A stretch of 64,000 bases of DNA, from positions 401,490 through 465,489 of the forward strand of contig NZ_KI911558.1 of NCBI RefSeq assembly GCF_000515235.1, given 5' to 3'. Below the pieces are notes generated by a model, which saw nothing but the letters and a program-made list of their open reading frames with translations, did not search any database and was not told where the DNA came from. Positions 1-64,000 of the stretch are shown piece after piece. Numbering within the stretch: position 1 is the first letter of the stretch; every line of letters starts with the position of its first letter. The DNA is from Synechococcus sp. CC9616. Lineage in GTDB: Bacteria; Cyanobacteriota; Cyanobacteriia; PCC-6307; Cyanobiaceae. The position numbers and the translations under genes are program-made.

Positions 1-144
1 GCCGCCGTCAGTGCCATCAACATGAATCAGAGCATCAGCATCAAGGGTTTTGAGCTTGCTGGGTTTCTTGGCTGAAAACTCCAGCACCTCCTCACCATGG
101 TCGTGGTCGTGACCGTGATGGTCGTGGTCGTACTCTTTTGCCAT
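1..144 (-). CDS. Histidine-rich N-terminal fragment, runs off the left edge
   Basis: The reading frame starts with ATG at 144 and is open to the window edge, giving the first 48 residues only. Residues 5-17 alternate His, Asp and Gly, a composition typical of metal-binding tails, followed by a Lys-rich stretch. No domain can be named from this fragment. It could be the start of a metal-related or secreted protein; function unknown. Confidence 0.55.
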   Translation of the reverse strand, partial: MAKEYDHDHHGHDHDHGEEVLEFSAKKPSKLKTLDADALIHVDGTDGG

Positions 145-580
145 GACGAAGGATAGTCGTGCTGAGTTTATACTAAAAATTAGAAGTATTTATAGCCGAA
201 ACATATCTGGCGCTAGCATTACATACCTCCAGTGATCCAATTGCCAATTACGACTGCCAGTAACGTTGTGTCAAGCGGAAAAAATTCGCGAGACCTATGA
301 AATTCTGGTGATAACGCGCAAAGCGGGAATCTGCTTAATCACACAACGGAGATTTAATTTTATTCTGATGTTCAAGAGTAATGGCTTTCAGAAATGCCGA
401 TGTCCATCAAAAGCTGGTTGTTATTCTACCCTTAATGCGCTTACTTTATGAGAAGTTTAATTGCCGAGGTGACTATATGTAATCATTGTTAAATAACCAT
501 TTCAAGGCAAGCATCCCTCAAAAGGTTTGATTTTTTGGCGGGTTATTTATATATTTGAGTAAATCCAATGGTTTAATATT
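145..580. other. AT-rich intergenic stretch
   Basis: No convincing gene. A 61-codon plus-strand frame at 266-451 has no recognisable features and poor start context. It probably holds the promoter of the leftward gene ending at the window edge and the 3' region of the RTX/DUF192 gene. Confidence 0.5.
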
Positions 581-1357
581 CTAGATTGGAAGTAGATCAA
601 GATGATCTCCCTCTTGAAGTCCCATTTTTTCGATTGTCCCTTCGCGAAACTCCAGCCAATGATCTACCTTTTCAGAAGATTGGTAGGACTGGCATAGATC
701 TGAATCAGTTTCTAAACAAATTGGCGTTTTTTCAAATAGGTCGATAATTGTTCCCTTCTTCAAGAAGACGATATCCAATGGTGCCAAACAATTATACATA
801 TATACAGATGCCTTATCGACTTTTTTGAGGGGAAACATCATCCCTCTTTTGTTGGGTAGTGATTCTCTTTGCATCATACCAAGTGATCGCTGGAATGGAG
901 TCGTAGCCGACTCAAGCTTGATTTTTTTACCGTTCTCAAAAACAACTTTAAAAGTGGGCTTTAATCTCTGTTGTGAATGTAGGGAAACCTCGCTTGGGCT
1001 AACTGTTTCAATTGTCGTGTGGATATTCCGCTGCACTGTTGTTAATAACGTTCCTCCATTGTAAGGAAATCTGATGATATCATCATGTGTTGCGTGAACA
1101 ATCTGATCACCTTCATTCGGATTGAAATCAGCAATAACATCATTCCCTTTGCTGATAATAAAATAATCGGCCCCTGCTCCCCCCGTTAAAGTATCGTCAC
1201 CATCTTTTCCATCTAAAATGTCACTTCCGTGGCCACCCAGCAGCTTGTTGTTATTTTTGCTGCCGATCAAATAATCAGGAGAATTGCTTCCTCTGAGTGT
1301 CGTTTTTTGCCCCGACTTAACACGCGTGCGCTTGGACTGCCAAGAAGCTTTTGCCAT
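581..1357 (-). CDS. RTX-type calcium-binding repeat protein fused to a DUF192 domain
   Basis: The N-terminal third has hemolysin-type nonapeptide repeats (GGHGSDILDGKDGDDTLTGG and neighbours), which bind calcium and are typical of proteins exported by type I secretion. The C-terminal ~90 residues match the DUF192 (COG1430) layout: RGMMF near the start, a hydrophobic LDIVFL strand, and a closing EGTIEKMGLQEGDHL segment. I chose ATG at 1357 (product begins MAKASW); the longer frame needs a TTG at 1414. DUF192 proteins are usually stand-alone, so the fusion is unusual. Function is unknown; secretion is inferred from the repeats. Confidence 0.75.
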   Translation of the reverse strand: MAKASWQSKRTRVKSGQKTTLRGSNSPDYLIGSKNNNKLLGGHGSDILDGKDGDDTLTGGAGADYFIISKGNDVIADFNPNEGDQIVHATHDDIIRFPYNGGTLLTTVQRNIHTTIETVSPSEVSLHSQQRLKPTFKVVFENGKKIKLESATTPFQRSLGMMQRESLPNKRGMMFPLKKVDKASVYMYNCLAPLDIVFLKKGTIIDLFEKTPICLETDSDLCQSYQSSEKVDHWLEFREGTIEKMGLQEGDHLDLLPI

Positions 1358-2742
1358 GAAAATATCAGTATTAACTAATTCTAGCCCATCAAGATGAACA
1401 TAGGCGGTTCGCAAGCATTCGACATTCTTCTATGGCTACAAGCCAACGACCTTTGCTTGTCACAAATCCCTGCTACAACGAATCGGTCACGATCTGCTGC
1501 AACGACCTAGATTGTTTTGGGGTCTTCACTTCGATTAGCTATGTCGGATGGATATTATTGCGGTTACAAAGTTTTTTAGCCCAGTGAACTTTGAACGTGT
1601 TCTCCAAAGGACAGAAAAAAAAGGTATGTACCCTATCTTTAATTGCAACTATCCTTCGACGGGCGGTGGTGAGATCAGTTTCAAGTATCCAGCGGAGCAA
1701 TAAGCTGCAAGACGCCCACTAATTGATCTTGTTCGACTATGACGCGCAACGCCAACCTGCGCTTGAAGAAACCGATGCAGTTTTGCTGCTTCATTACCTC
1801 AGTGGTGAACAAGGACTCACTAGTAGTTAAACTCTATTGAAAATAATCAAATTTACCCTCTGATTCTAAAGAATTAATCCGCCATAGAGTTTTCGTCATA
1901 TCACGCACCTTCGTCGTTTGAATTATCCCTGTCATTTTTTGTTTATTATGTTTCCTCTAAATATTGATCTTTTCTGTCCGTCATAATCTCATTGATGGTT
2001 GCTATCTTGCCCTTAATGACTCTGTCTTTGGTGTCATCTCAAGCGAATAAATGATTTTCTTGGTTGTGAATCGTACCTTAATTATGATTCCTTTTGAGCG
2101 TGGTGTTCAGGCTACCAACCTTCTTCTTGCTCCGACCTTTTGTTTTGCCACGGGTATGACGATTTCTCTTATCTTTCATTCTTTCGGCAGCCACGTAATT
2201 TGCAGATTTTGAGCTTGCCCAACAGCAGCAGCAACGCAATTTTCCATTGATGTCGGTTCTTTGCGATGAACCTGTCAAATGAACAATGATTCTTAGATTG
2301 TTTCTTCAGTTTTTCCATTTGCAGCTTTGACACTGGTATTGTTACTGTATTGATCTCAATCTTTGTTGTCTGTTTACTTCAATGATTCTCTAAGTTAATT
2401 CCGTTGGTTTATTAGTCTATGGACATATTTTTATACAGTGGTATCCAATCGTTGCTTGCTTACTGAATCCCTGTGACTGCATCCCTTTATGCTATTTTTG
2501 CTGGCATAGGCTAATTCCCGTTTCTAATTTAGCTTATTATTTCTCTGCTATCCGCTTCTCAAGGAGTTGGAAGGCTCTAGACTTTGTTGGCAGCCTTGCC
2601 ATGAAATACTTGCATTAGTGCGAGAATCACTAGCTCGCTTGGTTTCAAGATAATTCTCTAATCTCTGTCTTGTTGAGTCACGATAATCACCATGTTCGTC
2701 AATGTTGTCCAATTACTAATGCGTTTGGTTTCAGCCCTTGGA
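1358..2742. other. Long AT-rich gene-poor stretch
   Basis: About 1.4 kb without a convincing gene. A 66-codon minus-strand frame at 2078-2278 is Cys/Lys-rich and looks accidental. The base composition is more AT-rich than the core from 4.1 kb onward, consistent with degraded or horizontally acquired DNA. I see no tRNA, clear repeat or IS signature. Confidence 0.5.
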
Positions 2743-3759
2743 TCAAACTTGATCAAAATACTGGAAGTAATTCTCCAATTCAATCCAACTATCGCAAACT
2801 GGCTTGAATTTTTGGGTCATCAAACGATGTAGACGTTGATTTGTGGGATGAGAGATGAAGCAACCTGCTTTTACTGGTGAACCAGTTTGATGGATGTTGG
2901 ATGATTCGTCATAGTGTTTAAAATGCGCTGACCGCATTACATCACAAAGAAGCGCTAAAGGTGCGCCCGTTGATTCCCAGCCAGGGTCAACCCATAGTTT
3001 TCCGTAGCGCAGCATATCCTGTGATATGTAGTGGCATATTAACCATCCAACAATTTGCCCATTTGATTTTAGAACTCTGCTGTATTTTATAGACGGTTTC
3101 CAATTGATAGAATCGTCTGCTGGATTCCATGGTATACCGTAATCGTTCTGCTCAGAATATTTAATTCGTTCTTCCCATTGATCAAATTCGTTCATGCTGT
3201 AAGGTTCGATTGTCCATTTCACTGGCTGAAGCATTCGTTCTGTAGATCTTTCCAGTCTTTTTAACAGAGGGCCTACTTTCTTGAGGTTTGAAAGCGTAAC
3301 AACAATTTTCCCGGGGTACTTCATCCAATGACCTGTATTTCCGGTTAGCAAACGAATGAATTGACTATACGAACCTGAATTTGGACACCCAATATGAAAA
3401 CCATCCCATGACATGGTTTTGCTGAAATTGGTTATATGTTTCAAAAAAATCAAACCAATTTCATATTTATTGTATTCACCGCTAATGGAGATGCATAAAA
3501 TACTAAGAAGAGTTCTTTTTTTTCCTTCAGGGCTGCAGGATGTGATTATTTTTGCAAGTAGTACACCGCCATCGCTCGAAGTCCTTTGGTTACCTTTTCT
3601 TTGAAGATTGAGAGACCAGCCGATCACATCCCCTTCGGTGTATGTCGGCCCTGGGGCAAGTTTGTCCAGATAATTGCGAAGTAGCGGTGATAGAAGGCCT
3701 GCACACTGGTGGGCCGTCTTGGAATGAATCATCTCAATATTTGTTGAATGCTTACTCAT
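2743..3759 (-). CDS. Hypothetical protein, possibly GNAT-like acyltransferase
   Basis: A 338-residue protein. The central and C-terminal part (residues ~190-330) has the feel of a GNAT acetyltransferase: a strand with SNGQIVGWLICHYI, then KLWVDPGWESTGAPLALL, and a late FISHPTNQRLHRLM helix. This resembles the GNAT order of beta4, acetyl-CoA loop and helix, but the canonical Q/RxxGxG/A loop is not clear. It is flanked by gene-poor AT-rich DNA, suggesting an accessory gene. Substrate unknown. Confidence 0.6.
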   Translation of the reverse strand: MSKHSTNIEMIHSKTAHQCAGLLSPLLRNYLDKLAPGPTYTEGDVIGWSLNLQRKGNQRTSSDGGVLLAKIITSCSPEGKKRTLLSILCISISGEYNKYEIGLIFLKHITNFSKTMSWDGFHIGCPNSGSYSQFIRLLTGNTGHWMKYPGKIVVTLSNLKKVGPLLKRLERSTERMLQPVKWTIEPYSMNEFDQWEERIKYSEQNDYGIPWNPADDSINWKPSIKYSRVLKSNGQIVGWLICHYISQDMLRYGKLWVDPGWESTGAPLALLCDVMRSAHFKHYDESSNIHQTGSPVKAGCFISHPTNQRLHRLMTQKFKPVCDSWIELENYFQYFDQV

Positions 3760-4100
3760 TTCTGGTTCATCTGTTGTTCGTGAATGTTATCAAGATCAGT
3801 CTTGTACAACAACATCAGGTTGGGCGAGACTGCCAGAAGCTTCGACGGGTATGCGGTTGAAATAATTATATGGTTCTGAAATGAATTTGACCGCTGACGG
3901 TGAAACAGACTTCTTCATTTTTGAGGCCATCGGCGTAGTCTAGCAAGCAAATAATTGATTGGATTCGAATTGTGTATCATTTTTTGATGCTATAACATTG
4001 CAAATTGTCGGTTCCGTTGCCCAGACAGCAATCTTTTTCCCGCTCATGCCGCCAATCATTAAATTACCCAAGTATTCTGGCCTATAGGCTGATGCATTGA
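3760..4100. other. Intergenic region between the GNAT-like gene and alkB
   Basis: No supported gene. A 20-codon plus-strand frame starts with ATG at 3881 but is too short to call. Leftward transcription from alkB enters this stretch; I see no clear terminator. Confidence 0.4.
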
Positions 4101-4709
4101 TCATTTGTTTCCGGCATTGCTTGCCTTTATCAGAAAACGTCTGAAGGTGAGGTTGATGCGTGATGTTGAAATTTTTCGACGGGTCGGTACGCCATGCATC
4201 CAGGCCTGCTGACACCCTGGATGCATGATCAGAAGATCACCATCGTTCAAATGCAACGTGTGTTTTTCTTTTGCTTCTTGTTTGAGGCGTAGGCAAAAAT
4301 CCCTGCTGGCGCCAAGTGAAAGTGAGGCGATCGGTTCCGCCTGGTTGATCTCGGGCTCGTCGTCGGCATGCCAACCCATGCGGTCGTCACCGCTGCGATA
4401 CAGGTTGAGAAGGCATCCGTTGAACCTGGTCCCGCTGGCTGCGCTCACCTTCAACAGCAGAGGGATGAACCACTCTGGCCAACCCGTGCCCTGATGCACC
4501 GTGCCGCTGTAGCGGTAACTCAGTCCATCGGCCGCCAGGAACGCTGTCATTCGCGGGACTGGGTGTCGTCGCCCGTACAGCGTCACGATCGGTTGCTGCC
4601 AGTCGATCTGTTCCATCAATCGGATCCGCCACCATCTGGCTTCATCGGCTGGCAACCACGACATCTGAAGGGTCCATGGTTGCCCCCCTGATTGAGCAGA
4701 CTGTGTCAC
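4101..4709 (-). CDS. alkB: AlkB-family alpha-ketoglutarate-dependent dioxygenase
   Basis: This family removes alkyl groups from DNA bases by Fe(II)/2-oxoglutarate oxidation. The 202-residue product shows the family landmarks: PRMTAFL, the NxY-type LLNLYRSGDDRMGWHADDE segment holding the HxD iron ligands, SLGASRDF, a later HGVP holding the distal His, and RINLTFR with the 2OG-binding Arg. The length fits short bacterial AlkB homologues (ABH2/3-like). It starts 17 bp from, and divergent to, the SGNH hydrolase gene. Confidence 0.9.
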   Translation of the reverse strand: MTQSAQSGGQPWTLQMSWLPADEARWWRIRLMEQIDWQQPIVTLYGRRHPVPRMTAFLAADGLSYRYSGTVHQGTGWPEWFIPLLLKVSAASGTRFNGCLLNLYRSGDDRMGWHADDEPEINQAEPIASLSLGASRDFCLRLKQEAKEKHTLHLNDGDLLIMHPGCQQAWMHGVPTRRKISTSRINLTFRRFLIKASNAGNK

Positions 4710-4726
4710 GACGCAATTGATCTGCT

Positions 4727-5608
4727 GTGACGTCCACTCTCGTGATTCTTGGGGCGAGCCTTATGGATGCCGGCAATATTGCTGGTCTGGCCCCCGTGAT
4801 CGGACGCGAGCCTTTTGTTGACTCGATCTATGACAAAGGGGGAAACGTTCGCGCCTCCGACGGCTCTGTGCTGGGTGAGCATTTCGTGCGGCGTATGGGT
4901 GGCGACCCGATGAATCGTCAGCTGTTTGATGTGCTCTCGATTGAGCCTGCGCAATCCGTCGATGTTCACAACTACGCCCATGGTGGAGCTCAGTCTGATG
5001 GAGAACCCAGTCAGTCGTTGTTTGGTCTCCGCGTGGGGATTGGTTTGGCCGATCAAGTTCAGTCCATGCAACAACGTGCTGACTTCTATCAATCGCATTC
5101 TGATGTGGATGTTTTGATTTCCTCCGGCGGCAATGATCTTCTCAACACCCTTGGTGACCTGAAACCTTTTGAACGGGTTTTATCAACAGAGAAAAACAAT
5201 GACGACAGACGTTTCATGCGTTCCATTAGTCGTCCCATCAGCCGCAACATCATCCGTGCCGTTGATGACATCACAGGTCTCGTTGATGAGATGGTTGTGA
5301 TTGGTACGCTGCCAATCAGCGAGACACCGCGGGCCCGCAGACGTGCTTCAAAAGTGAAAGGCGCACGACAGGAGGATGTTCTTGAACTGCTCGACGCCAT
5401 CAGTCTTGATCTTCAACGACGGCTCGGCAAAGCCTTTGATTCACGCCCTGACGTGGCCTTGCTCGATGGCCGCTCCCTTTGGACGCAGTTGGACAATCCC
5501 GTTTTTTTGGATGATGAACATCCGAACAGTCGCACAAGCAAGCGATTCGCGACCCTTGCCGTTCCACTTGCCGCTGAGCAGTTGCAGAGCTTTGGATTCG
5601 ATGCATGA
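4727..5608 (+). CDS. SGNH/GDSL-family hydrolase
   Basis: GASLMDAGN at the N-terminus corresponds to block I (GDSxxDxGN) with the nucleophilic Ser. SSGGNDLL is block III with the GxND oxyanion Asn. DDEHPNSR near the C-terminus gives the DxxH dyad of block V. Together these support a GDSL lipase/esterase fold of normal length (293 aa). The usual GDS is GAS here, so the Asp is replaced. No signal peptide is obvious. The substrate (lipid or other ester) cannot be told. Confidence 0.8.
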   Translation: MTSTLVILGASLMDAGNIAGLAPVIGREPFVDSIYDKGGNVRASDGSVLGEHFVRRMGGDPMNRQLFDVLSIEPAQSVDVHNYAHGGAQSDGEPSQSLFGLRVGIGLADQVQSMQQRADFYQSHSDVDVLISSGGNDLLNTLGDLKPFERVLSTEKNNDDRRFMRSISRPISRNIIRAVDDITGLVDEMVVIGTLPISETPRARRRASKVKGARQEDVLELLDAISLDLQRRLGKAFDSRPDVALLDGRSLWTQLDNPVFLDDEHPNSRTSKRFATLAVPLAAEQLQSFGFDA

Positions 5609-5679
5609 ATCACCAACGCTCCATGACGACCAGTGAAGCGTGTGGTGGGTTGCGGTGAGAAGCCTCATAGAGTTCTGCA

Positions 5680-6027
5680 ATGGGCGCACGAATCACAAAA
5701 GCTGAGTTTCTCAAGCGCGCGAAGCAACGCTTCGGCGATCAGTACGACTACTCCGCCATTCGCTGGCGCAGTTTCAAAAGCCCGGTGAAGATTCGATGTC
5801 GGAACCACCCAGTGCAGGTGATCTCGATCACCCCTGAAAAGCACCTGCAGACCCTTGGAGGCTGTCGTCACTGTCTGCGAGAGCGTCGGATTGCTTCTCT
5901 GGAGCGCGAACTGAACCGCAAGCCTGTCGACCGTTGCCTGGTGAACGCCCCCTCGCCGTCAGGCGCTGAGACTCACGCGCTGATAACAGAACCAGAGCCA
6001 CTGCTGGAACAGCAGATTCCTGTGTGA
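5680..6027 (+). CDS. DUF723-like small protein with Cys/His cluster
   Basis: A 115-residue protein with FLKRAKQRFGDQYDYSAI, then VKIRCRNHPV and GGCRHCL. This is the pattern of the DUF723 module often found with HNH or homing-type nucleases: a YDYS box, then C..H and CxxC that could hold zinc. No nuclease domain follows. Its 3' end overlaps the convergent metA by 69 bp. A DNA-binding role is an inference. Confidence 0.7.
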   Translation: MGARITKAEFLKRAKQRFGDQYDYSAIRWRSFKSPVKIRCRNHPVQVISITPEKHLQTLGGCRHCLRERRIASLERELNRKPVDRCLVNAPSPSGAETHALITEPEPLLEQQIPV

Positions 6028-6852
6028 TCTCCACAACGTCTGGGCCTGGTCTGGATTGAAATTCTCGGGAGGGGGCACATCACCCCGTGCCTTGTCACGC
6101 TCCATCTCCGTACGCAGGCGTCCCACGCTGTATTCGGGGTGACCGAGATGCATCAGTTGCCGCTGGTCAGGCGTTTCGAAGATGGTATATCCCACCCGCT
6201 CGCCATGGGCGAGCAAGCGCAGGCGGCCCTGACGCTGAGCGGATTCCATGGCGGCATCCTCAAGGCCGGCATGGCGGCTTTGTGGGCAGACGAAGCGGTC
6301 GTCCTGGGTGCCCATCAGTGAGTGGCCAGGCACCAGGCTGCGCAGTGGATAAATCCCAAACAGCTTGCGGTCAAAGGAAACCTTGTCCACGCCTGCCAGA
6401 TAGGCGAGGGCAAACCCAGCCCAGCAAAGTCCGAGGGTGCTCGCGCAGTTGCGGCGCGCCTCCTCGATCAGTTCCACCAACTCCCGCCAGTAGCTCACCT
6501 GCTCGAAGGCGAGATGTTCCACAGGGGCACCAGTGATGATCAATCCGTCCAGTGGGCCTCTGGCCATCGCCTCTTCCCAGCTGATGTACAGCTCATCGAG
6601 GTGGCCCTGATCCCAGCTTTTGTAGGCGTGGGAATTGAGACGGATCCAGATCGGTTCGATCTGGAGCACCGACAGGCCGAGGGGGTGCAGCAGGTTGAAT
6701 TCGTACTGCTTGCCCAGCGGCATGATGTTCAGGATGCCGATCCGCAGTGCGCGGATGTCCTGGCGTTCCGCCTGTTCCGGCTCAATCCAGGAGATCCGGT
6801 TGCGTTCGACCGACTCGATCTTGTGGTAACTGCGGGGAAGGATCAGCGCCAT
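5959..6852 (-). CDS. metA: Homoserine O-acyltransferase, predicted acetyl-CoA specific
   Basis: Catalyses acylation of homoserine, the first committed step of methionine synthesis. It is a full-length MetA (297 aa) with LCWAGFALAYLAG carrying the catalytic Cys and LGHPEYSVGRL carrying the catalytic His and Glu. In the MetA family a Glu in the TGAPxE motif has been linked to acetyl-CoA use and Gly to succinyl-CoA. Here TGAPVEHLAFEQV has Glu, so O-acetylhomoserine is the expected product, matching the sulfhydrylase gene just upstream. The two genes are 17 bp apart and likely one operon. Confidence 0.93.
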   Translation of the reverse strand: MALILPRSYHKIESVERNRISWIEPEQAERQDIRALRIGILNIMPLGKQYEFNLLHPLGLSVLQIEPIWIRLNSHAYKSWDQGHLDELYISWEEAMARGPLDGLIITGAPVEHLAFEQVSYWRELVELIEEARRNCASTLGLCWAGFALAYLAGVDKVSFDRKLFGIYPLRSLVPGHSLMGTQDDRFVCPQSRHAGLEDAAMESAQRQGRLRLLAHGERVGYTIFETPDQRQLMHLGHPEYSVGRLRTEMERDKARGDVPPPENFNPDQAQTLWRSHRNLLFQQWLWFCYQRVSLSA

Positions 6853-6869
6853 GACGGCTGGGTTGGCGT

Positions 6870-8926
<2,057 letters not shown>

Positions 8927-8979
8927 TCACGCCAGTTCTCAGCGTAGAAGGCAGCCTTCTGGGGATCGACTTGGGGGAC

Positions 8980-9918
8980 TCACTGCGGGGCCCTGCTGGA
9001 CGGGTGCCGCCGCAGATAGTCCTGAACGCTGATCGGTGTGCGTTGGATGTATCCAACCGGGAGCCAGAGATCGCCTGTATCGGCATTGAAGTGAATCTCC
9101 CAGTGATAGAGGCCGGTGTAAGCGCTCGGGTCCTCTTCGATCAGCGAGGCGTACAGCATCACCGCCTTGCCGTAGTAATCACTGTTGTTGTAGCCCCAGA
9201 GGCCGCGGCGGATGTCCTGGAGACCACCGCGTCGCACCAAATAACGCGCTGCTGCCTGGATCGCGTCGTGGGGATCGCGGATATCCCCTTGTCCGATTCC
9301 TGCTTCAGCCCAGGTGGTGGGCAGGAACTGCATAGGCCCCTGGGCATTCGCCACCGACACACCATCGATCCGCCCCATGCCCGTCTCCACGAGATTCACC
9401 GCAGCCAGCACTTCCCAGGCAATGCCGGTGGCTGCTTCCGCTTTCTTGTAGTGAGAGATCAGCTGCTCGGCGGGTTCCGGTTCAATGATTCGCCAGGCCG
9501 GCAGTACCGAGGGGCGTCGTCCCCGGCTCATGCGCAGGAACTCTCTACGTGCTGCCAGGTGCCGTTCAGCCACACTTCGCCAGCGCTGGGGCAGTGCGGC
9601 AAGAACCAGCTGGGAGTGCGGAACATCGGCCGACAGCACCCGATAGATGACCTGCTGTTGGTGGCCAAGGTCCGGCAGCTGCTGCTGCGGTGTGGTCGGA
9701 TCGCGAAGAGCTGTTTCCACTTCCGCCAGCAGGGTTGCCGTGCTTGTCGGGTCGGAGGGGACAACGGGGTAACGGCGTTGAACCGGATCTGCCTGAACAG
9801 GTGCAGCTGCCACGGACTCGACGGCTGTTGCGCTCCGCTGTTGACTGTGCAGAACAGCCATCGAGACTCCCAGAACAGTGATGAGGGAGGGGATCAGCAC
9901 GATCGGACGGATCCGCAT
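8980..9918 (-). CDS. Lytic transglycosylase-like murein hydrolase
   Basis: Predicted to cleave peptidoglycan glycan strands in the periplasm. Residues 1-25 form a signal or membrane anchor (PIVLIPSLITVLGVSMAVL). The catalytic region has AAVNLVETGMGRIDG, with the Glu expected as general acid, followed by ANAQGPMQFLPTTWAEAG, the classic SLT/MltB-like signature, and AARYLVRRGG. Length 312 aa. It faces the same way as the DOMON/kinase pair upstream. Confidence 0.85.
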   Translation of the reverse strand: MRIRPIVLIPSLITVLGVSMAVLHSQQRSATAVESVAAAPVQADPVQRRYPVVPSDPTSTATLLAEVETALRDPTTPQQQLPDLGHQQQVIYRVLSADVPHSQLVLAALPQRWRSVAERHLAARREFLRMSRGRRPSVLPAWRIIEPEPAEQLISHYKKAEAATGIAWEVLAAVNLVETGMGRIDGVSVANAQGPMQFLPTTWAEAGIGQGDIRDPHDAIQAAARYLVRRGGLQDIRRGLWGYNNSDYYGKAVMLYASLIEEDPSAYTGLYHWEIHFNADTGDLWLPVGYIQRTPISVQDYLRRHPSSRAPQ

Positions 9919-9953
9919 GGCAGCTGCTTGACGACGTTCGAACTTAAAGCCGC

Positions 9954-10535
9954 TCAGGGCTTAAGGAAGGTGCTGCGGCGGTGGAAATCGGCCTTGTCCT
10001 GGTCGTGGCGCAGCGCCCAGTGGCTCACCCCCAGGGTCTTCTCCTCCAACACAGCGGTGAGCGACATGTCTGGGCACAGCCCTGCTGGCCACCAGGAGCT
10101 CAAGGGCAGGCGGGCATCGAGTCTGAGTTGATGATGACGACGTTTCAGCCGGATGACGGGAGGACTGTCGAGCTCCTGATTGCGTTGTCCGTCGCGATAG
10201 CGATCGAAGCGGTAAACAGCCCAGTCTCCATTTGGAGACAGGTTGATTTCCCAGTAGTTCTCATCTCCTGGAATTGCCAGAAAGGCTTCACAGCAGGTGG
10301 TTTCCCAGAGATGATCCCGACGCTGCCCAGCGGGCTGCACACCGTCGATCAGGCCATCGGGAAGAACAAGGTCGCCGATGCCTCCAGAGGCCGGCATCAA
10401 AATGCCGTAACTGAGCTCAATCCATCCGTCTGAGCTCCAGATCAGTTCAGCGCTGAGCCGCACCTTCTCAGGCAGCTGCTGTTCAAAGGCCACGAGGCTC
10501 GACGCCTGGCGCAGCATGACTGCGGGACGAGCCAC
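9954..10535 (-). CDS. DOMON-like domain protein
   Basis: A 193-residue protein with WETTCCEAFLAIPGDENYWEINLSPNGDWAVYRFDRYR, the core of the bacterial DOMON-like family (a beta sandwich related to carbohydrate- or heme-binding domains). No signal peptide is evident. Its start lies 1 bp past the stop of the kinase-like gene, so the two are probably co-translated. Ligand unknown. Confidence 0.78.
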   Translation of the reverse strand: MARPAVMLRQASSLVAFEQQLPEKVRLSAELIWSSDGWIELSYGILMPASGGIGDLVLPDGLIDGVQPAGQRRDHLWETTCCEAFLAIPGDENYWEINLSPNGDWAVYRFDRYRDGQRNQELDSPPVIRLKRRHHQLRLDARLPLSSWWPAGLCPDMSLTAVLEEKTLGVSHWALRHDQDKADFHRRSTFLKP

Positions 10536-10536
10536 G

Positions 10537-11673
10537 TCAGGGATGCCCGGCTTCAGGTTTGGTCAGATCGTCCACCAGGCTGCGGATCGCAGGCAGCTGG
10601 GCTTCGATGCTTTTGGTGAGCTGAAATTGCACGGCGGCTCTGCGGAGGTTGTGGCCCGGGTCATCGGTATGAAAGTAGACGTCACCCTCCAGGTGATCGG
10701 TGAGAAAACGCAAACCCAGTTCAAGAGGAATCAGACGGATGCAGTCCGGCAGGTAATGCAGATCCCAATCGCTGAGAAAACCACGCGCCACGCTGAGATA
10801 TCCCGCCAGGATCGCCTCACAGAGAGATAGGTCGAAATGTGCATCCTCTGGGTTGTCCGCTTCTTCTCCCGCTGGATTGCAGCAGGAGCGCAAACAATCC
10901 CCGATGTCGTAGTGGATCAGGCCTGGCTTCACCGTGTCGAGATCAATCAGGCCGACGGCCTGACCGGTGGATTCATCAATCATCACGTTGTTGATCTTGG
11001 GATCTCCATGGATCGGCCGGTGCTGCAGTTCACCGCGTGCCAGGGCGCTTTCCAAAATGTCGATTCCGAGTCGGCGCGTCTCGATGAAGCCGCAGGCCTG
11101 GTTCAGCAAGGCATCGCCAGGATCAGGGGGTTGCATGCTGACCACCTGATCGTAACGATCTAAATACGTTGGCGTTACGTGGAAGTTCTCCAGCGTGTCG
11201 GCGAGGTTGTTTGCAGGGAGGTCGCTGATCAGGCTGTGGAACATGCCGAGGCCATAGCCCACTTCGCGGGCGTGCTCACGGCCCCGGATCACATCGGTGG
11301 TGGTGGCTGCACCGATGTAGGAAATCGAACGCCAGAACTGGCCATTGTGTTCAACCCAGAGAAACTGTTGGCGACAGGGCACAACTCTGGGAACCTCCCA
11401 GCGCCTACCTCTCAGTTCCGGAGGGGGTACAGCCAGCCGCCTCTGGACGTGGTCGCCGAGAGCGACCAGGTTGCGCATCACGAGATCGGGTCGCTCGAAC
11501 ACATTGGTGTTCAGACGTTGCATCACGAAAGCGCCGTTCTGTCCGCCCTTGTAAGTGCCCTCATGGGTCACCAGGAAGGTTTCGTTGACGTTGCCGGAGC
11601 CAAGGGCTCGGATCTCAGTGATCCGTTCGCGCGGATGGAAGCGGTCAGCAATGGCTTCCAGGGCTTCGGACAT
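10537..11673 (-). CDS. Aminoglycoside-phosphotransferase-fold kinase, sugar kinase-like
   Basis: Shows the APH-fold kinase landmarks: an N-lobe GSGNVNETFLV nucleotide loop, the catalytic HGDPKINNVMID segment, and the metal-binding LIDLDTVKPGLIHYDIGD. The long form (about 380 aa) and NDxF/TGG-type layout resemble N-acetylhexosamine kinase-like proteins rather than antibiotic kinases. I take ATG at 11673 (MSEALEA); an upstream ATG at 11694 adds seven residues. Coupled to the DOMON gene. The substrate is probably a sugar, by family only. Confidence 0.8.
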   Translation of the reverse strand: MSEALEAIADRFHPRERITEIRALGSGNVNETFLVTHEGTYKGGQNGAFVMQRLNTNVFERPDLVMRNLVALGDHVQRRLAVPPPELRGRRWEVPRVVPCRQQFLWVEHNGQFWRSISYIGAATTTDVIRGREHAREVGYGLGMFHSLISDLPANNLADTLENFHVTPTYLDRYDQVVSMQPPDPGDALLNQACGFIETRRLGIDILESALARGELQHRPIHGDPKINNVMIDESTGQAVGLIDLDTVKPGLIHYDIGDCLRSCCNPAGEEADNPEDAHFDLSLCEAILAGYLSVARGFLSDWDLHYLPDCIRLIPLELGLRFLTDHLEGDVYFHTDDPGHNLRRAAVQFQLTKSIEAQLPAIRSLVDDLTKPEAGHP

Positions 11674-11694
11674 CCTTGGTCGCAACGGTCTCAA

Positions 11695-12449
11695 AGAAGA
11701 ACCATCGCGTCATTCCAGGGAGCGACCAGGGTTTGGTGTGCAGAACAGCAGCCGACTCAACGGTTTTCAAGACTCTTGGGGTGTGGGTGTTGCTGAGCTT
11801 TCGTTGGAACTGCTGATATGAGCAATGCACCAAGTATTGGAAGGAACTTCATTGGGTGCATTGTTTGAATTTTGTTGCCCAGGCATGCTGAAGCGCCTAA
11901 TCAGAAATCTTATCTATGTACCGATCCTTTTACGCTTTTAAACAGGCAGTTCCGGAACTGATAAATTCGATTGATCCTGGCTTCTGAAGGGTCCTCTTAT
12001 CTTCAATCGATACTTCGTCAACAGCTTTGAACGTGTGATTAATGTGGCCAATAAATTTCTGGCAATTGGTTTGACTTGTAAATTGGTGTTTAGAGGTTTT
12101 TGTGTAATGGGTAACGAATGGGAAATTGTTCTGAATGATTTTAATTTTGTTGCATTGATCGGGCCCAGAGCATCCACCTCTACACCACCCTCGATCGTTG
12201 CAGATTAGTTGAGGAGATCACGATTGGGCCAGTGAAGATGTTGTGGAGAGAAGAAACAAGCCGATGAGTGGCAAGAGTTTCATCGGTTGCATCGTTGCGT
12301 TGATCGGCTTCAGGTTTGATAGCAATTCGCTATGGATCACTGATGTTCATTTCAAGCAAAAATCGCTAGCGCTGGTGTTATTTTTTGTCGGTAGACGTTT
12401 GAAATTGCAAGCCGTTGTCTATCAGTAATGGCTAAGCTATTAACTGCTC
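11695..12449. other. Intergenic region, no supported gene
   Basis: Frames at 11938-12177 (-) and 12243-12428 (+) have no recognisable features and are AT-richer than their neighbours. A short hydrophobic product from ATG at 12264 is possible but not supported. The stretch separates two leftward genes and should contain the promoter of the kinase/DOMON pair. Confidence 0.45.
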
Positions 12450-13967
12450 CTACTGATGATCTAGCGACGTCTCGATGACATCCATTAATTTAAGATAAGC
12501 GGGAATTCCAGACTCTCCAGCTTCCTCTAGATCCACATCACGCCGCATGGCACTTCGGGCATTGTCGGCAATCACGGCATTCACCACCAGATCCAGAGCT
12601 TCAGGAACCTCCAGGTTTTGCAGGGCTTCCGCATAACGACGGCTGTGAATCGGCCGCACAGATTCCTGGCAGTAGTTCGAGAGCTCGCGGCTTTCCGTCA
12701 TCACCTGGAAAGCTGTTTCCTTGACTGCAGGGCGTCCGTAGATCGCCATGTACAGCAGGTTCACCATGGAGCAGTCGTTGACGGGAATGGCATACCGACG
12801 GGCGATCTGAGGCCAGAAACGCAACGACTTCAGTCCTTCGAGGGCCCCACGCCTGAGACCCGAAGCCTCACACCAACCCTCCAGTTCCTCCATTGAGGCT
12901 GGGCAGCGACCCTGCTCTCGCATCTGCTGGGCCATGATCTGACCCGCTTGGAAGTTACGGGTGGGTTGGCCTGAAACAGGCAGCATCATGCTGCCGCGCA
13001 CATCGGCCACCATCGCTGTTAGCTGGGTGAAGGTGTGGTCGCGCACCTTCTCGAAGTCCCCATCGCGCACAAGGGTGGCTTCGATGCGTGGAACGGCGTA
13101 ACCGAGTTCGGTGAGCGGGATCGGCTGGCGGTGATAGAGCCTTTGACGATCGCTGCGAGCCATCGACACAGTGGCGGCCTGGTCGAGGCACTGATCCAGC
13201 AACAGGGTGAGCAGCGTTGGCAGCACACCGGGATTGTCCTGATGAAACCCATATCCAAACCCCGCGAACACCGAGGCCATGTTTTTAGCGGCTTTGATGT
13301 ATTGCCCTTCAACGTTGTGAACCCCAGGTGAAACCTGAATGTTGGGAGAGAGGCGGTCCAGCAGCTGCGCCCCGAGCATCGCGGTCAGGGCATTGGGGTG
13401 GCAGAAGTTCGCTGTGAAGCTGTCAAAGGGGTTCCGCAGAGCACCGTGACGGTGGAACCCTGAGAAAAAGGCCAGGTTGGGCTGTTTCTCACACAGCACA
13501 TAGGCACTGTTGCTGATCGGGTCATGGTTGAAAGATCCCGCCAGGCAAGCCAGAACGACCTGCTCGCGTCCGAATTCCTCTCTCAGTCGACAGGCTTCCA
13601 GCAGGTCTTCCTCGACATAGCTGCTGTTTGCACTCAGCACGACCAGGTCGCAACGCTGAATCAGATCGGCAAGTGTGTTGGGGATGCGTTCGCCGTTGAC
13701 GCGATGACTGCCCATGTCGAGCACCGTCTCGACATGGCCGGCATCCATGCTGTCGGTTGCCTCCTGGGAGAAGGCCCCCAGCAGTTCTCGACCTGGCCTC
13801 ACCGCCAAAAGCAGTCTTCCGGCCTCGTTCTGCATGGCGCAGTTGTACGCAAGCGAGGCTGGGTAGAGCCCAACGCTGTAAAAGCCAACCTTCGCGTTGT
13901 CTAACTCCAGGACCCGTTCCCGAATCGAACGGGCGTCCAGGCTGCGATCGAAGAAGGAATTCCGCAT
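12450..13967 (-). CDS. Conserved protein with dehydrogenase-like N-terminus
   Basis: A 505-residue soluble protein. The N-terminal half resembles NAD(P)-binding 6-phosphogluconate/glycerol-3-phosphate dehydrogenase-type proteins: AKVGFYSVGLYPASLAYNCA where a Rossmann glycine loop would lie, then LIQRCDLVVLSANSSYVEEDL, like the NADH-stacking segment. KAAKNMASVFAGFGYG resembles the catalytic helix of that superfamily. The glycine loop is not canonical, so activity is uncertain. Possibly a lineage-specific oxidoreductase. Confidence 0.65.
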   Translation of the reverse strand: MRNSFFDRSLDARSIRERVLELDNAKVGFYSVGLYPASLAYNCAMQNEAGRLLLAVRPGRELLGAFSQEATDSMDAGHVETVLDMGSHRVNGERIPNTLADLIQRCDLVVLSANSSYVEEDLLEACRLREEFGREQVVLACLAGSFNHDPISNSAYVLCEKQPNLAFFSGFHRHGALRNPFDSFTANFCHPNALTAMLGAQLLDRLSPNIQVSPGVHNVEGQYIKAAKNMASVFAGFGYGFHQDNPGVLPTLLTLLLDQCLDQAATVSMARSDRQRLYHRQPIPLTELGYAVPRIEATLVRDGDFEKVRDHTFTQLTAMVADVRGSMMLPVSGQPTRNFQAGQIMAQQMREQGRCPASMEELEGWCEASGLRRGALEGLKSLRFWPQIARRYAIPVNDCSMVNLLYMAIYGRPAVKETAFQVMTESRELSNYCQESVRPIHSRRYAEALQNLEVPEALDLVVNAVIADNARSAMRRDVDLEEAGESGIPAYLKLMDVIETSLDHQ

Positions 13968-14020
13968 TCGTGGAGCCTACGAGGGCCCTGTTGGTGAGAC
14001 TGGTTCTGCGCTCCCATTCC

Positions 14021-14608
14021 ATGATGACGCTCACCCTCTACGGAGCCCCGCAGACCAGGGTGTCGATGCCGCGCTGGTATCTCGAAGAGAAGGGCATTCC
14101 CTATGAGCTGACGATGCTGGATCTTGCAGGTCAAGAGCATCGAAAGCCGGACTACCTGGCCATCAATCCCTTCGGCAAGCTGCCCGCGCTTGTTGATTCC
14201 GGCATGGCCGGGGGCGATGGTCAGCCGTTGTCTCTTTTTGAATCGGGAGCGATCCTGCAACATCTCGAGGATCACTACAGCGGCGAGCAGAGGTCTGCCG
14301 TGGAGCGATCGCTCACAACCCAATGGCTGCTGTTTGCGAATGCCACCCTGGCCATTGCTTTGTTTGTTCCCAGCAACCGGGAACGGGAGTTTCCCCGCCT
14401 CATGCAGGAGCTCAATCGGCAGCTGGCATCTGGTCGGCCGCTTGTGGGTGAGTCCTGGGGGGCTGCGGACTGTGCGGTGACGGCCTATCTCGCCTACCTA
14501 CCGATTTTCTTCCCGCAAGAAGATCTTTCTCCATATCCAGCGATTCAGCAATTGATCGCTCAAACGCGTCAGCGTCCGGCTTATCGCAAGGTGATGGGCA
14601 TGGACTGA
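14021..14608 (+). CDS. Glutathione S-transferase family protein
   Basis: Starts at ATG 14021 or 14024; the open frame extends further upstream but that part overlaps the divergent gene and looks non-coding. LTLYGAPQTRVSMPRWYLEEKGIPYEL followed by NPFGKLPALVD and LFESGAILQHLEDHY is the thioredoxin-fold GST N-domain, with the cis-Pro loop and the ES glutathione-binding pair. The C-terminal helical domain ends AYRKVMGMD. About 195 aa, normal for bacterial GSTs. Substrate unknown. Confidence 0.88.
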   Translation: MMTLTLYGAPQTRVSMPRWYLEEKGIPYELTMLDLAGQEHRKPDYLAINPFGKLPALVDSGMAGGDGQPLSLFESGAILQHLEDHYSGEQRSAVERSLTTQWLLFANATLAIALFVPSNREREFPRLMQELNRQLASGRPLVGESWGAADCAVTAYLAYLPIFFPQEDLSPYPAIQQLIAQTRQRPAYRKVMGMD

Positions 14609-14644
14609 CGAGCGCGGTGTATTGCGGTTCAATGCATCGGTGCG

Positions 14645-15058
14645 ATGTCCCGCGATCGCTCTGAGTTGCTACAGGTCTTCAGCATCGTTCTGGCGAGTGC
14701 TGCCTTGTGTATCGCTTGGCTTGCGATGCGGCTTCTCAGTCAACCAATTCCGATTCGGATCGAAGGAGGGTTGGATGTCGATCGACTTGTGATGCCAGCC
14801 AGCCTCACGATTGAGGCGAAACAGCCCTTGCCGGTGGTGGGCGTGGTGGACGTCAAAGATGAGGTTCGCATCGCCGATGATCCCCTCCTGTCGATTCGTG
14901 GTCCTGTCACCGTGCGCGAGATCAAGGCTCCACTACAGGTGAACGCTCAGGCCAGTGTTGAGGGGGCCGTGCAGATTTCCAGTCCAGACCCCATCTCGGT
15001 TGACGGTGATGTTTCCGTGGACGGGGTCGTTTTGATCGAGGGCAAAGTCGATGCTTAG
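14645..15058 (+). CDS. Membrane-anchored beta-repeat protein, first of a tandem pair
   Basis: Has one transmembrane helix (residues ~10-30, FSIVLASAALCIAWLAMRLL) followed by a wholly beta-type region of short Val-x-Val turns ending in Gly/Asp. It shares SQPIPIRI..G...VDRLVMP with the gene 100 bp downstream, so the two are tandem paralogues of 137 and 199 aa. The extracellular part would be a repetitive beta structure. I do not recognise the family. Confidence 0.7.
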   Translation: MSRDRSELLQVFSIVLASAALCIAWLAMRLLSQPIPIRIEGGLDVDRLVMPASLTIEAKQPLPVVGVVDVKDEVRIADDPLLSIRGPVTVREIKAPLQVNAQASVEGAVQISSPDPISVDGDVSVDGVVLIEGKVDA

Positions 15059-15160
15059 GTGCGTCCCAAGCTGCTGCCCTGACCGACAAAGAACTGACCG
15101 TCCCAGCTCGGGTGTCTCAGCATGGGAGTCAGGGAAAGATGGGGATCTTCTGCCTAACGC

Positions 15161-15760
15161 GTGATGACGGGTTCGCAGCAGCAGCAACAGAATCCAGGCC
15201 CAGTGGTCGACTTTCGACCCACCACCCGTTTGCAATGGCTGTTCGCCTGTCGCTGGCCCTTGGCCGTGGTGATATCCAGTTTGATTCTTGCTGGTGCGTT
15301 GCTGCGGATTCTCAGTCAACCCATTCCGATCCGCATCGATGGGGGTGGTATCAACGTGGATCGTCTCGTGATGCCATCCTCCGTCACGATTCGGGCTGAT
15401 GGGCCACTACCTGTGACCGCCGACGTCACTGTGGATGGGGACAGCAGACGTGATGGTGATCAGCCGATTCAGATCAGTGGCCCTGTGAGTGTCGATCGCA
15501 TCGCATCACCGGTGGCCATCCAGGGCGATGTCGGTGCCCGTCTTAAAGGCACTGTTCAAACCACTGTCGATTCCATTCAGGCTCCGATCAGGCTCAAATC
15601 GCCAGTCTCGATCGCCACGGAGGAACCAATTCAAGTCAAAGGCGGAGTTACTGTTGATGAGCCTGTCGTTGTGGATGGAGCGGTTGATGTCAACGGTGAA
15701 GTTGACGTCTCAGGCGCTGTTGGCATTGATGGCAAGGTTAGAACGCGAATCGGGTTCTGA
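15161..15760 (+). CDS. Membrane-anchored beta-repeat protein, second of a tandem pair
   Basis: A paralogue of the preceding gene: a Gln-rich N-terminus, one membrane helix (residues ~27-50), the shared LSQPIPIRIDGGGINVDRLV block, then a longer repetitive stretch with units such as VTVDEPVVVDGAVDVNGEV. The period is about 6-8 residues, suggesting a beta solenoid or stacked strands outside the membrane. Ends 12 bp before the convergent Rieske gene. Function unknown. Confidence 0.72.
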   Translation: MMTGSQQQQQNPGPVVDFRPTTRLQWLFACRWPLAVVISSLILAGALLRILSQPIPIRIDGGGINVDRLVMPSSVTIRADGPLPVTADVTVDGDSRRDGDQPIQISGPVSVDRIASPVAIQGDVGARLKGTVQTTVDSIQAPIRLKSPVSIATEEPIQVKGGVTVDEPVVVDGAVDVNGEVDVSGAVGIDGKVRTRIGF

Positions 15761-15772
15761 TTTGGTTTCGGT

Positions 15773-17083
15773 CTACGACATCTTGTTGCGAGGTGCCTGG
15801 CCATCTCCAACGGTGAGACCCTTCTGCCAGCTGGCGGTTTGCTTCAGCAGAACAGCCATCAGTACAGCTATTGACAGTGCTGGCCATAACCAACCATCCC
15901 AGCTGATCAATGCTGCAGACGTCCACAAGCCTCCCCACAGCCAAGGTCTGATCGCTTGAATCCGTCGCAAGGCGGTTGCACAGCTGCGGCAGTTCACCGT
16001 GTGACTGTGATAGCGATCCATCAGGACGTCAGTCCCCTGTCTTGGAGGTAGTGGTTGACCCGCAAATGGCTCGCCACCATTGCCATTGATCCAGCGATGG
16101 AGAGCAGCCACATAGACATCGGCTCTTGTAGGCAGAAAAAAGGCGCGTTCGCTGGCTGCGCTGCCACCGTTCCGCTCAAGAACACGCTCCTGCCAATGCA
16201 GGAAGACCTGGTCGTCCTCGAGAACCTTGTGGTTTCCGATGTGCTGGAGCCATCGGGGCCGCAGGCCGATCAGCAGTTTCGGGGCAGCGGCCTGAAACTG
16301 GAAGGGAAAACGTGCAAACAGTCGGCATTCCCCCCGGCGGATCGGGACGGCGTAAACAACGGTGAGGATGCGTGCGAATCCCTTGGCCGTGAGGTCATGC
16401 CACATCAGCTGGGGTGCCATGAATTGGGTGGCCTGTGAACCGAGTGTTCCGCGACGTGGGCCCTCCTCCCAGTAGGCCTCGAATCCATGAGCGTCCTCTC
16501 GGGTGATCGTGGCCAGAACCGGAGATGCGTTCTCGCGTTTGCCCACGGTTTTGTGGTGTGTGAAGGGAACGTGGCTCACATCCAGGACGTTCTCCAGCAG
16601 GGTGACGGCATCCATTGGGAGATCGCGAAAAGTGTCCTGAATCGTCCAGCTCTCGGGCTGTTCCTCGAGGACCGGTACCAGTGGCAAGGAGGTGAGATCA
16701 GCCGCATCCGGAGAGCCCATCCAGACAAACAACAATCCCTGTCCGCTCGCGGTCGGCAAACTGGCGCAACGGGATCGTCGGCCCTCTGATTTGGTCCCCT
16801 CCTCCGCCTGAGGGATGGTTTTGCACTGGCCGTCTCCATCAAAACTCCAGCCGTGATAAGGGCATTCCAGTTGCCCCTCTGCGTTGAGCCGGCCTTCGCT
16901 GAGGGGAACCAGACGGTGAGGGCAGACATCCGGGAACACCCTCCAGCTTTCTCCAGCGCTGTCCCACCAGATCACGAGATCACGTTCCAGCAACGTGAAG
17001 CGACTGGGTTTTTTCGGATCAAGATCCTGCAGGTAGGACACGGGCCACCATTGCTCGGTCCAGGTGGGATGCATGACGTCCAC
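15773..17083 (-). CDS. Rieske oxygenase, pheophorbide a oxygenase/Tic55-like
   Basis: A Rieske [2Fe-2S] motif lies at residues ~52-78 (CPHRLVPLSEG ... CPYHGWSF, CxH and CxxH). A mononuclear iron region follows around ENVLDVSHVPFTHH. Near the C-terminus NCRSCATALRRIQ gives the CxxC typical of the PaO/Tic55/PTC52 group, followed by two hydrophobic segments for membrane attachment. The group acts on chlorophyll-type substrates in plants and cyanobacteria. The exact substrate here is not determined by sequence. Confidence 0.88.
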   Translation of the reverse strand: MDVMHPTWTEQWWPVSYLQDLDPKKPSRFTLLERDLVIWWDSAGESWRVFPDVCPHRLVPLSEGRLNAEGQLECPYHGWSFDGDGQCKTIPQAEEGTKSEGRRSRCASLPTASGQGLLFVWMGSPDAADLTSLPLVPVLEEQPESWTIQDTFRDLPMDAVTLLENVLDVSHVPFTHHKTVGKRENASPVLATITREDAHGFEAYWEEGPRRGTLGSQATQFMAPQLMWHDLTAKGFARILTVVYAVPIRRGECRLFARFPFQFQAAAPKLLIGLRPRWLQHIGNHKVLEDDQVFLHWQERVLERNGGSAASERAFFLPTRADVYVAALHRWINGNGGEPFAGQPLPPRQGTDVLMDRYHSHTVNCRSCATALRRIQAIRPWLWGGLWTSAALISWDGWLWPALSIAVLMAVLLKQTASWQKGLTVGDGQAPRNKMS

Positions 17084-17325
17084 AACGGAGGAGGATCATG
17101 ATCGCGAAATGTCCTCCCAACCGACTTGAGGCATCAGCAGATTGCATTCGTGTTCTGTTGCTGAGCTTGTTGGGAGGCTGGCGTCGGGTTCCTGATGCTC
17201 AAATTGTGTATTCGCTTGGACTGTTCAGTTCTTCCAGGAGACTTGTCGATCCCAGGCAACTCAAGAGCAACAGGAAGACGCGCTCAGTCGAAATATCATG
17301 CAGATCAGACAGGTGATCGATTCCA

Positions 17326-18204
17326 ATGGCTGCTCATCATGTGCATCCCCACTCCGGCAATGATGGGCAGCTCAAGCAACAGGCAGTGACGACCAACCCG
17401 GATGCTTTGCCTCTTGGCTTTCCCTGCAGCTTGCAGACGGATCTTTTACAGTGGAACGAACAGGTTGTTCAAAAAGATCAATTTGGAAAATGGAAGCTGA
17501 TTCTTCTCAATGCTGAAAAGTTTCATGCTGGCAATGTTGCCATTCTCAAGCGTGGAAAGGATGTTGTTCTGATTGATAGCGGTTGCGCAAAAAACTATGA
17601 AAAGCTCGTCAAAAAGATCACCAAGCAGGATTTCGCGCCCTTCTTCCTGGTGAATACCCATGCGCATCCTGATCACACTGGCGCCAATGATGAAATGGTT
17701 GATCAAGGCGCCATTGTTCTGGCCCATCGCAACGCTCGCGAGCATATGGTTGGCTACGGAGTGCCAGGAGAATCTGGTCTTCCCGTTGTCACGTTTGGTC
17801 GCAGCATGTCGATCTATGCCGGTGATCAACGCATGCGCTTGATTGGTCTGGCACCAGGGCATGCCGATGGTGATTTGGCTGTGTGGGTACCGGATTTGAA
17901 TATTCTTCATACCGGAGATATTTTTATGAGCAGCGACTATCCCCTGATTGACGCCAATAGTGGAGGCACAATCCTTGGCCTCATAAGATCAATCAATAGA
18001 GTGGTTCGTATTTCAGATAAGGATACAGTTGTGATTCCCGGGCATGGAGATCTGGCAGGGCGCAAGCAGCTTTTTCAGTATCAAAAAATGTTGAAAAACA
18101 TCAGCGAGGATGTTCGAGAATATAAAGATAAGGGTCTTGATGTTGAGGCAGTCAAGGATCTTGATTTAACCAAAAAATATGATAAAAAGTGGGGGTCAAG
18201 GTGA
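17326..18204 (+). CDS. Metallo-beta-lactamase-fold hydrolase, C-terminus cut by an apparent frameshift
   Basis: THAHPDHTGAN (zinc-binding HxHxDH), LAPGHADGDLAVWV, HTGDIF and IPGHGD are the standard MBL metal ligands. This subfamily normally ends with a KWG...FV..VY..L tail. Here the frame reads DKKWG and then stops at 18204, while the next frame continues with RQFVGFVYNTL. Removing one G from the five-G run at 18191-18195 joins them. So this is either a real frameshift or an assembly error. Substrate unknown. Confidence 0.85.
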   Translation: MAAHHVHPHSGNDGQLKQQAVTTNPDALPLGFPCSLQTDLLQWNEQVVQKDQFGKWKLILLNAEKFHAGNVAILKRGKDVVLIDSGCAKNYEKLVKKITKQDFAPFFLVNTHAHPDHTGANDEMVDQGAIVLAHRNAREHMVGYGVPGESGLPVVTFGRSMSIYAGDQRMRLIGLAPGHADGDLAVWVPDLNILHTGDIFMSSDYPLIDANSGGTILGLIRSINRVVRISDKDTVVIPGHGDLAGRKQLFQYQKMLKNISEDVREYKDKGLDVEAVKDLDLTKKYDKKWGSR

Positions 18205-18757
18205 TTTGATCTCGGGTCGGCAATTTGTTGGGTTTGTCTACAATACATTGCCTGAGAAAAAAGCATCGTCATCGGAAAGGCTCGTTTCTTACAATAGCTT
18301 CAACAAGCAAGATAATGAGAATGCTGCTGCTGAGTTCGTCAGTTTGTTTGCAAAGAATGCAGCTCTTGTGCCCGGCGACAAAGGTCAGGCCTTGCTGAGC
18401 CTGGATCTCAATCAAATCGTTGATAAGACTCTCGATTCTGTTGGAATTGATGGTCTTACGGGCATATCATTACGCGACCATTCCCCAGGCAAAGATTTGA
18501 TTAACTCAGCAGATCTATGCTCGCAAGTGCAGCTTGATTTTGAGTTGAAAAAAGCTTCGGCCGAAGAGAGTAGTGATGTCCTGGAGGGTCGTCTTGAGGG
18601 TGTGAATGTTCGCAAGAAGGTGGTTGAGCTTGAGTTTGTTTTTGATGCAGCTGACCTCAGTGATGAGCGTTATCTTGGTTTGGCTCAGACTGAATCCATT
18701 GAGCTTGAGGCTGTTCGTATTGGTCAGACTTATGCCTGCTCTGAAGCGGTTGTTTGA
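18179..18757 (+). CDS. C-terminal continuation of the MBL gene plus an unknown domain
   Basis: The first ~25 residues complete the MBL-family tail (see 17326-18204). The remaining ~165 residues (from SSERLVSYNS to the end) are an unknown acidic domain with no internal Met, so it is unlikely to be a free-standing gene with an ATG start. The likeliest reading is one 477-residue protein: an MBL domain with an extra C-terminal domain, broken at 18191-18195. Alternatively a GTG/TTG start gives a separate protein. No signal peptide. Confidence 0.6.
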   Translation: MIKSGGQGDLISGRQFVGFVYNTLPEKKASSSERLVSYNSFNKQDNENAAAEFVSLFAKNAALVPGDKGQALLSLDLNQIVDKTLDSVGIDGLTGISLRDHSPGKDLINSADLCSQVQLDFELKKASAEESSDVLEGRLEGVNVRKKVVELEFVFDAADLSDERYLGLAQTESIELEAVRIGQTYACSEAVV

Positions 18758-18864
18758 GCCTGTGGGGTAGGACTCAACTTTAGTCGTATTTTAACTTTTA
18801 AGCCGTAGGTTATATTGAGTCTGATTCTGGAAAGTCTCGATCAAAAATTAATTTAATCCCCTTA

Positions 18865-20094
18865 ATGAAAAGCTTAATGAAAAGACTTTCACCTGAGCGT
18901 TTACACGACGAACTTGCTGATGTTGATGACCTGCTGATCGTGCAGGATCTGGACGGCGTCTGCATGCAGCTGGTCAAGGATCCGCTGACTCGGCAGATGG
19001 ATCCCCAGTACGTCGAAGCGGCAGCACGCCTGCGTGGCAGCTTCATGGTGCTCACCAATGGAGAGCATGAGCGGCGCCGAGGGGTGAATCGACTGGTGGA
19101 GAGAGCACTGGGAAGCAAGGATCGCCCTGGTCGAGATGGGTTGTACCTTCCGGGATTGGCAGCAGGTGGCGTGCAGTTTCAGGATCGATTCGGCGACATG
19201 AGTCATCCCGGCGTGAGTGTCGCTGAAATGGATTTTCTCGCAGCAGCTCCACAACGGATGGAGTCGCTTCTGCTCGAGCGCTTGCCTGCCCTGCTGCCTG
19301 AGGTCGATCCAACCCAATTGGCGCAACTCGCGCATCAGGCCGTGTTGGACACCGAGGTGTCCCCAACGGTGAATCTCAATGGTTTATTTGGGCTGATCCC
19401 CAATGATCTGGAACGGCAGAGACAACTTCAAGGTTTGCTGGAAGCGCTGATGGAGCAACTGCTTCAAGAAGCGACGCAGCAGGGTCTGGACGGCTCATTT
19501 TTCTTACACGCAGCCCCGAATCTCGGCTGGGATGCCACCGGTCGTGAACGGATGAAACCGTCTGTGGCAGGTGATGTTGGCACCACGGATATTCAGTTCA
19601 TGCTCACCGGTTCTCTCAAGGAAGCTGGTTTGCTGGTGCTGATCAATCGCCACATCGCAACGCGCTGGGGCGAGGCACCTCTCGGCAAGGATTTCAACGT
19701 GCGAACGGCGCCACGCACCCATCAAGCTCTGATGGACCTGGCCAGAGCAAAGATTCCACAAGAAAAGATGCCACGGTTGGTGGGTGTGGGAGACACGGTG
19801 ACCTCCACTCCTGCGCCCGACGGGCAGGGGTGGCTGCGTGGCGGCAGCGACCGTGGCTTCCTCACCCTGTTGAAGGATCTTGGCCAATGGTGTGGTCAGA
19901 GCAACCGCGTGATTCTTGTGGACAGCAGTCACGGAGAGGTGGATCGCCCCGGCTTGGCTGATGAAACGCTGGCCGGGATCAGTGACCCTGAGGATCCTTT
20001 GCATCTCGATGTGCTGATGCCGTCTGGGCCGGAGGGCTACATCCAATGGTTTATTCACCTATCAGAGCGTCGCTCGCAGCGGGCTGCTGATTGA
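18865..20094 (+). CDS. stpA: Glucosylglycerol 3-phosphate phosphatase
   Basis: Removes phosphate from glucosylglycerol phosphate, the last step in making the compatible solute glucosylglycerol, used by cyanobacteria for salt tolerance. DDLLIVQDLDGVCMQLV near the N-terminus is a HAD-type DxDG motif typical of StpA/GgpP, and VGVGDTVTSTP supplies a late acidic motif. At 409 aa it has the family length. ATG at 18865 or 18877 could be the start. Its last 44 bp overlap the convergent gene. The partner synthase ggpS is not in the window. Confidence 0.88.
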   Translation: MKSLMKRLSPERLHDELADVDDLLIVQDLDGVCMQLVKDPLTRQMDPQYVEAAARLRGSFMVLTNGEHERRRGVNRLVERALGSKDRPGRDGLYLPGLAAGGVQFQDRFGDMSHPGVSVAEMDFLAAAPQRMESLLLERLPALLPEVDPTQLAQLAHQAVLDTEVSPTVNLNGLFGLIPNDLERQRQLQGLLEALMEQLLQEATQQGLDGSFFLHAAPNLGWDATGRERMKPSVAGDVGTTDIQFMLTGSLKEAGLLVLINRHIATRWGEAPLGKDFNVRTAPRTHQALMDLARAKIPQEKMPRLVGVGDTVTSTPAPDGQGWLRGGSDRGFLTLLKDLGQWCGQSNRVILVDSSHGEVDRPGLADETLAGISDPEDPLHLDVLMPSGPEGYIQWFIHLSERRSQRAAD

Positions 20095-20998
20095 TCCATT
20101 CCGTTGACGGGGTGACCTTCAGTAGAAATGGCATCTGGGTGATCGATGGTTTGCCGCCGCTCACCCAAACAGCCTGCTCCTCACTCCAGAGACGGGTGCC
20201 TGGAATGATCAGGCGGGACTTGGAGGCATGGTCTGGCAGGTAGGCGGCCAGAAAACCTTTCTGTTTCACAAATTGCTCCAGATCCGGGAAGTAGACCCCA
20301 TCGGCCGTTTCCACGAGTTCCAGCTTTCCATCGGGGCGGAGGCCGTAAATGATCCGCACGTCGGCGAGCTTCATTTCCCCATAAACGCCTTCGTAAGACT
20401 CCGGAGGTTCACGTGTGGTGTTTGTAAACGCATGAAGTCCACCAATGAACAGTTGCAGCTCCTGCTCGAGCTCTGAAGTCAGGGGTCCATAGCCAAACTC
20501 CAGCTCTCCGTCCTTGGTGATTCCCATCCAAGCCCGTTCGCGTGCGGCCGTGAGGTTTCCGGCCCGCCAGGTGCCATTGGCCAGCATCAAGTCGCCATGC
20601 AGAACCATTCCGAGTTCACCGTTGCCCTGTCCACGCGCAAAGGTGGGGCCTGAGGTGAACAGCAACGCCTGCACATCTTCGTTTGCTTCCATTTCACGGT
20701 TCCAGCCGCCGAAGAAGTCGATCGAGATCCAACGCGGATCAAGCACGGCGCTGTGATAGCCGATCTCGACCCGCGTTCCGTCTGTTCGCAGCAGTTCAAG
20801 GCTTTGATCCTGCTTAAACACCACCAGTTCGTCCCGCGTGGGTGGCGGCGGCGGTGGCGGTTCAGGTTCCGGCAACAGTTCACTGATCACAGGTGAAACG
20901 CCTTGATCCAGTCCTCCCTGTGGATGCAACAGGACGGCAGTCAGGATTCCGAGCAACCCTGAGGCCAAGCACAGCAACACCAGGGGTAAGGGACGCAC
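20051..20998 (-). CDS. Conserved membrane-anchored periplasmic protein
   Basis: An N-terminal membrane anchor (residues 5-24, LVLLCLASGLLGILTAVLL), then a Pro-rich linker (residues ~44-53, a run of Pro), then a ~260-residue globular domain. That domain has ALLFTSGPTFARGQGNGELGMVL and LPDHASKSRLIIPGTRLW, vaguely like phosphodiester-glycosidase (NAGPA) proteins, but I cannot confirm this. It overlaps stpA convergently by 44 bp. Confidence 0.7.
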   Translation of the reverse strand: MRPLPLVLLCLASGLLGILTAVLLHPQGGLDQGVSPVISELLPEPEPPPPPPPTRDELVVFKQDQSLELLRTDGTRVEIGYHSAVLDPRWISIDFFGGWNREMEANEDVQALLFTSGPTFARGQGNGELGMVLHGDLMLANGTWRAGNLTAARERAWMGITKDGELEFGYGPLTSELEQELQLFIGGLHAFTNTTREPPESYEGVYGEMKLADVRIIYGLRPDGKLELVETADGVYFPDLEQFVKQKGFLAAYLPDHASKSRLIIPGTRLWSEEQAVWVSGGKPSITQMPFLLKVTPSTEWINQQPAASDALIGE

Positions 20999-20999
20999 G

Positions 21000-21325
21000 A
21001 AGGGTGTGGAGACAACGCTGGAAAACAGGACCAGTTTGAATCGTTAAGAGAATCGAAGCAACGTTGGGGATTGTCTTTTTCTGGAAGGCAATGGCTTGCC
21101 GTTGTCTGTTCATGACGCGACATTCAGGCACTTCACTTGGAGATCCCCTTGATGAATCAGGCTCACCACGACACTGGTAAAGAGGGTTCTGTCGTTCCTG
21201 TCTTCAGGCTGAAAATCTCAGAACGACATATCCTCAAAACATTGAAAGATGCATCGCCAATGCTTCTCTTCTGATCGTCCGGGATTCATTCTTCCGGCAA
21301 TTTCCTGCTGGTTTGAGGTTGATCA
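21000..21325. other. Intergenic region
   Basis: Lies between the divergent 20051-20998 gene and the small ORF upstream of arsS. No supported gene, tRNA or terminator seen; it probably contains both promoters. Confidence 0.4.
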
Positions 21326-21475
21326 GTGAAGGTCATTGGATCGAGCCATCTCGCCCGTTGCAAGGTTGATCTAAATGAATGTCAAATAGATCGACTCAAT
21401 GGGTTGGTTATCAGGGGGGCGATGGATCTTGATGACAACCAGCCTTGGCGTTCAGAGATTGATCTGAAAAAATAG
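21326..21475 (+). CDS. Possible 49-residue small protein upstream of arsS
   Basis: A GTG-started frame of 49 codons ending TAG at 21475, 9 bp before arsS. The product is polar and well mixed (starts MKVIGSSHLARCKVDL, ends WRSEIDLKK), with no membrane segment. Its spacing suggests co-transcription with arsS. There is no ATG at the start and no homology I recognise, so it is tentative. Confidence 0.35.
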   Translation: MKVIGSSHLARCKVDLNECQIDRLNGLVIRGAMDLDDNQPWRSEIDLKK

Positions 21476-21484
21476 GGTCCTCTT

Positions 21485-22438
21485 GTGTATTTCCTTTCTG
21501 TGGTGGCTGCTGCTCCTGCGTTTCCACCATTGCAACGCACGCGCCTGCGCACCTTGCAGTTGAATCTGGGTTACCGCTGCAACCAGAGCTGTTCCCACTG
21601 CCACGTGAATGCTGGGCCGGGTCGGACGGAGCGGATGGACGAGTCGCTGTTGGACCTGATTCCGACTGTGGTGCAACGACACGGCATCACCTGTGTGGAT
21701 CTCACAGGCGGCGCTCCGGAGCTGCATTCCGGGTTCCGCGATCTTGTTCGGGCTCTCAGGGGCCTTGGCGTTGAGGTGATCGATCGCTGCAATCTCACGA
21801 TTCTCTCGGAACCTGGCCAGGAGGATCTGGCCGATTTCCTGGCCAGTGAAGGCGTCACGGTGATCGCATCGTTGCCCTGCTACAGCGCCGACAACGTGGA
21901 TCGTCAGCGAGGGGATGGGGTGTTCACACGCAGCGTTGCGGGCCTGCGTCAGCTCAATGCTCTCGGCTATGGAACCGAACCCCTGCCTTTGCATCTCGTC
22001 TACAACCCACAGAATCCCGTGCTGCCGCCACCGCAGTCCGGCCTTGAGGCTGATTACCGGCGGGAGCTTGCCGTGCTCGGCCTTCGTTTCAGCAGTTTGC
22101 TGACCCTGGCCAACATGCCGATTCAGCGCTTTGCCAGGGATCTGGAGCGGCAGGGGCAGCTGGAGAGCTATCAACTGCTGCTGGAACAGGCCCACAATCC
22201 CGACAACCTGGCCGCCGTGATGTGCCGGGAGTTGATCAGCGTTGACTGGCAGGGCAATCTCTACGACTGCGATTTCAATCAGCAGCTGGGGATGGAGCTG
22301 CAGGGACCACTGCGTCATCTACAGGACCTGATGACAGGAGAGCCCAGTCCGGAGGGGTTGCCGATTCGCACCGCCAGCCACTGCTTTGGATGCACTGCAG
22401 GAGCTGGTTCCAGTTGTGGCGGAGCACTTCAGGGCTGA
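21485..22438 (+). CDS. arsS: ArsS-type radical SAM protein
   Basis: The radical SAM cluster motif CNQSCSHC lies near residue 35, followed by VDLTGGAPELH. The C-terminus has HCFGCTAGAGSSCGGAL, the cysteine-rich tail (DUF3641 type) of the arsenosugar biosynthesis radical SAM family. That family joins a 5'-deoxyadenosyl group to dimethylarsenic compounds. Length 317 aa fits. The start is GTG at 21485 (or a GTG a few codons later). No arsM methyltransferase lies beside it in this window. Confidence 0.87.
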   Translation: MYFLSVVAAAPAFPPLQRTRLRTLQLNLGYRCNQSCSHCHVNAGPGRTERMDESLLDLIPTVVQRHGITCVDLTGGAPELHSGFRDLVRALRGLGVEVIDRCNLTILSEPGQEDLADFLASEGVTVIASLPCYSADNVDRQRGDGVFTRSVAGLRQLNALGYGTEPLPLHLVYNPQNPVLPPPQSGLEADYRRELAVLGLRFSSLLTLANMPIQRFARDLERQGQLESYQLLLEQAHNPDNLAAVMCRELISVDWQGNLYDCDFNQQLGMELQGPLRHLQDLMTGEPSPEGLPIRTASHCFGCTAGAGSSCGGALQG

Positions 22439-22722
22439 GGGCTGTCGCTGTCGTCATCTGACGTCAGCCATTGCAGTCGCACGGACCCCGGAGAAAACAG
22501 CAGAACGTTTTCACCCACCCGCTGCTGTTTCCCATCGAGGGCGTGCACACCTCCAGAGACAAAATCGGCGGTGCGCTGGGCCAGATCGGGCGGCATGCGA
22601 CTGAGATTGAGCAGCACGGTTTGCTGCTCCCGAACCGCCAGAACGGCCTCGAGCCCTTCTTCGAAGCGCTCGGGGGTGAACACGATTACATCGTGCCAGC
22701 CGTCCTGGGACGTGGTTTTCAT
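22429..22722 (-). CDS. SepF-like cell division domain protein
   Basis: Residues ~10-85 match the SepF core: a strand VIVFTPERFEE, TVLLNLSRMPPDLAQRTADFVSGGVHAL, then QQRVGENVLLFSPGSVRL. SepF helps tether FtsZ rings to the membrane. This copy is only 97 aa and lacks the long N-terminal membrane-binding helix and linker of full SepF. It may be a short paralogue of a full-length copy elsewhere. Overlaps the 3' end of arsS by 10 bp. Confidence 0.8.
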   Translation of the reverse strand: MKTTSQDGWHDVIVFTPERFEEGLEAVLAVREQQTVLLNLSRMPPDLAQRTADFVSGGVHALDGKQQRVGENVLLFSPGSVRLQWLTSDDDSDSPQP

Positions 22723-22755
22723 GTGGCCATGATGGTGGGATTCTTCTGATCCGGG

Positions 22756-22989
22756 ATGATCAAGATCACAGTTATCGCTGCTTTGGTTCTGATCGGATTT
22801 TCAGCAGCGTGTTCGAACGCTGGTTCAGGAGCGGGCGACCCGCAGCCGAAGCAGGCCATGTTCAAGACCCGTGAGGAGGCGGAGGCGGCGGCCGGGGGCT
22901 TCGGATGCAAGGGCGCCCACAAGATGGGGGACATGTGGATGGTGTGCGAGAAGCACGGTGAGGTCAAACCCAACCATGGGAATAACTGA
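22756..22989 (+). CDS. DUF3721 small lipoprotein
   Basis: A 77-residue protein with an N-terminal hydrophobic segment ending in a lipobox-like FSAACS, then KTREEAEAAAGGFGCKGAHKMGDMWMVCEKH, the DUF3721 pattern with a paired Cys. Two bp before a second DUF3721 gene, so the two form an operon. Role unknown; the Cys/His pattern would suit metal or redox contact. Confidence 0.82.
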   Translation: MIKITVIAALVLIGFSAACSNAGSGAGDPQPKQAMFKTREEAEAAAGGFGCKGAHKMGDMWMVCEKHGEVKPNHGNN

Positions 22990-22991
22990 AG

Positions 22992-23390
22992 ATGGGTGAA
23001 ACCGGCGGACACTGCGGCAGCAAGCCAAAACGCATTGCCATTGGTGTGGCTCCTCTGGCCACGATTTCGATCGGCATCGTGCCGATGGGCGTGATCTGCA
23101 TCGGTGTGGTCCCGATGGGTGTGGTGTCGATTGGCGTCGTGGCGATGGGCGTCATCAATATCGCCATTGTCGGAATGGGGCTTCTGGCCGTCGGCGTCAA
23201 CACGATGGGCGTGATCACGGCCGGGCCGATGAGCATGGGGCTGATCCAGATCCGTTCCACCACCAATCCCCGCTATCTCGCCTACCCCTCAAAAGAGCAG
23301 GCGGAAGAGCAGGCCGAGAAAATTGGCTGCAGCGGAGTGCATCGCATGGGTGATGTTTATTGGATGCCATGTGCTGAGCATCCTCAATAA
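22992..23390 (+). CDS. Decapeptide-repeat protein with C-terminal DUF3721
   Basis: After a short Cys-containing N-terminus, residues 15-84 are seven consecutive 10-residue units of the form IxIGVVPMGV, strictly in register. A DUF3721 module follows (SKEQAEEQAEKIGCSGVHRMGDVYWMPC). The repeat unit alternates hydrophobics and glycines and could form a beta solenoid or insert in a membrane. Translationally close to the other DUF3721 gene (2-bp gap). I do not know this architecture. Confidence 0.8.
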   Translation: MGETGGHCGSKPKRIAIGVAPLATISIGIVPMGVICIGVVPMGVVSIGVVAMGVINIAIVGMGLLAVGVNTMGVITAGPMSMGLIQIRSTTNPRYLAYPSKEQAEEQAEKIGCSGVHRMGDVYWMPCAEHPQ

Positions 23391-23402
23391 ACAGATCCCC
23401 AT

Positions 23403-23882
23403 TCAGCCCTGGCAAGCCGGGCAGATCGCCCGGACGTTCAGGGTGGTTTCGATCAACTTGAACCCAAATCCCTTGGCCGCCTTCTCGCCAGCAGCCAGCA
23501 CCGGTTCGCTTTCAAACTCTTCTGTGCGCCCGCAGCGGATGCACACCACATGGTGATGGTCGCGGTGGTCGTCAGCCGCCAGCTCAAAGCGTCTGCCCCC
23601 TTCACTGAGCTCCAGCTCCTGCAGAAATCCCATGTCTGCCAGTAACCGCAAGGTGCGGTACACCGTGGCCAGGGACACCTTCATCTGCAGTTGGGCCAAC
23701 TGTTGATGAACGTCTTCTGCGCTGAGGTGATTGCCGGTGCCAAGACGCTCGAACAGTTCAAGCACGCGCTTGCGCTGCGGCGTCAAACGTCGACCGTCCT
23801 GGTGAAGTCCCTTCTGAAGGACGCCGTTCTCGGTGACTGTGGAGGGAGGAAGCGTCACCGGTTCAGAACCATGTCTTCTCAA
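23403..23882 (-). CDS. Fur-family metalloregulator
   Basis: A winged-helix N-domain (RRLTPQRKRVLELFERL ... VSLATVYRTLRLLADMGFL) is followed by a dimerisation domain with HHHVVCIRCGRTEEFES and a late CPACQ, giving two CxxC zinc-site pairs. 159 aa. The sequence alone does not separate Fur, Zur and PerR; the HDHHH-type cluster and two CxxC are shared. A palindromic ATGA-GAG-TCAT just upstream may be an autoregulatory operator. Confidence 0.9.
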   Translation of the reverse strand: MRRHGSEPVTLPPSTVTENGVLQKGLHQDGRRLTPQRKRVLELFERLGTGNHLSAEDVHQQLAQLQMKVSLATVYRTLRLLADMGFLQELELSEGGRRFELAADDHRDHHHVVCIRCGRTEEFESEPVLAAGEKAAKGFGFKLIETTLNVRAICPACQG

Positions 23883-23894
23883 CAGTACCCACTA

Positions 23895-23905
23895 ATGAGA
23901 GTCAT
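23895..23905. promoter_or_regulatory. Candidate Fur-family operator
   Basis: ATGAGAGTCAT is a perfect 4-3-4 palindrome placed 13 bp upstream of the Fur-family gene start and 54 bp upstream of the divergent LuxR-type gene. Fur/Zur/PerR boxes are AT-rich palindromes of TGA...TCA type, so this is a plausible but unproven site. Confidence 0.35.
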
Positions 23906-23958
23906 GAACAGCGTCAATCGCCACTGTCGATACCATCCGTTGAATAGTCGTTCCGATC

Positions 23959-24675
23959 TTGGATCTCAACCTTCATCCCCATGGAGATCGCGCCCTTCTC
24001 AAGGAAGTTGAGGCGTTGTTGGCTGGCTCCTCGATCGTCGCCTGCATAGGAGATCGACTCACCCTCGCCAGTTTCGCCATGGCGGTTCCGATCTGGAGCC
24101 ATCTTCTGGGCGCCGTCACCACCGCCGGAGAAGCGCTTGAGCGGGTGCGTGAGCACAAACCTGATCTCCTGATCGCCACGGAAGATCTCGAGCAGGGATA
24201 CGGCATTGCCCTCGTTGAAGCGGTGGAGAGGCTCCATCCACCGACACGAACCCTCATCTTTCTCAAGCGTGAGAACCCTTTGGTGGTGAATGAGGCTCTC
24301 GAGGCAGGAGCGGATGACGTGATGTTCATCTCCTCGATTGGGCAGACGCGCGGGGACTTTCTCAAGGCCCTGGAGTGCACCCGCGATGGCGGTGTTTATT
24401 ACCCCGAGGCGGTGAGGGAGATGGCCCGGGAGAGCAGCCCGGAAGACGCTGAAACCCAGACGTTGCTGAAGGATCTCTCCGAACGGGAACTGGATGTGCT
24501 CAAAGCCTTGACCACTGGTCTGTCCAACCGGGAAATCGCTGAAACCCTTTTCGTCTCTTCTGAAACCGTCAAAAGCCACGTCAGCGCCATCATCGGCAAG
24601 CTTGGTGTGCGGGACCGCACCCAGGCCGCCATCCTGGCCATTCGTCATGGCGGCGGACTGATCCCCTCAAGCTGA
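23959..24675 (+). CDS. LuxR/NarL-type response regulator
   Basis: C-terminal residues ~170-235 form a LuxR HTH: LSERELDVLKALTTGLSNREIAETLFVSSETVKSHVSAIIGKLGVRDR. The N-terminal ~125 residues resemble a receiver domain (HKPDLLIATEDLEQGYG, LEAGADDVMF), but the phosphoacceptor Asp lies in a variant context. An in-frame TGA at 23941 and absence of ATG leave TTG at 23959 as the start. Divergent from the Fur gene. Targets unknown. Confidence 0.85.
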   Translation: MDLNLHPHGDRALLKEVEALLAGSSIVACIGDRLTLASFAMAVPIWSHLLGAVTTAGEALERVREHKPDLLIATEDLEQGYGIALVEAVERLHPPTRTLIFLKRENPLVVNEALEAGADDVMFISSIGQTRGDFLKALECTRDGGVYYPEAVREMARESSPEDAETQTLLKDLSERELDVLKALTTGLSNREIAETLFVSSETVKSHVSAIIGKLGVRDRTQAAILAIRHGGGLIPSS

Positions 24676-24685
24676 GGTCGTGTTG

Positions 24686-24919
24686 ATGAGCTGGCACCCT
24701 GCCAAAGCTTGGACCAGCCGCCTGCCAGTGGATGGATACCGCCATTTCGAGCGTGTGATGCAGGGCGGCCGAGGCCCCCAGCGTTGGGTGGAACTCGCTC
24801 CCGTGCTGGCGCCGGGGCAACGCAGGCGTGTGGCCTGGGCAGAGCTCAGAAACCCTGATCTCTGGGAGAGTGGCTGGAAGCAGATTCCGGAGAGCGATGC
24901 GGCTTCTGCAGCTGAGTGA
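24686..24919 (+). CDS. TIGR02450-type Trp-rich small protein
   Basis: [21 protein letters not shown], then [25 protein letters not shown]: regularly spaced tryptophans as in the Trp-rich TIGR02450 family of cyanobacteria and marine bacteria. I use ATG at 24686, 10 bp after the LuxR-type stop. Its end overlaps the next gene by 23 bp. Function unknown. Confidence 0.78.
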
Positions 24920-25658
24920 TCCGCACCTTGTGGCCTCCGATCAGGCCTTGGTGAGGGATCGCCCGGCGCTGGCTCTCTGGAACCAGGCACTGGAGCAGGT
25001 GGACCGGCTTCAGCCCGATGCTCTCGTGATCACAGGAGATCTTGCCCAGGATGAAAGCTGGGGTGCTTACAGGCGTCTTCGGGATTCTCTGGCTCGCCTT
25101 GTGAGCTGTCCGGTGGCCTTGTTGCCTGGGAACCACGACCGCCCTTGCCTGATCGATGCCGTTCTGGGCCGCGCTCACCTCACAGCACCAGGGGAGCTGA
25201 TGCTGAGCACTGGGCGGCTGATCATCCTGAACAGTCATTGGTGCGGGCATCCCGCCGGCCGTTTGGGGCCTCGGCAGCTGGCCTGGCTGGAGCAGCGGCT
25301 GCAGGCCATCGCGGCAGATCCAATGCCTTTAGTGGTGGCTCTTCATCACCCCCCGATGGCGATTGGGCATCCTGTGCTGGACGCGATGAGTCTTGTGGAT
25401 CACGCCTCACTGCGCAGTCTGCTGACCCCCATCCCCTCACTTCGGGCGGTGTTGTTCGGCCACATTCACCAGCACTGGCAGGGGTGCTGGCCGGAACGCC
25501 CGGATCTGCTGCTGCTTGGCTGCCCTTCCACGCTGAAGAGCATGCAACATGTGCAGCCCTGTCCGATCAAACGGTCAGTTGATCCCGGTGGACGCTTGCT
25601 GGAGATCAACGCCCTCGGGGGCCTCGAGCAGCGGGTGCTGCGCTGGTCCAATCCCTGA
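24897..25658 (+). CDS. CpdA-like class III metallophosphoesterase
   Basis: [11 protein letters not shown] (DxH), ITGDLAQDE (GD), LLPGNHDRP (GNHD), ALHHPP and FGHIHQHW (GHxH) are the five metal-binding motifs of the CpdA/3',5'-cyclic-nucleotide phosphodiesterase family. I start at ATG 24897, since the family begins with the MRLLQLSD strand. It overlaps the Trp-rich gene by 23 bp. The substrate may be a cyclic nucleotide, by family. Confidence 0.88.
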
Positions 25659-25660
25659 GA

Positions 25661-25912
25661 TCAGCGGTCCCTGGCCTGGGATTCCCGGAACGCTTTCAAC
25701 TTGTCCATGTCCTTCTCCTCGTCGATGGTGTAATCCGTCAGGACGAGAGCCTTACCGATGGTGCCGAGTGCGTATTCCATTCGGTCGAGATCTTTTCTCC
25801 CCTCCTCGCTGCGGCGAGCGGCTCGGATCACATTTGGCGTGAGCCGGTTGGAGGCCTGCTCGATCACGGCGGCGATGCTGCTCGCCTCTTGAAGAAGGTC
25901 GCTGGGATCCAA
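25661..25912 (-). CDS. Small conserved helical protein
   Basis: The last ~83 residues of this frame read as a real helical protein (SDLLQEASSIAAVIEQ... to ...SQARDR); the part upstream of 25912 reads as a shadow of the 2OG oxygenase gene. No ATG is available, so TTG at 25912 is my choice and the start is uncertain. It ends 2 bp from the convergent phosphodiesterase. Function unknown. Confidence 0.6.
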   Translation of the reverse strand: MDPSDLLQEASSIAAVIEQASNRLTPNVIRAARRSEEGRKDLDRMEYALGTIGKALVLTDYTIDEEKDMDKLKAFRESQARDR

Positions 25913-25967
25913 TGGCGGTGCAGGGTGCGGGTCAAAGAACTCTGCCAGGCCGGCTCGGCAGCAACAG

Positions 25968-26729
25968 CTAAAACCCTTTCGCCGACTTTCGTTGCGAGGA
26001 CAGGGAGACGTTCCCGGACGGCGCCACTCCTGCCTTGTCCATGTCGACTTGAACCATCCCCGGTTGAACGGGGCTGGTGGCCTGCGGCTGGCCAGGGACG
26101 GCCACCACGTTGAAGGCCAGGGACCAGCGCTCCCCATCCCCCCGGAAGGGCATCACCGAGTGGGGTTGCCAGGCGGGGAACACAAAGAACTGCCCGGGGA
26201 CCGGCATCACGTACTCCGCCATGCCGGTCCGGAACGATTGCATCTGCCATTCCTCTGGCCCGTGAAAGCAGAGCTGTCCATCGAAGCTGGCTGCGTTGAT
26301 CTGAGGAGGAACCTTGAGGAAGATCACTCCCGAAAAACTGCCGCCATGGGTGTGCATGGGGTTGTAATCGCCGGCTCGCTGACAGTTCAACCAGAGATCG
26401 ATCATCTGAAGGCGATAGCGACCGGGCACCCAGGGACCTCGGCCCTGCGGTGGCTGACGATCCACAACGTGGCGGATCCAGCGCTCACAAGCTGGGATCA
26501 GGTGCCCTGAGCAGAGATCCTGCACGCCGGGTTGCTGGGGCAGCAGTTCCCGCTGCTGACTCAGCTGTCCCGCGAGTTTGGCCGAGGCATCAGGGTGCTG
26601 ATTTGGATCATGCAACACGCTTTCCGAGAGCTGAAGCAAACGCTTCAGCAACTCGTCCGGCAGGTTGCCTTTCAAGATTGATCGCGGGAACAGGTCGAGG
26701 ACTTCCAAGCGTCCATGCCGGAGCTGCAA
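25968..26729 (-). CDS. TIGR02466-type 2OG-Fe(II) oxygenase
   Basis: The iron ligand region is in MHTHGGSFSGVIFLKV; the distal part has FFVFPAWQPHSVMPF (second His) and GERWSLAFNVV (Arg for 2-oxoglutarate). This layout is that of the TIGR02466 putative 2OG-Fe(II) oxygenases found in marine cyanobacteria and cyanophages. 253 aa, soluble. Substrate unknown. It is the start of a leftward pair with the small helical gene. Confidence 0.82.
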   Translation of the reverse strand: MQLRHGRLEVLDLFPRSILKGNLPDELLKRLLQLSESVLHDPNQHPDASAKLAGQLSQQRELLPQQPGVQDLCSGHLIPACERWIRHVVDRQPPQGRGPWVPGRYRLQMIDLWLNCQRAGDYNPMHTHGGSFSGVIFLKVPPQINAASFDGQLCFHGPEEWQMQSFRTGMAEYVMPVPGQFFVFPAWQPHSVMPFRGDGERWSLAFNVVAVPGQPQATSPVQPGMVQVDMDKAGVAPSGNVSLSSQRKSAKGF

Positions 26730-26777
26730 AGCATCGTGCCAGCGCCAGAGTGATGGCGACGTCCGCTGTGATCAGCC

Positions 26778-27386
26778 ATGTCAGGTCCACTGTGGCTCGG
26801 GTTGTCCGTGCTGCTCAGCGGTTGCGCGCTTCAGCAGCTCAGCGTCCGACCAGAGGCTGTTGAGCTGGCTCAGGTTCAGGATCAGTCCCAGGCGGTTGTC
26901 CAGACCGTTGCGGCATCTCCGGCCCCGCCACAGCCAAAGCCAATGCCACCGCTGCCCGGTCAGGATGGTCCGACAGCGGAGTTGCTGCAGGGAGGGGATC
27001 TGCGCCTCACCCCCCGCCGCTCGGAGCAAACCTTTCCCGATGGCAATCGCATCTGGATGGTGGAGTTGCACCGTGGCGACAGGTTGCTTGCGCGCTGGAA
27101 GGCTGCCAGCGGAATTGCCCAGCGGCAGGATGCCGATCGGCTCTGGAGCCCAGGCAATGCGGCTCCTCTGCCTGCCGGTCGTTACAGCCTGGGACGGCCG
27201 GAGCCCTGGGGTGAGGACCTCTGGTTTGACCTGCAGCCCCGCTTCGAGACCAGCCGCAGTGCTTTGGGAATTCACCGTTGCTATCCAGGCACTGGTTGCA
27301 TTTGCATTCCCAGCCGTGCCGAGATTGATGCTTTGGCGGCGTGGGTGCGTGCGGCGAATCTTCAGACGCTCTCAGTTGTGAACTGA
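26778..27386 (+). CDS. Lipoprotein with L,D-transpeptidase-like C-terminus
   Basis: An N-terminal lipobox (LSVLLSGCAL) predicts lipid anchoring. A Pro/Gln linker leads to a domain ending GIHRCYPGTGCICIPSRAEIDALAAWV, which resembles the YkuD motif (a His, then S/TxGC with the catalytic Cys, then a helix). The spacing between His and Cys is shorter than usual, so enzymatic function is uncertain. 202 aa. Confidence 0.65.
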   Translation: MSGPLWLGLSVLLSGCALQQLSVRPEAVELAQVQDQSQAVVQTVAASPAPPQPKPMPPLPGQDGPTAELLQGGDLRLTPRRSEQTFPDGNRIWMVELHRGDRLLARWKAASGIAQRQDADRLWSPGNAAPLPAGRYSLGRPEPWGEDLWFDLQPRFETSRSALGIHRCYPGTGCICIPSRAEIDALAAWVRAANLQTLSVVN

Positions 27387-27478
27387 AAGGTTCTGGACTT
27401 AAGCGCGGTGCGCTGGATCACCTGCAAGATTGCCGACCATTCCTAAAACAAAACGAACCCACCACCGACTTCGGCTTC

Positions 27479-28465
27479 ATGGGCGATGTGAACATTTGGA
27501 TGATCGTCGGCTTCCTCCTGGCGGCGTATTCCGTAGTGGCCAACGACTCGCTGCAGACGTTGGGCACGTACATCTCATCCAACAAGACCCGCACGCCAAA
27601 GGTGGTGCAGATGATTTTCATCTGCAACATCACCATCGCCGTACTGATGCTGGGCTTCTTCCTCAACGACGGTGATCCCGCCTGGGGCCGTCTCTAGAAG
27701 TTCGAGCTGCCGGAGACCTTTGGCTGGGTTTACATCATCCCGCCGATCGCTGTGTTGGCCCTCACCCAGTGGGGCGCTCCGGTGAGCACCTCCTTTCTGG
27801 TGCTCTCTTCGTTCAAGCCTGCCAACATCGGCAAGCTTCTGGGTAGCTCCCTGAGCGGCTATTTCCTTGCCTTTGCTCTTGGATTGGCCGGTTACGGCCT
27901 CGGAATGTGGCTGTTGGAGCGCTGGGTGTTCCGTCGCACCCAGGAAGGCAAGGATTTCAACAAGGTCTGGTATGGCCTGCAGTGGTTCTCCACCGGTTTC
28001 CTTTGGAGCATGTGGCTGGTGCAGGACCTGGCCAACATCTTTGTGTTCCTGCCCCGCAAGCTGGACGTCTTCCCGATGGCCATCTGCACCCTGGTGCTTT
28101 GTGTGGGTCTGTGCTTCCTGGTGGCCAGCGGTGGTGGTCCGATTCAGGCGGTGCTGCGCTCCAAGACCAACACCTCCGACCTGCGCTCGGCCACGGTGAT
28201 CGACTTCTTCTTCGGTCTCTGTCTGCTTTACAAAGCCTTCCTCTCTACCTTCCCGCTCAGCACCACCTGGGTGTTCCTCGGCTTGCTGGGTGGTCGTGAG
28301 ATCGCCCTGCGCATCAAGGAGCAGGAGTTCGAGTACACATTCACCAACCGTGAGAGTGGCAACCTCGGCAAGGTGATCGGCAGCGATCTCTGGAAGGCCT
28401 TCATCGGTGTTGTGGTGAGCCTGGTGATTGCCTTGGGCATTCAGCCCCTGCTTGCAGTCGGCTGA
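27479..28465 (+). pseudogene. Polytopic membrane protein interrupted by an in-frame TAG
   Basis: ATG at 27479 opens a frame that reads through membrane segments to TAG at 27695-27697 (after WGRL), then continues in the same frame from KFELPETFGWVY to a natural stop at 28465. Without the TAG the product is a 328-residue protein with about eight hydrophobic segments. ANDSLQTLGTYI and LTQWGAPVSTSFLVL recall the repeated motifs of PiT phosphate transporters, but the match is loose. The stop could be a mutation, a sequencing error, or less likely a read-through site. Confidence 0.75.
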
Positions 28466-28584
28466 GCGGAACAGCCCCACAAACGACGGGATAGTCTCAG
28501 CAACGGGAAGCGACTGGCAACAGCCGATTAGGAGCAGCCGACTCGCTTCACTCCGGCGAATGATCTGAATTTCCTTTTAAAACA

Positions 28585-29160
28585 CTGCCTAGTTCAACTC
28601 CCCATTCCCGTGACGCCGGTGGCCGTTTCCGCTCGAGTGGAGAGCCCAAGGCCAAGCCTGTTCAGATATGGCTGAAGCCCGATGTTCTGCAACGCCTTGA
28701 TGCCTATTGCGCCCTGTATGGAATCGGTCGTGGGCGCGCCATCGGCCACCTGTTGAAAGGCGCCCTGCCTGATCCGAATTGGCTGCCCACAAGCCCTGAG
28801 TTGTTGGACAGCGATGGTTTGATGCCTGATCCCGCTGAGAGCGAGACGGTAAGTCACCAGCGGATGGCCAGCCAGGACGTGAATGGGCCTGAGCAGCTTG
28901 CTCCGAGCACCGGTTCGCGCCCTGCACCATGTTTTCGTGAGGGAGACAGCGTGACGAACAACAGCGGCACGCGCTGCGGCCTGATCGGAGACGAGCCGCC
29001 GCGTTGGGTTGCAGCCTCTCGTCTCGACTCCGGCGAGCTGCTAGCAGGGCATTGGAGCTACGCGGTTGCCTGGGATGGCCAGATGGGTTTCACGATCAAC
29101 TACGCCGAGGATCTCCTGCGTCACGCCGATGCCAAGACCGACCAGGGAGAGGTTGGCTGA
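28585..29160 (+). CDS. Ribbon-helix-helix-like protein without a standard start
   Basis: Coding-like sequence starts well before any usual start codon: VQIWLKPDVLQRLDAYCALYGIGRGRAIGHLLKG looks like an RHH/Arc-type DNA-binding strand-helix-helix. An in-frame TGA lies at 28561 and no ATG, GTG or TTG occurs between it and 28753. CTG at 28585 (giving MPSSTPHSR...) is the best candidate; a frameshift is the alternative. The C-terminal half is a separate unknown domain ending near a Trp-rich HWSYAVAW. Confidence 0.55.
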   Translation: MPSSTPHSRDAGGRFRSSGEPKAKPVQIWLKPDVLQRLDAYCALYGIGRGRAIGHLLKGALPDPNWLPTSPELLDSDGLMPDPAESETVSHQRMASQDVNGPEQLAPSTGSRPAPCFREGDSVTNNSGTRCGLIGDEPPRWVAASRLDSGELLAGHWSYAVAWDGQMGFTINYAEDLLRHADAKTDQGEVG

Positions 29161-29212
29161 GCGTGGCCTGAACCCGTATTCGTGGCTAAGGCTGAGATAG
29201 CCAAGTCCAGTT

Positions 29213-29554
29213 ATGGGACATCTTGTTGCTGCGATGGCTGCCGCCCCGATCCTCAGCCTGGCGGTCGCTGTCGTGCATGCCGGTGATCGGCTGCAGTTAA
29301 CACCGCGACAGACGATTCTGGAAGCCGATCGACATCTGCTCGCGGACGGCTGGATTCCCGCTCCTCAGCAGACTCCCTCGGCGCGGGAGCGGCAGTGGGC
29401 CTCGGTGTCGCTGCGAAGCCTTTCGTCCTGCGCTGGAACGGGAGTTGGTTATTGCCGTTTCGATTACCAGCGCGCAAAACAACGCCTTTCGGTGGTCACC
29501 GTTCCCTCTGAACCGGGGCAACCATCCGTGGGCCGTGTGGATCGTTGGTGGTGA
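29213..29554 (+). CDS. Small secreted protein
   Basis: A 113-residue product with a signal peptide (residues 1-24, cleavage near VVHAG), then a basic domain with one likely Cys pair (SSCAGTGVGYC) and a C-terminal RVDRWW. Its stop abuts the convergent PPOX gene. No family recognised. Confidence 0.65.
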   Translation: MGHLVAAMAAAPILSLAVAVVHAGDRLQLTPRQTILEADRHLLADGWIPAPQQTPSARERQWASVSLRSLSSCAGTGVGYCRFDYQRAKQRLSVVTVPSEPGQPSVGRVDRWW

Positions 29555-30115
29555 TCAGGGGTTGAGGCGTTGAGATTTCCAGGTGTCTTCCAGACACCAG
29601 AGGGTTCGCTGATGGGGGTGCTGATTGAGATCCAACAACTCCACCCTGTGAAGGTTTAATCGCAGCACAAGAAAGTGAGGCGGTGTCGGTTCTGCCGCAG
29701 CAACCGCCTCTGGAAAAAAGGCGTCTGCTTCAAAGGGCCGGCCTGGGCGGGGCCAGTGCCAGAGACAGCGACCGCCGTCCGTGAGCGAACTCCAGGCCTG
29801 ATTCGCTTGTTTCGGATCGCTCTCGACCGAGAGCATTTGGATAACACCTCTGAAGCGGTATTGCTGGCGTGCCTTCGGCAGCAACCAGCAGACTTCAACG
29901 TTCGGCTGGATGCTCAGCTCTTCGGCTTTGCTGCTGCGACTGTCGCTGTATAGATCGAGTTGGTCATCTCCTGCCCAGCCGCGAAAAACGACGGTCCGCA
30001 CGCGGGGGTGTCCGTCCGCAGCAACCGTGGCCAGTTGAACCCACCGTGCGGCGGCTGCGCGTCCCTCCCGTTGGCGAGCGCCGCGGAGAAGTTGCCGCCA
30101 GGCTGGAATTGTCAT
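29555..30115 (-). CDS. Pyridoxamine-phosphate-oxidase-like flavoprotein
   Basis: WVQLATVAADGHPRVRTVVFRGW, LDLYSDSRSSKAEEL and VEVCWLLPKARQQYRFRG form the FMN-binding split-barrel of the PPOX class (Alr4036 type of cyanobacteria). 186 aa. The active-site details of true PdxH are not evident, so the reaction is unknown. Confidence 0.83.
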   Translation of the reverse strand: MTIPAWRQLLRGARQREGRAAAARWVQLATVAADGHPRVRTVVFRGWAGDDQLDLYSDSRSSKAEELSIQPNVEVCWLLPKARQQYRFRGVIQMLSVESDPKQANQAWSSLTDGGRCLWHWPRPGRPFEADAFFPEAVAAAEPTPPHFLVLRLNLHRVELLDLNQHPHQRTLWCLEDTWKSQRLNP

Positions 30116-30171
30116 GGCCGTAGAAAAATTCGGACTGTCAGCATGGGACTTATGACGACATCACCGTGCTC

Positions 30172-30417
30172 ATGGCCGTCGAACTCAAAGATCGCGTGAT
30201 TGATGATCTGCGGGCCTGCCGCAGTTCCGCTGAACTCGTCGCACTCGACGAAAGGATGACCGTTGATCATCGCGACAAGCCTCTGCATCGCGTGATCTGT
30301 GAAGCCTTGCGTGATCGCACCATCGCACCAGTTGAGGCTGCTCGTTGGTTGGCAGCCTTGATGGACCATCGCAATCAACAGCTCACGGCCTGTCTCAATC
30401 TCACCTGTCAGGTTTGA
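30172..30417 (+). CDS. Small hypothetical helical protein
   Basis: An 81-residue product starting at ATG 30172 (MAVELKDRVIDDLRACRSS). All-helical and charged, with no membrane or signal segment. The frame is clean, and composition matches the neighbouring core genes. Function unknown. Confidence 0.65.
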   Translation: MAVELKDRVIDDLRACRSSAELVALDERMTVDHRDKPLHRVICEALRDRTIAPVEAARWLAALMDHRNQQLTACLNLTCQV

Positions 30418-30423
30418 GTGCCG

Positions 30424-30564
30424 TCAGTCCCGCCGAAAGTAGGTCGATCTGGAGCCGGATCGAATCGTGCTTTCCCGCAGTGTTTCCTCAACGCCGATGA
30501 ACACTGGTTTCAGCAACAGTGCGATGAGGCATCCGCCGAGGATCAGCAATGGGGCGAAGCGCAT
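30424..30564 (-). CDS. 46-residue single-helix membrane protein
   Basis: Reading leftward from ATG 30564: MRFAPLLILGGCLIALLLKP followed by a polar tail rich in Arg and Ser, ending YFRRD. One transmembrane helix with a basic cytoplasmic or lumenal tail. It fits exactly between the convergent 30172-30417 gene and the HDAC gene upstream, so it may be co-transcribed with the latter. Confidence 0.6.
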   Translation of the reverse strand: MRFAPLLILGGCLIALLLKPVFIGVEETLRESTIRSGSRSTYFRRD

Positions 30565-30593
30565 GACGTCGAATTCTTCGTCCTGAAACGACC

Positions 30594-31508
30594 TTAGAGA
30601 CCGTGTAACCGAGCTTGCTCCAAGGCGGCTCTGAAGACCAGGGCGTGCCGCTTCACCAGTGGGGAGAGTTCGTCATATCCGCCGCCGATCACAGTTGCCA
30701 CAGGGATGTTGCGTCTCAGGCAGGCATCCAGCACAAGGTGATCACGCATCAGCAATCCCTGATCACTGAGGCACAGGCGTCCGAGGCGATCATCCCGATG
30801 GGGGTCAACTCCGGCGTTGTATATCACCAGATTCGGCTGAACCTTGTCGAGCAGCTCTGGCAGCCGGTCGCCGATGGTTTGCAGGTAGTCGTGGTCGCTG
30901 GTTCCGTCTTCCATTGGAATGTCCACATCGCTGCTCACTTTGCGCAATGGAAAGTTGCTGGCAGCGTGGACCGAAAGGGTGAAGACCCTGGCTTCATCTG
31001 CGAAACAAGCGGCGCTGCCATCTCCTTGATGGACATCCAGATCCAGAAGCATCAGTTGTTCGACATCGCCCTGGTCCAGCAGCACCCTCGCGGCCACAGC
31101 GCAATCGTTGAAAATGCAAAATCCACTGCCGAATCCTGGATGAGCGTGGTGGGTGCCTCCGGCCAGATGGGATGCCACTCCGTGCTTCAGAGCCAAGCGT
31201 GCGGTGAGCAAGGTGCCGCCGACGGCCAGCCAGGTGCGCTGCACCAGAGGTTTGGTTGCGGGCAGACCGATCCGTCGCTGTTCAGGACGCGTGAGGTTGT
31301 CAGAGCTGAAAGCTTGGTGGTAGCTGCGTTGATGAATGCGTTCAAGATCCAGCCTGGACACGCTGAGTGGTTGATGAATTTGGTTCTCCCGGATCAGGTC
31401 CCGACTCAGCAGCAGCTCCCGTAACAGGCGGAATTTGGCCATCGGGAAGCGATGACTGGATGGCAGTGGAGCGGAGTAGAGGGGGTGGTAGATGACCGGG
31501 ATCGACAC
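30594..31508 (-). CDS. Histone deacetylase/AcuC-family hydrolase
   Basis: GGTHHAHPGFGSGFCIFNDCA (tandem His and Asn), LDLDVHQGDG (zinc-binding Asp and His) and YNAGVDPHRDDRLG (second zinc Asp) are the arginase/deacetylase-fold signatures. About 304 aa. I choose GTG at 31508 (SIPVIYHPLYSAPLP follows, the usual family start); TTG at 31553 would add 15 residues. Bacterial members deacetylate small molecules or polyamines; the target here is unknown. Confidence 0.85.
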   Translation of the reverse strand: MSIPVIYHPLYSAPLPSSHRFPMAKFRLLRELLLSRDLIRENQIHQPLSVSRLDLERIHQRSYHQAFSSDNLTRPEQRRIGLPATKPLVQRTWLAVGGTLLTARLALKHGVASHLAGGTHHAHPGFGSGFCIFNDCAVAARVLLDQGDVEQLMLLDLDVHQGDGSAACFADEARVFTLSVHAASNFPLRKVSSDVDIPMEDGTSDHDYLQTIGDRLPELLDKVQPNLVIYNAGVDPHRDDRLGRLCLSDQGLLMRDHLVLDACLRRNIPVATVIGGGYDELSPLVKRHALVFRAALEQARLHGL

Positions 31509-31922
31509 GCTGTAACTGAGTCCGGCCTCCTGAGGGCAAGGAGCACCGAGCAAGATTCATCGTGAGGTTAGGAACTTGCCACCCCGGATCCGCGTCACTG
31601 GGTGCTGGAGAAGGTGCCCGTAACAACAGCATGTCCCGACGATCCAGCTTGTGATGAGAGTCGAATGCACGTGAATGGATGACCAGCGAAGTGATCAGGC
31701 TTTTGCTGACTGTTTGTATTGGATCAACATTTATGGTCTCGATACTCCGATTTATGTGGGACGACGCGATGAAAATCGACAAACTCCGATCTCACCGGTG
31801 AGATTTAACGGTAGCGGTGAATACTCAGCATGATTACCTATCTCTTTTAAACCGTAGTGTTGGTTTCAGTCGATTCAGTAAACAGATACTAAAACGAAGC
31901 TAATCGCTGATGACCAGTGACC
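31509..31922. other. Intergenic region
   Basis: Base composition changes here from the core to AT-richer accessory DNA. A minus-strand frame at 31342-31782 runs over the HDAC gene start and looks like a shadow. No supported gene. Confidence 0.4.
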
Positions 31923-32090
31923 ATGAAGCTTGTCTCTCCGAATCGAACCAAGCAGTCGTTGCTAATTGAATCAGCTTCCGCTGAGCCCAAGCCGGTCCCC
32001 AAGCTCAAGCCACGTCCAGTTCGACCATTGAAAGGGATCGTCGAGACTCGTTGGAATGAGTATCGCTACGATTATTTCGGTTTGTATTAA
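31923..32090 (+). CDS. 55-residue basic small protein
   Basis: ATG at 31923; the product has a middle Pro/Lys-rich segment (AEPKPVPKLKPRPVRPLKG) and a C-terminus rich in aromatics (WNEYRYDYFGLY). The composition is biased in a non-random way and the frame ends cleanly. No known family; it resembles short linker-like proteins of marine Synechococcus only in style. Confidence 0.5.
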   Translation: MKLVSPNRTKQSLLIESASAEPKPVPKLKPRPVRPLKGIVETRWNEYRYDYFGLY

Positions 32091-32393
32091 ATAAATGGTG
32101 GAAGTCTAGGTTTCTGTGCTGATAAAGGTTTAAAAAACGACTTAACATGCGATGAACCTATGTTGATGTGAAAATTTTTTGATCTGTGAAATCACTCCTT
32201 CCGTATGTTGTATCAATAACAATTTAATAGAGGGTTTGACTGAAGGGCTTGTTTGAGCATACATTTCAACCATGGCGCGCTGGAGTTGTGTTCAACGGTT
32301 CCTGCTGTTCCATCGCTGGACGAGTCCACCTGAAGATCAGCAAAATCGCAGCGGGCCTGCAACAGTGGGCCCATTGTTCTCTAGGAAAATCTT
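32091..32393. other. AT-rich intergenic region
   Basis: No gene visible. Contains several short A/T runs that could include promoter elements for the downstream GTG-started gene, but none stands out. Confidence 0.4.
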
Positions 32394-32651
32394 GTGAGCG
32401 ACAAAACCTTGAATCAGAAGGATAAAGAGGCCTGGCGTGATTTTTTGCTTCAGGAGGTGGTTGATTATCTGCAAAGCAATAAGGACGAGATCATGAGCCG
32501 CTACTTCGATGGAGGCCAGTCCAAATTGACGCTTGCAGAGATTGAAGAGTTTCAATTAATGGACTTTGATGTGTCGATTACGTTGCATTGTGATAAGCAT
32601 TCCTCTTTTGGGCTTGGCTTCGGCTTTTTCAAAGCCAATATCATTCGTTAA
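32394..32651 (+). CDS. Small acidic protein of unknown function
   Basis: An 85-residue product with a GTG start (MSDKTLNQKDKEAW). A helical Asp/Glu-rich N-terminal half (FLLQEVVDYLQSNKDEIMSRYF) is followed by a beta-like tail containing SSFGLGFGFF. No signal peptide. It looks genuine from its composition and clean ends. Confidence 0.55.
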   Translation: MSDKTLNQKDKEAWRDFLLQEVVDYLQSNKDEIMSRYFDGGQSKLTLAEIEEFQLMDFDVSITLHCDKHSSFGLGFGFFKANIIR

Positions 32652-32719
32652 GTGTTGTTGGTTGCGTTGGGAAGTTTTTCGTTGTACAACCCATAGCATA
32701 AGTTGTTATCAAGTTGTGC

Positions 32720-32830
32720 ATGGATACGCAATCCATTCTCACCATCGCCGCTCCATTTCTGGTCTTCGGAGCTGTTTTTCTTACTCTTGTCGTCGTCTGG
32801 GATAAACGCTTTCCCAAGGACGAGGGTTGA
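32720..32830 (+). CDS. 36-residue single-helix membrane protein
   Basis: ATG 32720 to TGA 32830: a short polar N-terminus, one hydrophobic helix (IAAPFLVFGAVFLTLVVVW) and a charged tail DKRFPKDEG. The size and layout resemble small membrane subunits of photosynthetic complexes, but I cannot match it to any named one. Confidence 0.55.
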   Translation: MDTQSILTIAAPFLVFGAVFLTLVVVWDKRFPKDEG

Positions 32831-33085
32831 TCAGGTCAACCGTCGCTCCAGCAGCCATTGATTGAACCCGCTGTTCTCCAATTCAGCGATGCAGTCCTGA
32901 ATCTTGCGCAAGTGGCTGCGTTTGACACGGGTGAGTCGGCTTCGTTCCTGCTCCTCCAGCCCCTCCTGGAGCCGCTGCTGGTTCAGAACAGCCATCTCAT
33001 GGTCAAGGTGTTCCATCAGCTTCAGGAGGGAATAACCGTGTTGGATCTGTTGCTGATCAAGCGTGGCTTCAAAACGCCCCATCAC
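32831..33085 (-). CDS. Small coiled-coil-like protein
   Basis: An 84-residue, Gln/Glu/Leu-rich, wholly helical product (YSLLKLMEHLDHEMAVLNQQ and on) with heptad-like spacing. Its stop is adjacent to the convergent membrane peptide gene. Function unknown. Confidence 0.6.
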   Translation of the reverse strand: MMGRFEATLDQQQIQHGYSLLKLMEHLDHEMAVLNQQRLQEGLEEQERSRLTRVKRSHLRKIQDCIAELENSGFNQWLLERRLT

Positions 33086-33155
33086 CGCTTCTTAAGCATC
33101 GCTTTAACTCTCTCACGGTGAGTCTCTCCCATCGCGCCTTCCCGGTGGTGTTGGC

Positions 33156-33188
33156 AAAAAAAAAGGCCCCCGACTGGGTCGAGAGCCT
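33156..33188 (-). terminator. Rho-independent terminator for leftward transcription
   Basis: On the minus strand a GGCTCTCGAC stem pairs (with G-U pairs) with GTCGGGGGCC and is followed by a run of nine T. It lies about 110 bp beyond the stop of the 33300-33662 gene and suits the two-gene operon above it. Confidence 0.65.
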
Positions 33189-33299
33189 TACGTCCGTGTG
33201 TGAGGGGTGTCTCAAGCCCCTGCGTTCATTCTGACCTGTCATCGGCCCGAGGGGGTATCTGGGATGTGGAAGACCGTGTCTATTTGTGACTAATGCGGA

Positions 33300-33662
33300 T
33301 CACAGGGCGAGTTCAGGCAGCTTGATCTCCAGTCTGGGTGAGCTGATCGTGGTGCCGTCTTGGCTGCTGCGAACGATCAGTCCGTAGACGAAATCATCGG
33401 GTAGTCCAATACGAACGTTGCAGCTTCGCGTTGTGATGCCCTCCTTGCGACGGTCCGTACAGCGCCCGCGTCGTTGAACCTCAATCGTGCGGTTGTCCTC
33501 GAGGCGCAGGGTGAGATCGTCACCGGACACCTCCACGCGGCAGAGACGCTGCTGGCCGTTGAACAGGCAGGAGGTGGTGTCTTCGGCTCGGCTTTCAATG
33601 GCGATGAAGGACTGCAGTGAGATGCCGATCAGCAGGCCAACGATTTTGTTGGTGGATGTCAT
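33300..33662 (-). CDS. Secreted small Cys-containing protein
   Basis: Starts at ATG 33662 (MTSTNKIVGLLIGISL), overlapping the stop of the upstream gene by the ATGA tetranucleotide. A signal peptide is predicted to end near ESRAED. The mature ~95 residues contain four Cys (SCLF, LCRVEV, GRCTDR, RSCNVR), suggesting two disulfides, and are mainly beta. Function unknown. Confidence 0.7.
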   Translation of the reverse strand: MTSTNKIVGLLIGISLQSFIAIESRAEDTTSCLFNGQQRLCRVEVSGDDLTLRLEDNRTIEVQRRGRCTDRRKEGITTRSCNVRIGLPDDFVYGLIVRSSQDGTTISSPRLEIKLPELAL

Positions 33663-33946
33663 TTGGAAATGAAGCGGTCTGTCACGACACAACGAGCCCA
33701 GGCGCTTTTCGGGAGGTTTGGATTGTCGCGATCCGCGATCTTGTAAATGAGCTTGAAACGACAGAATCCTCTGTTGTCCTGCAAAGGCGGGACCTCAACT
33801 CTGACTTCAGGCAGCTCAAGACGGAATTGATCTGATTGCTTGGGCTTGGAATAGAAGGTGGTGCCCGGTTGAACGGTGAAGATTGCAGCACTCGCAGGAG
33901 CGGCGGCTGCACCTAACAACATCAGGACAGCCAGAAACGAACGCAT
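33659..33946 (-). CDS. Secreted small protein, first gene of a two-gene operon
   Basis: ATG at 33946 is chosen because it begins a clean signal peptide (MRSFLAVLMLLGAAAAPASA). The mature domain has SH3-like beta content with two Cys (GFCRFK, ARCVVT). Translationally coupled (ATGA) to the following secreted-protein gene. Longer frames up to 34111 have no signal peptide and look spurious. Confidence 0.68.
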   Translation of the reverse strand: MRSFLAVLMLLGAAAAPASAAIFTVQPGTTFYSKPKQSDQFRLELPEVRVEVPPLQDNRGFCRFKLIYKIADRDNPNLPKSAWARCVVTDRFISK

Positions 33947-34055
33947 TTTGCGCTGGAAAGTCGTGGAACCGTAGGCATGGCGACCAAGGGAGTCAATTCC
34001 CGGCCACTGCTTTGCGGTGTCGCCCCTTGATCTGTCCACGCCATATTTGGCGCAC

Positions 34056-34081
34056 AAAAAAACCCTATGCATCGCACAGGG
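34056..34081 (-). terminator. Terminator-like hairpin on the minus strand
   Basis: CCCTGTGC-GAT-GCATAGGG followed by seven T when read leftward. It follows the 18-codon hydrophobic frame at 34142-34198. Confidence 0.5.
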
Positions 34082-34141
34082 CCGGGTGATGGGGACATTT
34101 CTATTCTGCATGACCTGGTCAACACCAGATCTGGTGGTTTA

Positions 34142-34198
34142 TCAGTGGCTGGCACCAAACATGCAGGTCAAAAATCCATAGGCAACCAGGCTGATCAT
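34142..34198 (-). CDS. Possible 18-residue hydrophobic peptide
   Basis: ATG 34198 to TGA: MISLVAYGFLTCMFGASH. The only reason to list it is the properly placed terminator 61 bp downstream; otherwise too short to support. Confidence 0.2.
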   Translation of the reverse strand: MISLVAYGFLTCMFGASH

Positions 34199-34384
34199 TC
34201 CTAGAGTGTTAAGGCTGGGCGATGGGGATCGTTCGACTGTGACAGGAGGACTTCAGTCATTGTCCTCAGATAAGGTGAATTGGGTGTTCGCAGGACTGGT
34301 AATTTTTTAATTTTTTGAAGGTATTGAAAGCCTCAGAAGCTGGTTCGTGATCTTCAGGACACTTCATCCACGACAACGACGACT

Positions 34385-34549
34385 ATGACTGCAAGGATTG
34401 CTCACACGCCGCTTGGCCACACAATCGATGTGATGGACAACGGCCACTACTGGGTCTGTGACCAGGATCAGAACTGCCGCGAGATTTCAGGTCTCTGGGA
34501 GGCGGAGGAGTACATCCGCGAGCGCGAGGTGGGTATTCGTGACGTTTAA
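34385..34549 (+). CDS. 54-residue small protein
   Basis: ATG 34385 to TAA 34549. Compact, acidic, with two Cys (WVCDQDQNCREI) and a C-terminal helix (AEEYIREREVGIRDV). The sequence reads as a folded mini-protein. A perfect 9-bp inverted repeat (ATCAATCAG/CTGATTGAT, 34571-34600) follows and could end the transcript, though no T run comes after it. Confidence 0.6.
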   Translation: MTARIAHTPLGHTIDVMDNGHYWVCDQDQNCREISGLWEAEEYIREREVGIRDV

Positions 34550-34612
34550 AGCGTCAGGGCAGAGGCTTCTATCAATCAGAATGCTTCAACCCTGATTGAT
34601 CAAGACCTCATC

Positions 34613-34641
34613 AAAAAACCCCTCTGCTGAGCAGAAGGGTT
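34613..34641 (-). terminator. Rho-independent terminator for the 58-residue gene
   Basis: Read leftward: CCCTTCTGCT, a short loop and AGCAGAGGGG, then six T. It sits about 33 bp past the stop of the minus-strand gene at 34674-34850. Confidence 0.65.
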
Positions 34642-34673
34642 GAACTGGAGTCTCGGCGTGACGTTGAAACTAC

Positions 34674-34850
34674 TTAAAGCCAGTTGTCTCGCATCGCCTG
34701 GTGGGAGACGTCATGGCGATAGGCCGAGGCAGGAATGGAACTGCTGAATAGGCGATCGACGGATCCTTCAGATCGAGCCATCAGGAAGCGTGCAGCCTGA
34801 AGCCGTTGTTGCTTTTGGAGGCTGCGCTGAACTTGGACGAGAGGGGACAT
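34674..34850 (-). CDS. 58-residue helical small protein
   Basis: ATG 34850 to TAA. A Gln/Arg-rich amphipathic helix (VQVQRSLQKQQRLQAARFL) leads to a polar C-terminus. A terminator follows, which supports a real transcription unit. Function unknown. Confidence 0.6.
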   Translation of the reverse strand: MSPLVQVQRSLQKQQRLQAARFLMARSEGSVDRLFSSSIPASAYRHDVSHQAMRDNWL

Positions 34851-35240
34851 GGCAATCCTCTACAGCGGACCAGTCCCCGTTGCCTGACTGGACTCTGACT
34901 GCAGCCCGAATTTCGAGCTCAACGTTTTTAAATATTAAACGATGAGAGCCAAACCTGTGAGGCGATGGCGGTGGTGCCAATCCATTGATTCATCGACTGT
35001 CAAAGACAGCCTTGTGACATTCACCATTTGGGATCGATCAGAGGGCTGTTCTTACAAGGGGCTGTTTTTACAGAGGGCTGTTCTTGATCGAGTCTTTGCA
35101 AAGGCCATCATTGGAAGCAGATTTTTTTGGCGTTGTTGATTGTTTTGGGGGGACTGATTGAGAGCCGTGCCGGTTTCACCATGTCCATGCCTGATTCAAG
35201 CCCTTGCTCGGTTTACGATTGTTGAACGTAGGGATCCTTG

Positions 35241-35516
35241 ATGAACGTCTCCCCATTGTTGATTGCCATATCGTTCCTGTTCGCTCCTGTTGCGGCCCGT
35301 GCTGAAGAGCAGTTCGAAGAAGCTTATCTTTCTGGGCTCAATGCTGGAATTCTGATGGGGGGATGTATTCTCTATACAAATCAACGGCTTGCTCGCGAGG
35401 ATCTTGATTGGCTCTATCAAGATATACGGTCGAGCAATGCCGGTAAAAAGTATAAGGAATCTGTTGACCAGGCTGTCGTCGCCTGCAAGAAAAATGGTGT
35501 CTCATTCTCAGAATGA
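35241..35516 (+). CDS. Small secreted protein
   Basis: ATG 35241 starts a signal peptide (MNVSPLLIAISFLFAPVAARA) cleaved before EEQFEEAY. The mature ~70 residues are helical with two Cys (MGGCIL, VACKKN). One of several short secreted proteins of this region. Function unknown. Confidence 0.68.
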   Translation: MNVSPLLIAISFLFAPVAARAEEQFEEAYLSGLNAGILMGGCILYTNQRLAREDLDWLYQDIRSSNAGKKYKESVDQAVVACKKNGVSFSE

Positions 35517-36143
35517 GGAGTCAACAGTTACGCCTTATGAACGCTTCAATTTTCTATGCATAGCGTCCATAAAAGCCCTTGCCGACGCCTGGACGAAGAG
35601 AAGCGCCTCGTTAGGACACATTGGACATAGGGACAGTGGATCTTTCCTTCTTTATTTGGATTCGGAAGAACAAATATAACTGTGCTTTTTGTAAGCAAGG
35701 CTTGATGTATGAAAATAATGGTGATCGAGTCAGCAGTGAAGATGAAAGTTTTTTCCGCTGCGTATGATTCAGTTGCAGCTCAATTCAAGTCCTTCAGCGG
35801 ATGGGAGTCTCTAAAAATTATTCAACATTTGAGATCAAGGTGACGACGCATTTAATTTTGAAGATGCATCTTGAAGCATTAGATCAATCAGTCGTACCGC
35901 AACCAATTGTTTCTCTCTGCGAATTGACCGGAGAAGCACAGCATATTTGTGTTGGTGTAAGAGAGATGGCTCTCCAATATCAATCCACCTCTTGGAAATG
36001 AGACTGTTTAAACGTTGGCGAGGAGATTGTTCCAAGAATGAATAAACTTTCCTTCATTCAAGCCACCTGAGTAGAGCTCGTCTAGGCACGCTCAACACTT
36101 ATGGACTGAAGATATCCTGAAAAACAAAGAGAAGTGGAAGGCG
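35517..36143. other. Intergenic region, no supported gene
   Basis: Frames at 35389-35679 and 35801-36001 lack features and look accidental. AT-rich, possibly containing remnants of small genes. Confidence 0.4.
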
Positions 36144-36416
36144 TTAGCTGTACGCCTTTGCCATCAATGGCCCGGCTTCTTCGTCCGTCAGGACTGGGGT
36201 TACCTCCCAGTTCAGGCATTCAGCCCATTCGGCGGCATGCTCATAACAGGCATCAGCACGATCGGCTTCCACCAGAATCCAGCCTTCTACAGAACCGGGA
36301 GCATGGAATCGTTTCATCGACGTGCATTGCGGGAAGGGAGCTCCAGTCGCCAGAAACTTTCTGGCGGCAATTTCGTGATACCCGGTCTTGAATGTCCAGT
36401 GCATTAAAAAGGTCAT
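36144..36416 (-). CDS. DUF3303-like protein
   Basis: From ATG 36416: MTFLMHWTFKTGYHEIAARKFLATGAPFP, then WILVEADRADACYEHAAEWAECLNWEVTPVL. This is the dimeric alpha/beta ferredoxin-like pattern of DUF3303 proteins (about 90 aa). I prefer the internal ATG to the one at 36509 because the family begins at this strand. Function unknown. Confidence 0.72.
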   Translation of the reverse strand: MTFLMHWTFKTGYHEIAARKFLATGAPFPQCTSMKRFHAPGSVEGWILVEADRADACYEHAAEWAECLNWEVTPVLTDEEAGPLMAKAYS

Positions 36417-36613
36417 AGCCCTTTGAATCAGAGAATGATTGCACTCTTGCATGAATGACCTTGCTTTAATGTTCAAATGTTTCATTTCGAGCGGAATGCT
36501 GATTGCCAACCTCCTAGTGATTAATACAACAAAAGTGCTGGGAAGTTGCTATGAATAGACATTGAATTGTTTTCAGGGAGGTTTATGTTTGCGTGATATG
36601 ACCTGACGAAGGA

Positions 36614-36970
36614 TCAGTTCTTGTAACAGCCTCTCAAAGGTTTGAATATTGTGTTTCCGTTTTTAGTGTTTTTCATTGATATGTTTCCCTGTAGATGTAC
36701 GTTGAATTTCCAGATTCCACCTCGTTTGTCTACGTAAGTTCTATTTGTACCATGGTCGCCCTCAGAAATCAGTTGATAGGATTCTCTGAGTCCGTCAGAC
36801 CATTCAATTGTCAACCCATGATCTGACATGTGGAATTGGCAGTCTGCGGTTCTTTTGTCATTGTATTCGCAACAACTTATTTTTTCTGGGGGGCTTGGGG
36901 TTACTGGATCAGCTGCGGCAATGGAATGCGTGATCACGATGGATATGGCGGTAACCAATAGATGTCGCAT
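36614..36970 (-). CDS. Small secreted Cys-containing protein
   Basis: A 118-residue product with a signal peptide (residues 1-20, cleavage near IAAADP). The mature part has CCEYND, a TADCQFHM site and a late RGCYKN, so up to four Cys, in a beta-rich domain. No known family. Confidence 0.65.
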   Translation of the reverse strand: MRHLLVTAISIVITHSIAAADPVTPSPPEKISCCEYNDKRTADCQFHMSDHGLTIEWSDGLRESYQLISEGDHGTNRTYVDKRGGIWKFNVHLQGNISMKNTKNGNTIFKPLRGCYKN

Positions 36971-37238
36971 TGATCAGCGTTGTTGAATTGCATTCGATAT
37001 CTGATGGCTAGCTTCAATTCTTTGTTGCCGCCTAGAACGCATGAAAATCTTTATCCTCAGTGGATTTCTTTGCCAGGTCCCTGGCTCCCGTTTGCCAGTG
37101 GTTGTCTGTGAGTCAAAGAAGAATGATCGCTAGCCCCTGGTTGATCGCTTGGGGTGACTTGACGCGACTTTGGGTTGATGGCAACAGTCTTGAAGTCTTG
37201 ACCAAGCTCAGATATTGTGAGCTTGATTTACTTAAACA

Positions 37239-37652
37239 GTGGGACGTTTGAAACTGAACATCATCTTTTCAACTGTAGGCTTATTGATGGCTGCGATGCC
37301 GGCCAGTTCTGCGCTTGTTCAGTGGCAATGCAGCGTTGCAGGTACTGGAGCTTCCAAGCTCGTGACCTTGGATGAAGACAATGCACAGGTTGTATGGGAA
37401 ATCAAGTCATCAGAAAAGAGATGGGAGTTCACTGAAACAGCGTCTTTCAGTGCTGATTGGGTTGAGTGGTCTTTTCTCCTTCCAGCAACGACGGTAACGA
37501 TGTACCACCGATTGGATCAGAGGAGCGGAGAGTTATCGGTCACGCAGGGAGACTCAGGAAAAGTGAGGCGCTGGCTTTGTACTGTTGTTGCCGCAGCAAG
37601 CTCTAGCTTGCGATCCGAGCAAATATTTTTGTTTGCAAATGCTGAACGATGA
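37239..37652 (+). CDS. Small secreted beta-rich protein
   Basis: GTG start at 37239 (or TTG at 37248) gives a signal peptide ending near PASSALV. The mature ~110 residues are beta-rich with Cys in WQCSVAG and RWLCTVV, probably one disulfide. Upstream frame 37060-37251 appears accidental. Function unknown. Confidence 0.6.
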   Translation: MGRLKLNIIFSTVGLLMAAMPASSALVQWQCSVAGTGASKLVTLDEDNAQVVWEIKSSEKRWEFTETASFSADWVEWSFLLPATTVTMYHRLDQRSGELSVTQGDSGKVRRWLCTVVAAASSSLRSEQIFLFANAER

Positions 37653-37729
37653 CAAATCAGGAGCCCAATCCGGTCTGATTGGTAGATTTGTTGTGAGTGA
37701 CTTAAATTTGTAAAAGTGAGCTGATTGTT

Positions 37730-37930
37730 TTGGCCAGCATCAACGGAAACTTTAGAACTGGGAACTGGCTGCCGGATCAGCCAGGGCATGACTGGGATGC
37801 AAAACCAAAGCCCTTCAAAGGCGTTTCTTCCAAGCCTGGCAATGAGCGGACCATCTCTCTTGAAGACTTGAAAAGGAACAACAAACCTGAGTTCCAGGTT
37901 CCCAATCAAGGTACTGCCCCAAATTTTTAA
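37730..37930 (+). CDS. 66-residue Asn/Pro-rich small protein
   Basis: TTG-started frame of low hydrophobicity (NGNFRTGNWLPDQPGHDW and KPKPFKGVSSKPGNE). It ends 4 bp inside the convergent Cys-rich gene. Composition suggests an unstructured protein; the start is uncertain. Confidence 0.4.
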   Translation: MASINGNFRTGNWLPDQPGHDWDAKPKPFKGVSSKPGNERTISLEDLKRNNKPEFQVPNQGTAPNF

Positions 37931-38166
37931 CCCGCCTCAGGAGCCCAGCCCATTTCTTTCTGCCAGGTGGGTGCCCAGAGTTGGCACGTCTTGGTGAGGT
38001 GATCTCCCTGCTGAAGACGTCGTTGTCGAATCGTGCAGCCCAGCAGTGTATGGCAGTGCTGATCGACGCCGTAAGCGAAGTGTTGGCAAGTCATGCAGAT
38101 GCAGCCTCCCTTCCAGCCCCGCAGCTCTCGCTCGTCTACAAAATCCCATTCCTCCATGGCCAGCAC
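37927..38166 (-). CDS. Cys-rich small protein, possible zinc binder
   Basis: A 79-residue product with GGCICMTCQHF, QHCHTLLGC and KTCQLW: six Cys plus His in a compact pattern that would suit one or two zinc sites or an Fe-S centre. ATG at 38166 or three codons later. Trp-rich C-terminus. An overlapping frame at 37937-38176 is a shadow. Function unknown. Confidence 0.65.
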   Translation of the reverse strand: MLAMEEWDFVDERELRGWKGGCICMTCQHFAYGVDQHCHTLLGCTIRQRRLQQGDHLTKTCQLWAPTWQKEMGWAPEAG

Positions 38167-38448
38167 GTAAGTGCATCTGTACTACTACGGATTTGGTCTT
38201 CTATGCAACCGATATCCCGAAAGCCCCTCAGGGTCTGACCTTGCCAATGCAAAAGCTAGATCACGTCTGCCCGTACAACTGCATCAGTGGTTTTCTTTGC
38301 TTTTGCTGAAGTATGTCCTCGGGATCTAGCGTCTCGGCATTCGTCTGGATCAAGTTCAGTTTTGGTTTGAGCAAGGCTTTGAAGCACAGAGATGGGTTAT
38401 GGCATGAAAGATCTGCAAGAGGATGGACGGTGCTTTTTTTGATTTGAT

Positions 38449-38589
38449 ATGAATGACCTTGATGAAAATAAACTTGTATCTGCAGCATTTGTTTCAAGGC
38501 AAGCAAAATTTGAGCGCGGAGAGTTCGTTTTTATTGATTATGTTTCTGCGATAGCCCAATGCTTTGTCAGTGAACCCCGCAGGCATTAA
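38449..38589 (+). CDS. 46-residue small protein
   Basis: ATG 38449 to TAA 38589. The product (MNDLDENKLVSAAFVSRQAK..., ending CFVSEPRRH) alternates charged and hydrophobic residues as in a folded helical peptide. It lies 17 bp before the next plus-strand gene, so the two may be one unit. Confidence 0.5.
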   Translation: MNDLDENKLVSAAFVSRQAKFERGEFVFIDYVSAIAQCFVSEPRRH

Positions 38590-38606
38590 ATGATTTACAC
38601 ATACCA

Positions 38607-38981
38607 ATGACGGCGTTTGTTTACATGATCTGTTGGACTCAGAACGATGGGCTCACAACCTTTGGGATGACGGGAGATCCACAGAATCGAAAAGAGTGGG
38701 AGCGATGGGCACGATCCGAATACAGGCCTGAATTGCGGAAATGGGGAAAGTGGAGCCGCGCTTATACCGTGCCAATGCAGACCATCAGTGAAGCCCAAGA
38801 TTGGGAAATTCTCATGGGTCAGATGGCAAAATTGAGAGATTTGAATAGGAAGCACCCTTGGCGATACGGCGACAAAGAGAACGGTCAATATGGCGAATGG
38901 TGCGTATCACAAGACGAAACAGTGAATTGCTTTAATCAAGCCCTGCAGCAGCTCGAAAATCCAGGAAACCCTCTCCTGTGA
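38607..38981 (+). CDS. Hypothetical protein, possibly GIY-YIG-like
   Basis: A 124-residue product. The N-terminus FVYMICWTQNDGLTTFGMTGDPQNR resembles the GIY-YIG nuclease core (two short strands and a GxT/R segment), but the canonical GIY and YIG triplets are replaced. The rest is Trp-rich and charged. Nuclease activity is a weak inference. Confidence 0.6.
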   Translation: MTAFVYMICWTQNDGLTTFGMTGDPQNRKEWERWARSEYRPELRKWGKWSRAYTVPMQTISEAQDWEILMGQMAKLRDLNRKHPWRYGDKENGQYGEWCVSQDETVNCFNQALQQLENPGNPLL

Positions 38982-39190
38982 TTGCACTTGCGACAGTCGC
39001 CTCGGATTGAATCGGGTTATTTCGCCCAACGAAGAGATCGTTGACGCCTTCCTCAGCTCTGCTGCGATCAAATGCTGACCTTGGCAGGAAAACGTGCAAT
39101 GTCCACCATTTGATTTGTTCAAAGACGCTTTCAGCGACAACGGATTTCAGTGACAACCGTTAGCTTCTACTAACTACTGGAGCAGTTGCT

Positions 39191-39349
39191 ATGAATCGGA
39201 GTCCGTTCATCGCTTTCGCTGGAGGCACCATCGTCATTGCCGTGATGGTGCTTGCCGCCTTCGCCAACCTGGCGAATGCTGCAGAACCAACCTGTCCACG
39301 CGGCCAGAGCAAGGCAACCACAGAGCAGACGAAGGAAGTCAAGTCCTGA
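39191..39349 (+). CDS. 52-residue secreted or membrane peptide
   Basis: ATG 39191; hydrophobic residues 6-25 (FIAFAGGTIVIAVMVLAAFA) are followed by NLANAAEPTCPRG, a possible signal cleavage at ANA-AE, then a Lys/Thr tail. Its TGA overlaps the next ATG (TGATG at 39347), so the two genes are translationally coupled. Confidence 0.6.
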   Translation: MNRSPFIAFAGGTIVIAVMVLAAFANLANAAEPTCPRGQSKATTEQTKEVKS

Positions 39350-39600
39350 TGAAGAATCCCATTCTTCAAAGACCCACGGCCGATACAAATGGCCTTGAAC
39401 CGGGTTTGGAGAAGAGCCCGATTCTTCAAAAGATCTGGAAGGTGGTGACCTGGCGCTGGCGGATGCAGCTGGCGCTGAATGCTCCTTTTGGACTCCTGTG
39501 GGTTGCAGATAAAACCAATCCAGCTGTTCATGCTTTCGACATGTCTGTGCTTTCCGCACTTCATGCCGAATGGCTTGCTCCAATGATGGGTATCGCCTGA
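39349..39600 (+). CDS. Small hypothetical protein coupled to the preceding peptide
   Basis: An 83-residue product beginning MKNPILQRPTADTNGLEPGL; NPILQ and SPILQ form a short internal repeat. A helical Trp-rich middle (KIWKVVTWRWRMQLAL) may sit at a membrane surface. One-base overlap with the upstream gene. Unknown function. Confidence 0.6.
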   Translation: MKNPILQRPTADTNGLEPGLEKSPILQKIWKVVTWRWRMQLALNAPFGLLWVADKTNPAVHAFDMSVLSALHAEWLAPMMGIA

Positions 39601-39780
39601 GTCGCTTTAAGCGATGGTCGCCTCCAGCTTCCGGTGAACTAACAACTCAAATGAAGACGGGGAGACGGGAGTCGTTCGTTTGTTCAGCTTGCTGTTGAGT
39701 TCTTCAATCCTTTAACTGAAGGTTGGGAGTTCTTAAGGATTGCTGCCCACTGTTTTACCGTTAGGCACTCCAGAGATGTT

Positions 39781-39894
39781 CTACAGGAGGAGCAAGAAGA
39801 GAACGATCCAGGAGCTTCCGATGAGGAAAACTTTGTCTGTCCCTTTATGAATGTCGAATAGCTCGTATGGCTCTGGAATCATTGTGTCAGGCAT
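39781..39894 (-). CDS. 37-residue single-helix membrane protein
   Basis: ATG 39894 to TAG: a polar N-terminus (MPDTMIPEPYELFDIHKGTD) and a C-terminal hydrophobic helix (KVFLIGSSWIVLFLLLL). The N-out/C-tail layout resembles very small thylakoid membrane peptides, but no known one matches. Confidence 0.5.
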   Translation of the reverse strand: MPDTMIPEPYELFDIHKGTDKVFLIGSSWIVLFLLLL

Positions 39895-40319
39895 GAACCA
39901 AGAGACTATAGCCAGAAAAACTGATGCGATGAAAGGATGCAGCTCAGCATCATCAAGCAATGGCCTATCTCGACCTTCTTGATTCCGGGATTAAGTGAGT
40001 TGCTCGGAAGCAATGGCTGATGATATAGAGATTGGGACCACTCAGCGACATGGTTGGTTCTATTCAATGTTCGAATCAATGTTCGAAGTTCATGGTTCGA
40101 GTGTGAGTGTCTACAGTGTTCACTGAGTTTTGATCAATCTTTCCGCAATCTGATTGCATGTGGATGCGCGAAGGGGAATGATCGTATCGATGTTGATTGT
40201 CGAATGGCAGAAGCATTTATAGAATAACTGCTCGAGAGGAGATCAGTTGTTGTGTCGTTCAAACCGATATCAAAGCGAACATGCAAGAAGTGTTGTAAAA
40301 ACAGGGATAGTCGTTTATA
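39895..40319. other. AT-rich intergenic region
   Basis: No gene. Contains a short tandem of GTTCGA-containing words around 40065-40100 (three near-copies of ATGTTCGAA/ATGGTTCGAG). Probably includes the promoter of the 40341 gene. Confidence 0.4.
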
Positions 40320-40340
40320 ATGGTAAAAATTTTATTCCAA

Positions 40341-40799
40341 ATGTCTAAAAAGCTCAACAAAAAAATAAAAAAGTCAAACAAAATCGTTGAGAAGGATTTG
40401 CTTGGCAATCAGGGGGAAGTTTATTTTTCGCCAGATCTCGACGAGAAAACTGTTTACTTTGAAGGGTTTGACTCTTTGACTGGAACCATTGTGACGGGTT
40501 CTTATGATTTCAATAAAAAGGGCGGCGTTACATCATATGGGCTGTCCCTTGGAGATTCCGATGGAATTGCCTTGACTCATTTGTTCACGATGGAAAACAA
40601 TAAAAGCTTTAAAAAGAGTGCCAAGCATTTTCGTGAGATTCTCAATGAAGACACAACATATGCAGGTATTTTGTCCAATGCAATGTCTACGGGAGACTGT
40701 CAAGCACTTGCCAATTATATGGATGGACTGAGTGGAGTCGCTGACGGAATAATGTCGACAGGTGCCTCTGTTGGCAACGGAGATCTTTGTTATTCATAG
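40341..40799 (+). CDS. Unknown protein, family A copy 1
   Basis: I start at ATG 40341 because the paralogue at 44887 begins at the same place (MS(K/R)KLNK). A Lys-rich N-terminus (KLNKKIKKSNKIVEKDL) is followed by a ~120-residue domain: DSLTGTIVTGSYDFNKKG, SFKKSAKHF, DTTY, GDCQALANYMD and a final GNGDLC. No signal peptide. Clearly homologous to 44887-45342 (shared DTTY, GDCQ, N-terminal pattern). Function unknown. Confidence 0.65.
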   Translation: MSKKLNKKIKKSNKIVEKDLLGNQGEVYFSPDLDEKTVYFEGFDSLTGTIVTGSYDFNKKGGVTSYGLSLGDSDGIALTHLFTMENNKSFKKSAKHFREILNEDTTYAGILSNAMSTGDCQALANYMDGLSGVADGIMSTGASVGNGDLCYS

Positions 40800-41014
40800 G
40801 CATGCTTTTAATGGATAAAAGTAATAGTTAAGGGCCACATAGATGACATTAAATCTTGAAAATCAATTGCTGATCATTTTCTTTGCTGTCAGCTTACCGA
40901 TGCAGTTGAGAGGTTCGACTTGGTGCATCTTTAATCAACGATGTAGGGTATTCGCGCATCCTTCCTTAAGTCCAACTTTCAGCTGAGAGTTTTGCTTAGA
41001 GATTCTCAGTCCTC

Positions 41015-41283
41015 TTAGAGGAAATTGTTCAGTGCGAGTCTGGCCTCAACAGCTGTTCCAACAGCCATAGCCAATAATCCTCCAAGGCCGATCAATTTGT
41101 TTGGATGTCCTGGGCACCCTCTTCTTCTTTCCCAATGACTCCCCCCGAGTAAGAATCGACTGGAGCAGGAGTTGGCCCTGAATAAAGATGCATGGGGAGC
41201 CAATCACCATCAGCGGTCTTTCTGGCGCTGCGCTCCACGGTGCAAATCGAATGCGCCGGACGGGTGATCGGGGCGAATTCCAT
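41015..41283 (-). pseudogene. Small gene apparently split by a frameshift
   Basis: One minus-strand frame from ATG 41283 gives MEFAPITRPAHSICTVERSA... and ends QDIQTN at 41092. The adjacent frame continues with KLIGLGGLLAMAVGTAVEARL to 41015. Each half looks coding (the second is a hydrophobic helix), and they meet within about 10 bp. A one-base change would give a ~90-residue protein with a C-terminal membrane helix. Confidence 0.4.
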
Positions 41284-41714
41284 GATCTTTCTGGATGAGT
41301 TTTAGTCCGATCAGTGCACCTTCGATGTGAGCCGTCAATGGCATGTTGGCGACTGGACGCTCATGATTTGGATAGATGCTAGGGACTGTGCAAGCGCAAT
41401 GGCCTGGATCTAAGAGAACTTCCCCTCAGACAACGCTTTGCTGATCAACGCAAGCGGTTTGTTTGTGGTTTTGTCTCTGCACCGAATCAACGTGTGGCCG
41501 GGTGGGCATTGATGACGCCGCTGATCGATCAGATACTCGCTATCTGGAATCGATGGTTCAAGGCACAAATCGGTGGTCGGGCATCGTGTTTACTGATCAA
41601 AGAGGCTCCGATGCTCAAACAATTTTTGTGTCTCGTGTCAAGAAACGCTGGTGCAGACATTGTTTATTGCTCATGTCGTGCGCTAAAACACTAAAATATT
41701 GCTGATGTCATCTA
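41284..41714. other. Intergenic region
   Basis: Two overlapping plus-strand frames (41463-41705 and 41494-41694) have no supporting features. No terminator or repeat seen. Confidence 0.4.
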
Positions 41715-42134
41715 ATGACGAAACAGATGTGGAAAATCCAGCGTCTTATGACTCCTCTCTTGCCATTGTCAATCGTAATGACAGGATTGATCACTCCCTC
41801 AAAGTTGCTGGCAGATAACCACGGAGAATGGGTGACTGCCCCGGACTTAAAGCCTGGCTATATACTTGTTGGCGTTAATGCCGAAACTCTGACACATCAT
41901 CAAATCAAAATTAAAAAGAGGAAGGGGAGTCGCGTTAAAATTATATGGATTATGACTGATTTTGATAAGAAGCCTTGGGATGTGATGTCCTTCGAGAATC
42001 AGTTTGAATGTAAAAAAAATAAATCACGTTTCCGCCTCCTTTCAGAAGATGAATGGAGGGATTGGCAGCCGATTAAGGAAGGAACCTACGATGAAATAGC
42101 AAAAGAAAAAGCTTGTCAGATTTTCCCTGATTGA
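41715..42134 (+). CDS. Secreted small protein
   Basis: Residues 1-33 form a long signal peptide (LMTPLLPLSIVMTGLITPSKLLA) with cleavage before DNHGEW. The mature ~105 residues are Lys-rich with two Cys (QFECKKN, KACQIF) and several Trp. Function unknown. Confidence 0.62.
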   Translation: MTKQMWKIQRLMTPLLPLSIVMTGLITPSKLLADNHGEWVTAPDLKPGYILVGVNAETLTHHQIKIKKRKGSRVKIIWIMTDFDKKPWDVMSFENQFECKKNKSRFRLLSEDEWRDWQPIKEGTYDEIAKEKACQIFPD

Positions 42135-42383
42135 CTTTTGAAATAGTGATTCTCTATAGACCCCTATCCATTTGAATCGATTGCTCGACATTCTCAGCGA
42201 TGGCTTGTCACCATCTTGATCAGGCAGATGTGTTGGAGTTTGCGCTAAGACTGCTCTAAATCGATCGGCGCTGCTTTTCAAAATTTAGTGCTGTTAGGGG
42301 ATCTTGCTTGTCTGAAACCCGGCTCTCAACGTAGATGCGATATCAAACCGCACCGCTTCCATGAACCCCCTTTCACCATGCTG

Positions 42384-42779
42384 TTAGCCCATGTCCAGCA
42401 GGTAGTGCACAACTGCCGCATGGTGATCGGCGTGGATTCCGGTTGCGTTGATGACGCCGCAGATTTCGTCCGGCACGCGATGGATGCGCGACAGGCATTT
42501 CATTTCGTAGGTCTCCCCTGCGGTGGGCCCCAGATCGCGACTGCGGTTCCATACCTGTGTGGCATCGCCGCGATACAGCCCCACGATCTGGCCAAGGTGG
42601 GCAAACGTGTTGGTGCCGCAGCGGCAGACCACGATCGCCAGACAGGCATCAAATTCTTCCGATGACAAATGGTTGGCATCGTCTCGGACGGCATGCTCCT
42701 CCATACCAAGAACGATGTTCTCCAGAGCGAAGTCTCCGCTGTAGCTCCAGCAGCGGATGTTGATAGCAATCAGGTTCAT
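42384..42779 (-). CDS. Hypothetical protein
   Basis: A 131-residue product starting MNLIAINIRCWSYSGDF. His, Cys and Asp are frequent (CLAIVVCRCG, GIHADHHAAVVHYL), which might suit metal binding. The segment is more GC-rich than its surroundings, and a competing minus frame (42500-42769) overlaps, so the gene is only moderately supported. Confidence 0.5.
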   Translation of the reverse strand: MNLIAINIRCWSYSGDFALENIVLGMEEHAVRDDANHLSSEEFDACLAIVVCRCGTNTFAHLGQIVGLYRGDATQVWNRSRDLGPTAGETYEMKCLSRIHRVPDEICGVINATGIHADHHAAVVHYLLDMG

Positions 42780-42780
42780 G

Positions 42781-43083
42781 GCTGCGATTTAATCATGCTT
42801 TCACCAGGCCGAGGGCCAAGGGGGCAGCACTGTGTGAGGAACCATCGGACCAAAGACAGGGCACACGGGTCAGAATTCCGGTTGAGTTATTGCTAGACAA
42901 TGGGTTGCACCATCGGATCCTGCTTTGTCTAGGCGCTCAGAGATTTCCTCTGCACCCATCACTAGTTCGCGTATTGATATAGATGCGGTCGTATAAAAAA
43001 TATTTTGTATTTATAACTAGATTGTCATCCATCAATAGCTCCTCCACCGCAGGCTTCCCAAGGTCTTGAACCCCGCCACAAAG
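42781..43083. other. Intergenic region
   Basis: No supported gene. Ends at the short frame 43084-43173, which has a paralogue inside the mobile element. Confidence 0.4.
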
Positions 43084-43173
43084 TCAACGCTTGAAGGTGT
43101 CGGGGTTGTTAGCCCTTAGTGCTGAGACGAGTTCACTCAGCAGGAACAGAGCAAGAAGGGATTCTTCAGTCAA
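43084..43173 (-). CDS. 29-residue ORF paralogous to the start of 51732-51977
   Basis: TTG-started frame: LLALFLLSELVSALRAN then PDTFKR and stop. By eye 18 of 29 positions are identical to the first 29 residues of the minus-strand ORF at 51732-51977 (LIALCLLEQLVAALRANDPD). Such matching at protein level suggests a duplicated real gene, here shortened, or a decayed remnant. Confidence 0.4.
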   Translation of the reverse strand: MTEESLLALFLLSELVSALRANNPDTFKR

Positions 43174-43307
43174 GAATTATTGTCATTAGATCACCCCATC
43201 CGCAAGCGTGAAGCGAAAGTGGGTCTTTTGGTATCTTACCCAACAGATTTGAAACAACTCGTCGAGGAAGGGAATTCCTTCATGGGGGCTAGAATTTAAA
43301 CCCACTC

Positions 43308-43757
43308 TTGAATTCTGTGCCAAGAATCTTCTATCTTTTAAATGGATTATTTCTCATTTTAGGTTGTTTTGGAATCCAGCTAGGCCGCCACGTCCAAGCT
43401 GCGCCAAAAAGGGGCACTACAGTTGTAGAATGTGTATTTGTTGATGGTTTTTTCAAGGGCAATGGCTACATCTACGAAATAAATAAAAGCCAAACAAAAG
43501 TTCGGTTATTGAAAGCATTTGAAACATCAGAAAGTGGCATCAGAAGCAGCTTCGATGAAAACGCGGATATGTTCTTAGTGTCCAGCGAAAATGAGGTGCT
43601 CACTTTTGTCGATACACGCCTTGAGGATGAGCAAGGTATCGTCTATGAGGAGACACTTGATTTAAATGCGTTGACATCAACTACGCTGACCATCGAAATG
43701 GTTGAGGGTTTAGGTCAAATCGTTGAAACACATTCATCGAAATGTAGAAATATATAA
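43308..43757 (+). CDS. Secreted small protein
   Basis: TTG at 43308 or GTG at 43317 starts a signal peptide (IFYLLNGLFLILGCFGI) ending near VQAAP. The mature ~115 residues are acidic and beta-rich with Cys in VECVFV and the final SKCRNI. Function unknown. Confidence 0.6.
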   Translation: MNSVPRIFYLLNGLFLILGCFGIQLGRHVQAAPKRGTTVVECVFVDGFFKGNGYIYEINKSQTKVRLLKAFETSESGIRSSFDENADMFLVSSENEVLTFVDTRLEDEQGIVYEETLDLNALTSTTLTIEMVEGLGQIVETHSSKCRNI

Positions 43758-43912
43758 TCGTGAATAGTCGAATTGGTTGGTTTCAGGGGCGTGATCATAA
43801 ATGCTGTTTATAGCCGATTAGGCGGCTCATTTGGCAATAGCTAGACACTTAGTCGAAGGTCATCGTTTATACGTGACTGTCTGAAGCGTTCCCCTATTTG
43901 CTTAGGTAAAGA

Positions 43913-43936
43913 GAAACCCCGCCATTGCTGACGGGG
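43913..43936 (-). terminator. Repeated terminator hairpin, copy 1
   Basis: On the minus strand CCCCGTC-AGCAAT-GGCGGGG then TTTC. Lies 38 bp past the stop of the TPR gene 43974-44753. The flanking bases (AATGCCTTGAAAGAGTTGAA) resemble those at copy 7. Confidence 0.75.
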
Positions 43937-43973
43937 AATGCCTTGAAAGAGTTGAATTAGACAGCTACAAATA

Positions 43974-44753
43974 TCAGCATTGATTTCTTACCCATTCAAT
44001 CGGCCTGGTAACCCCTAGATCTACCGCTTTTTTCCTGTCCCTACAGGCACCCTTCAGGTCACCCACTATTTCTAAAACAACTCCACGGTTGGTGTAGGCT
44101 TTAGCATAATTGGAATTGATTTGAATTGCCTTTGTGTAATCAGATATAGCTCCCTGATAATCCTTTAATTTACTCTTGGTTATACCACGATTGAAGTAGT
44201 AGTCCGGATCTTTAGGGTCGATTTCTATTGCCTTTGTGAAATCAACAATAGCTTCTTGGTAATCCTTTAATTTAACCTTGACCATACCACGATTACTGTA
44301 GGCAAAAGCATAATCAGGGTTGTACTGGATTGCTTTTGTGTAATCAGCAATAGCGCCTCTAAAATCGCCTAATTCATCTCTCGCAAGTCCACGGCTGTAA
44401 TAGGCGGGTGCATATCGAGGATAAATCTCGATTGCCTTAGTATAATCAGCTATTGCCCCATGATAATCTCCTAATTCATACTTAGCAAGACCACGATTGT
44501 TGTAGGGTACTGCATATCGAGGATCAATCTCGATTGCCTTAGTCCAATCCGCAATAGCTCCTTTTAGATTTCCACTTTTTGCTTTATCAAGCCCTGAATC
44601 AAACCAGTCTTGAGCACTCTTTGCATAGGCTGTCTGGGTTGACAGCAACCCTGCGCCAATTCCAACGGCAGGAGTCAGCCCAAATAGCAACGGGCGTCCT
44701 ATTGGCAAGAACAGGGCTAAGGCAGCAGCAAAGCCAGTTGTGACACGAGGCAT
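43974..44753 (-). CDS. Secreted or anchored TPR protein, six repeats
   Basis: An N-terminal hydrophobic leader (FAAALALFLPIGRPLLFGL and on to TAYA) is followed by about six TPR units, each of the form GDYxGAIADYTKAIEI-P-YA-Y-NRG. The C-terminus is ACRDRKKAVDLGVTRPIEWV. TPRs mediate protein contacts. ATG 44753 (MPRVTT) is used because the paralogue at 52091-52570 starts there. Bracketed by terminator repeats on both sides. Confidence 0.85.
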   Translation of the reverse strand: MPRVTTGFAAALALFLPIGRPLLFGLTPAVGIGAGLLSTQTAYAKSAQDWFDSGLDKAKSGNLKGAIADWTKAIEIDPRYAVPYNNRGLAKYELGDYHGAIADYTKAIEIYPRYAPAYYSRGLARDELGDFRGAIADYTKAIQYNPDYAFAYSNRGMVKVKLKDYQEAIVDFTKAIEIDPKDPDYYFNRGITKSKLKDYQGAISDYTKAIQINSNYAKAYTNRGVVLEIVGDLKGACRDRKKAVDLGVTRPIEWVRNQC

Positions 44754-44825
44754 CCTTTGCAGCATGTGACTACTCCATCTCTAGCCTTCATCAATAAGCA
44801 CTGTCTGCATCTGATCTGCAAATAG

Positions 44826-44843
44826 AAAAACCCCGCCATTGCT
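44826..44843 (-). terminator. Repeated terminator hairpin, copy 2 (degenerate)
   Basis: Matches the left arm and loop of the repeat (AAAAACCCCGCCATTGCT), but the right arm has changed to CCAGGAGGG, so the stem is weaker. The sequence just before it (CTGTCTGCATCTGATCTGCAA) matches that before copy 8. Confidence 0.6.
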
Positions 44844-44886
44844 CCAGGAGGGCGTCTATCCGTGTTAAAATGAATTTTTTAATAAA

Positions 44887-45342
44887 ATGTCTAGAAAGCT
44901 TAATAAGAATTTGCGCAAAAATAACAAAATTATAGAAAAAGATTTATTCGCCAGTAATGCAGACATTGAGTTTGAGAACTCTGATTTTGAAAATACAAGC
45001 TATTTCAATTCTTACGATGATATTACTGGGGCAATTACGATAGGTTCTTACGAATACGACAAGAAGGGCCGTGTAGATAGCTATAGCTTACGTATAACCC
45101 TTGATGATTCATCGCTCTTTCATGGATTTGAGATGAAAAATAGCAAAAGCTTTAAAAAACATGCGTCACATTTGAGCTATATATTAAATTATGACACCAC
45201 CTATAGTTCACTCCTAAGCGATGCAGTTGCCAATGGGGACTGCCAGACTCTGACTAATTACTTAGATCAACTCAACGGTATCGGTAAAGGTGTTACTTCA
45301 ACAGCTTCAAGCATCAATGGAGGGATAATGTGCTTTGCCTAA
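44887..45342 (+). CDS. Unknown protein, family A copy 2
   Basis: Paralogue of 40341-40799: the same Lys/Asn-rich N-terminus (KLNKNLRKNNKIIEKDL), DDITGAITIGSYEYDKKG, KSFKKHASHL, DTTY, GDCQTLTNYLDQL and a final GGIMC. 151 aa, no signal peptide. Sits alone between terminator repeats 2 and 3. Function unknown. Confidence 0.65.
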   Translation: MSRKLNKNLRKNNKIIEKDLFASNADIEFENSDFENTSYFNSYDDITGAITIGSYEYDKKGRVDSYSLRITLDDSSLFHGFEMKNSKSFKKHASHLSYILNYDTTYSSLLSDAVANGDCQTLTNYLDQLNGIGKGVTSTASSINGGIMCFA

Positions 45343-45418
45343 TCATTGCCAGCATTGAATCTCGGGCGTTTGTCGGATGAAGGCATTGATTTGAACTCGC
45401 TATTCCATTCTGGCAAGT

Positions 45419-45442
45419 CAAAAACCCCGCCTTGCGACTGGG
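45419..45442 (-). terminator. Repeated terminator hairpin, copy 3
   Basis: AAAAACCCCGCCTTGCGACTGGG on the plus strand, a shortened form of the repeat. Followed by GCTAAGTGTGAATCAAGCCA, which also follows copy 5. It lies just past the end of the broken pentapeptide gene. Confidence 0.65.
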
Positions 45443-45467
45443 CTAAGTGTGAATCAAGCCAGCGGAA

Positions 45468-46240
45468 TCAGAAGATTTCACTGCAGGGTTGTGTACCAAC
45501 GCCCATGGAACCATCAGGGCAGGTTGTTTCGAACCAAAACGCCTGATCTGCACGAATTGCTTGATCCAAACCGCGCGCATCACTCAGGTCCGCAAACCTC
45601 AGGTTCGCATCACGCAGGTCCGCAAAACTCAGGTCCGCAGCACTCAGGTTCGCAAATCTCAGGTCCGCATCACGCAGGTTCGCACCAAACAGGACCGCAC
45701 CAAGCAGGTTCGCAAACATGAGGTTCGCATTACTCAGGTCCGCAAAACTCAGGTCCGCACCACTCAGGAACCTTCTACGCCCATTCGGCATCCAATCAGG
45801 ACGCCAACGGGTGCGTTCTGTTGAATACACAGTACTTTCGGTCTGCGTTTCACTTTCAATTCCCGTAATCTTGTCAGCTTGCTTTTTATTCTTAGGCGTA
45901 ATATCATAAACTAGCTTGTTTGACTTCTTCTTATATTTGACATCGGTAATTGTGAACTTGCACTTCTTCTTTGACCCATCAACAAGGGTAAACGTCTTAT
46001 AGGCGCTTACCTCAGCGTTTCGCCGTAATAGTTGTCATAGTTCTTGGCATACTTCTTTGCACTGTAATAACCCTCCTCGGTATCAGGAATTTCCTCTTCA
46101 TCAACCTGCTCTTCTTCCCAGTGAACCCTCTCAACGTCTTCCATCACCAGCTTGTAGCTGCCGTCCTTGCGTTGCTTGATCGTGCTGCTCTCGCTTTGCA
46201 CGTCAAACAGAACAGGTGCGTCAGAAGGCGGCTTTGCCAA
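45468..46240 (-). pseudogene. Frameshifted pentapeptide-repeat protein gene
   Basis: The N-terminal frame (46240 to 46007) starts MAKPPSDAPVLF and has IKQRKDGSYKLVMEDVERV, matching the intact paralogue at 50525-51316. The C-terminal frame (to 45468) continues with [21 protein letters not shown] and then about twelve pentapeptide units (A(D/N)LxF type), ending TTCPDGSMG. The two frames meet within ~20 bp near 46010-46025. One indel separates them from a full ~250-residue protein. Pseudogene or assembly error. Confidence 0.72.
45570..45775. repeat. 15-bp tandem repeat coding for pentapeptides
   Basis: About a dozen imperfect copies of the 15-bp word CTCAGGTCCGCATCA. On the minus strand it codes for A-D/N-L-x-F/x pentapeptides of the gene above. 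Plus-strand frames here are shadows of the repeat. Confidence 0.8.
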
Positions 46241-46322
46241 AGCTGAGTTGGAGCACTAACTCAGTTGATAGCAATAACAGTCCTTTGCTGACGTTCCTAA
46301 GAGCACACTCTACTTCTGTAAT

Positions 46323-46347
46323 AAAAAACCCCGCCATTGCTGACGGG
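46323..46347 (-). terminator. Repeated terminator hairpin, copy 4
   Basis: AAAAAACCCCGCCATTGCTG then ACGGG on the plus strand, upstream of the broken pentapeptide gene start. Followed by AAGGTGTGTGTGA, as at copy 6, which lies upstream of the paralogous pentapeptide gene. Confidence 0.75.
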
Positions 46348-46666
46348 AAGGTGTGTGTGACGTTTGGTCGTGAGATAGATCAGGCGCAGCCAAAAATTAT
46401 TGGCGTAGATGTCGGGAATTGTCGCCTTACGTATGTAACCCTTCCCACAGCGAAGAACCACATCAGTGCTAATTGCAACATGATCTCAGTACCTAAATGT
46501 CACCCGCTGTCATCTGTTTGTCAGTGGGCGCTTGGAACAGCTCCGTGGTGAGTGCTGATTGGTGGTGTGCCTTACCACACCCTCACCAGACAGTCGCATG
46601 CTGGCAACAAAAAACCGCCTCTTGGGGGGCGGAGAAGATTCCAGTTTGGGTCTGGCTTTTGACGCA

Positions 46667-46711
46667 TCGGGGAGACAGGATTCGAACCTGCGGCATCTTG
46701 CTCCCAAAGCA
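46667..46711. other. Left attachment site: partial tRNA-Pro copy
   Basis: 45 bases match 59907-59951 with one difference (C for T at 46683). They cover the tRNA 3' end, T arm, variable region and anticodon arm, and the match ends abruptly after CCCAAAGCA. The 5' half of the tRNA is missing, so this is not a functional gene. Confidence 0.85.
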
Positions 46712-46816
46712 GCATGGCTCTCTAGTGCTGGCCTAGGTTTCTCTAGTCAGTGACTCAGTTCTAGCAGTGTTTTTGCGTTATCAGATGTCAGGAGGTGTCA
46801 GCAGGTGCTTGACAGC

Positions 46817-46835
46817 TTTCGCACGCCTTTCGCAC
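46817..46835. promoter_or_regulatory. Candidate left integrase arm sites
   Basis: Two direct copies of TTTCGCAC at 46817-46824 and 46828-46835, 11 bp apart, between the partial tRNA and the integrase gene. The same octamer appears near the right end. Tyrosine integrases bind such arm sites in addition to the core. Confidence 0.5.
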
Positions 46836-46864
46836 AATGGGCATAGCAATATGCCTCTGCTGAA

Positions 46865-48040
46865 TTGCCACGCGTTAGCCAGACAGAACCCTGGATCAAG
46901 CCCTTCAGGAAGCAGATCGCAGAGACCTGCGGTGAGAGTTGGTACGTCCGCAACAACCGTGGTCGGATTCGACTGGAGGTTCGTGGTGCTGGGACCGTTT
47001 CACTTCCCTACGAATGGACAGCGCGTGGATCAGGACTTGCCTTGCCCCGCATCCTGCAGATCTTTAAGCGGTGGAACGGTGGTCAGGTCACCCTCGCTGT
47101 GGCCGCACAGAACTCCGATACCTCCAGCAGCCATCAGCAACTGAATTTCGGCCAGTTGATTGATAAATACCGAGCGTTTGTGCCTAACGCTGGCGACACC
47201 ACCTGGAAGACGTTTTATCTGCCGGTGCTGCGCAATTGCGCCAAAGCATTTGAGGGCCGACCACCGGTGGACGGTGAAGCCTTAGCGATGCAATGCCTTG
47301 CGCAATGGGAACAGGGTTCACGGATGCGGCAGACCAGCCGTCAGAAGCTTTATGGCTTCCTGAACTGGGCGGTGCAACGTGGATACCTCAAGCCCATTTA
47401 CAGCCCTCCTGCCTCGCTTCCTGAGGTGCTGAAAGCCAAGCGCATTGGCTATCCCCTCAGCGATGTTCAAATTCTGCAGTTGCTCGACAACCTGCCTGAG
47501 GGTGAGGTGCATGACCGCTGGCGGTTCGCCATTCAGTTGTGTGCCGTCTATGGACTGCGCCCCGAGGAATTGCGGCACCTGCGGATTAAGGACGGGGCAA
47601 GTGGAACAGAACTCTGGACCATTTATCAGAAGTCGATGGGCGGCACCAAGGGAGCCAAGACAGAGCCACGGCGACTCCACCCGCTGCTGCTGCGTGATGC
47701 CGATGGTTCCGCCATTGATTGGAAGCTCCAGGCACGGTTACAGGTGGGCGAGAAACTGCCGCCGTTGAACCGTGAGGGTGACGGGGGGCAGGCTTTGAAT
47801 CAATACCTGCGCAGACGCAAGGTTTGGATAGCGCTGCGGGATGAAGCCGACCATCAGGGTGAACAGCTCACGCCGTATTCCTTTCGTCATCGCTATGCCA
47901 AGCAATCTCATGCGGCACCACGGCTCGCCGTTGCAGAGATCGCTGAGGCAATGGGCCACACCATCGAGGTGCATTTAAAGAGCTACGCAAGGTTCAAGCC
48001 TGATGCGACAGCTGCTAACTACGCGGCTGTGAATGTCTGA
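46865..48040 (+). CDS. int: Tyrosine recombinase (integrase)
   Basis: The C-terminal catalytic domain shows YGLRPEELRHLRI (first Arg), TPYSFRHRYAKQSH (His-x-x-Arg region) and MGHTIEVHLKSYARF (GH and the nucleophilic Tyr). An N-terminal part suits arm and core DNA binding. 391 aa. No ATG is available before the conserved region; TTG at 46865 is used. Adjacent to the left att site, the expected place for the element's own integrase, directed inward. Confidence 0.93.
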   Translation: MPRVSQTEPWIKPFRKQIAETCGESWYVRNNRGRIRLEVRGAGTVSLPYEWTARGSGLALPRILQIFKRWNGGQVTLAVAAQNSDTSSSHQQLNFGQLIDKYRAFVPNAGDTTWKTFYLPVLRNCAKAFEGRPPVDGEALAMQCLAQWEQGSRMRQTSRQKLYGFLNWAVQRGYLKPIYSPPASLPEVLKAKRIGYPLSDVQILQLLDNLPEGEVHDRWRFAIQLCAVYGLRPEELRHLRIKDGASGTELWTIYQKSMGGTKGAKTEPRRLHPLLLRDADGSAIDWKLQARLQVGEKLPPLNREGDGGQALNQYLRRRKVWIALRDEADHQGEQLTPYSFRHRYAKQSHAAPRLAVAEIAEAMGHTIEVHLKSYARFKPDATAANYAAVNV

Positions 48041-48135
48041 TTACTTCTGCGAGTAAAGCCAGAGCTGATAAACGGCGTCTGATCCATAGCCCTCATCAAC
48101 CAGCTGCCTGCACGCCTGACGGGCAGCCCCCCTTT

Positions 48136-48912
48136 TTATTGGCCGAACAAGGACGGATGCAGCTTCCGATATGCAGCATGCCGACGGTTAGATCGGCTGA
48201 TGTCTTTTTTCTTGAAAGCAGTGACTGCCTCCTCTGTAACCAGCCCTAAGGCTTCAGCAATCCGCTTACGGTGCTGATTGAAAACAGGGGAGGAGCTGCT
48301 GACGAAGTACGGGGTCATGATCGAGTTCCAAATGTCACCCATCAGCCAGTTGTCCTTCAGGATCCAGATCGGCTTGGTATGGGCGCAGAACTCATAAAGC
48401 CGCTCGATAAATGCGTTGAATTCAGATAGGACGCCCTTGCTCTTCGTGTTGATGATTTCCGATGAGCCACCCCAGCCCCAGACCTTGATAGGGACTTCTT
48501 TGGGTTGAAATTTGAGGCGTAGCCAACTGATTGCCGCAGCTTCAAAAGCATCTGCCTGATCACCAGATACTGGGACCGAGGCAAGAACCTTTTTGTAAGC
48601 GACTGGATCGCGCTCCAGCGGGTTGGAGTTGAAGGTCAAGCCGACTTTGTGGACCCGGTGTCTCTCGACTTCAGCCTCCACCAGATACAGGTATGCGCGA
48701 CCGCGACGTGCCTTCGCCATGCGCCTTTTGTATCGCTGGTCATTAACAAAGCACGGGACCTGCAGGAAATCGATCTGAAGCCGTAATAACTCCACGGCCT
48801 CATCAGGCGTCCAGAACGTGAAATCGGGTGAGGCCTTCATTCGATCAGCTTGCTTTAGCTGGGTTGGTGGCACATCCCCCATCCGGGTGAATGTCCCCGT
48901 TGCGGGGGACAT
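48136..48912 (-). CDS. GIY-YIG/T5orf172-like protein
   Basis: GRAYLYLVEAEVERHRVHKVGLTFNSNPLERDP has the spacing of a GIY-YIG-type core (YLYLVE ... KVGLT), followed by an A-E-A-A helix. The catalytic Arg and Glu are not certain. 258 aa from ATG 48912, which overlaps the upstream stop by ATGA. Possibly a nuclease carried by the element. The 95 bp between it and the integrase hold a short coding-like tail (LVDEGYGSDAVYQLWLYSQK, minus strand) with no start. Confidence 0.6.
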   Translation of the reverse strand: MSPATGTFTRMGDVPPTQLKQADRMKASPDFTFWTPDEAVELLRLQIDFLQVPCFVNDQRYKRRMAKARRGRAYLYLVEAEVERHRVHKVGLTFNSNPLERDPVAYKKVLASVPVSGDQADAFEAAAISWLRLKFQPKEVPIKVWGWGGSSEIINTKSKGVLSEFNAFIERLYEFCAHTKPIWILKDNWLMGDIWNSIMTPYFVSSSSPVFNQHRKRIAEALGLVTEEAVTAFKKKDISRSNRRHAAYRKLHPSLFGQ

Positions 48913-49136
48913 TATTCCGCCTCGCAATAACCGCCAAAATCGCACCGGTATTCATTCCCGTCTTGGTCGCGGATGTAATTCGACCGGTAAGGGTGATCGT
49001 GATAATCGCCGTGGTTGTAGCTGCTGCCAGGACCGTAAAGTGATGGCCCTGTGCGCTGCAGGTAATCGTCATAGGCATTGGCAGGAACGCCAAAGCAACA
49101 AGTAACAACAGCGATGGAAGCGAAAAAAAGTTTCAT
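48912..49136 (-). CDS. Small secreted Tyr/Gly-rich protein
   Basis: Signal peptide MKLFFASIAVVTCCFGVPANA, then a Tyr/Gly/His-rich mature part (LYGPGSSYNHGDYHDHPYRS) ending with RCDFGGYC. Translationally coupled (ATGA) to the GIY-YIG-like gene. Function unknown. Confidence 0.65.
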   Translation of the reverse strand: MKLFFASIAVVTCCFGVPANAYDDYLQRTGPSLYGPGSSYNHGDYHDHPYRSNYIRDQDGNEYRCDFGGYCEAE

Positions 49137-49373
49137 GATTCAGAAAGGATTTCTCCAGTAGTGGTATTGCGTTGGTTTACAAGGAAGGCACGGACCAGCC
49201 GGACGAGAGCGATCCGGAGCGCAGCCACCATTCCGATGCGCTCGGTTACTGCGCACTGGGAGCGATGAAGCCGCTGATTCCAAAGAAACTGAAAACCAGG
49301 TCCAGTTCAACGATCACTATCTGGTGATGCAGAAGTCAGGCGGGTGGAAGCAGTGCCCAATACATATTGGGAG

Positions 49374-49829
49374 TCACGACTGAGTTTTTTTCTCCTGAGT
49401 GCTCACAATCAGGGCCGTAACCCCGACGATCTGCAGCTGCCAAAGCATCGGCCCGACGAACAGACCGACGATTGTCCAGGCCAACACGTTGCGCCCGAAC
49501 CATTCGAACGCCATTGGAGCGACGAACGCTCCCAGAGGGCCGCCGGAAACGAGGCCAACCCAGCCCTTGCCGTCCTGCTGCTTCTGGTACTCCTCAGCGC
49601 CGAGATTGCAAAGGCCGTTTGCCTTGCTCTGGAAGTCATTACTGGCACCCGTTACGGCCCGTGCTTGCGCTGCGACTTCTAGACACTGAAGCTCGAACCG
49701 TTCGCCGTAGCTCATGCGCTCTGAGCCACCCCAATAACTTTTGGCCTCGACCGATGCAGGGAAGAACGCAGCTGCACCCAGAAGACCGCCAACAGCAGAA
49801 CCGATAACAACACTTCCGAAATTTTTCAT
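49374..49829 (-). CDS. Membrane protein of the element
   Basis: A 151-residue product with a signal or first helix at residues ~8-28 and two C-terminal helices (around FGRNVLAWTIVGLFVGPML and LQIVGVTALIV). Between them is a soluble part with Cys (LQCLEVAA, GLCNLGA). Starts 3 bp after the upstream stop, so it is in an operon with 49833-50162. Confidence 0.62.
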   Translation of the reverse strand: MKNFGSVVIGSAVGGLLGAAAFFPASVEAKSYWGGSERMSYGERFELQCLEVAAQARAVTGASNDFQSKANGLCNLGAEEYQKQQDGKGWVGLVSGGPLGAFVAPMAFEWFGRNVLAWTIVGLFVGPMLWQLQIVGVTALIVSTQEKKTQS

Positions 49830-49832
49830 TGA

Positions 49833-50162
49833 TCAGACCTCCGCTTCTGTTGGTTTTTCGCTCAGCCAATACACGCCTTTGAACTTCTTTTCAGCCAGCC
49901 GCTGAAACGCTGACATTTCAATGTGGATGGTGGCTTTGAACTCAACGTTCAACTCACCATCAGCGGCAGTTCTGACTGTCGTGACCATCTCTCGTCCGTC
50001 GAGATCTTCCGGACTGATCGAAAAATGCCCTGGAGCGCATCTGGCCATGGGTGGTTTGCAACTGCATTCACCATTGCTGAAAGAAGTTGTGAGTACATCC
50101 CTCGATCGATTGATTGTTCTGCCCAATTTCAGGGGGTCGCATCCCCCATCCGAGGGATTCAT
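49833..50162 (-). CDS. Hypothetical protein of the element
   Basis: A 109-residue product. The N-terminal third has clustered Cys (GECSCKPPMARCAPG); the rest is alpha/beta (ELNVEFKATIHIEMSAFQRLAEKKF). Its ATG overlaps the stop of the upstream frame 50159-50419. Function unknown. Confidence 0.55.
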   Translation of the reverse strand: MNPSDGGCDPLKLGRTINRSRDVLTTSFSNGECSCKPPMARCAPGHFSISPEDLDGREMVTTVRTAADGELNVEFKATIHIEMSAFQRLAEKKFKGVYWLSEKPTEAEV

Positions 50163-50419
50163 GCCAATGCCTCCAGCTCCAGCTGCTGGGCCGTCTGACC
50201 CAGCCCCAGAACAGATGCTCTGTCATCAGAAATATGGCTCAGTTGAGGGATGCGCCCACCTTTGGGGTCCAAGGATGGTGGTAATGAGGTCAAAAATTGA
50301 AAAATGAATCTATTCACCAAAGGACTGACAACTGGTATCGCTGTCGGACTTGGGGCAGCTCTTGCAATCCCCGCCATACGACAGGCTTGAGACAACAATT
50401 CAATTTGTTTCGGAGTCAT
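50159..50419 (-). CDS. Possible 86-residue protein, coupled upstream ORF
   Basis: Starts MTPKQIELLSQACRMAGIAR and ends with an ATGA overlap to the next gene, which is the main evidence. It runs antisense to the short plus-strand frame 50304-50390; both are unlikely to be real together. Confidence 0.35.
   Translation of the reverse strand: MTPKQIELLSQACRMAGIARAAPSPTAIPVVSPLVNRFIFQFLTSLPPSLDPKGGRIPQLSHISDDRASVLGLGQTAQQLELEALA
50304..50390 (+). CDS. Possible 28-residue membrane peptide
   Basis: ATG 50304 to TGA: starts MNLFTKGLTTGIAVGLGAAL and ends AIPAIRQA. The Gly/Ala-rich helix after a Thr-Lys-Gly start resembles the beginning of DUF5132-type membrane proteins. Antisense to 50159-50419. Confidence 0.3.
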   Translation: MNLFTKGLTTGIAVGLGAALAIPAIRQA

Positions 50420-50487
50420 CTTTTGCGGGGATTCAGTGCCCCTAACGACCCTCTAATTTTACTTGCTACAAATCATCGACTTCTCAG

Positions 50488-50512
50488 TAAAAACCCCGCC
50501 ATTGCTGACAAG
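50488..50512 (-). terminator. Repeated terminator hairpin, copy 5
   Basis: TAAAAACCCCGCCATTGCTG with a partly decayed right arm (ACAAGG), then GCTAAGTGTGAATCAAGCCA as at copy 3. Sits just past the stop of the pentapeptide gene 50525-51316. Confidence 0.7.
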
Positions 50513-50524
50513 GCTAAGTGTGAA

Positions 50525-51316
50525 TCAAGCCAGGTTTAGTTGATCTGCTGTGCAGGGTGATTGCAGTAATAGTTGCTCGTCTGTACAAGGTTTAAGAAAG
50601 GCGTGCTTTGTTCCGTCTGGGCAAATTGAATCGATTTCCCAATCAACGGCATTAAGCTTTGCGTCCTTGAAGTTTGCGCCAGTTAGATTAACTTGATTTA
50701 GTTTGGCGCCATGTAAATTAGCACCTGTTAGGTTTGCACCAGTCAGATTCGTTTTAACCATTATTGAATCCCTCAAATTTGCCCCCACAAGTTTCGCGTC
50801 AGTAAAATTTCCATAAACAAGATTTGTGCCTTGGAACTGCATCCCACTTAAATCTTCACCACGACAGTCAGGAAAACAAGGGGGTCTTGGATATATTCTA
50901 TTTCTAAAATCAATGGACACTGAATCAATAAATAAGGAGATGTCACTCATTTCCATGTTTTTAAGACCTGTAATCTTGTCTTTACTTGAATCGCTAAGTG
51001 GTTTGACACCAAACACCATCTTCCCTGATTCCATTTTTGGCTTGAGCATCTCAAATGTGAACAACTCTCTCTGGTCTTCAACCTCAACCGTTGCTTGAGC
51101 ATTGGGTTCACTACTGGCGAATAACTTATCCCATTTGCGAAGCAGCTTCTGCGGCTTCCAGGTGCCCTCGACACGGTCAGGCCGGTCGGTGAACCAATCA
51201 ATCTCATCAACGCCCTTCAGCACCATCTGATAGCTGCCGTTCTTGCGTTGCTTGATGTGACCTGAGTCGGCCAGGGCACCGAACAGAAGGGATGAACCAG
51301 CAGGAGGTTTCGCCAC
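50525..51316 (-). CDS. Pentapeptide-repeat protein
   Basis: 263 aa. Residues 1-60 share MAKPP, IKQRK(D/N)GSY and following positions with the broken gene at 45468-46240. The middle has DKITGLKNM; residues ~150-215 are pentapeptide repeats (NLTGANLTGANLHGAKLNQV), which form a right-handed beta helix. The C-terminus is SICPDGTKHAFL and Cys-containing. No signal peptide. Bracketed by hairpin copies 5 and 6. Function unknown. Confidence 0.8.
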   Translation of the reverse strand: MAKPPAGSSLLFGALADSGHIKQRKNGSYQMVLKGVDEIDWFTDRPDRVEGTWKPQKLLRKWDKLFASSEPNAQATVEVEDQRELFTFEMLKPKMESGKMVFGVKPLSDSSKDKITGLKNMEMSDISLFIDSVSIDFRNRIYPRPPCFPDCRGEDLSGMQFQGTNLVYGNFTDAKLVGANLRDSIMVKTNLTGANLTGANLHGAKLNQVNLTGANFKDAKLNAVDWEIDSICPDGTKHAFLKPCTDEQLLLQSPCTADQLNLA

Positions 51317-51358
51317 GGGTGAGATTAAGTTGCCCTACGGATAGCAAGGAATTCACTG

Positions 51359-51383
51359 AAAAACCCCGCCATTGCTGACGGGG
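51359..51383 (-). terminator. Repeated terminator hairpin, copy 6
   Basis: AAAAACCCCGCCATTGCTG then ACGGGG, a perfect stem; followed by TGGTGTGTGTGAG as at copy 4. Upstream of the pentapeptide gene start. Confidence 0.78.
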
Positions 51384-51503
51384 TGGTGTGTGTGAGGCTT
51401 GTCGGGTAATAGATGTAACTTTGCCCTACCACCTTAGAGTAGATAGTCGAAAGCGAGAAATAGTTGAACTAAAGTCGGGAGCCTCCACGGTGTGACCAGA
51501 TAG

Positions 51504-51830
51504 ATGGTGTTTCTATTTTTTCTACCAGCCCTCGGAGTGGCTTTAGGCCTTTTCATTTTTGCTCTTATTTGGAGTATTAAGTCTCTCACTCGATCCTCTA
51601 AGGTTGGCGGCACTGCCGCAGTCATCACCCATGTATTACTAGGGAGCGCTATTTTGGTGATTTCTTTTGACATATATGGCGACTATTTCTACCACTGGAG
51701 TTGCAGCAAGGGTTTCATCGGTTACTGTTATTTAGAAGCCTCTATGATGTTTATCTTGATGGGACTTCTTCCTTGTGGATTCCCAATCACTGGTCACATC
51801 CTTAGGTCGGTATGGCGCAGTAAGCATTAG
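51504..51830 (+). CDS. Small polytopic membrane protein
   Basis: A 108-residue product with three or four hydrophobic segments (around LFFLPALGVALGLFIFALI, AAVITHVLLGSAILVISF and ASMMFILMGLLPCGFPI) and Cys between them (SCSKGFIGYCY). Unknown function; a cargo gene between hairpins 6 and 7. Confidence 0.62.
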   Translation: MVFLFFLPALGVALGLFIFALIWSIKSLTRSSKVGGTAAVITHVLLGSAILVISFDIYGDYFYHWSCSKGFIGYCYLEASMMFILMGLLPCGFPITGHILRSVWRSKH

Positions 51831-51977
51831 CGTGATATCAGAGGGACCAGCTACGCCGCCTCTTTCTTCAGGGGGGATCAAAAGAGCAATTCGCTTGAAG
51901 AGGTCAGGGTCGTTGGCTCGTAATGCTGCGACAAGTTGTTCAAGCAGGCAGAGGGCAATGAGTGTGTCGAAGGACAT
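51732..51977 (-). CDS. Small ORF with Leu-rich start, paralogue of 43084-43173
   Basis: MSFDTLIALCLLEQLVAALR then NDPDLFKRIALL: the start is shared with the short frame at 43084-43173. The C-terminal half overlaps the 3' end of the divergent membrane gene and may be read-through of a shorter real protein. Function unknown. Confidence 0.45.
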   Translation of the reverse strand: MSFDTLIALCLLEQLVAALRANDPDLFKRIALLIPPEERGGVAGPSDITLMLTAPYRPKDVTSDWESTRKKSHQDKHHRGF

Positions 51978-52024
51978 TGATCAGATGTGACTGCCTGAAG
52001 TGTTCCCCGCTCTGCTCAAGTAAT

Positions 52025-52052
52025 GAAAAAACCCCGCCATTGCTGACGGGGG
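52025..52052 (-). terminator. Repeated terminator hairpin, copy 7
   Basis: AAAAAACCCCGCCATTGCTG then ACGGGG, a perfect stem, followed by GGATGCTTTGGAAGCGTTGAA (compare copy 1). About 40 bp past the stop of the second TPR gene. Confidence 0.78.
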
Positions 52053-52090
52053 GATGCTTTGGAAGCGTTGAAATCAGGCGATGCCAGATG

Positions 52091-52570
52091 TCAGCAGTGC
52101 TTTCTTACCCATTCAATCGGTTTGGTATCCCCTAGATCTACCGCTTTTTTCCAGTCTCTACAGGCGTCTTTCAGATTACCTATTAGATCTAAAGTAATGC
52201 CGCGGTTTGTGTAAGGCTGATAAAGTTCGGGATTGAGTTCAATTGCTTTTGTGTAATCATCAATAGCTCCTTGATAATCCTGTAATTCATGCTTGACAAA
52301 GCCACGATTGTAGTAGGCATAGGTAAATCGAGGATAAATCTCGATTGCCTTAGTCCAATCAGCAATAGCCCCTTCTAAGTTTCCACTTTCTGCTTTATCA
52401 ATCCCTGAATTGTACAGATCTTTAGCATTCTTATTCTGTGCATAGGCTACCTGCGCCGTCAGCAACCCTGCGCCAATTCCAACGGCAGGTGTAAGCCCAA
52501 CCAGCAACGGGCGTCCTATTGGCATGAACAGGGCTAAGGCAGCAGCAAAGGCAGTTGTGACACGAGGCAT
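52091..52570 (-). CDS. Secreted or anchored TPR protein, three repeats
   Basis: Nearly the same leader (FAAALALFMPIGRPLLVGL) and C-terminus (ACRDWKKAVDLGDTKPIEWV) as 43974-44753, but only about three TPR units instead of six. 159 aa. The difference fits loss or gain of whole repeats. Bracketed by hairpin copies 7 and 8. Confidence 0.83.
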   Translation of the reverse strand: MPRVTTAFAAALALFMPIGRPLLVGLTPAVGIGAGLLTAQVAYAQNKNAKDLYNSGIDKAESGNLEGAIADWTKAIEIYPRFTYAYYNRGFVKHELQDYQGAIDDYTKAIELNPELYQPYTNRGITLDLIGNLKDACRDWKKAVDLGDTKPIEWVRKHC

Positions 52571-52642
52571 CCTGAGGGCTGCATGGCTAGTCCATCTCTA
52601 GCCTTTATTGACGATCCCTGTCTGTATCTGATCTGCAAACAG

Positions 52643-52666
52643 AAAACCCCGCCATTGCGACGGGGG
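52643..52666 (-). terminator. Repeated terminator hairpin, copy 8
   Basis: AAAACCCCGCCATTGCGACG then GGGG, one base pair shorter in the loop. Preceded by CTGTCTGTATCTGATCTGCAA as at copy 2. It separates the TPR cassette from the terminase gene. Confidence 0.72.
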
Positions 52667-52774
52667 CTAAATGCAAAATATTGCCAGGTATTAAAGGCTG
52701 ATTTATGGGCTGAATGTCCCAGATATACCCCTTAATTCTGACAGGTCATTTTTGCCGTCCCTTTATCTATCTCT

Positions 52775-54346
52775 TCAACGTATTGGCATTGGCTTGTACG
52801 TCCGTACGCCTCCTACATATCGTCTCCGCTTCTCTTCATTGATCCACATCAGCGGATGCGCTCCACTTCGCTGTGATTGCCGATAGCTGTGCTGGCCTTG
52901 ATTAGCAGCAGTCAATACATACCTGACAGCATCAGCAGAATGGTCGGGCGCTGCTTTCTCCATATCCTCTGGATTGCGATCATCACTAATGCAATAAGGC
53001 AATGTCGCCCACAAGCTTTCACAACGCTCTGAAATGAATAGACCAGGCTGTTCACTACCCGCTTGCCACAACAAACTCTTCATCAGTTGCCACCCCACAG
53101 CCCTTGAACTCTTAGGGCTGCCAGTGACCTGCCATCCGTACTTCTTAAATTCAGTGCTCAGCGTCACAGGATCGCTATGACCGCCAAAGCCAAGCTGCGC
53201 AGTAACTGCTGAATCCATAATTACCCTGCGGGGCGGAATCACAAAATCTGTGAACCCGTTCCGCATATAAAGCTTCTTCACTCGCTCCACAAACTGCGGT
53301 GCAGTAAGTGATCGATCTCCCCTATTCCATTCCTTTGATCCGTCTGGCTGAATCGAGCAGATGTATTCCTCATCAACGCAGACCCAACTACCCCTAGCGA
53401 TATGACGCTCTCCAAATACCATTGGCTCTTGGATCTGACACATCAACACGACGCAGGCAGGGCTGGCCGTGCCCCAGTCACCACCGATCCAGCACCAATG
53501 TGCCTTGGTCTTTTCAGTAAATGCTCCGCTCTTATCCGGATACCACGGGATCTGAAAATCACGGGGCAGCATGTTGCGATCAAGTGATAGGGCTGAACCA
53601 AAGAATCCAGCCGTTACTTGTCCCCATTCACCCAGCACCTCCGCCGCAATCTTGCTCTCATCCCCGAAGCAACTAGCCCGTAGCTCCTGCTCATACTGGT
53701 CAGGACTAAAGAGATAAGGATTGTCCCGCAGAGTTGATTTCACCCATACCGCAGGCTGTGCTCCAAAAAACTCACAATTAAAAATCCGGTTTGGCATCGC
53801 TTTTGTAACGATGTAATCCCGAATCCACCAGCTGCCAGGCCCTAAAGGGTTAGCCGTCGCAATGAACTTTGGCACCACAGTTGGGTCCGTCGTCCGCATT
53901 GATGACCTAGCCCGCAACACAACCTGCGGGTCGCCTTCCTGCCCCAGCTCATCCCAGAAGATATGGCTCAGATCCTCACCCTGGATCTTGTTAAACGCAT
54001 CATTGGCATCCATATGAATCAGCCTGATCGTCCCCCCATTACTCAGCTTCCATTGCCGCTTCGCCTTGAAATACTTTGACCCTGGCATCAACGTCGGCAC
54101 CTGCTGATACAACAGATCCTCAAGCTTCGATAATCCAGCTAGATCACGTCTGATCAGTACCGCATTAAACGCCTCACCACTGATCAGGGCAAAATATCCA
54201 ATCAGCCAGATCAGCATGATTGACTTGCCACCGCCCCGACCACCAGCAAGGATCAAAGTATTCAGCTGATCAACCGATTGCACCAGGCCTGCCACCCTCC
54301 GCTGCCAGGGCGACAGTTGAATCGTTCGCGGTGCAGTATCAGCCAA
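52775..54346 (-). CDS. terL: Phage-type terminase large subunit
   Basis: The DNA-packaging motor ATPase and nuclease. Walker A is AGGRGGGKS at residues 34-42 and Walker B is IFWDE at 129-133. ATANPLGPG is the coupling motif. The nuclease domain starts at WIGGDWGTASP and includes VIMDSA and HSADAVRYVL with acidic residues in the expected places. 523 aa, full length. No procapsid or portal gene follows, which suggests packaging into a helper phage capsid. Confidence 0.93.
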   Translation of the reverse strand: MADTAPRTIQLSPWQRRVAGLVQSVDQLNTLILAGGRGGGKSIMLIWLIGYFALISGEAFNAVLIRRDLAGLSKLEDLLYQQVPTLMPGSKYFKAKRQWKLSNGGTIRLIHMDANDAFNKIQGEDLSHIFWDELGQEGDPQVVLRARSSMRTTDPTVVPKFIATANPLGPGSWWIRDYIVTKAMPNRIFNCEFFGAQPAVWVKSTLRDNPYLFSPDQYEQELRASCFGDESKIAAEVLGEWGQVTAGFFGSALSLDRNMLPRDFQIPWYPDKSGAFTEKTKAHWCWIGGDWGTASPACVVLMCQIQEPMVFGERHIARGSWVCVDEEYICSIQPDGSKEWNRGDRSLTAPQFVERVKKLYMRNGFTDFVIPPRRVIMDSAVTAQLGFGGHSDPVTLSTEFKKYGWQVTGSPKSSRAVGWQLMKSLLWQAGSEQPGLFISERCESLWATLPYCISDDRNPEDMEKAAPDHSADAVRYVLTAANQGQHSYRQSQRSGAHPLMWINEEKRRRYVGGVRTYKPMPIR

Positions 54347-54477
54347 TTAATAACAACATGCTGCATATATTCTGGCAGATTGAAATAACCTGACTAGGAA
54401 CCCGCTGGCTGGCTGCTGAATTTTTGATATAGTCAATCTGACGGCATCGATCGTCATTCACAACGCCTTTGAGCCAC

Positions 54478-54840
54478 ATGATCTTCGCGACCTCTGCGTT
54501 GCAGCAAGCTATTGATGCTGCAGACCTTTCTGATGGACAGCGCCATTGGTTGCGCTCTACGCAGTTGTTGCAACGCGGCACTGCGTTTGATGGTGCCATC
54601 GCTGCTGGTCTGTCTCCTGACGATGCACCGGACAAAAGCAACCCGGTGAAAGCCTTATCTGGGCGATGGAATCTGAACCTTGGCAAAGCATGTCATCAGA
54701 TTGCAGATGAACTTGGCTGGACCAAACAGGACAAGCGGTTCTGGATTGATCTGATGGTGACGTTCGAGGACGAGGAGTACAAAATCGATGATCAAGTCAT
54801 CTGGGTGCTGCGCCCTCAGTGGGTCAACTTGCATATCTGA
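54478..54840 (+). CDS. Hypothetical protein between the terminase genes
   Basis: A 120-residue product from ATG 54478 (MIFATSALQQAIDAADL). Helical, with ALSGRWNLNLGKACHQIADELGWTKQDKRFW and a beta end VIWVLRPQWVNLHI. It is on the opposite strand from the terminase genes and other replication genes, so has its own promoter. Function unknown. Confidence 0.65.
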   Translation: MIFATSALQQAIDAADLSDGQRHWLRSTQLLQRGTAFDGAIAAGLSPDDAPDKSNPVKALSGRWNLNLGKACHQIADELGWTKQDKRFWIDLMVTFEDEEYKIDDQVIWVLRPQWVNLHI

Positions 54841-55102
54841 ATTGACTGCTGACTGACTGCAAGGGTGTCAGCAATCCGGACACCTTTGATGACCTTGCCT
54901 CCCCGGAACCCGGGTTCCCGCTAGTAGCGGGAACCATCACTGGCACATACCCCCGTGAGATAGGTGATTTGGACACGGTCCAGTATTGAACTGGACACAG
55001 AACACTGCTCAGTCTCATTGAATTAGACAGCTGAGACGGGACTATGACTAGGCCGACTGGCACACCGTGGCCTGCGTACCTGTGACAGCCACAGGGCAGC
55101 AA

Positions 55103-55630
55103 TCACACGTCCAGCGTCTGTTGATTCCACTGCTCAGGGCTCAACTTCCCGCTGGTGTCACCTTGCTGCAGGAAGTCACGAACAACATTGACTTGCACCG
55201 CCTGGACACCGGCATCAGGGCTGAGCTGGTTGTTGAGCTGACGGGCACGGCGATCGTGATGAGTCGATAGCGCTCGCAACAGCGCTGGATCAACGCCTTC
55301 TGTCTTGGTGACCTTCACCTGCTCATGCCCATTCGGCAGGCGGATCACCTCACGCACAACACGACCACTGCGACGTTGCTCTTGGATCTCCTCGCGCATC
55401 TCACGTTCGCTGAGATTCCAGCGTTCCTCGCTGAGTGCCATCCGCTCTTCCATCGACAGCTTGTTAATGGGATGAGCCTTGGCGACCGACTTAATCATCT
55501 GCGACACACGCGCCTGCGTGATCCCAAGCTCATTGGCAATATCCCATTGCGTCAACCCGGCAATATATAACTCCCAGGCACGATTTGCGGTTTCTTGACT
55601 CTTCTTTTGAACGTTGATTGATGCAGCCAC
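55103..55630 (-). CDS. Small-terminase-like HTH protein
   Basis: Residues ~12-45 are a helix-turn-helix (AWELYIAGLTQWDIANELGITQARVSQMIK), followed by a charged coiled-coil (LSEERWNLSEREMREEIQEQ) and a flexible tail. This is the layout of phage small terminases (DNA-recognition HTH plus oligomerisation helices). It lies upstream of terL on the same strand. It could instead be a transcription regulator. Confidence 0.65.
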   Translation of the reverse strand: MAASINVQKKSQETANRAWELYIAGLTQWDIANELGITQARVSQMIKSVAKAHPINKLSMEERMALSEERWNLSEREMREEIQEQRRSGRVVREVIRLPNGHEQVKVTKTEGVDPALLRALSTHHDRRARQLNNQLSPDAGVQAVQVNVVRDFLQQGDTSGKLSPEQWNQQTLDV

Positions 55631-55639
55631 GTTAATACT

Positions 55640-55934
55640 TACTCTGAACCCTTGAAAAATTATAAGACGTTATAAGTAATCGAAGCAAAATCCCCCCATA
55701 TCGCTGCGTATGGGTAGCTGCTCCATGGTCCATACCCCCCACCCCCCTTTGTGCGTATATGAGCTAATTACCCTCTTTTTAATCATCAATACTTTTAAGG
55801 GGGGTATCCCTTGGACATAGGACCAACCCTTTTCAGCACTGAGAAAACCGCCTTGGACCACCTATGGACCGGTCCAGGACCACGTTGATTAGGTCCACGA
55901 GCTTGGTCCATCGGATCTACGCTTTGGTCCACCT
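55640..55934. other. Candidate replication origin with GGTCCA iterons
   Basis: Seven exact GGTCCA/TGGACC copies in this ~300-bp non-coding gap: 55727, then six in 55854-55931 (start points 55854, 55865, 55871, 55892, 55905, 55926), with near-copies around 55812-55825 and 55877. Next to them is an AT-rich part with TTATAAG-ACG-TTATAAG near 55660. Iterons plus an AT-rich segment beside a VapE-type helicase gene fit an origin; this is an inference. Confidence 0.55.
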
Positions 55935-57203
55935 TCAGAGGCGCTTCCATATGCGCGGGCGAGCACCTCCGTGTTGTCCCGTTCTTGGTCTTTTCAGCCC
56001 CCATCCAGCGCGTGTCATGGCGTCTTTGATGAGCATCTGATTCTTCTGCGTGGTCATGCCCGTGTCGCGCACAGCTTCCAGCAGTTCATTGGGATTAATT
56101 ATTTCTGCCCCTGCGTGTTCTTGGAGGTATCTGGCGACCGGACCCTCCAGGATGTTGTCGGCGGTGTAATCACGATTCAGGTCATCGTTTTCTACCTCGT
56201 CGGCATCGCCCAGGAACGTCTCAAAGCCGTTGAAATAATCAGCCGTTGCCTGCGCCCAGATCGCATCACGCAGAGCAGCAAGGGCCTCGGTATCGATCTT
56301 GGATGGAACGTCGCAGGGAATGATCCACCAACGGCGCTCGCCTGTGTCGTCGTAGAGGAAGTCACCACGGTTGCAAGAGCCGACAAAGATTGAAGGGCGC
56401 GGGCAAGGTGCTGCCTTAGTGGCATATGGCGGGCGGAAGTGGTCGCACTCAGTCGAGAGGAAATTCTTGAGGTGTCCGGCGTGAGTGAGTGAGGTGATGC
56501 CATCTAGCTCTCCTAGTTCCAACCCCCAGTTGGCGTGCAGCGTGAGCAAGGCGTCTTTATCGCCAATCTTTCCACGGAAGATGGCGAAGAATGGGCCGAA
56601 CAGGACACGCCAGAACGATGTTTTCTTAATGCCCTGATTGCCCTTCAGGACCAGACAGGTGTCGTGCTGACAACCGGGCTCGTAAGCGCGCTTGACGGCA
56701 GCCACAAGGGTTTTATGGAGCATGCGGTCATAGATGGTCTGCGGCCCTTCGTTATCAGCGGGGCGAAGGAACGTTGATGCCAGACGTGTGATGTCGACGC
56801 GGTCGCCGTAACGGATGGTGTCTAGGTAATTCCTGACGGGATGGAAGGCGTCTTCCTGCGCCGCTGCCGCTAGGGCATCTCTGGCATCGCGTTTGTTGAC
56901 GTCATATCCCCGCTGTTGGATTGGGATGTAGATGCACTCTTGTTCGTGTGAAGAGAGGGTGATGCCATTGATCTCCACGTCTTGTGACATGAGGTTCCAG
57001 CGAATTAACCCGTCATGGATCGGGTCTTGCATGACGGTGGTGAACATCGTTGTGAGATCACCAGCGCGGATTGCAGTGCGCTTGCCCTTTTCGTTGATGC
57101 CAGAGGGGAGAGTGCTAGCGAGCAGATGAACAGGTTTATTGGGGGTATTGAGCTGATGCCCGTTCGGGGAGAAGGCTGAGGCAATTTCTGTTGGCCAATC
57201 CAT
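55935..57203 (-). CDS. VapE-type helicase/primase-associated ATPase
   Basis: GNQGIKKTS is a P-loop; LELGELD is the Walker B; VGSCNRGDFLYDDTGERRWW is the signature of virulence-associated E proteins, which replicate phage satellites. About 422 aa from ATG 57203, whose ATGA overlaps the stop of the upstream zinc-finger gene. The N-terminal part shows no clear primase motif; that activity is probably in the upstream gene. Confidence 0.88.
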   Translation of the reverse strand: MDWPTEIASAFSPNGHQLNTPNKPVHLLASTLPSGINEKGKRTAIRAGDLTTMFTTVMQDPIHDGLIRWNLMSQDVEINGITLSSHEQECIYIPIQQRGYDVNKRDARDALAAAAQEDAFHPVRNYLDTIRYGDRVDITRLASTFLRPADNEGPQTIYDRMLHKTLVAAVKRAYEPGCQHDTCLVLKGNQGIKKTSFWRVLFGPFFAIFRGKIGDKDALLTLHANWGLELGELDGITSLTHAGHLKNFLSTECDHFRPPYATKAAPCPRPSIFVGSCNRGDFLYDDTGERRWWIIPCDVPSKIDTEALAALRDAIWAQATADYFNGFETFLGDADEVENDDLNRDYTADNILEGPVARYLQEHAGAEIINPNELLEAVRDTGMTTQKNQMLIKDAMTRAGWGLKRPRTGQHGGARPRIWKRL

Positions 57204-57805
57204 CAGAGACCCTCCGCCATGGCACGAACAGCCGCGGGGCAAGGAGTGCCGAGGTTGTTTTGTTGGAACTGGCGCAGATCCTCGACTTGATAGGCGATGG
57301 ATTTGATCTGAGCTTCAACGCGAAGGCGATGCAGCTGTGCGAGATCTTCGTGATCCCGCCAGATCGTTTTGAGGTGAGGTTTGAGGGCTGCTGCTTTGAC
57401 CTGAGCGTCTGTTATGGCTACGCAGGCGGAATGCAATTCGTCAGGCGTTGCCGTGTAGAAGTCAGGGGCATCCCATGCAGCGTCAAAGGCGTTGTGGAAC
57501 TGATCGAGGATGTGAGCCCATTGAGAGCGTTTGGTTTGGCGTGAGAGAAGTTCTTGCGCAGTGTTGGGGGTGGCCGGCTTCGGCCACCGATCCCGTTCAC
57601 GGTCTGGCTTGAAGACAGCAGCTGAACCGCTGAATCCACCGTTGTGGTGGATGAATGCCCATTGCTGCCCCGCGATGGTGAGGGTGTCACCAGGGCGCAT
57701 GTCCGTGCCGGTGTGACAAAGGATGGTTGTGTCCGACCACCGGCAATCTGCGTCTTTCGTCCTGCTGCATACGGGGCAGGGGTGATTGCGTCCGGAAGTT
57801 TTCAC
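57203..57805 (-). CDS. Zinc-finger primase-like protein
   Basis: The N-terminus GRNHPCPVCSRTKDADCRW then LCHTG is a CHC2/primase-type zinc ribbon, as in phage and satellite primases. The remainder (~150 residues) is helical without a TOPRIM core, so it may be only the DNA-binding part of a split primase working with the VapE-type ATPase. GTG at 57805 overlaps the previous stop (GTGA). 200 aa. Confidence 0.7.
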   Translation of the reverse strand: MKTSGRNHPCPVCSRTKDADCRWSDTTILCHTGTDMRPGDTLTIAGQQWAFIHHNGGFSGSAAVFKPDRERDRWPKPATPNTAQELLSRQTKRSQWAHILDQFHNAFDAAWDAPDFYTATPDELHSACVAITDAQVKAAALKPHLKTIWRDHEDLAQLHRLRVEAQIKSIAYQVEDLRQFQQNNLGTPCPAAVRAMAEGL

Positions 57806-58050
57806 TCTCCCGCCTCCCAAATATCAATCTGTTGGGTGAAAGTTGTGTCGCGTTGCTTGGCGATTCGTGCGATGGCGCACATCAATGCCGCTAGCTGTTG
57901 ATCTGCTTTTACGTCTGCCTGAAAGTCGTGTTCTGGCGGGACAGGCAGCGGCTGGGCGTAATGCGGGGCAGAAGCCAAGCGTCGTGCAGCGGCTTCTGTC
58001 ATTGATTGGACTTTGTCGGAGGAAAGCCGACCTTTAGTAGAGTTGTTCAT
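57802..58050 (-). CDS. Small helical protein of the replication operon
   Basis: An 82-residue product starting MNNSTKGRLSSDKVQ, with a helical C-terminal half (ADQQLAALMCAIARIAKQRD). Overlaps the zinc-finger gene by GTGA. No known family. Confidence 0.6.
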   Translation of the reverse strand: MNNSTKGRLSSDKVQSMTEAAARRLASAPHYAQPLPVPPEHDFQADVKADQQLAALMCAIARIAKQRDTTFTQQIDIWEAGE

Positions 58051-58093
58051 GTGAAAGCTTGTTTTCCTGAGGCGGTGTGGTGACCGCCTTTTT

Positions 58094-58306
58094 TTATGGG
58101 GCGACGAAGGCGCTCTGGCCGCGTTTTTCCATGTATTCAGCGATTGCGTGCCGGATCACAGTTGACTGGCTGACGCGATGCTCATGGGCAAACTCTTCAA
58201 CACTGGCTTGCATCGGGATTGTTGCTTTAAAGCCAATGAAGAGGCGACGTGCTGGGCCGTTTTGAGTTTCGTGTTTCGAGAACTCTTTCGGGTTCACGGA
58301 AGTCAT
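58094..58306 (-). CDS. Ribbon-helix-helix (CopG-like) regulator
   Basis: From ATG 58306: a polar start, RRLFIGFKATIPMQASVEEF and VSQSTVIRHAIAEYMEKRG, the strand-helix-helix of the CopG/Arc family. About 70 aa. Likely a transcriptional repressor or copy-control protein of the element. A frame from 58369 adds a tail that does not look coding. Confidence 0.7.
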   Translation of the reverse strand: MTSVNPKEFSKHETQNGPARRLFIGFKATIPMQASVEEFAHEHRVSQSTVIRHAIAEYMEKRGQSAFVAP

Positions 58307-58457
58307 AAGAGAATTGAATAAATAAAGACTAGAGGACAAATGAGTGCCGTCTAGGTGCCAGAAATCCACTGCCTATGCCTCCTGATAGCTGATAACAACT
58401 GGTGACATCTAGTGACAAAGATTTAACTATTTTTTGGGTGATTTTACCTACCCGTTA

Positions 58458-58664
58458 CTAACTTTTTTGAGAAAGTTTTGCGAGGTATTGATCCAGGGCA
58501 GTGCCGTATTCCTGCGCCTTCTGGAAGCAGTCATCAGCGAGATTGTTTTGCTGGTGATGCCCCCAGTACGCGGCTCTGAGCGATTCCCAGTGCTCCCCGG
58601 TTGAGAGCACAGAGGCTGTGTCTTCTTTGGATGCCATGACGACGTTGCGGATTGGATTAGCCAT
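58458..58664 (-). CDS. Small hypothetical protein of the element
   Basis: A 68-residue helical product. ATG 58664 shares its A with the upstream stop (TAATG), so translation is coupled. Ends with a Lys/Gln-rich tail. Function unknown. Confidence 0.55.
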   Translation of the reverse strand: MANPIRNVVMASKEDTASVLSTGEHWESLRAAYWGHHQQNNLADDCFQKAQEYGTALDQYLAKLSQKS

Positions 58665-58933
58665 TAGTTCTTCCTTGCATTGCCATTAGGGAACATCACG
58701 CGAGCGCCATTAGTCAGTGCCGTTTCCAGCGCGGCTTCGGCACCAGGGCGACCATCTAGCCAGTCATTCATGAGTTGATTCACTTCCTGCTCAGTGGAGC
58801 CAGCAAGGAACAACATCATTCGGGCGTTGGCCTTTGCCTGGTCTCCGCCGTCGCTTGTTTCGGCGGGCTCCTGAATGGTTGCCATGACCCATTTCGCAAA
58901 GCCTTGATGGCTCAAAAGAATGCGATCAGCCAT
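58664..58933 (-). CDS. Small hypothetical protein of the element
   Basis: An 89-residue product, acidic and helical (KANARMMLFLAGSTEQEVNQ). Overlaps the 35-residue ORF upstream by 8 bp and the next gene by one base. Function unknown. Confidence 0.58.
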   Translation of the reverse strand: MADRILLSHQGFAKWVMATIQEPAETSDGGDQAKANARMMLFLAGSTEQEVNQLMNDWLDGRPGAEAALETALTNGARVMFPNGNARKN

Positions 58934-59033
58934 CGGTGCCCTCCGATTGGTGGAAATGACGCCAAGCCTGCGGATGCAGCAGGCTCGTCCCGGCCATCAC
59001 GACAGCAACGGTGCAAAGGATTGAATCGGTCAT
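58926..59033 (-). CDS. 35-residue hydrophobic peptide in the coupled operon
   Basis: ATG 59033 overlaps the stop of the AlpA-like gene (ATGA), and the stop lies inside the start of the next gene. The product begins MTDSILCTVAVVMAGTSLL, probably a short membrane helix. Support comes from the overlaps on both sides. Confidence 0.5.
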   Translation of the reverse strand: MTDSILCTVAVVMAGTSLLHPQAWRHFHQSEGTDG

Positions 59034-59344
59034 GAGCCCTGCACCTCACTAATGAGTTGATCCATGCCGTCTTCGCCGTAAACCTCAATGGCAGCGTTGC
59101 GAGCTTTCTTCAGGTCTTCACGGCGCTGCAGTTCTGCAGCCACCATTTCCTTGGTGCGCTTCGCCAGTGATTTACGGATTGCCGGGATGTTGTAAACAAC
59201 AGGACCACCAGCAGTACCAGTGGCAAAGATGAAGTGATCACCAGGCGTGAGCCTGCCGTCACGACGCATTAAACGAAGGGTGTTGCGTGCAATCGCCAGA
59301 AGCTCTGCAGCCTCGGGCTCATGCACCCATTCGGGCGTATTCAT
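59030..59344 (-). CDS. AlpA/excisionase-like HTH protein
   Basis: EPEAAELLAIARNTLRLMRRDGRLTPGDHFIFA is a MerR/excisionase-type winged helix (usually VSRxTIxRWxxxGxxP). The C-terminal half is a charged helix. 104 aa. Excisionase-like proteins control integrase direction or operon expression in such elements. ATGA coupling to the next ORF. Confidence 0.72.
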   Translation of the reverse strand: MNTPEWVHEPEAAELLAIARNTLRLMRRDGRLTPGDHFIFATGTAGGPVVYNIPAIRKSLAKRTKEMVAAELQRREDLKKARNAAIEVYGEDGMDQLISEVQGS

Positions 59345-59376
59345 TAGGAGGAAGTCGGAGGTTTACTCCGCGTCCC

Positions 59377-59646
59377 TCAGTTGCTCTGACTTTCTGGCAG
59401 CCAGCAACGCGTTGCACGTTGAAGCTGTGCCCAGTTATTCCGTTGCTCACACTTGCGGCGCTTGACCACGGAGGCCAGTGCCTCTTTAGGGCTCATGCCA
59501 TGCGACTCATCAATGCGCTGAGCGTTGTCGGCAACAGCCTGACGAGAGGCATCAGCCTTGGGCTGACGGGCGTCTGCAAGTTGAGTTGACGAGATGAGGT
59601 TGCCGCGATGATGCAGCTTCCTGACTCGCTCGGTGGCGGAAGTCAT
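59377..59646 (-). CDS. Small hypothetical protein near the right end
   Basis: An 89-residue product; Lys/Arg and Gln/Ala-rich, with VADNAQRIDESHGMSPKEAL and a basic KRRKCEQRNNWAQLQRATR. Could bind nucleic acid. First gene of the leftward chain from the tRNA-proximal end. Confidence 0.5.
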   Translation of the reverse strand: MTSATERVRKLHHRGNLISSTQLADARQPKADASRQAVADNAQRIDESHGMSPKEALASVVKRRKCEQRNNWAQLQRATRCWLPESQSN

Positions 59647-59827
59647 CGACTGAGGTTCTGCGGTTTCCTCCCCGTCAGATCCAGGCGTTTCACGTCAGCT
59701 CGGGGAAAGCCGCTTCACCCCCACGGGAGAAGGTTTGACGTGTCCGACCTCTGAATCTGTTGTTGAGTCAATGCTGTTACGCAGGCGAAATGCTGTCAAC
59801 AGGTACCAACGGCTATCAACAAAAGTC

Positions 59828-59876
59828 GTGCGAAAGGCCAATAAAAAACCCCGATGCTTTCGCACCGGGTTCGCAC
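59828..59876. promoter_or_regulatory. Candidate right integrase arm sites
   Basis: GTGCGAAA at 59828-59835 (inverted), TTTCGCAC at 59858-59865 and a near-copy GTTCGCAC at 59869-59876. The octamer is that found at 46817 and 46828. The distance from the tRNA edge is 32-80 bp. Confidence 0.5.
59843..59868 (-). terminator. Terminator-like hairpin after tRNA-Pro
   Basis: Read leftward: CCCGGTGC-GAAA-GCATCGGGG with one mismatch, then six T. About 40 bp beyond the 3' end of tRNA-Pro, in position to end its transcript. Confidence 0.6.
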
Positions 59877-59907
59877 AACCGATTTGGGAAATCGCTCAGA
59901 TTGCAGT

Positions 59908-59980
59908 CGGGGAGACAGGATTTGAACCTGCGGCATCTTGCTCCCAAAGCAAGCGCGCTACCAAACTGCGCCACTCCCCG
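59908..59980 (-). tRNA. tRNA-Pro (anticodon UGG)
   Basis: The 73-base cloverleaf reads 5' CGGGGAGTGGCGCAG ... 3' CTCCCCG. Acceptor stem CGGGGAG/CTCCCCG has seven pairs, D arm GCGC/GCGC, anticodon arm CTTGC-TTTGGGA-GCAAG with TGG anticodon, and T arm CAGG-TTCAAAT-CCTG. No CCA is encoded. The 3' half is repeated at 46667-46711. Confidence 0.95.
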
Positions 59981-60291
59981 GCGCTTTTCCACTTTACGGC
60001 GTCGTGGGTGCTGGCTCAGCTCTGTTGTCTGGAGATTGTGTTCTCAACTGAGTCGTGCCTCGGGATTCATGACTGCACCAGCCCAGTACGAAGCTTGTTT
60101 CGTCCTGGACTTGCCTCGCTTTCAATCTTGAATTCTGTCTTGGCACGGCGAGCGTGAGCTCTGCTTTTCGTTGTTGACTCAAGTTCTTTCTTTTGTGTGC
60201 TGTTGAGTGCTGTTCTCCGTGGCTGTCATTTGTAGTACAGATACCCCTTCCATTGCTTGATTTAGGTTTGATCATGTCGACTGGCTAATCA

Positions 60292-60660
60292 ATGAACTTC
60301 TCCGTTTCAATGGCTTCAGCAGCTCTGGTCAGTCTTTCTTGTCTGTTCCCGGCTTTTTCTAGGGCCAGTACCTCTGTAGCGGTTGATTCGTGGTTGCTCA
60401 AATATGCAGCTGATGCGTGTATTAATGACGCAATGAGGGCTGCTAATCAAGTTGGATTCACGATTAATCAAGAGGTTATCAAATATGGTCCAAGGAATCA
60501 GAATTGTATTCTTTATGCTTCGTCCATTGATGGTCCCTATAGTATGGCATTTGCATGTGAGGAGTCTGATAGAACCGTCGGGCTTGCGATGAGCGGCTTG
60601 AATAATGACATGACTTTTCAGATGTATCAGGCGGTTCTAAAGGCCTACGAATCACTTTAG
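60292..60660 (+). CDS. Secreted small Cys-containing protein
   Basis: A 122-residue product with a signal peptide (residues 1-25, cleaved near FSRAS). The mature part has ADACIND, NQNCILY and AFACEE, so three Cys, and a helical C-terminus (FQMYQAVLKAYESL). The first gene outside the element on the tRNA side. Function unknown. Confidence 0.68.
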   Translation: MNFSVSMASAALVSLSCLFPAFSRASTSVAVDSWLLKYAADACINDAMRAANQVGFTINQEVIKYGPRNQNCILYASSIDGPYSMAFACEESDRTVGLAMSGLNNDMTFQMYQAVLKAYESL

Positions 60661-61035
60661 GTTTGATCGAATCGATCGAATGTTCAGCCTGCTATCGCTG
60701 GTTTTATGTGGGCGGAGTCGCTGATTTATTGTTTTGATATTTAAAATCGAGCTCCTGTTCCTGTGTGCTGCTGTTTTCTTGTTATTGCTTGTTGATGTCC
60801 TTTTGTTGATATTGTGCTGTAACGCTGCATTGTTCAATGAGTGTTTGATCAGGATTGATCGATGCTGATGGCCACTCCTTCATTGTTCTCCAACAGTGGA
60901 AACATGGTAATGGAAGGACGTTTGGTTTGACTGCAAATGCGGCTGCTTGGTTGACATTTTTTGGCCTTTGCTCTGTGAAGGAATGCCTGATCACAAAGCA
61001 TCCTGTGCATGCCATCGCCTGTTGAGGTGACTTTT
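60661..61035. other. Intergenic region
   Basis: Frames at 60652-60837 and 60782-61015 (-) have no support. No terminator seen. Lies between two genes that converge. Confidence 0.4.
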
Positions 61036-62205
61036 TTAGATCACCGGCTTGGACATTGAATGGCTGGCGGCCAATTGTTCAGCAAGAGCCATACTGCTGA
61101 GCAGGGCACCTTCAGCGCGTCCAAATCCCGGGCCTTCGATCCAGTCCCCGCAGAATCCAATTCCGCTTGCAGGGCACCATTGCAAATCTTCAGGCAGCGG
61201 ATGGTCCATGGGCTGTGCGGCTCCCCAGCGCATCATTCCCAGCGATAAAGGTTTCAGGTCATCGCCTGGTATCCCACTTAATCCGGGAATCTGTCTGATC
61301 AGGTCAGGTAAGAGAAGCCTGATTCTCTCTTCCTGCTTTGCCATTAAGCCTGGCTGCCGATCAGGTGTGATCGTGCTGCCGTCATCAAGGCCGTGCACCA
61401 CAACTCCCAACACTGAGCCTGGTTGTTCCTGAAACACAAGGCGTTCCACTTGCCAACGTTCCTTGGCTTTCGGTGTCAGCCAGATCTGGCGCGGAAGCTT
61501 CTGATCTCCCAGGCCTTTGATCTCCAGCATCAGGTTCCAGCGAATCGATGCGCTGCTGTTCTCCAGAACGTCCAACGCCGCATCCAGCCGGGGATCATCA
61601 CCGATTGGAACAGCCTCTCTCAGAGGTATATCCGGCCAGGCCAGCATGGACAGGGATCGTGGATGGGCCAGCAGAGTGCCGCTCAACACCAATTGTTTTG
61701 CCATCAGCACGACAGCGCCCTGTTCGTCGCTGAGCTCCCATCCCGAGCTGGTTTTTTTCAGCCTGCGGATCCGACATCCATACAGCCTCTTCAGGCGCGA
61801 AGAAGCCTGCTCCAGCAAGCCTTCACAGACGCTGGCCATCGTCGGGTGACCGCGTAGCCATTCGCCTTCCAGCAGCTTCTCCTCCGGGACCTCAACCAGC
61901 CGGCCGTTGTGATCAAGGCCCTTGAAAAGTCCCCACTCACGTTTGAGCGTTCCACTGGCGCGTAGTGGAGCCAAGATCGCTTCAACACCCGAATTGCCTG
62001 GAGCTCTGACGTTGAATCCAGGCGCTCCATGATCGAGCCTCCAGGTTTGATCGTCCCGCCGCCGGCGTGTCGCCGTTCGTCCTCCCGGGCCCCTTCCAGC
62101 CTCCACCACGGCCATTGAGCCCTGAACCCCCAGCTGATGCAGTCGCGCCAGCAAGCTGCAGCCCGACAGGCCAGCCCCGATCACGACGAGATCAACCACC
62201 TTCAT
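61036..62205 (-). CDS. FAD-dependent oxidoreductase, renalase-like
   Basis: VVIGAGLSGCSLLARL with GRGPGGRTATRRR is the FAD-binding Rossmann motif plus the GG doublet of the amine-oxidase/renalase group. LDHGAPGF follows as in that family, and the C-terminal GIGFCGDWIEGPGFGRAEGALLSSMALA binds the FAD again. 389 aa, soluble. Substrate unknown. Confidence 0.85.
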   Translation of the reverse strand: MKVVDLVVIGAGLSGCSLLARLHQLGVQGSMAVVEAGRGPGGRTATRRRRDDQTWRLDHGAPGFNVRAPGNSGVEAILAPLRASGTLKREWGLFKGLDHNGRLVEVPEEKLLEGEWLRGHPTMASVCEGLLEQASSRLKRLYGCRIRRLKKTSSGWELSDEQGAVVLMAKQLVLSGTLLAHPRSLSMLAWPDIPLREAVPIGDDPRLDAALDVLENSSASIRWNLMLEIKGLGDQKLPRQIWLTPKAKERWQVERLVFQEQPGSVLGVVVHGLDDGSTITPDRQPGLMAKQEERIRLLLPDLIRQIPGLSGIPGDDLKPLSLGMMRWGAAQPMDHPLPEDLQWCPASGIGFCGDWIEGPGFGRAEGALLSSMALAEQLAASHSMSKPVI

Positions 62206-62208
62206 TGA

Positions 62209-64000
<1,792 letters not shown>

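Follow-up and report, generated by a model that had tools for sequence, protein, structure and literature searches.

Results

How do small accessory genes in a variable region of a bacterial genome come to stand in a row, each closed by a copy of the same hairpin? The locus that raises this question lies in a 64-kb stretch of the genome of Synechococcus sp. CC9616 (the window), for which the original prediction proposed a cassette array marked by eight hairpin copies in one orientation. The copies are there as described: a search of the window with the pattern AAAAACCCCGCCATTGCTG gave seven matches at no more than three mismatches, all on the plus strand, where shuffled windows averaged 0.03 and never gave more than 1, and the eighth copy, at 45.42 kb, can be read directly from the letters as the decayed version AAAAACCCCGCCTTGCGACTGGG. 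The second arm, ACGGGG, is intact in the copies at 43.91, 51.36 and 52.03 kb, reads ACGGGA at 46.32 kb and ACAAGG at 50.49 kb, and is gone from the 44.83-kb copy, which reads CCAGGAGGG; the loop of the 52.64-kb copy is short by one base. Six of the eight copies fold better than their shuffles (z -2.6 to -5.0), the 45.42-kb copy does so marginally (z -1.7), and the 44.83-kb copy has no significant fold (z +0.2). Read on the minus strand for most copies, the hairpin has the G+C-rich stem-loop and following U-tract of an intrinsic terminator, and five of the eight copies appear, on that strand, in a listing of terminator-like structures. The consensus is a 24-nt predicted intrinsic terminator, CCCCGUCA-GCAA-UGGCGGGG-UUUU (a 20-nt hairpin without the U-tract), which would terminate transcription in vivo. 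The whole 20-mer is strongly conserved, G-U pair included, among copies that had been picked by similarity.

Table 1. Hairpin copies, genes and recently shared blocks in the window
Feature	Position	Strand	Basis
900-bp block, 96.0% identical to L048:9915-10814 (genome G005), end exactly at hairpin	43037..43936	-	alignment
Hairpin copy 1, intact, 3' of TPR gene	43913..43936	-	-14.7 kcal/mol, z -4.2
TPR-repeat protein gene, 263 aa, unit c53	43974..44765	-	PF00515, E 6.4e-48
Hairpin copy 2 with a substituted 5' arm, flanked by divergent TPR and 151-aa genes	44827..44850	-	pattern match
151-aa gene, unit c54, strand opposite to hairpins	44887..45342	+	ORF
Hairpin copy 3, decayed, 3' of first pentapeptide unit	45421..45440	-	direct reading
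First pentapeptide unit, c55, split into ORFs 46007-46240 and 45468-45830	45468..46240	-	ORFs
Hairpin copy 4, 5' of first pentapeptide unit, short U1-like tail before it (minus strand)	46325..46348	-	pattern match, fold
Hairpin copy 5, 3' of second pentapeptide gene	50490..50513	-	pattern match, fold
Pentapeptide-repeat protein gene, 263 aa, unit c56	50525..51316	-	PF00805, E 6e-18
563-bp block, 98.2% identical to L046:7858-8421 (genome G005), end exactly at hairpin	51360..51922	-	alignment
Hairpin copy 6, intact, U1 3' tail before it (minus strand, about 51384-51415)	51360..51383	-	-16.3 kcal/mol, z -5.0
Hairpin copy 7, intact, 3' of second TPR gene	52028..52051	-	pattern match, fold
TPR-repeat protein gene, 159 aa, unit c58	52091..52570	-	ORF
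Hairpin copy 8, loop short by one base, 5' of second TPR gene	52643..52666	-	pattern match, fold

Two copies each of a TPR unit and a pentapeptide unit are present in the window (Table 1), and, as had been claimed, the paralogous cassettes share their flanks as well as their gene; the common outer bases, GGTGTGTGTGA, belong to a different repeat, which we call U1, and form its 3' tail. The 151-aa gene of unit c54 has no Pfam match, and since it is opposite in strand to both its hairpins, neither can be its terminator. This unit has a relative, homologous from hairpin to hairpin, at L058:7504-8126 (91.3% identity), and unit c58 has one in the same genome at L003:5541-6198 (92.8%); further such units in other contexts share 91.7% and 90.9% identity. 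The window also carries an element integrated at a tRNA-Pro gene, recognizable from an integrase gene (phrog_1, E 1.4e-21) beside a 45-bp repeat of the 3' part of the tRNA (46667-46711, 97.8% identical to the tRNA-Pro sequence); it also has genes for a terminase and a helicase. The hairpin array straddles it, about half lying inside and the rest outside.

The whole CC9616 genome holds 18 hairpin copies, 14 of which have another within 10 kb (random mean 2.2). Within the genus, 23 of the 34 genomes have the hairpin and 11 lack it; among 144 genomes of other genera of the family, two have it, as single copies. The richest of the 34 genomes, G005, has 28 copies at up to two mismatches, 23 of them clustered. 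Strain WH7803 has both the hairpin and U1. Small accessory genes in variable regions of marine Synechococcus are arranged in head-to-tail rows with copies of the hairpin between them. The exact 20-mer also arises in unrelated bacteria as a terminator with a T tail (of 155 matches examined, 93 lie next to a T- or A-rich stretch, almost always T), and it occurs in viral contigs. Spread by phage was considered and set aside: among the viral-contig matches listed, none has a U1 flank, a 25-base U1 pattern gave no match, and a 206-bp stretch of the window matched no phage.

Many units end in U1, a covarying candidate RNA that precedes many copies of the hairpin and that is ERIC-like in size, with inverted repeats at its ends. 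RNAalifold on 42 U1 sequences found almost no structure; a structure was then worked out by eye and checked on 27 of the 42, a choice of rows and structure that biases toward a positive result. Those 27 gave 85.5% pairing, and the 15 dropped rows, mostly truncated or degenerate at the 5' end, gave 66.0%, against at most 37.6% when slid. A CUCACAC stretch led us to suspect Yfr1, but no Yfr1 match is listed in the Rfam scans. Identity with sRNA-Xcc1 was also rejected, the match covering only positions 17-41 of 87 and scoring 23.8 bits where the gathering score is 53; we keep it as a lead because passages in two papers place sRNA-Xcc1 in Xanthomonas integron cassettes (PMC12444791; PMC2996969). 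At the other end of the unit, the longest ORFs of well-defined units begin about 96-110 bp past the hairpin; a promoter scan found 6 candidates against a shuffle mean of 10.6. Other terminators can stand in for the hairpin as a boundary: one and the same U1 is found joined to more than one terminator, and a given leader can stand behind any of several hairpins, of which some have a GCAA-type loop. In a sample of D3 leaders, 23 of 49 matches, some of them partial, follow the shared hairpin.

The hairpins are preferred homology breakpoints, a conclusion supported by comparison with controls at the same loci. Alignments between loci that reach a hairpin end there in 448 of 520 and 421 of 497 cases (86% and 85%). 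Other terminators give 68 of 164 and 119 of 213 (41% and 56%), and random points about 24% for both; the hairpin figure is inflated relative to these controls because a conserved hairpin extends alignments up to itself. Some of the effect is general, since about half of the alignments also end at other terminators. Pairs with at least 40 bp in common upstream end in the hairpin or within 10 bp past it in 621 of 683 cases, and pairs with at least 40 bp in common downstream end likewise on its other side in 288 of 350, counts that are not independent because the families are large. Adjacent hairpins face the same direction in a ratio of 58:1, other terminators in one of 39:48. The mismatch profile across the hairpin is blind to the difference between fixed and free crossovers, which look alike because the hairpin is common to all copies.

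Comparisons of the same site in two species gave one clear case of cassette exchange at a conserved place, a tRNA-Arg site at which unrelated inserts lie between the same two hairpins; most units change place. At another syntenic site (L072/L076) the insert begins 23 bp past the hairpin and no second hairpin closes it. A list of apparent empty sites consisted mostly of paralogue matches and was excluded from proof. The shuffling of genes between genomes, with breakpoints at hairpins, that the prediction called for is seen, rather than a common terminator standing after many core genes with no exchange, yet one hairpin (L068/L080) occupies an orthologous position in two species and is apparently an inherited terminator.

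Discussion

The cross-genome comparison suggests that units are joined and exchanged at hairpins, and the breakpoints and the hairpin-to-hairpin homologous units support a unit of exchange made up of a gene or genes plus a boundary hairpin, which the original prediction had called the duplicated unit. The account toward which we lean, with some confidence, is that recombination between copies of one spread terminator, along with other repeats of the islands, brings about the gain, loss, duplication and swapping of units. A single 24-nt terminator would have been copied through the genomic islands of the marine Synechococcus genus to become the common seam of units built as an approximately 100-bp leader, a gene or genes, a 3' UTR often containing U1, and the hairpin. 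Turnover would proceed by recombination between hairpins, and also between U1 copies, paralogues of small genes and similar terminators. The head-to-tail orientation would follow if a putative hairpin-closed circle, or a segment, were inserted at an existing hairpin. Transfer of units between cells is probably aided by mobile elements of the islands, for example the window's tRNA-Pro element.

Homologous recombination between hairpins, one option offered originally, fits best. Ordinary recombination between repeats, rather than an integron, probably lies behind the exchange, and we infer that it is of the RecA or a short-homology type; against this, repeats of 24 bp are near or below the length usually required for efficient RecA exchange. 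Three observations favour generic recombination over a dedicated enzyme: (i) the two recent blocks in Table 1 have their other, non-hairpin ends inside a paralogue of one small gene; (ii) U1 and the leaders pair with different terminators; and (iii) no integrase family tracks the hairpin.

A possible but less probable reading is that the hairpin is no more than a terminator that this lineage favours and drives nothing itself, with island genes shuffled by many routes and selection retaining junctions that fall between transcription units. The enrichment of breakpoints at other terminators, the leaders that follow several different hairpins (some with GCAA-type loops), the T-tailed 20-mer of unrelated bacteria and the conserved L068/L080 hairpin are all in keeping with it. 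It does not explain why the hairpin is the stop far more often than other terminators of the same stretches, why its copies are co-oriented when other terminators are not, or why the c54 gene lies on the strand opposite to both its hairpins, and convergence would hardly produce the copies clustered in G005.

We consider unlikely a dedicated system that would recognize the hairpin, perhaps in the form of folded single-stranded DNA, and transfer units from one hairpin to another in a manner functionally like integron cassette exchange. Head-to-tail orientation, one-gene units, exact hairpin-to-hairpin homology, exchange of inserts at one site and conservation of the whole 20-mer, similarity-selected as its copies were, would suit such a system. 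Against it, the integron integrase (TIGR02249) exceeds the cut-off in one genome of 34, G033, which has two hairpins at up to two mismatches, and in none of the other 33, CC9616 (G000) included. The Y1 (RAYT) transposase PF01797 is found in 4 of 34 genomes and not in G000, G002, G022 or G030; PF00589 counts (4 in G000, 12 in G002, 5 in G005, 2 in G022) are unrelated to hairpin counts in the nine genomes searched. The use of other terminators as boundaries and the non-hairpin ends of recent blocks also argue against it. It is similarly improbable that the hairpin is itself the recombination site, folded as single-stranded DNA or RNA and acted on by a recombinase or by a replication or transcription process; if it were, this would be an integrase-independent cassette system whose cargo brings its own leader, terminator and often U1 RNA. 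That the hairpin doubles as a DNA uptake signal, with transformed fragments bounded by or centred on it, is very improbable: its terminator location, as proposed for uptake sequences of Neisseria, and its many exact copies in some genomes would fit, but uptake signals usually number hundreds to thousands, and here no genome of the 34 has more than 28 copies (at up to two mismatches), which are clustered, and 11 have none.

The array has partial parallels elsewhere. The integron likeness first noted stands for the general layout, in that integrons and CALIN elements also have head-to-tail, mostly one-gene units, a palindromic boundary of fixed orientation and swapped contents. It fails on the near absence of the integrase and on the boundary, a 20-nt terminator replaceable by others, whose consensus contains, by inspection, neither of the attC core sites GTTRRRY and RYYYAAC; we therefore rejected an integron. 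A Y1/RAYT system was rejected because its transposase is confined to 4 of 34 genomes. These units also differ from integron cassettes in opening with a leader of roughly 100 bp. Integron cassettes are mostly promoterless and read from one promoter. The minimal mobile elements of Neisseria are interchangeable gene cassettes at fixed chromosomal places, exchanged through flanking homology, as we propose for these units; in the present case a 24-nt terminator scattered over many places would supply that homology, leaving units free of any single location. REP/BIME and ERIC-type repeats are multi-copy short palindromes in 3' intergenic positions, as is the hairpin, and U1 is ERIC-like, but CC9616 has no Y1 transposase and the hairpin brackets gene units in one orientation. 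The window's tRNA-Pro element resembles tycheposons, which are tRNA-integrated elements, although the array is only partly inside it.

Marine Synechococcus gains genes in genomic islands, and the joints between island genes have so far been poorly described. Passages of two papers on the same organisms depict islands that lie close to tRNA genes and store exchanged genes, and describe no shared boundary hairpin (PMC2441476, PMC7522525); the word "terminator" occurs in neither paper. A lineage-specific terminator that serves as a favoured joint would explain how single genes move with their regulatory ends intact. U1 is a candidate RNA family of its own, and the hairpin may serve as a countable mark by which cassette turnover can be followed in strains and metagenomes.

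Hairpins and Units in the Window

The original prediction placed eight terminator hairpins, all in one orientation, between 43.91 and 52.64 kb; a pattern search recovers seven at those places on a single strand, against 0.03 expected, and the eighth, decayed, is still visible in the sequence. Read on the minus strand, the copies are CCCCGUCAGCAAUGGCGGGGUUUU. Six of the eight fold significantly, the intact ones with a GCAA tetraloop and a U-tract after the stem; two (44.83 and 45.42 kb) are decayed, and a terminator scan detects five of the eight.

Between neighboring hairpins lie the units, of which the window holds two with TPR genes, two with pentapeptide genes, one whose 151-aa gene lies on the opposite strand, and one with small ORFs. 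The first pentapeptide gene, divided into two ORFs when compared with the second, looks like a broken copy. Units elsewhere read as encoding TPR, histidine-rich, subtilase-like, RTX-like, and small secreted-looking proteins, names that, Pfam matches excepted, come from our own reading of the sequences. In many units the longest ORF starts approximately 96–110 bp past the preceding hairpin. That units carry their own promoter is something we can only infer, since a promoter scan gave no signal.

Features of the window
Feature	Position	Remarks
Glutamine-II riboswitch aptamer	34869-34927	40.3 bits
First pentapeptide gene	45468-46240	two ORFs
Second pentapeptide gene	50525-51316	263 aa
tRNA-Pro-integrated element	46667-59980	13.3 kb; integrase, large terminase, HTH protein, helicase/primase
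tRNA-Pro repeat	46667-46711	45 bp; adjoins integrase
Integrase	46865-48040	
Intact tRNA-Pro	59906-59980	

Terminase and helicase/primase genes lie between the tRNA-Pro repeat and the intact tRNA, and this element is possibly a phage satellite. Since half of the array lies inside it and half outside, the element is a possible carrier of the array but does not define it.

Distribution of the Hairpin

The window's genome (2.65 Mb) contains 18 copies at up to three mismatches; the reversed control pattern matches nowhere in it. Another hairpin lies less than 10 kb away for 14 of the 18 (random mean 2.2), and for 23 of the 28 in G005, a second genome of the genus (random mean 4.9). At up to two mismatches the hairpin occurs in 23 of 34 genus genomes; among 151 genomes drawn from across the family, five of seven from the genus and two of 144 others had a match, these two with a single copy apiece. 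Exact copies occur in named records including Synechococcus WH7803 and single cells AG-670-F04, AG-679-D13, and AG-679-B05.

In unrelated bacteria the exact 20-mer occurs singly, usually with a T-tail, which we read as convergence toward an effective terminator; its occurrence there is much too infrequent to account for dozens of copies per genome. Freshwater Actinobacteria (L130, L174, L183, and L184) carry the same 20-mer within a family of similar terminators whose flanks are partly shared, with GAGCAACAGC.AAAAA preceding, possibly a similar repeat of independent origin. Neither the hairpin nor U1, a separate repeated element, is described in the portions consulted of the open-access literature on cassettes, terminators, islands, and picocyanobacteria, or of the marine Synechococcus island papers (PMC2441476, PMC7522525).

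Homology Ends at Hairpins

The window and 66 fetched stretches together contain 139 hairpin copies at up to four mismatches and no match to the reversed pattern. Where at least 40 bp of upstream homology runs through the hairpin, 621 of 683 pairs end inside it or no more than 10 bp beyond, and with at least 40 bp of downstream homology 288 of 350 end in it or within 10 bp. Whole-stretch alignments stop at hairpins in 448 of 520 and 421 of 497 cases. The corresponding figures are 68/164 and 119/213 for other terminator-like sites (203 of them), and 274/1155 and 247/1043 for random points (655, within 3 kb). These rates are to be read with caution: pairs are not independent owing to families, and hairpin conservation draws alignments out to the hairpin end. 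Upstream families combine freely with downstream families. Neighboring hairpins 150–3500 bp apart share orientation in 58 cases and oppose in one (59 to 1 with the decayed window copy included), versus 39 and 48 for other terminator-like neighbors.

Several units have a full counterpart, hairpin to hairpin, in another context: window 52028-52666 elsewhere in the same genome (L003; 92.8%), window 44827-45440 in L058 of genome G022 (91.3%), L002:17842 in L086 of G018 (91.7%), and two copies within L001 (90.9%). At a conserved tRNA-Arg site, L057 (G022) and L065 (G030) have flanks 90–93% identical and both retain U1, hairpin, hairpin, and downstream sequence, yet the hairpin pair encloses unrelated inserts of approximately 300 bp. 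Two younger blocks, one 98.2% identical across 564 bp and the other 96.0% across 900 bp, are common to the window and G005; each has one end exactly at a hairpin, and the opposite end of both falls within a paralogue of a single small gene.

U1 and Leaders

U1, a repeat of approximately 106 nt (e.g., L090:8600-8720 and G000:C1:12741-12850, the latter in the window's genome), precedes many hairpins. Standard pairs make up 85.9% of a hand-drawn 25-pair structure across 27 of 42 sequences, and its covariation score is 0.328, versus 0.158 when shuffled and no more than 0.117 when slid; the 15 left-out sequences give 66.0% pairing versus at most 37.6% slid. A covariance model matches in 22 of 34 genus genomes and, under stricter filters, in 16 of 151 family genomes (seven of 59 genera). 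U1 is a multi-copy, covarying structured RNA at the 3′ ends of island genes, and Rfam scans of the window and of U1-bearing stretches (three loci, one U1) give it no family at gathering score. The only notable sub-threshold match in the latter was part of sRNA-Xcc1, which one U1 helix resembles and which is an integron-cassette sRNA according to the parts consulted of PMC12444791 and PMC2996969.

The hairpin precedes 10/12, 15/23, 23/49, and 4/6 matches to leader families D1 to D4 (the first approximately 100 bp of a unit), and accompanies 37 of 56 full U1 copies; other terminators also precede leaders and follow U1. In L072/L076 an insert begins past the hairpin and lacks a closing one. The leaders and U1 copies at other terminators, together with L072/L076, speak against a strict hairpin-boundary rule. 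L068 and L080, from two species, carry the hairpin at an orthologous position, and one of these species has lost most of U1. At L053:13816 and L055:3892 a D3-family leader is joined to what looks like an internal part of the miaB coding sequence; in L053 the joint falls where a short sequence (ATGGCGGGG) matches the hairpin 3′ arm.

Mechanism

An integron integrase scored over cut-off in only one of 34 genus genomes (G033:C36:6792-7724, full length, E 7e-133; G033 has few hairpins), a Y1 transposase was found in only four, and tyrosine recombinase counts do not track hairpin counts across nine genomes. Since each recent block pairs a hairpin end with a paralogue end, the terminators are replaceable, and no recombinase matches, the data point to general recombination between repeats, of which the hairpin terminator is the commonest; we infer this pathway, as no recombination event was observed.

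Hairpin-bearing stretches lie near the same stable-RNA genes across genomes: tmRNA near L044, L062, and L070, tRNA-Arg TCT near L047, L057, and L065, and tRNA-Pro TGG near the window, L059, and L066. Because of this recurrence, we suggest that different genomes have insertion hot spots in common.

Follow-up and report, generated by a model that had tools for sequence, protein, structure and literature searches.

Introduction

The closest described counterparts of the locus considered here are the replication origins of the SaPI and PICI elements. PICI origins are located immediately 3' of rep and always comprise an AT-rich region with an iteron set on either side; they drive plasmid replication, and plasmids are maintained less well once the origin is deleted (Fillol-Salom 2018, PMC6092414). 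For SaPI, Rep is described as reading iterons downstream of its own gene with the C-terminal domain (according to PMC7581432, citing Ubeda 2007). The SCCmec Cch2 origin (PMC7581432) is comparable to our locus in that a self-loading initiator helicase binds, with its C-terminal domain, direct repeats straight downstream of the gene, yet it differs in the helicase family (D5/Primase_Cterm) and in possessing only three AAGTG iterons. From the marine environment, tycheposons and other phage-satellite-like islands are named in PMC10803314. In the open-access literature searched we found no description of a phage-satellite origin in cyanobacteria.

Here we analyze a 64,000-nucleotide stretch of Synechococcus sp. 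CC9616 (the window; all positions refer to it), in which a cluster of GGTCCA repeats very probably serves an integrated element of 13.3 kb as its replication origin, working in the manner of a SaPI/PICI origin.

Results and Discussion

The element and its genes

The element spans 46667-59951, between 45-bp att direct repeats (with one mismatch) at tRNA-Pro, and the features relevant here are the following.

46667-46711, plus strand: att repeat at the integrase end, 45 bp long and differing from the tRNA copy at one position
46865-48040, plus strand: tyrosine integrase (phrog_1, 1.4e-21)
52775-54346, minus strand: terminase large subunit TerL (phrog_2, 4.2e-23; TIGR01547, 3.4e-11, below the family cut-off)
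55103-55630, minus strand: HTH protein upstream of TerL, adjoining TerL also in the elements of genomes G029 and G009
55935-57242, minus strand: VapE-type initiator helicase, 435 aa (PF05272, 3.5e-57)
57203-57820, minus strand: ORF that overlaps the start of vapE and has CxxC-type cysteines close to its N-terminus, no family hit
59030-59344, minus strand: small HTH protein, weakly excisionase/AlpA-like
59907-59951, plus strand: att repeat, 3' part of tRNA-Pro (tRNA at 59906-59980, minus strand)

Transcription of the minus strand runs from the small HTH gene via small genes, the ORF with primase-like cysteines and vapE to the iteron cluster, and from there through the TerS-like HTH gene, TerL, a TPR protein and a pentapeptide protein to unknown genes. 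The HTH protein at 55103-55630 is probably the small terminase subunit, and the cysteines of the 57203-57820 ORF suggest a primase-like zinc ribbon. No capsid or tail genes were recognized among the proteins scanned, in a search that was not exhaustive, which fits a phage satellite, and the element is probably a small mobile element that depends on a phage. Similar in their integration at a tRNA, their recombinase and their packaging genes are tycheposons, reportedly tRNA-integrated picocyanobacterial islands with a tyrosine recombinase and packaging genes. Relatives of the genome include Synechococcus and Cyanobium records.

A dense repeat cluster with a two-sided layout

Exact GGTCCA/TGGACC words are found at 55727, 55854, 55865, 55871, 55892, 55905 and 55926, hence all seven inside 55727-55931 and six of them inside 78 bp (55854-55931), and our recount thereby agrees with the initial annotation. 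The expectation stated there, of far less than one copy in such a stretch, also holds: the background rate predicts 0.07 copies in 220 bp, and seven or more would arise with a Poisson probability of approximately 2e-12, uncorrected for the choice of word. The word is not commonplace in general, as the window contains 28 copies against 34.8 expected, with a maximum of 2 per 220 bp outside the cluster. Nor does the local composition explain the cluster, since the best hexamer of any kind reached seven copies in none of 500 dinucleotide shuffles of the local sequence. With one mismatch permitted, the 220 bp that begin at 55711 contain 10 TGGTCCA sites, and 3 or fewer occur elsewhere in the window. 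Across the complete 2.65-Mb genome, GGTCCA pairs at most 30 bp apart are scattered over single places, and overlapping pairs chain into a cluster exclusively at 55727-55931. Equal density elsewhere had been named beforehand as speaking against an origin, and neither the window nor the genome holds a second place as dense.

The iteron core is the near-palindrome TGGWCCA. The longer form TTGGTCCAYC, which had been singled out as recurring, is indeed present twice in the cluster, but with 10 copies in the genome the 10-mer is not special by itself. A repeat search of the window with default seeds returned no repeat family because the iterons measure only 6-7 bp. The parts of the candidate origin and its surroundings are arranged as follows.

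55660-55676, minus strand: TTATAAG direct repeat, outside the iterons and within the TerS-like gene's leader
55719-55732, unstranded: distal iteron set, consisting of TGGTCCA (55726-55732) and, with one mismatch, TGCTCCA
55735-55747, plus strand: C6-A-C6 tract bordering the AT-rich stretch on one side, opposite a G6 tract (55799-55804) on the other
about 55748-55798, unstranded: AT-rich stretch between the iteron sets, putative site of melting (up to 77% AT in 30-bp windows)
55819-55825, minus strand: TGGTCCT, a near-match iteron located between the AT-rich stretch and vapE
55854-55931, unstranded: vapE-proximal iteron set, six GGTCCA/TGGACC and one TGGTCCT (55876-55882)

Congruent with the proposed placement immediately 3' of a VapE-type gene, the first GGTCCA is situated 3 bp past the vapE stop codon. 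Read in the direction of vapE, six iterons in 78 bp are followed, 29 bp on, by the near-match, then by the AT-rich stretch, about 50 bp long and edged by the G6 and C6 tracts, and finally by one exact and one near iteron. Iterons are consequently present on both sides of 55748-55798, the distal set, with its one exact and one near site, being small. The initial annotation had pointed to an adjacent AT-rich stretch with the TTATAAG direct repeat. We rejected this repeat as DUE, as it belongs to the conserved terS leader, where related elements keep similar sequence, and is probably a promoter or leader feature of that gene; an origin is better matched by the AT-rich sequence between the iteron sets.

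The initiator resembles SaPI PriRep1

VapE harbors a PF05272 domain with Walker A (K207) and Walker B motifs. An AlphaFold2 model, generated with 41 aligned relatives (mean pLDDT 89), displays an AAA+/SF3-like core followed by a C-terminus, residues ~366-435, of three helices and two strands (H-H-H-E-E), which in the model reads as winged-helix-like. The top match of the model in the PDB is SaPI PriRep1 with dsDNA (7pds, 'Similar to D. nodosus vapE'), with a Foldseek E-value of ~1e-18 and a VIA-align Z of 27.9 over 374 residues (rmsd 3.8, spanning residues 48-435), whereas the matches that follow, NrS-1, the SaPI5 primase-helicase and poxvirus D5, remain at Z of 14.5 or below. The VapE core also matches 7pds by sequence (7.7e-19). 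The two proteins thus share the same fold, at 17% identity over the structural alignment, and as the DNA-reading domain has diverged between them, a different target word is to be expected.

The repeats follow the replication gene

TerS proteins of known phages bind repeated sites, and the cluster is located directly upstream of the TerS-like gene, so that a lambda-like cos/pac packaging site bound by TerS has to be weighed against a replication origin. We therefore compared relatives of VapE with relatives of the terminase. At the matching spot, the VapE gene of Synechococcus sp. AG-670-B23 (50% identical; L010/L101, on the same contig) carries four GGTCCA, placed around a C-tract/AT-rich/G-tract core as in the window, and that of Cyanobium N5-Cardenillas (35% identical; L046/L102) carries seven TGGTCC. 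Neither count was reached in 3000 shuffles, and the seven GGTCCA of the window likewise exceeded all 3000 shuffles for their own word. The nearest relatives thus keep the cluster together with VapE; its loss from related elements that retain VapE is what the initial annotation had named as refuting. In the remaining 125 of 128 non-redundant VapE loci, at most two GGTCCA and at most one TGGTCC are found beside vapE, and more distant VapE genes exhibit iterons of different sequence at the corresponding place. The gene after vapE in L010 shows no match to the TerS-like gene of the window.

Relatives of the terminase were recovered in two genomes, G029 (two elements) and G009 (one element), with 60-70% identity for the TerS-like protein and 70-86% for TerL. 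There, the terminase adjoins AAA_25-type or degraded replication genes rather than VapE, and GGTCCA is missing upstream of terS in the G029 and G009 elements. Between the replication region and terS, one G029 element instead holds six CGAACA (L077, 5160-5290; 0 of 500 shuffles) and the other AGTTTCGGAA repeats (L076, 7080-7290), and no repeats were detected at the corresponding region in the G009 element. The recognition helix of the TerS HTH is almost constant (GITQARVSQ, GITQGRVSQ, GVTQARVSQ). The L077 copy appears decayed, with a stop in TerL and a truncated replication gene. Close relatives were also sought among viral contigs, once with the TerS-like protein and once with VapE by itself, and none was found.

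Since the cluster is kept with VapE relatives and missing from terminase relatives, the repeats track the replication gene and not packaging. Judging from these comparisons, replication modules, each bringing its particular repeats, have been swapped against a stable terminase module, and this swap is the chief argument against a packaging site. Further points in the same direction are that TerS homologues of 60-70% identity, with near-identical recognition helices, lack GGTCCA upstream, that the cluster stays with VapE in L010 and L046, where no such TerS was found, and that iterons follow the vapE 3' end throughout the family. We rejected the packaging site as the main reading and consider it very improbable.

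The AG-670-B23 contig (L083) offers an additional observation, as several VapE genes of one genome are accompanied by different iteron words, with GGTCCA at 291-432, a GGTTGA-type near 18-19.5 kb and a GCCTCA-type on other contigs. Co-resident VapE elements thus bear different origin words.

Iterons recur at the 3' end of VapE genes

To place the candidate origin in its family, loci were collected by similarity to the window VapE, and the resulting statements hence cover the relatives of this protein, not every PF05272 protein. For each of 126 non-redundant loci the maximum hexamer count was taken over 700 bp around the end of the VapE homology. Six or more copies of one hexamer were present in 72 of 126 VapE 3' flanks, as opposed to 2 of 123 5' flanks and none of 378 shuffles. 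Hexamer counting misses degenerate iterons and selects words post hoc, for which the shuffles and 5' flanks, treated alike, compensate; about one-third of the family loci have no clear iterons by this count. In 300-bp windows along the VapE loci, the maximum hexamer count is raised around the vapE 3' end only.

The words vary by lineage, including GCCTCA, GTCACA, GCCACA, AGGTTG, GACTAC, AACTCA, GGGACA and many more, with 9 bp as the commonest spacing of neighboring copies. Iteron sets lie 40 bp or more apart at 73 loci (median 82 bp); at 57 of these 73 the intervening gap exceeds its flanks in AT content (Wilcoxon 4e-7), and words to the left and right of it favor opposite orientation (41 versus 22, p=0.02), the copies tending to face each other. 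In cyanobacterial members the gap displays a poly-purine bias on the vapE strand (0.589 versus 0.535 in vapE coding sequence, p=4e-4), which was not seen in the non-cyanobacterial members. Similarity of the iteron words correlates weakly with similarity of the VapE C-terminus (Spearman 0.13, above 300 of 300 permutations).

Family members derive from Cyanobacteria, Bacillota, Bacteroidota, Pseudomonadota, viral contigs and the complete cyanophage S-LBS1. In the latter (L191; Synechococcus phage S-LBS1, MG271909.1), ten CCTAAC at ~4240-4530 come straight after the VapE-like primase-polymerase gene, likely representing an unannotated phage origin. The layout following VapE-type genes in S-LBS1 and viral contigs suggests a trait of the initiator family, not of satellites alone. 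At nine loci (L015, L020, L021, L025, L026, L053, L059, L072 and L084) the vapE frame runs ~140-230 codons beyond the VapE homology, through iterons and AT-rich gap, so that an origin may sit inside coding sequence.

These data also bear on the idea that the repeats are operator sites of a repressor or activator controlling terS-terL. The cluster does occupy the terS upstream region, and short repeated words are common in operators. The spread over ~200 bp around an AT-rich core argues against this, as do the equal layout after VapE genes whatever comes next, the location of iterons within the vapE frame, towards its 3' end, at several loci, and a conserved terS leader that is a separate sequence; moreover, no sigma-70-type promoter was found in 55500-56100. 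We regard an operator as most unlikely to be the explanation, although the cluster may have a secondary regulatory role.

Among Bacillota members with VapE proteins 70-87% identical, the aligned origins share iteron positions while the words differ (GATGCA, GTGACA, CTGATA), many copies having a shared CAGT(A) tail. On sequence grounds this looks like a concerted replacement of the binding word, perhaps accompanied by a change of the winged helix. The loci concerned are L135, L157 and L176, among which the VapE core is 83-87% identical, together with L142, L145, L147, L152 and L168.

GC skew

The GC skew check recommended initially gave a divided outcome. The skew of the element does change sign near the cluster, with flanking genes on the same strand; third-position GC skew in 52775-57820 amounts to +0.40 for TerL, +0.24 for the TerS-like gene, -0.29 for VapE and -0.34 for the next ORF. 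However, the deepest point, 56269, falls inside vapE, and across the VapE family a switch was seen at 32 of 67 loci (p=0.23), without a general trend. The switch is consequently not taken as main evidence, and mosaic ancestry could be an alternative source of it in the element.

Comparison with SaPI/PICI replicons and a possible mode of action

Compared via published descriptions, the candidate origin resembles SaPI/PICI origins in its position 3' of the initiator and in its two-sided iterons around an AT-rich stretch. The likeness extends to a word that varies between elements, and to the integrase with a tRNA-type site, the small HTH gene and terS. On the other hand, the window element is cyanobacterial, its distal iteron set is small and it has its own TerL; the PICI elements of PMC6092414 carry either no packaging genes or terS only, as compared to TerL plus a TerS-like gene here. 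An attachment site with integrase is present, as in PICI elements (45-bp att at tRNA-Pro, tyrosine integrase), and the initiator is homologous to SaPI Rep, matching 7pds by sequence and by modeled fold, with a predicted winged-helix-like C-terminus. As the window has each sequence-level feature of published PICI origins, we classify the replication module as a replicon of the PICI/SaPI type. This classification is limited to the module; the element as a whole, which carries TerL, is a possible PICI.

The proposed satellite origin, with iterons beside the rep gene, is therefore supported by the PICI-like layout and the vapE linkage. Computed here, and the basis of our reading, are the repeats and the way they sit on both sides of the AT-rich stretch, the fact that they go with vapE rather than with the terminase genes, their recurrence in the family and the PriRep1 fold match. 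By analogy with the work on SaPI/PICI and SCCmec, from which binding, melting, loading and autonomous replication are transferred, VapE would, after excision, bind the GGTCCA iterons via its C-terminal winged-helix domain. A VapE ring would then assemble on each side and the AT-rich stretch between the iteron sets would melt, whereupon VapE would load itself on the single strands and unwind both ways.

Plasmid iterons also serve copy control. It is conceivable on this basis that VapE binds the cluster for copy-number control or incompatibility, with the true origin provided by a helper phage or situated at another place in the element, yet we hold this to be extremely improbable, as the AT-rich stretch is within the cluster and PICI origins with the same layout are needed for plasmid maintenance (PMC6092414).

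Conclusion

The GGTCCA cluster at the vapE 3' end provides a precise origin candidate for a cyanobacterial element resembling a phage satellite. For locating the origins of VapE-type elements, one can inspect the sequence that follows the VapE homology on its 3' side, over a few hundred bases. Close relatives with equal iteron positions but different words, in turn, represent material for understanding how the winged helix reads DNA. A wider proposition, for which we deem the case evenly balanced, is that a 3' iteron origin is general to VapE/PriRep1 initiators, in phages and satellites and across phyla, and that the words are replaced in concert between close relatives, providing each lineage with a private origin address. 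If true, such private addresses would allow independent replication of co-resident elements.
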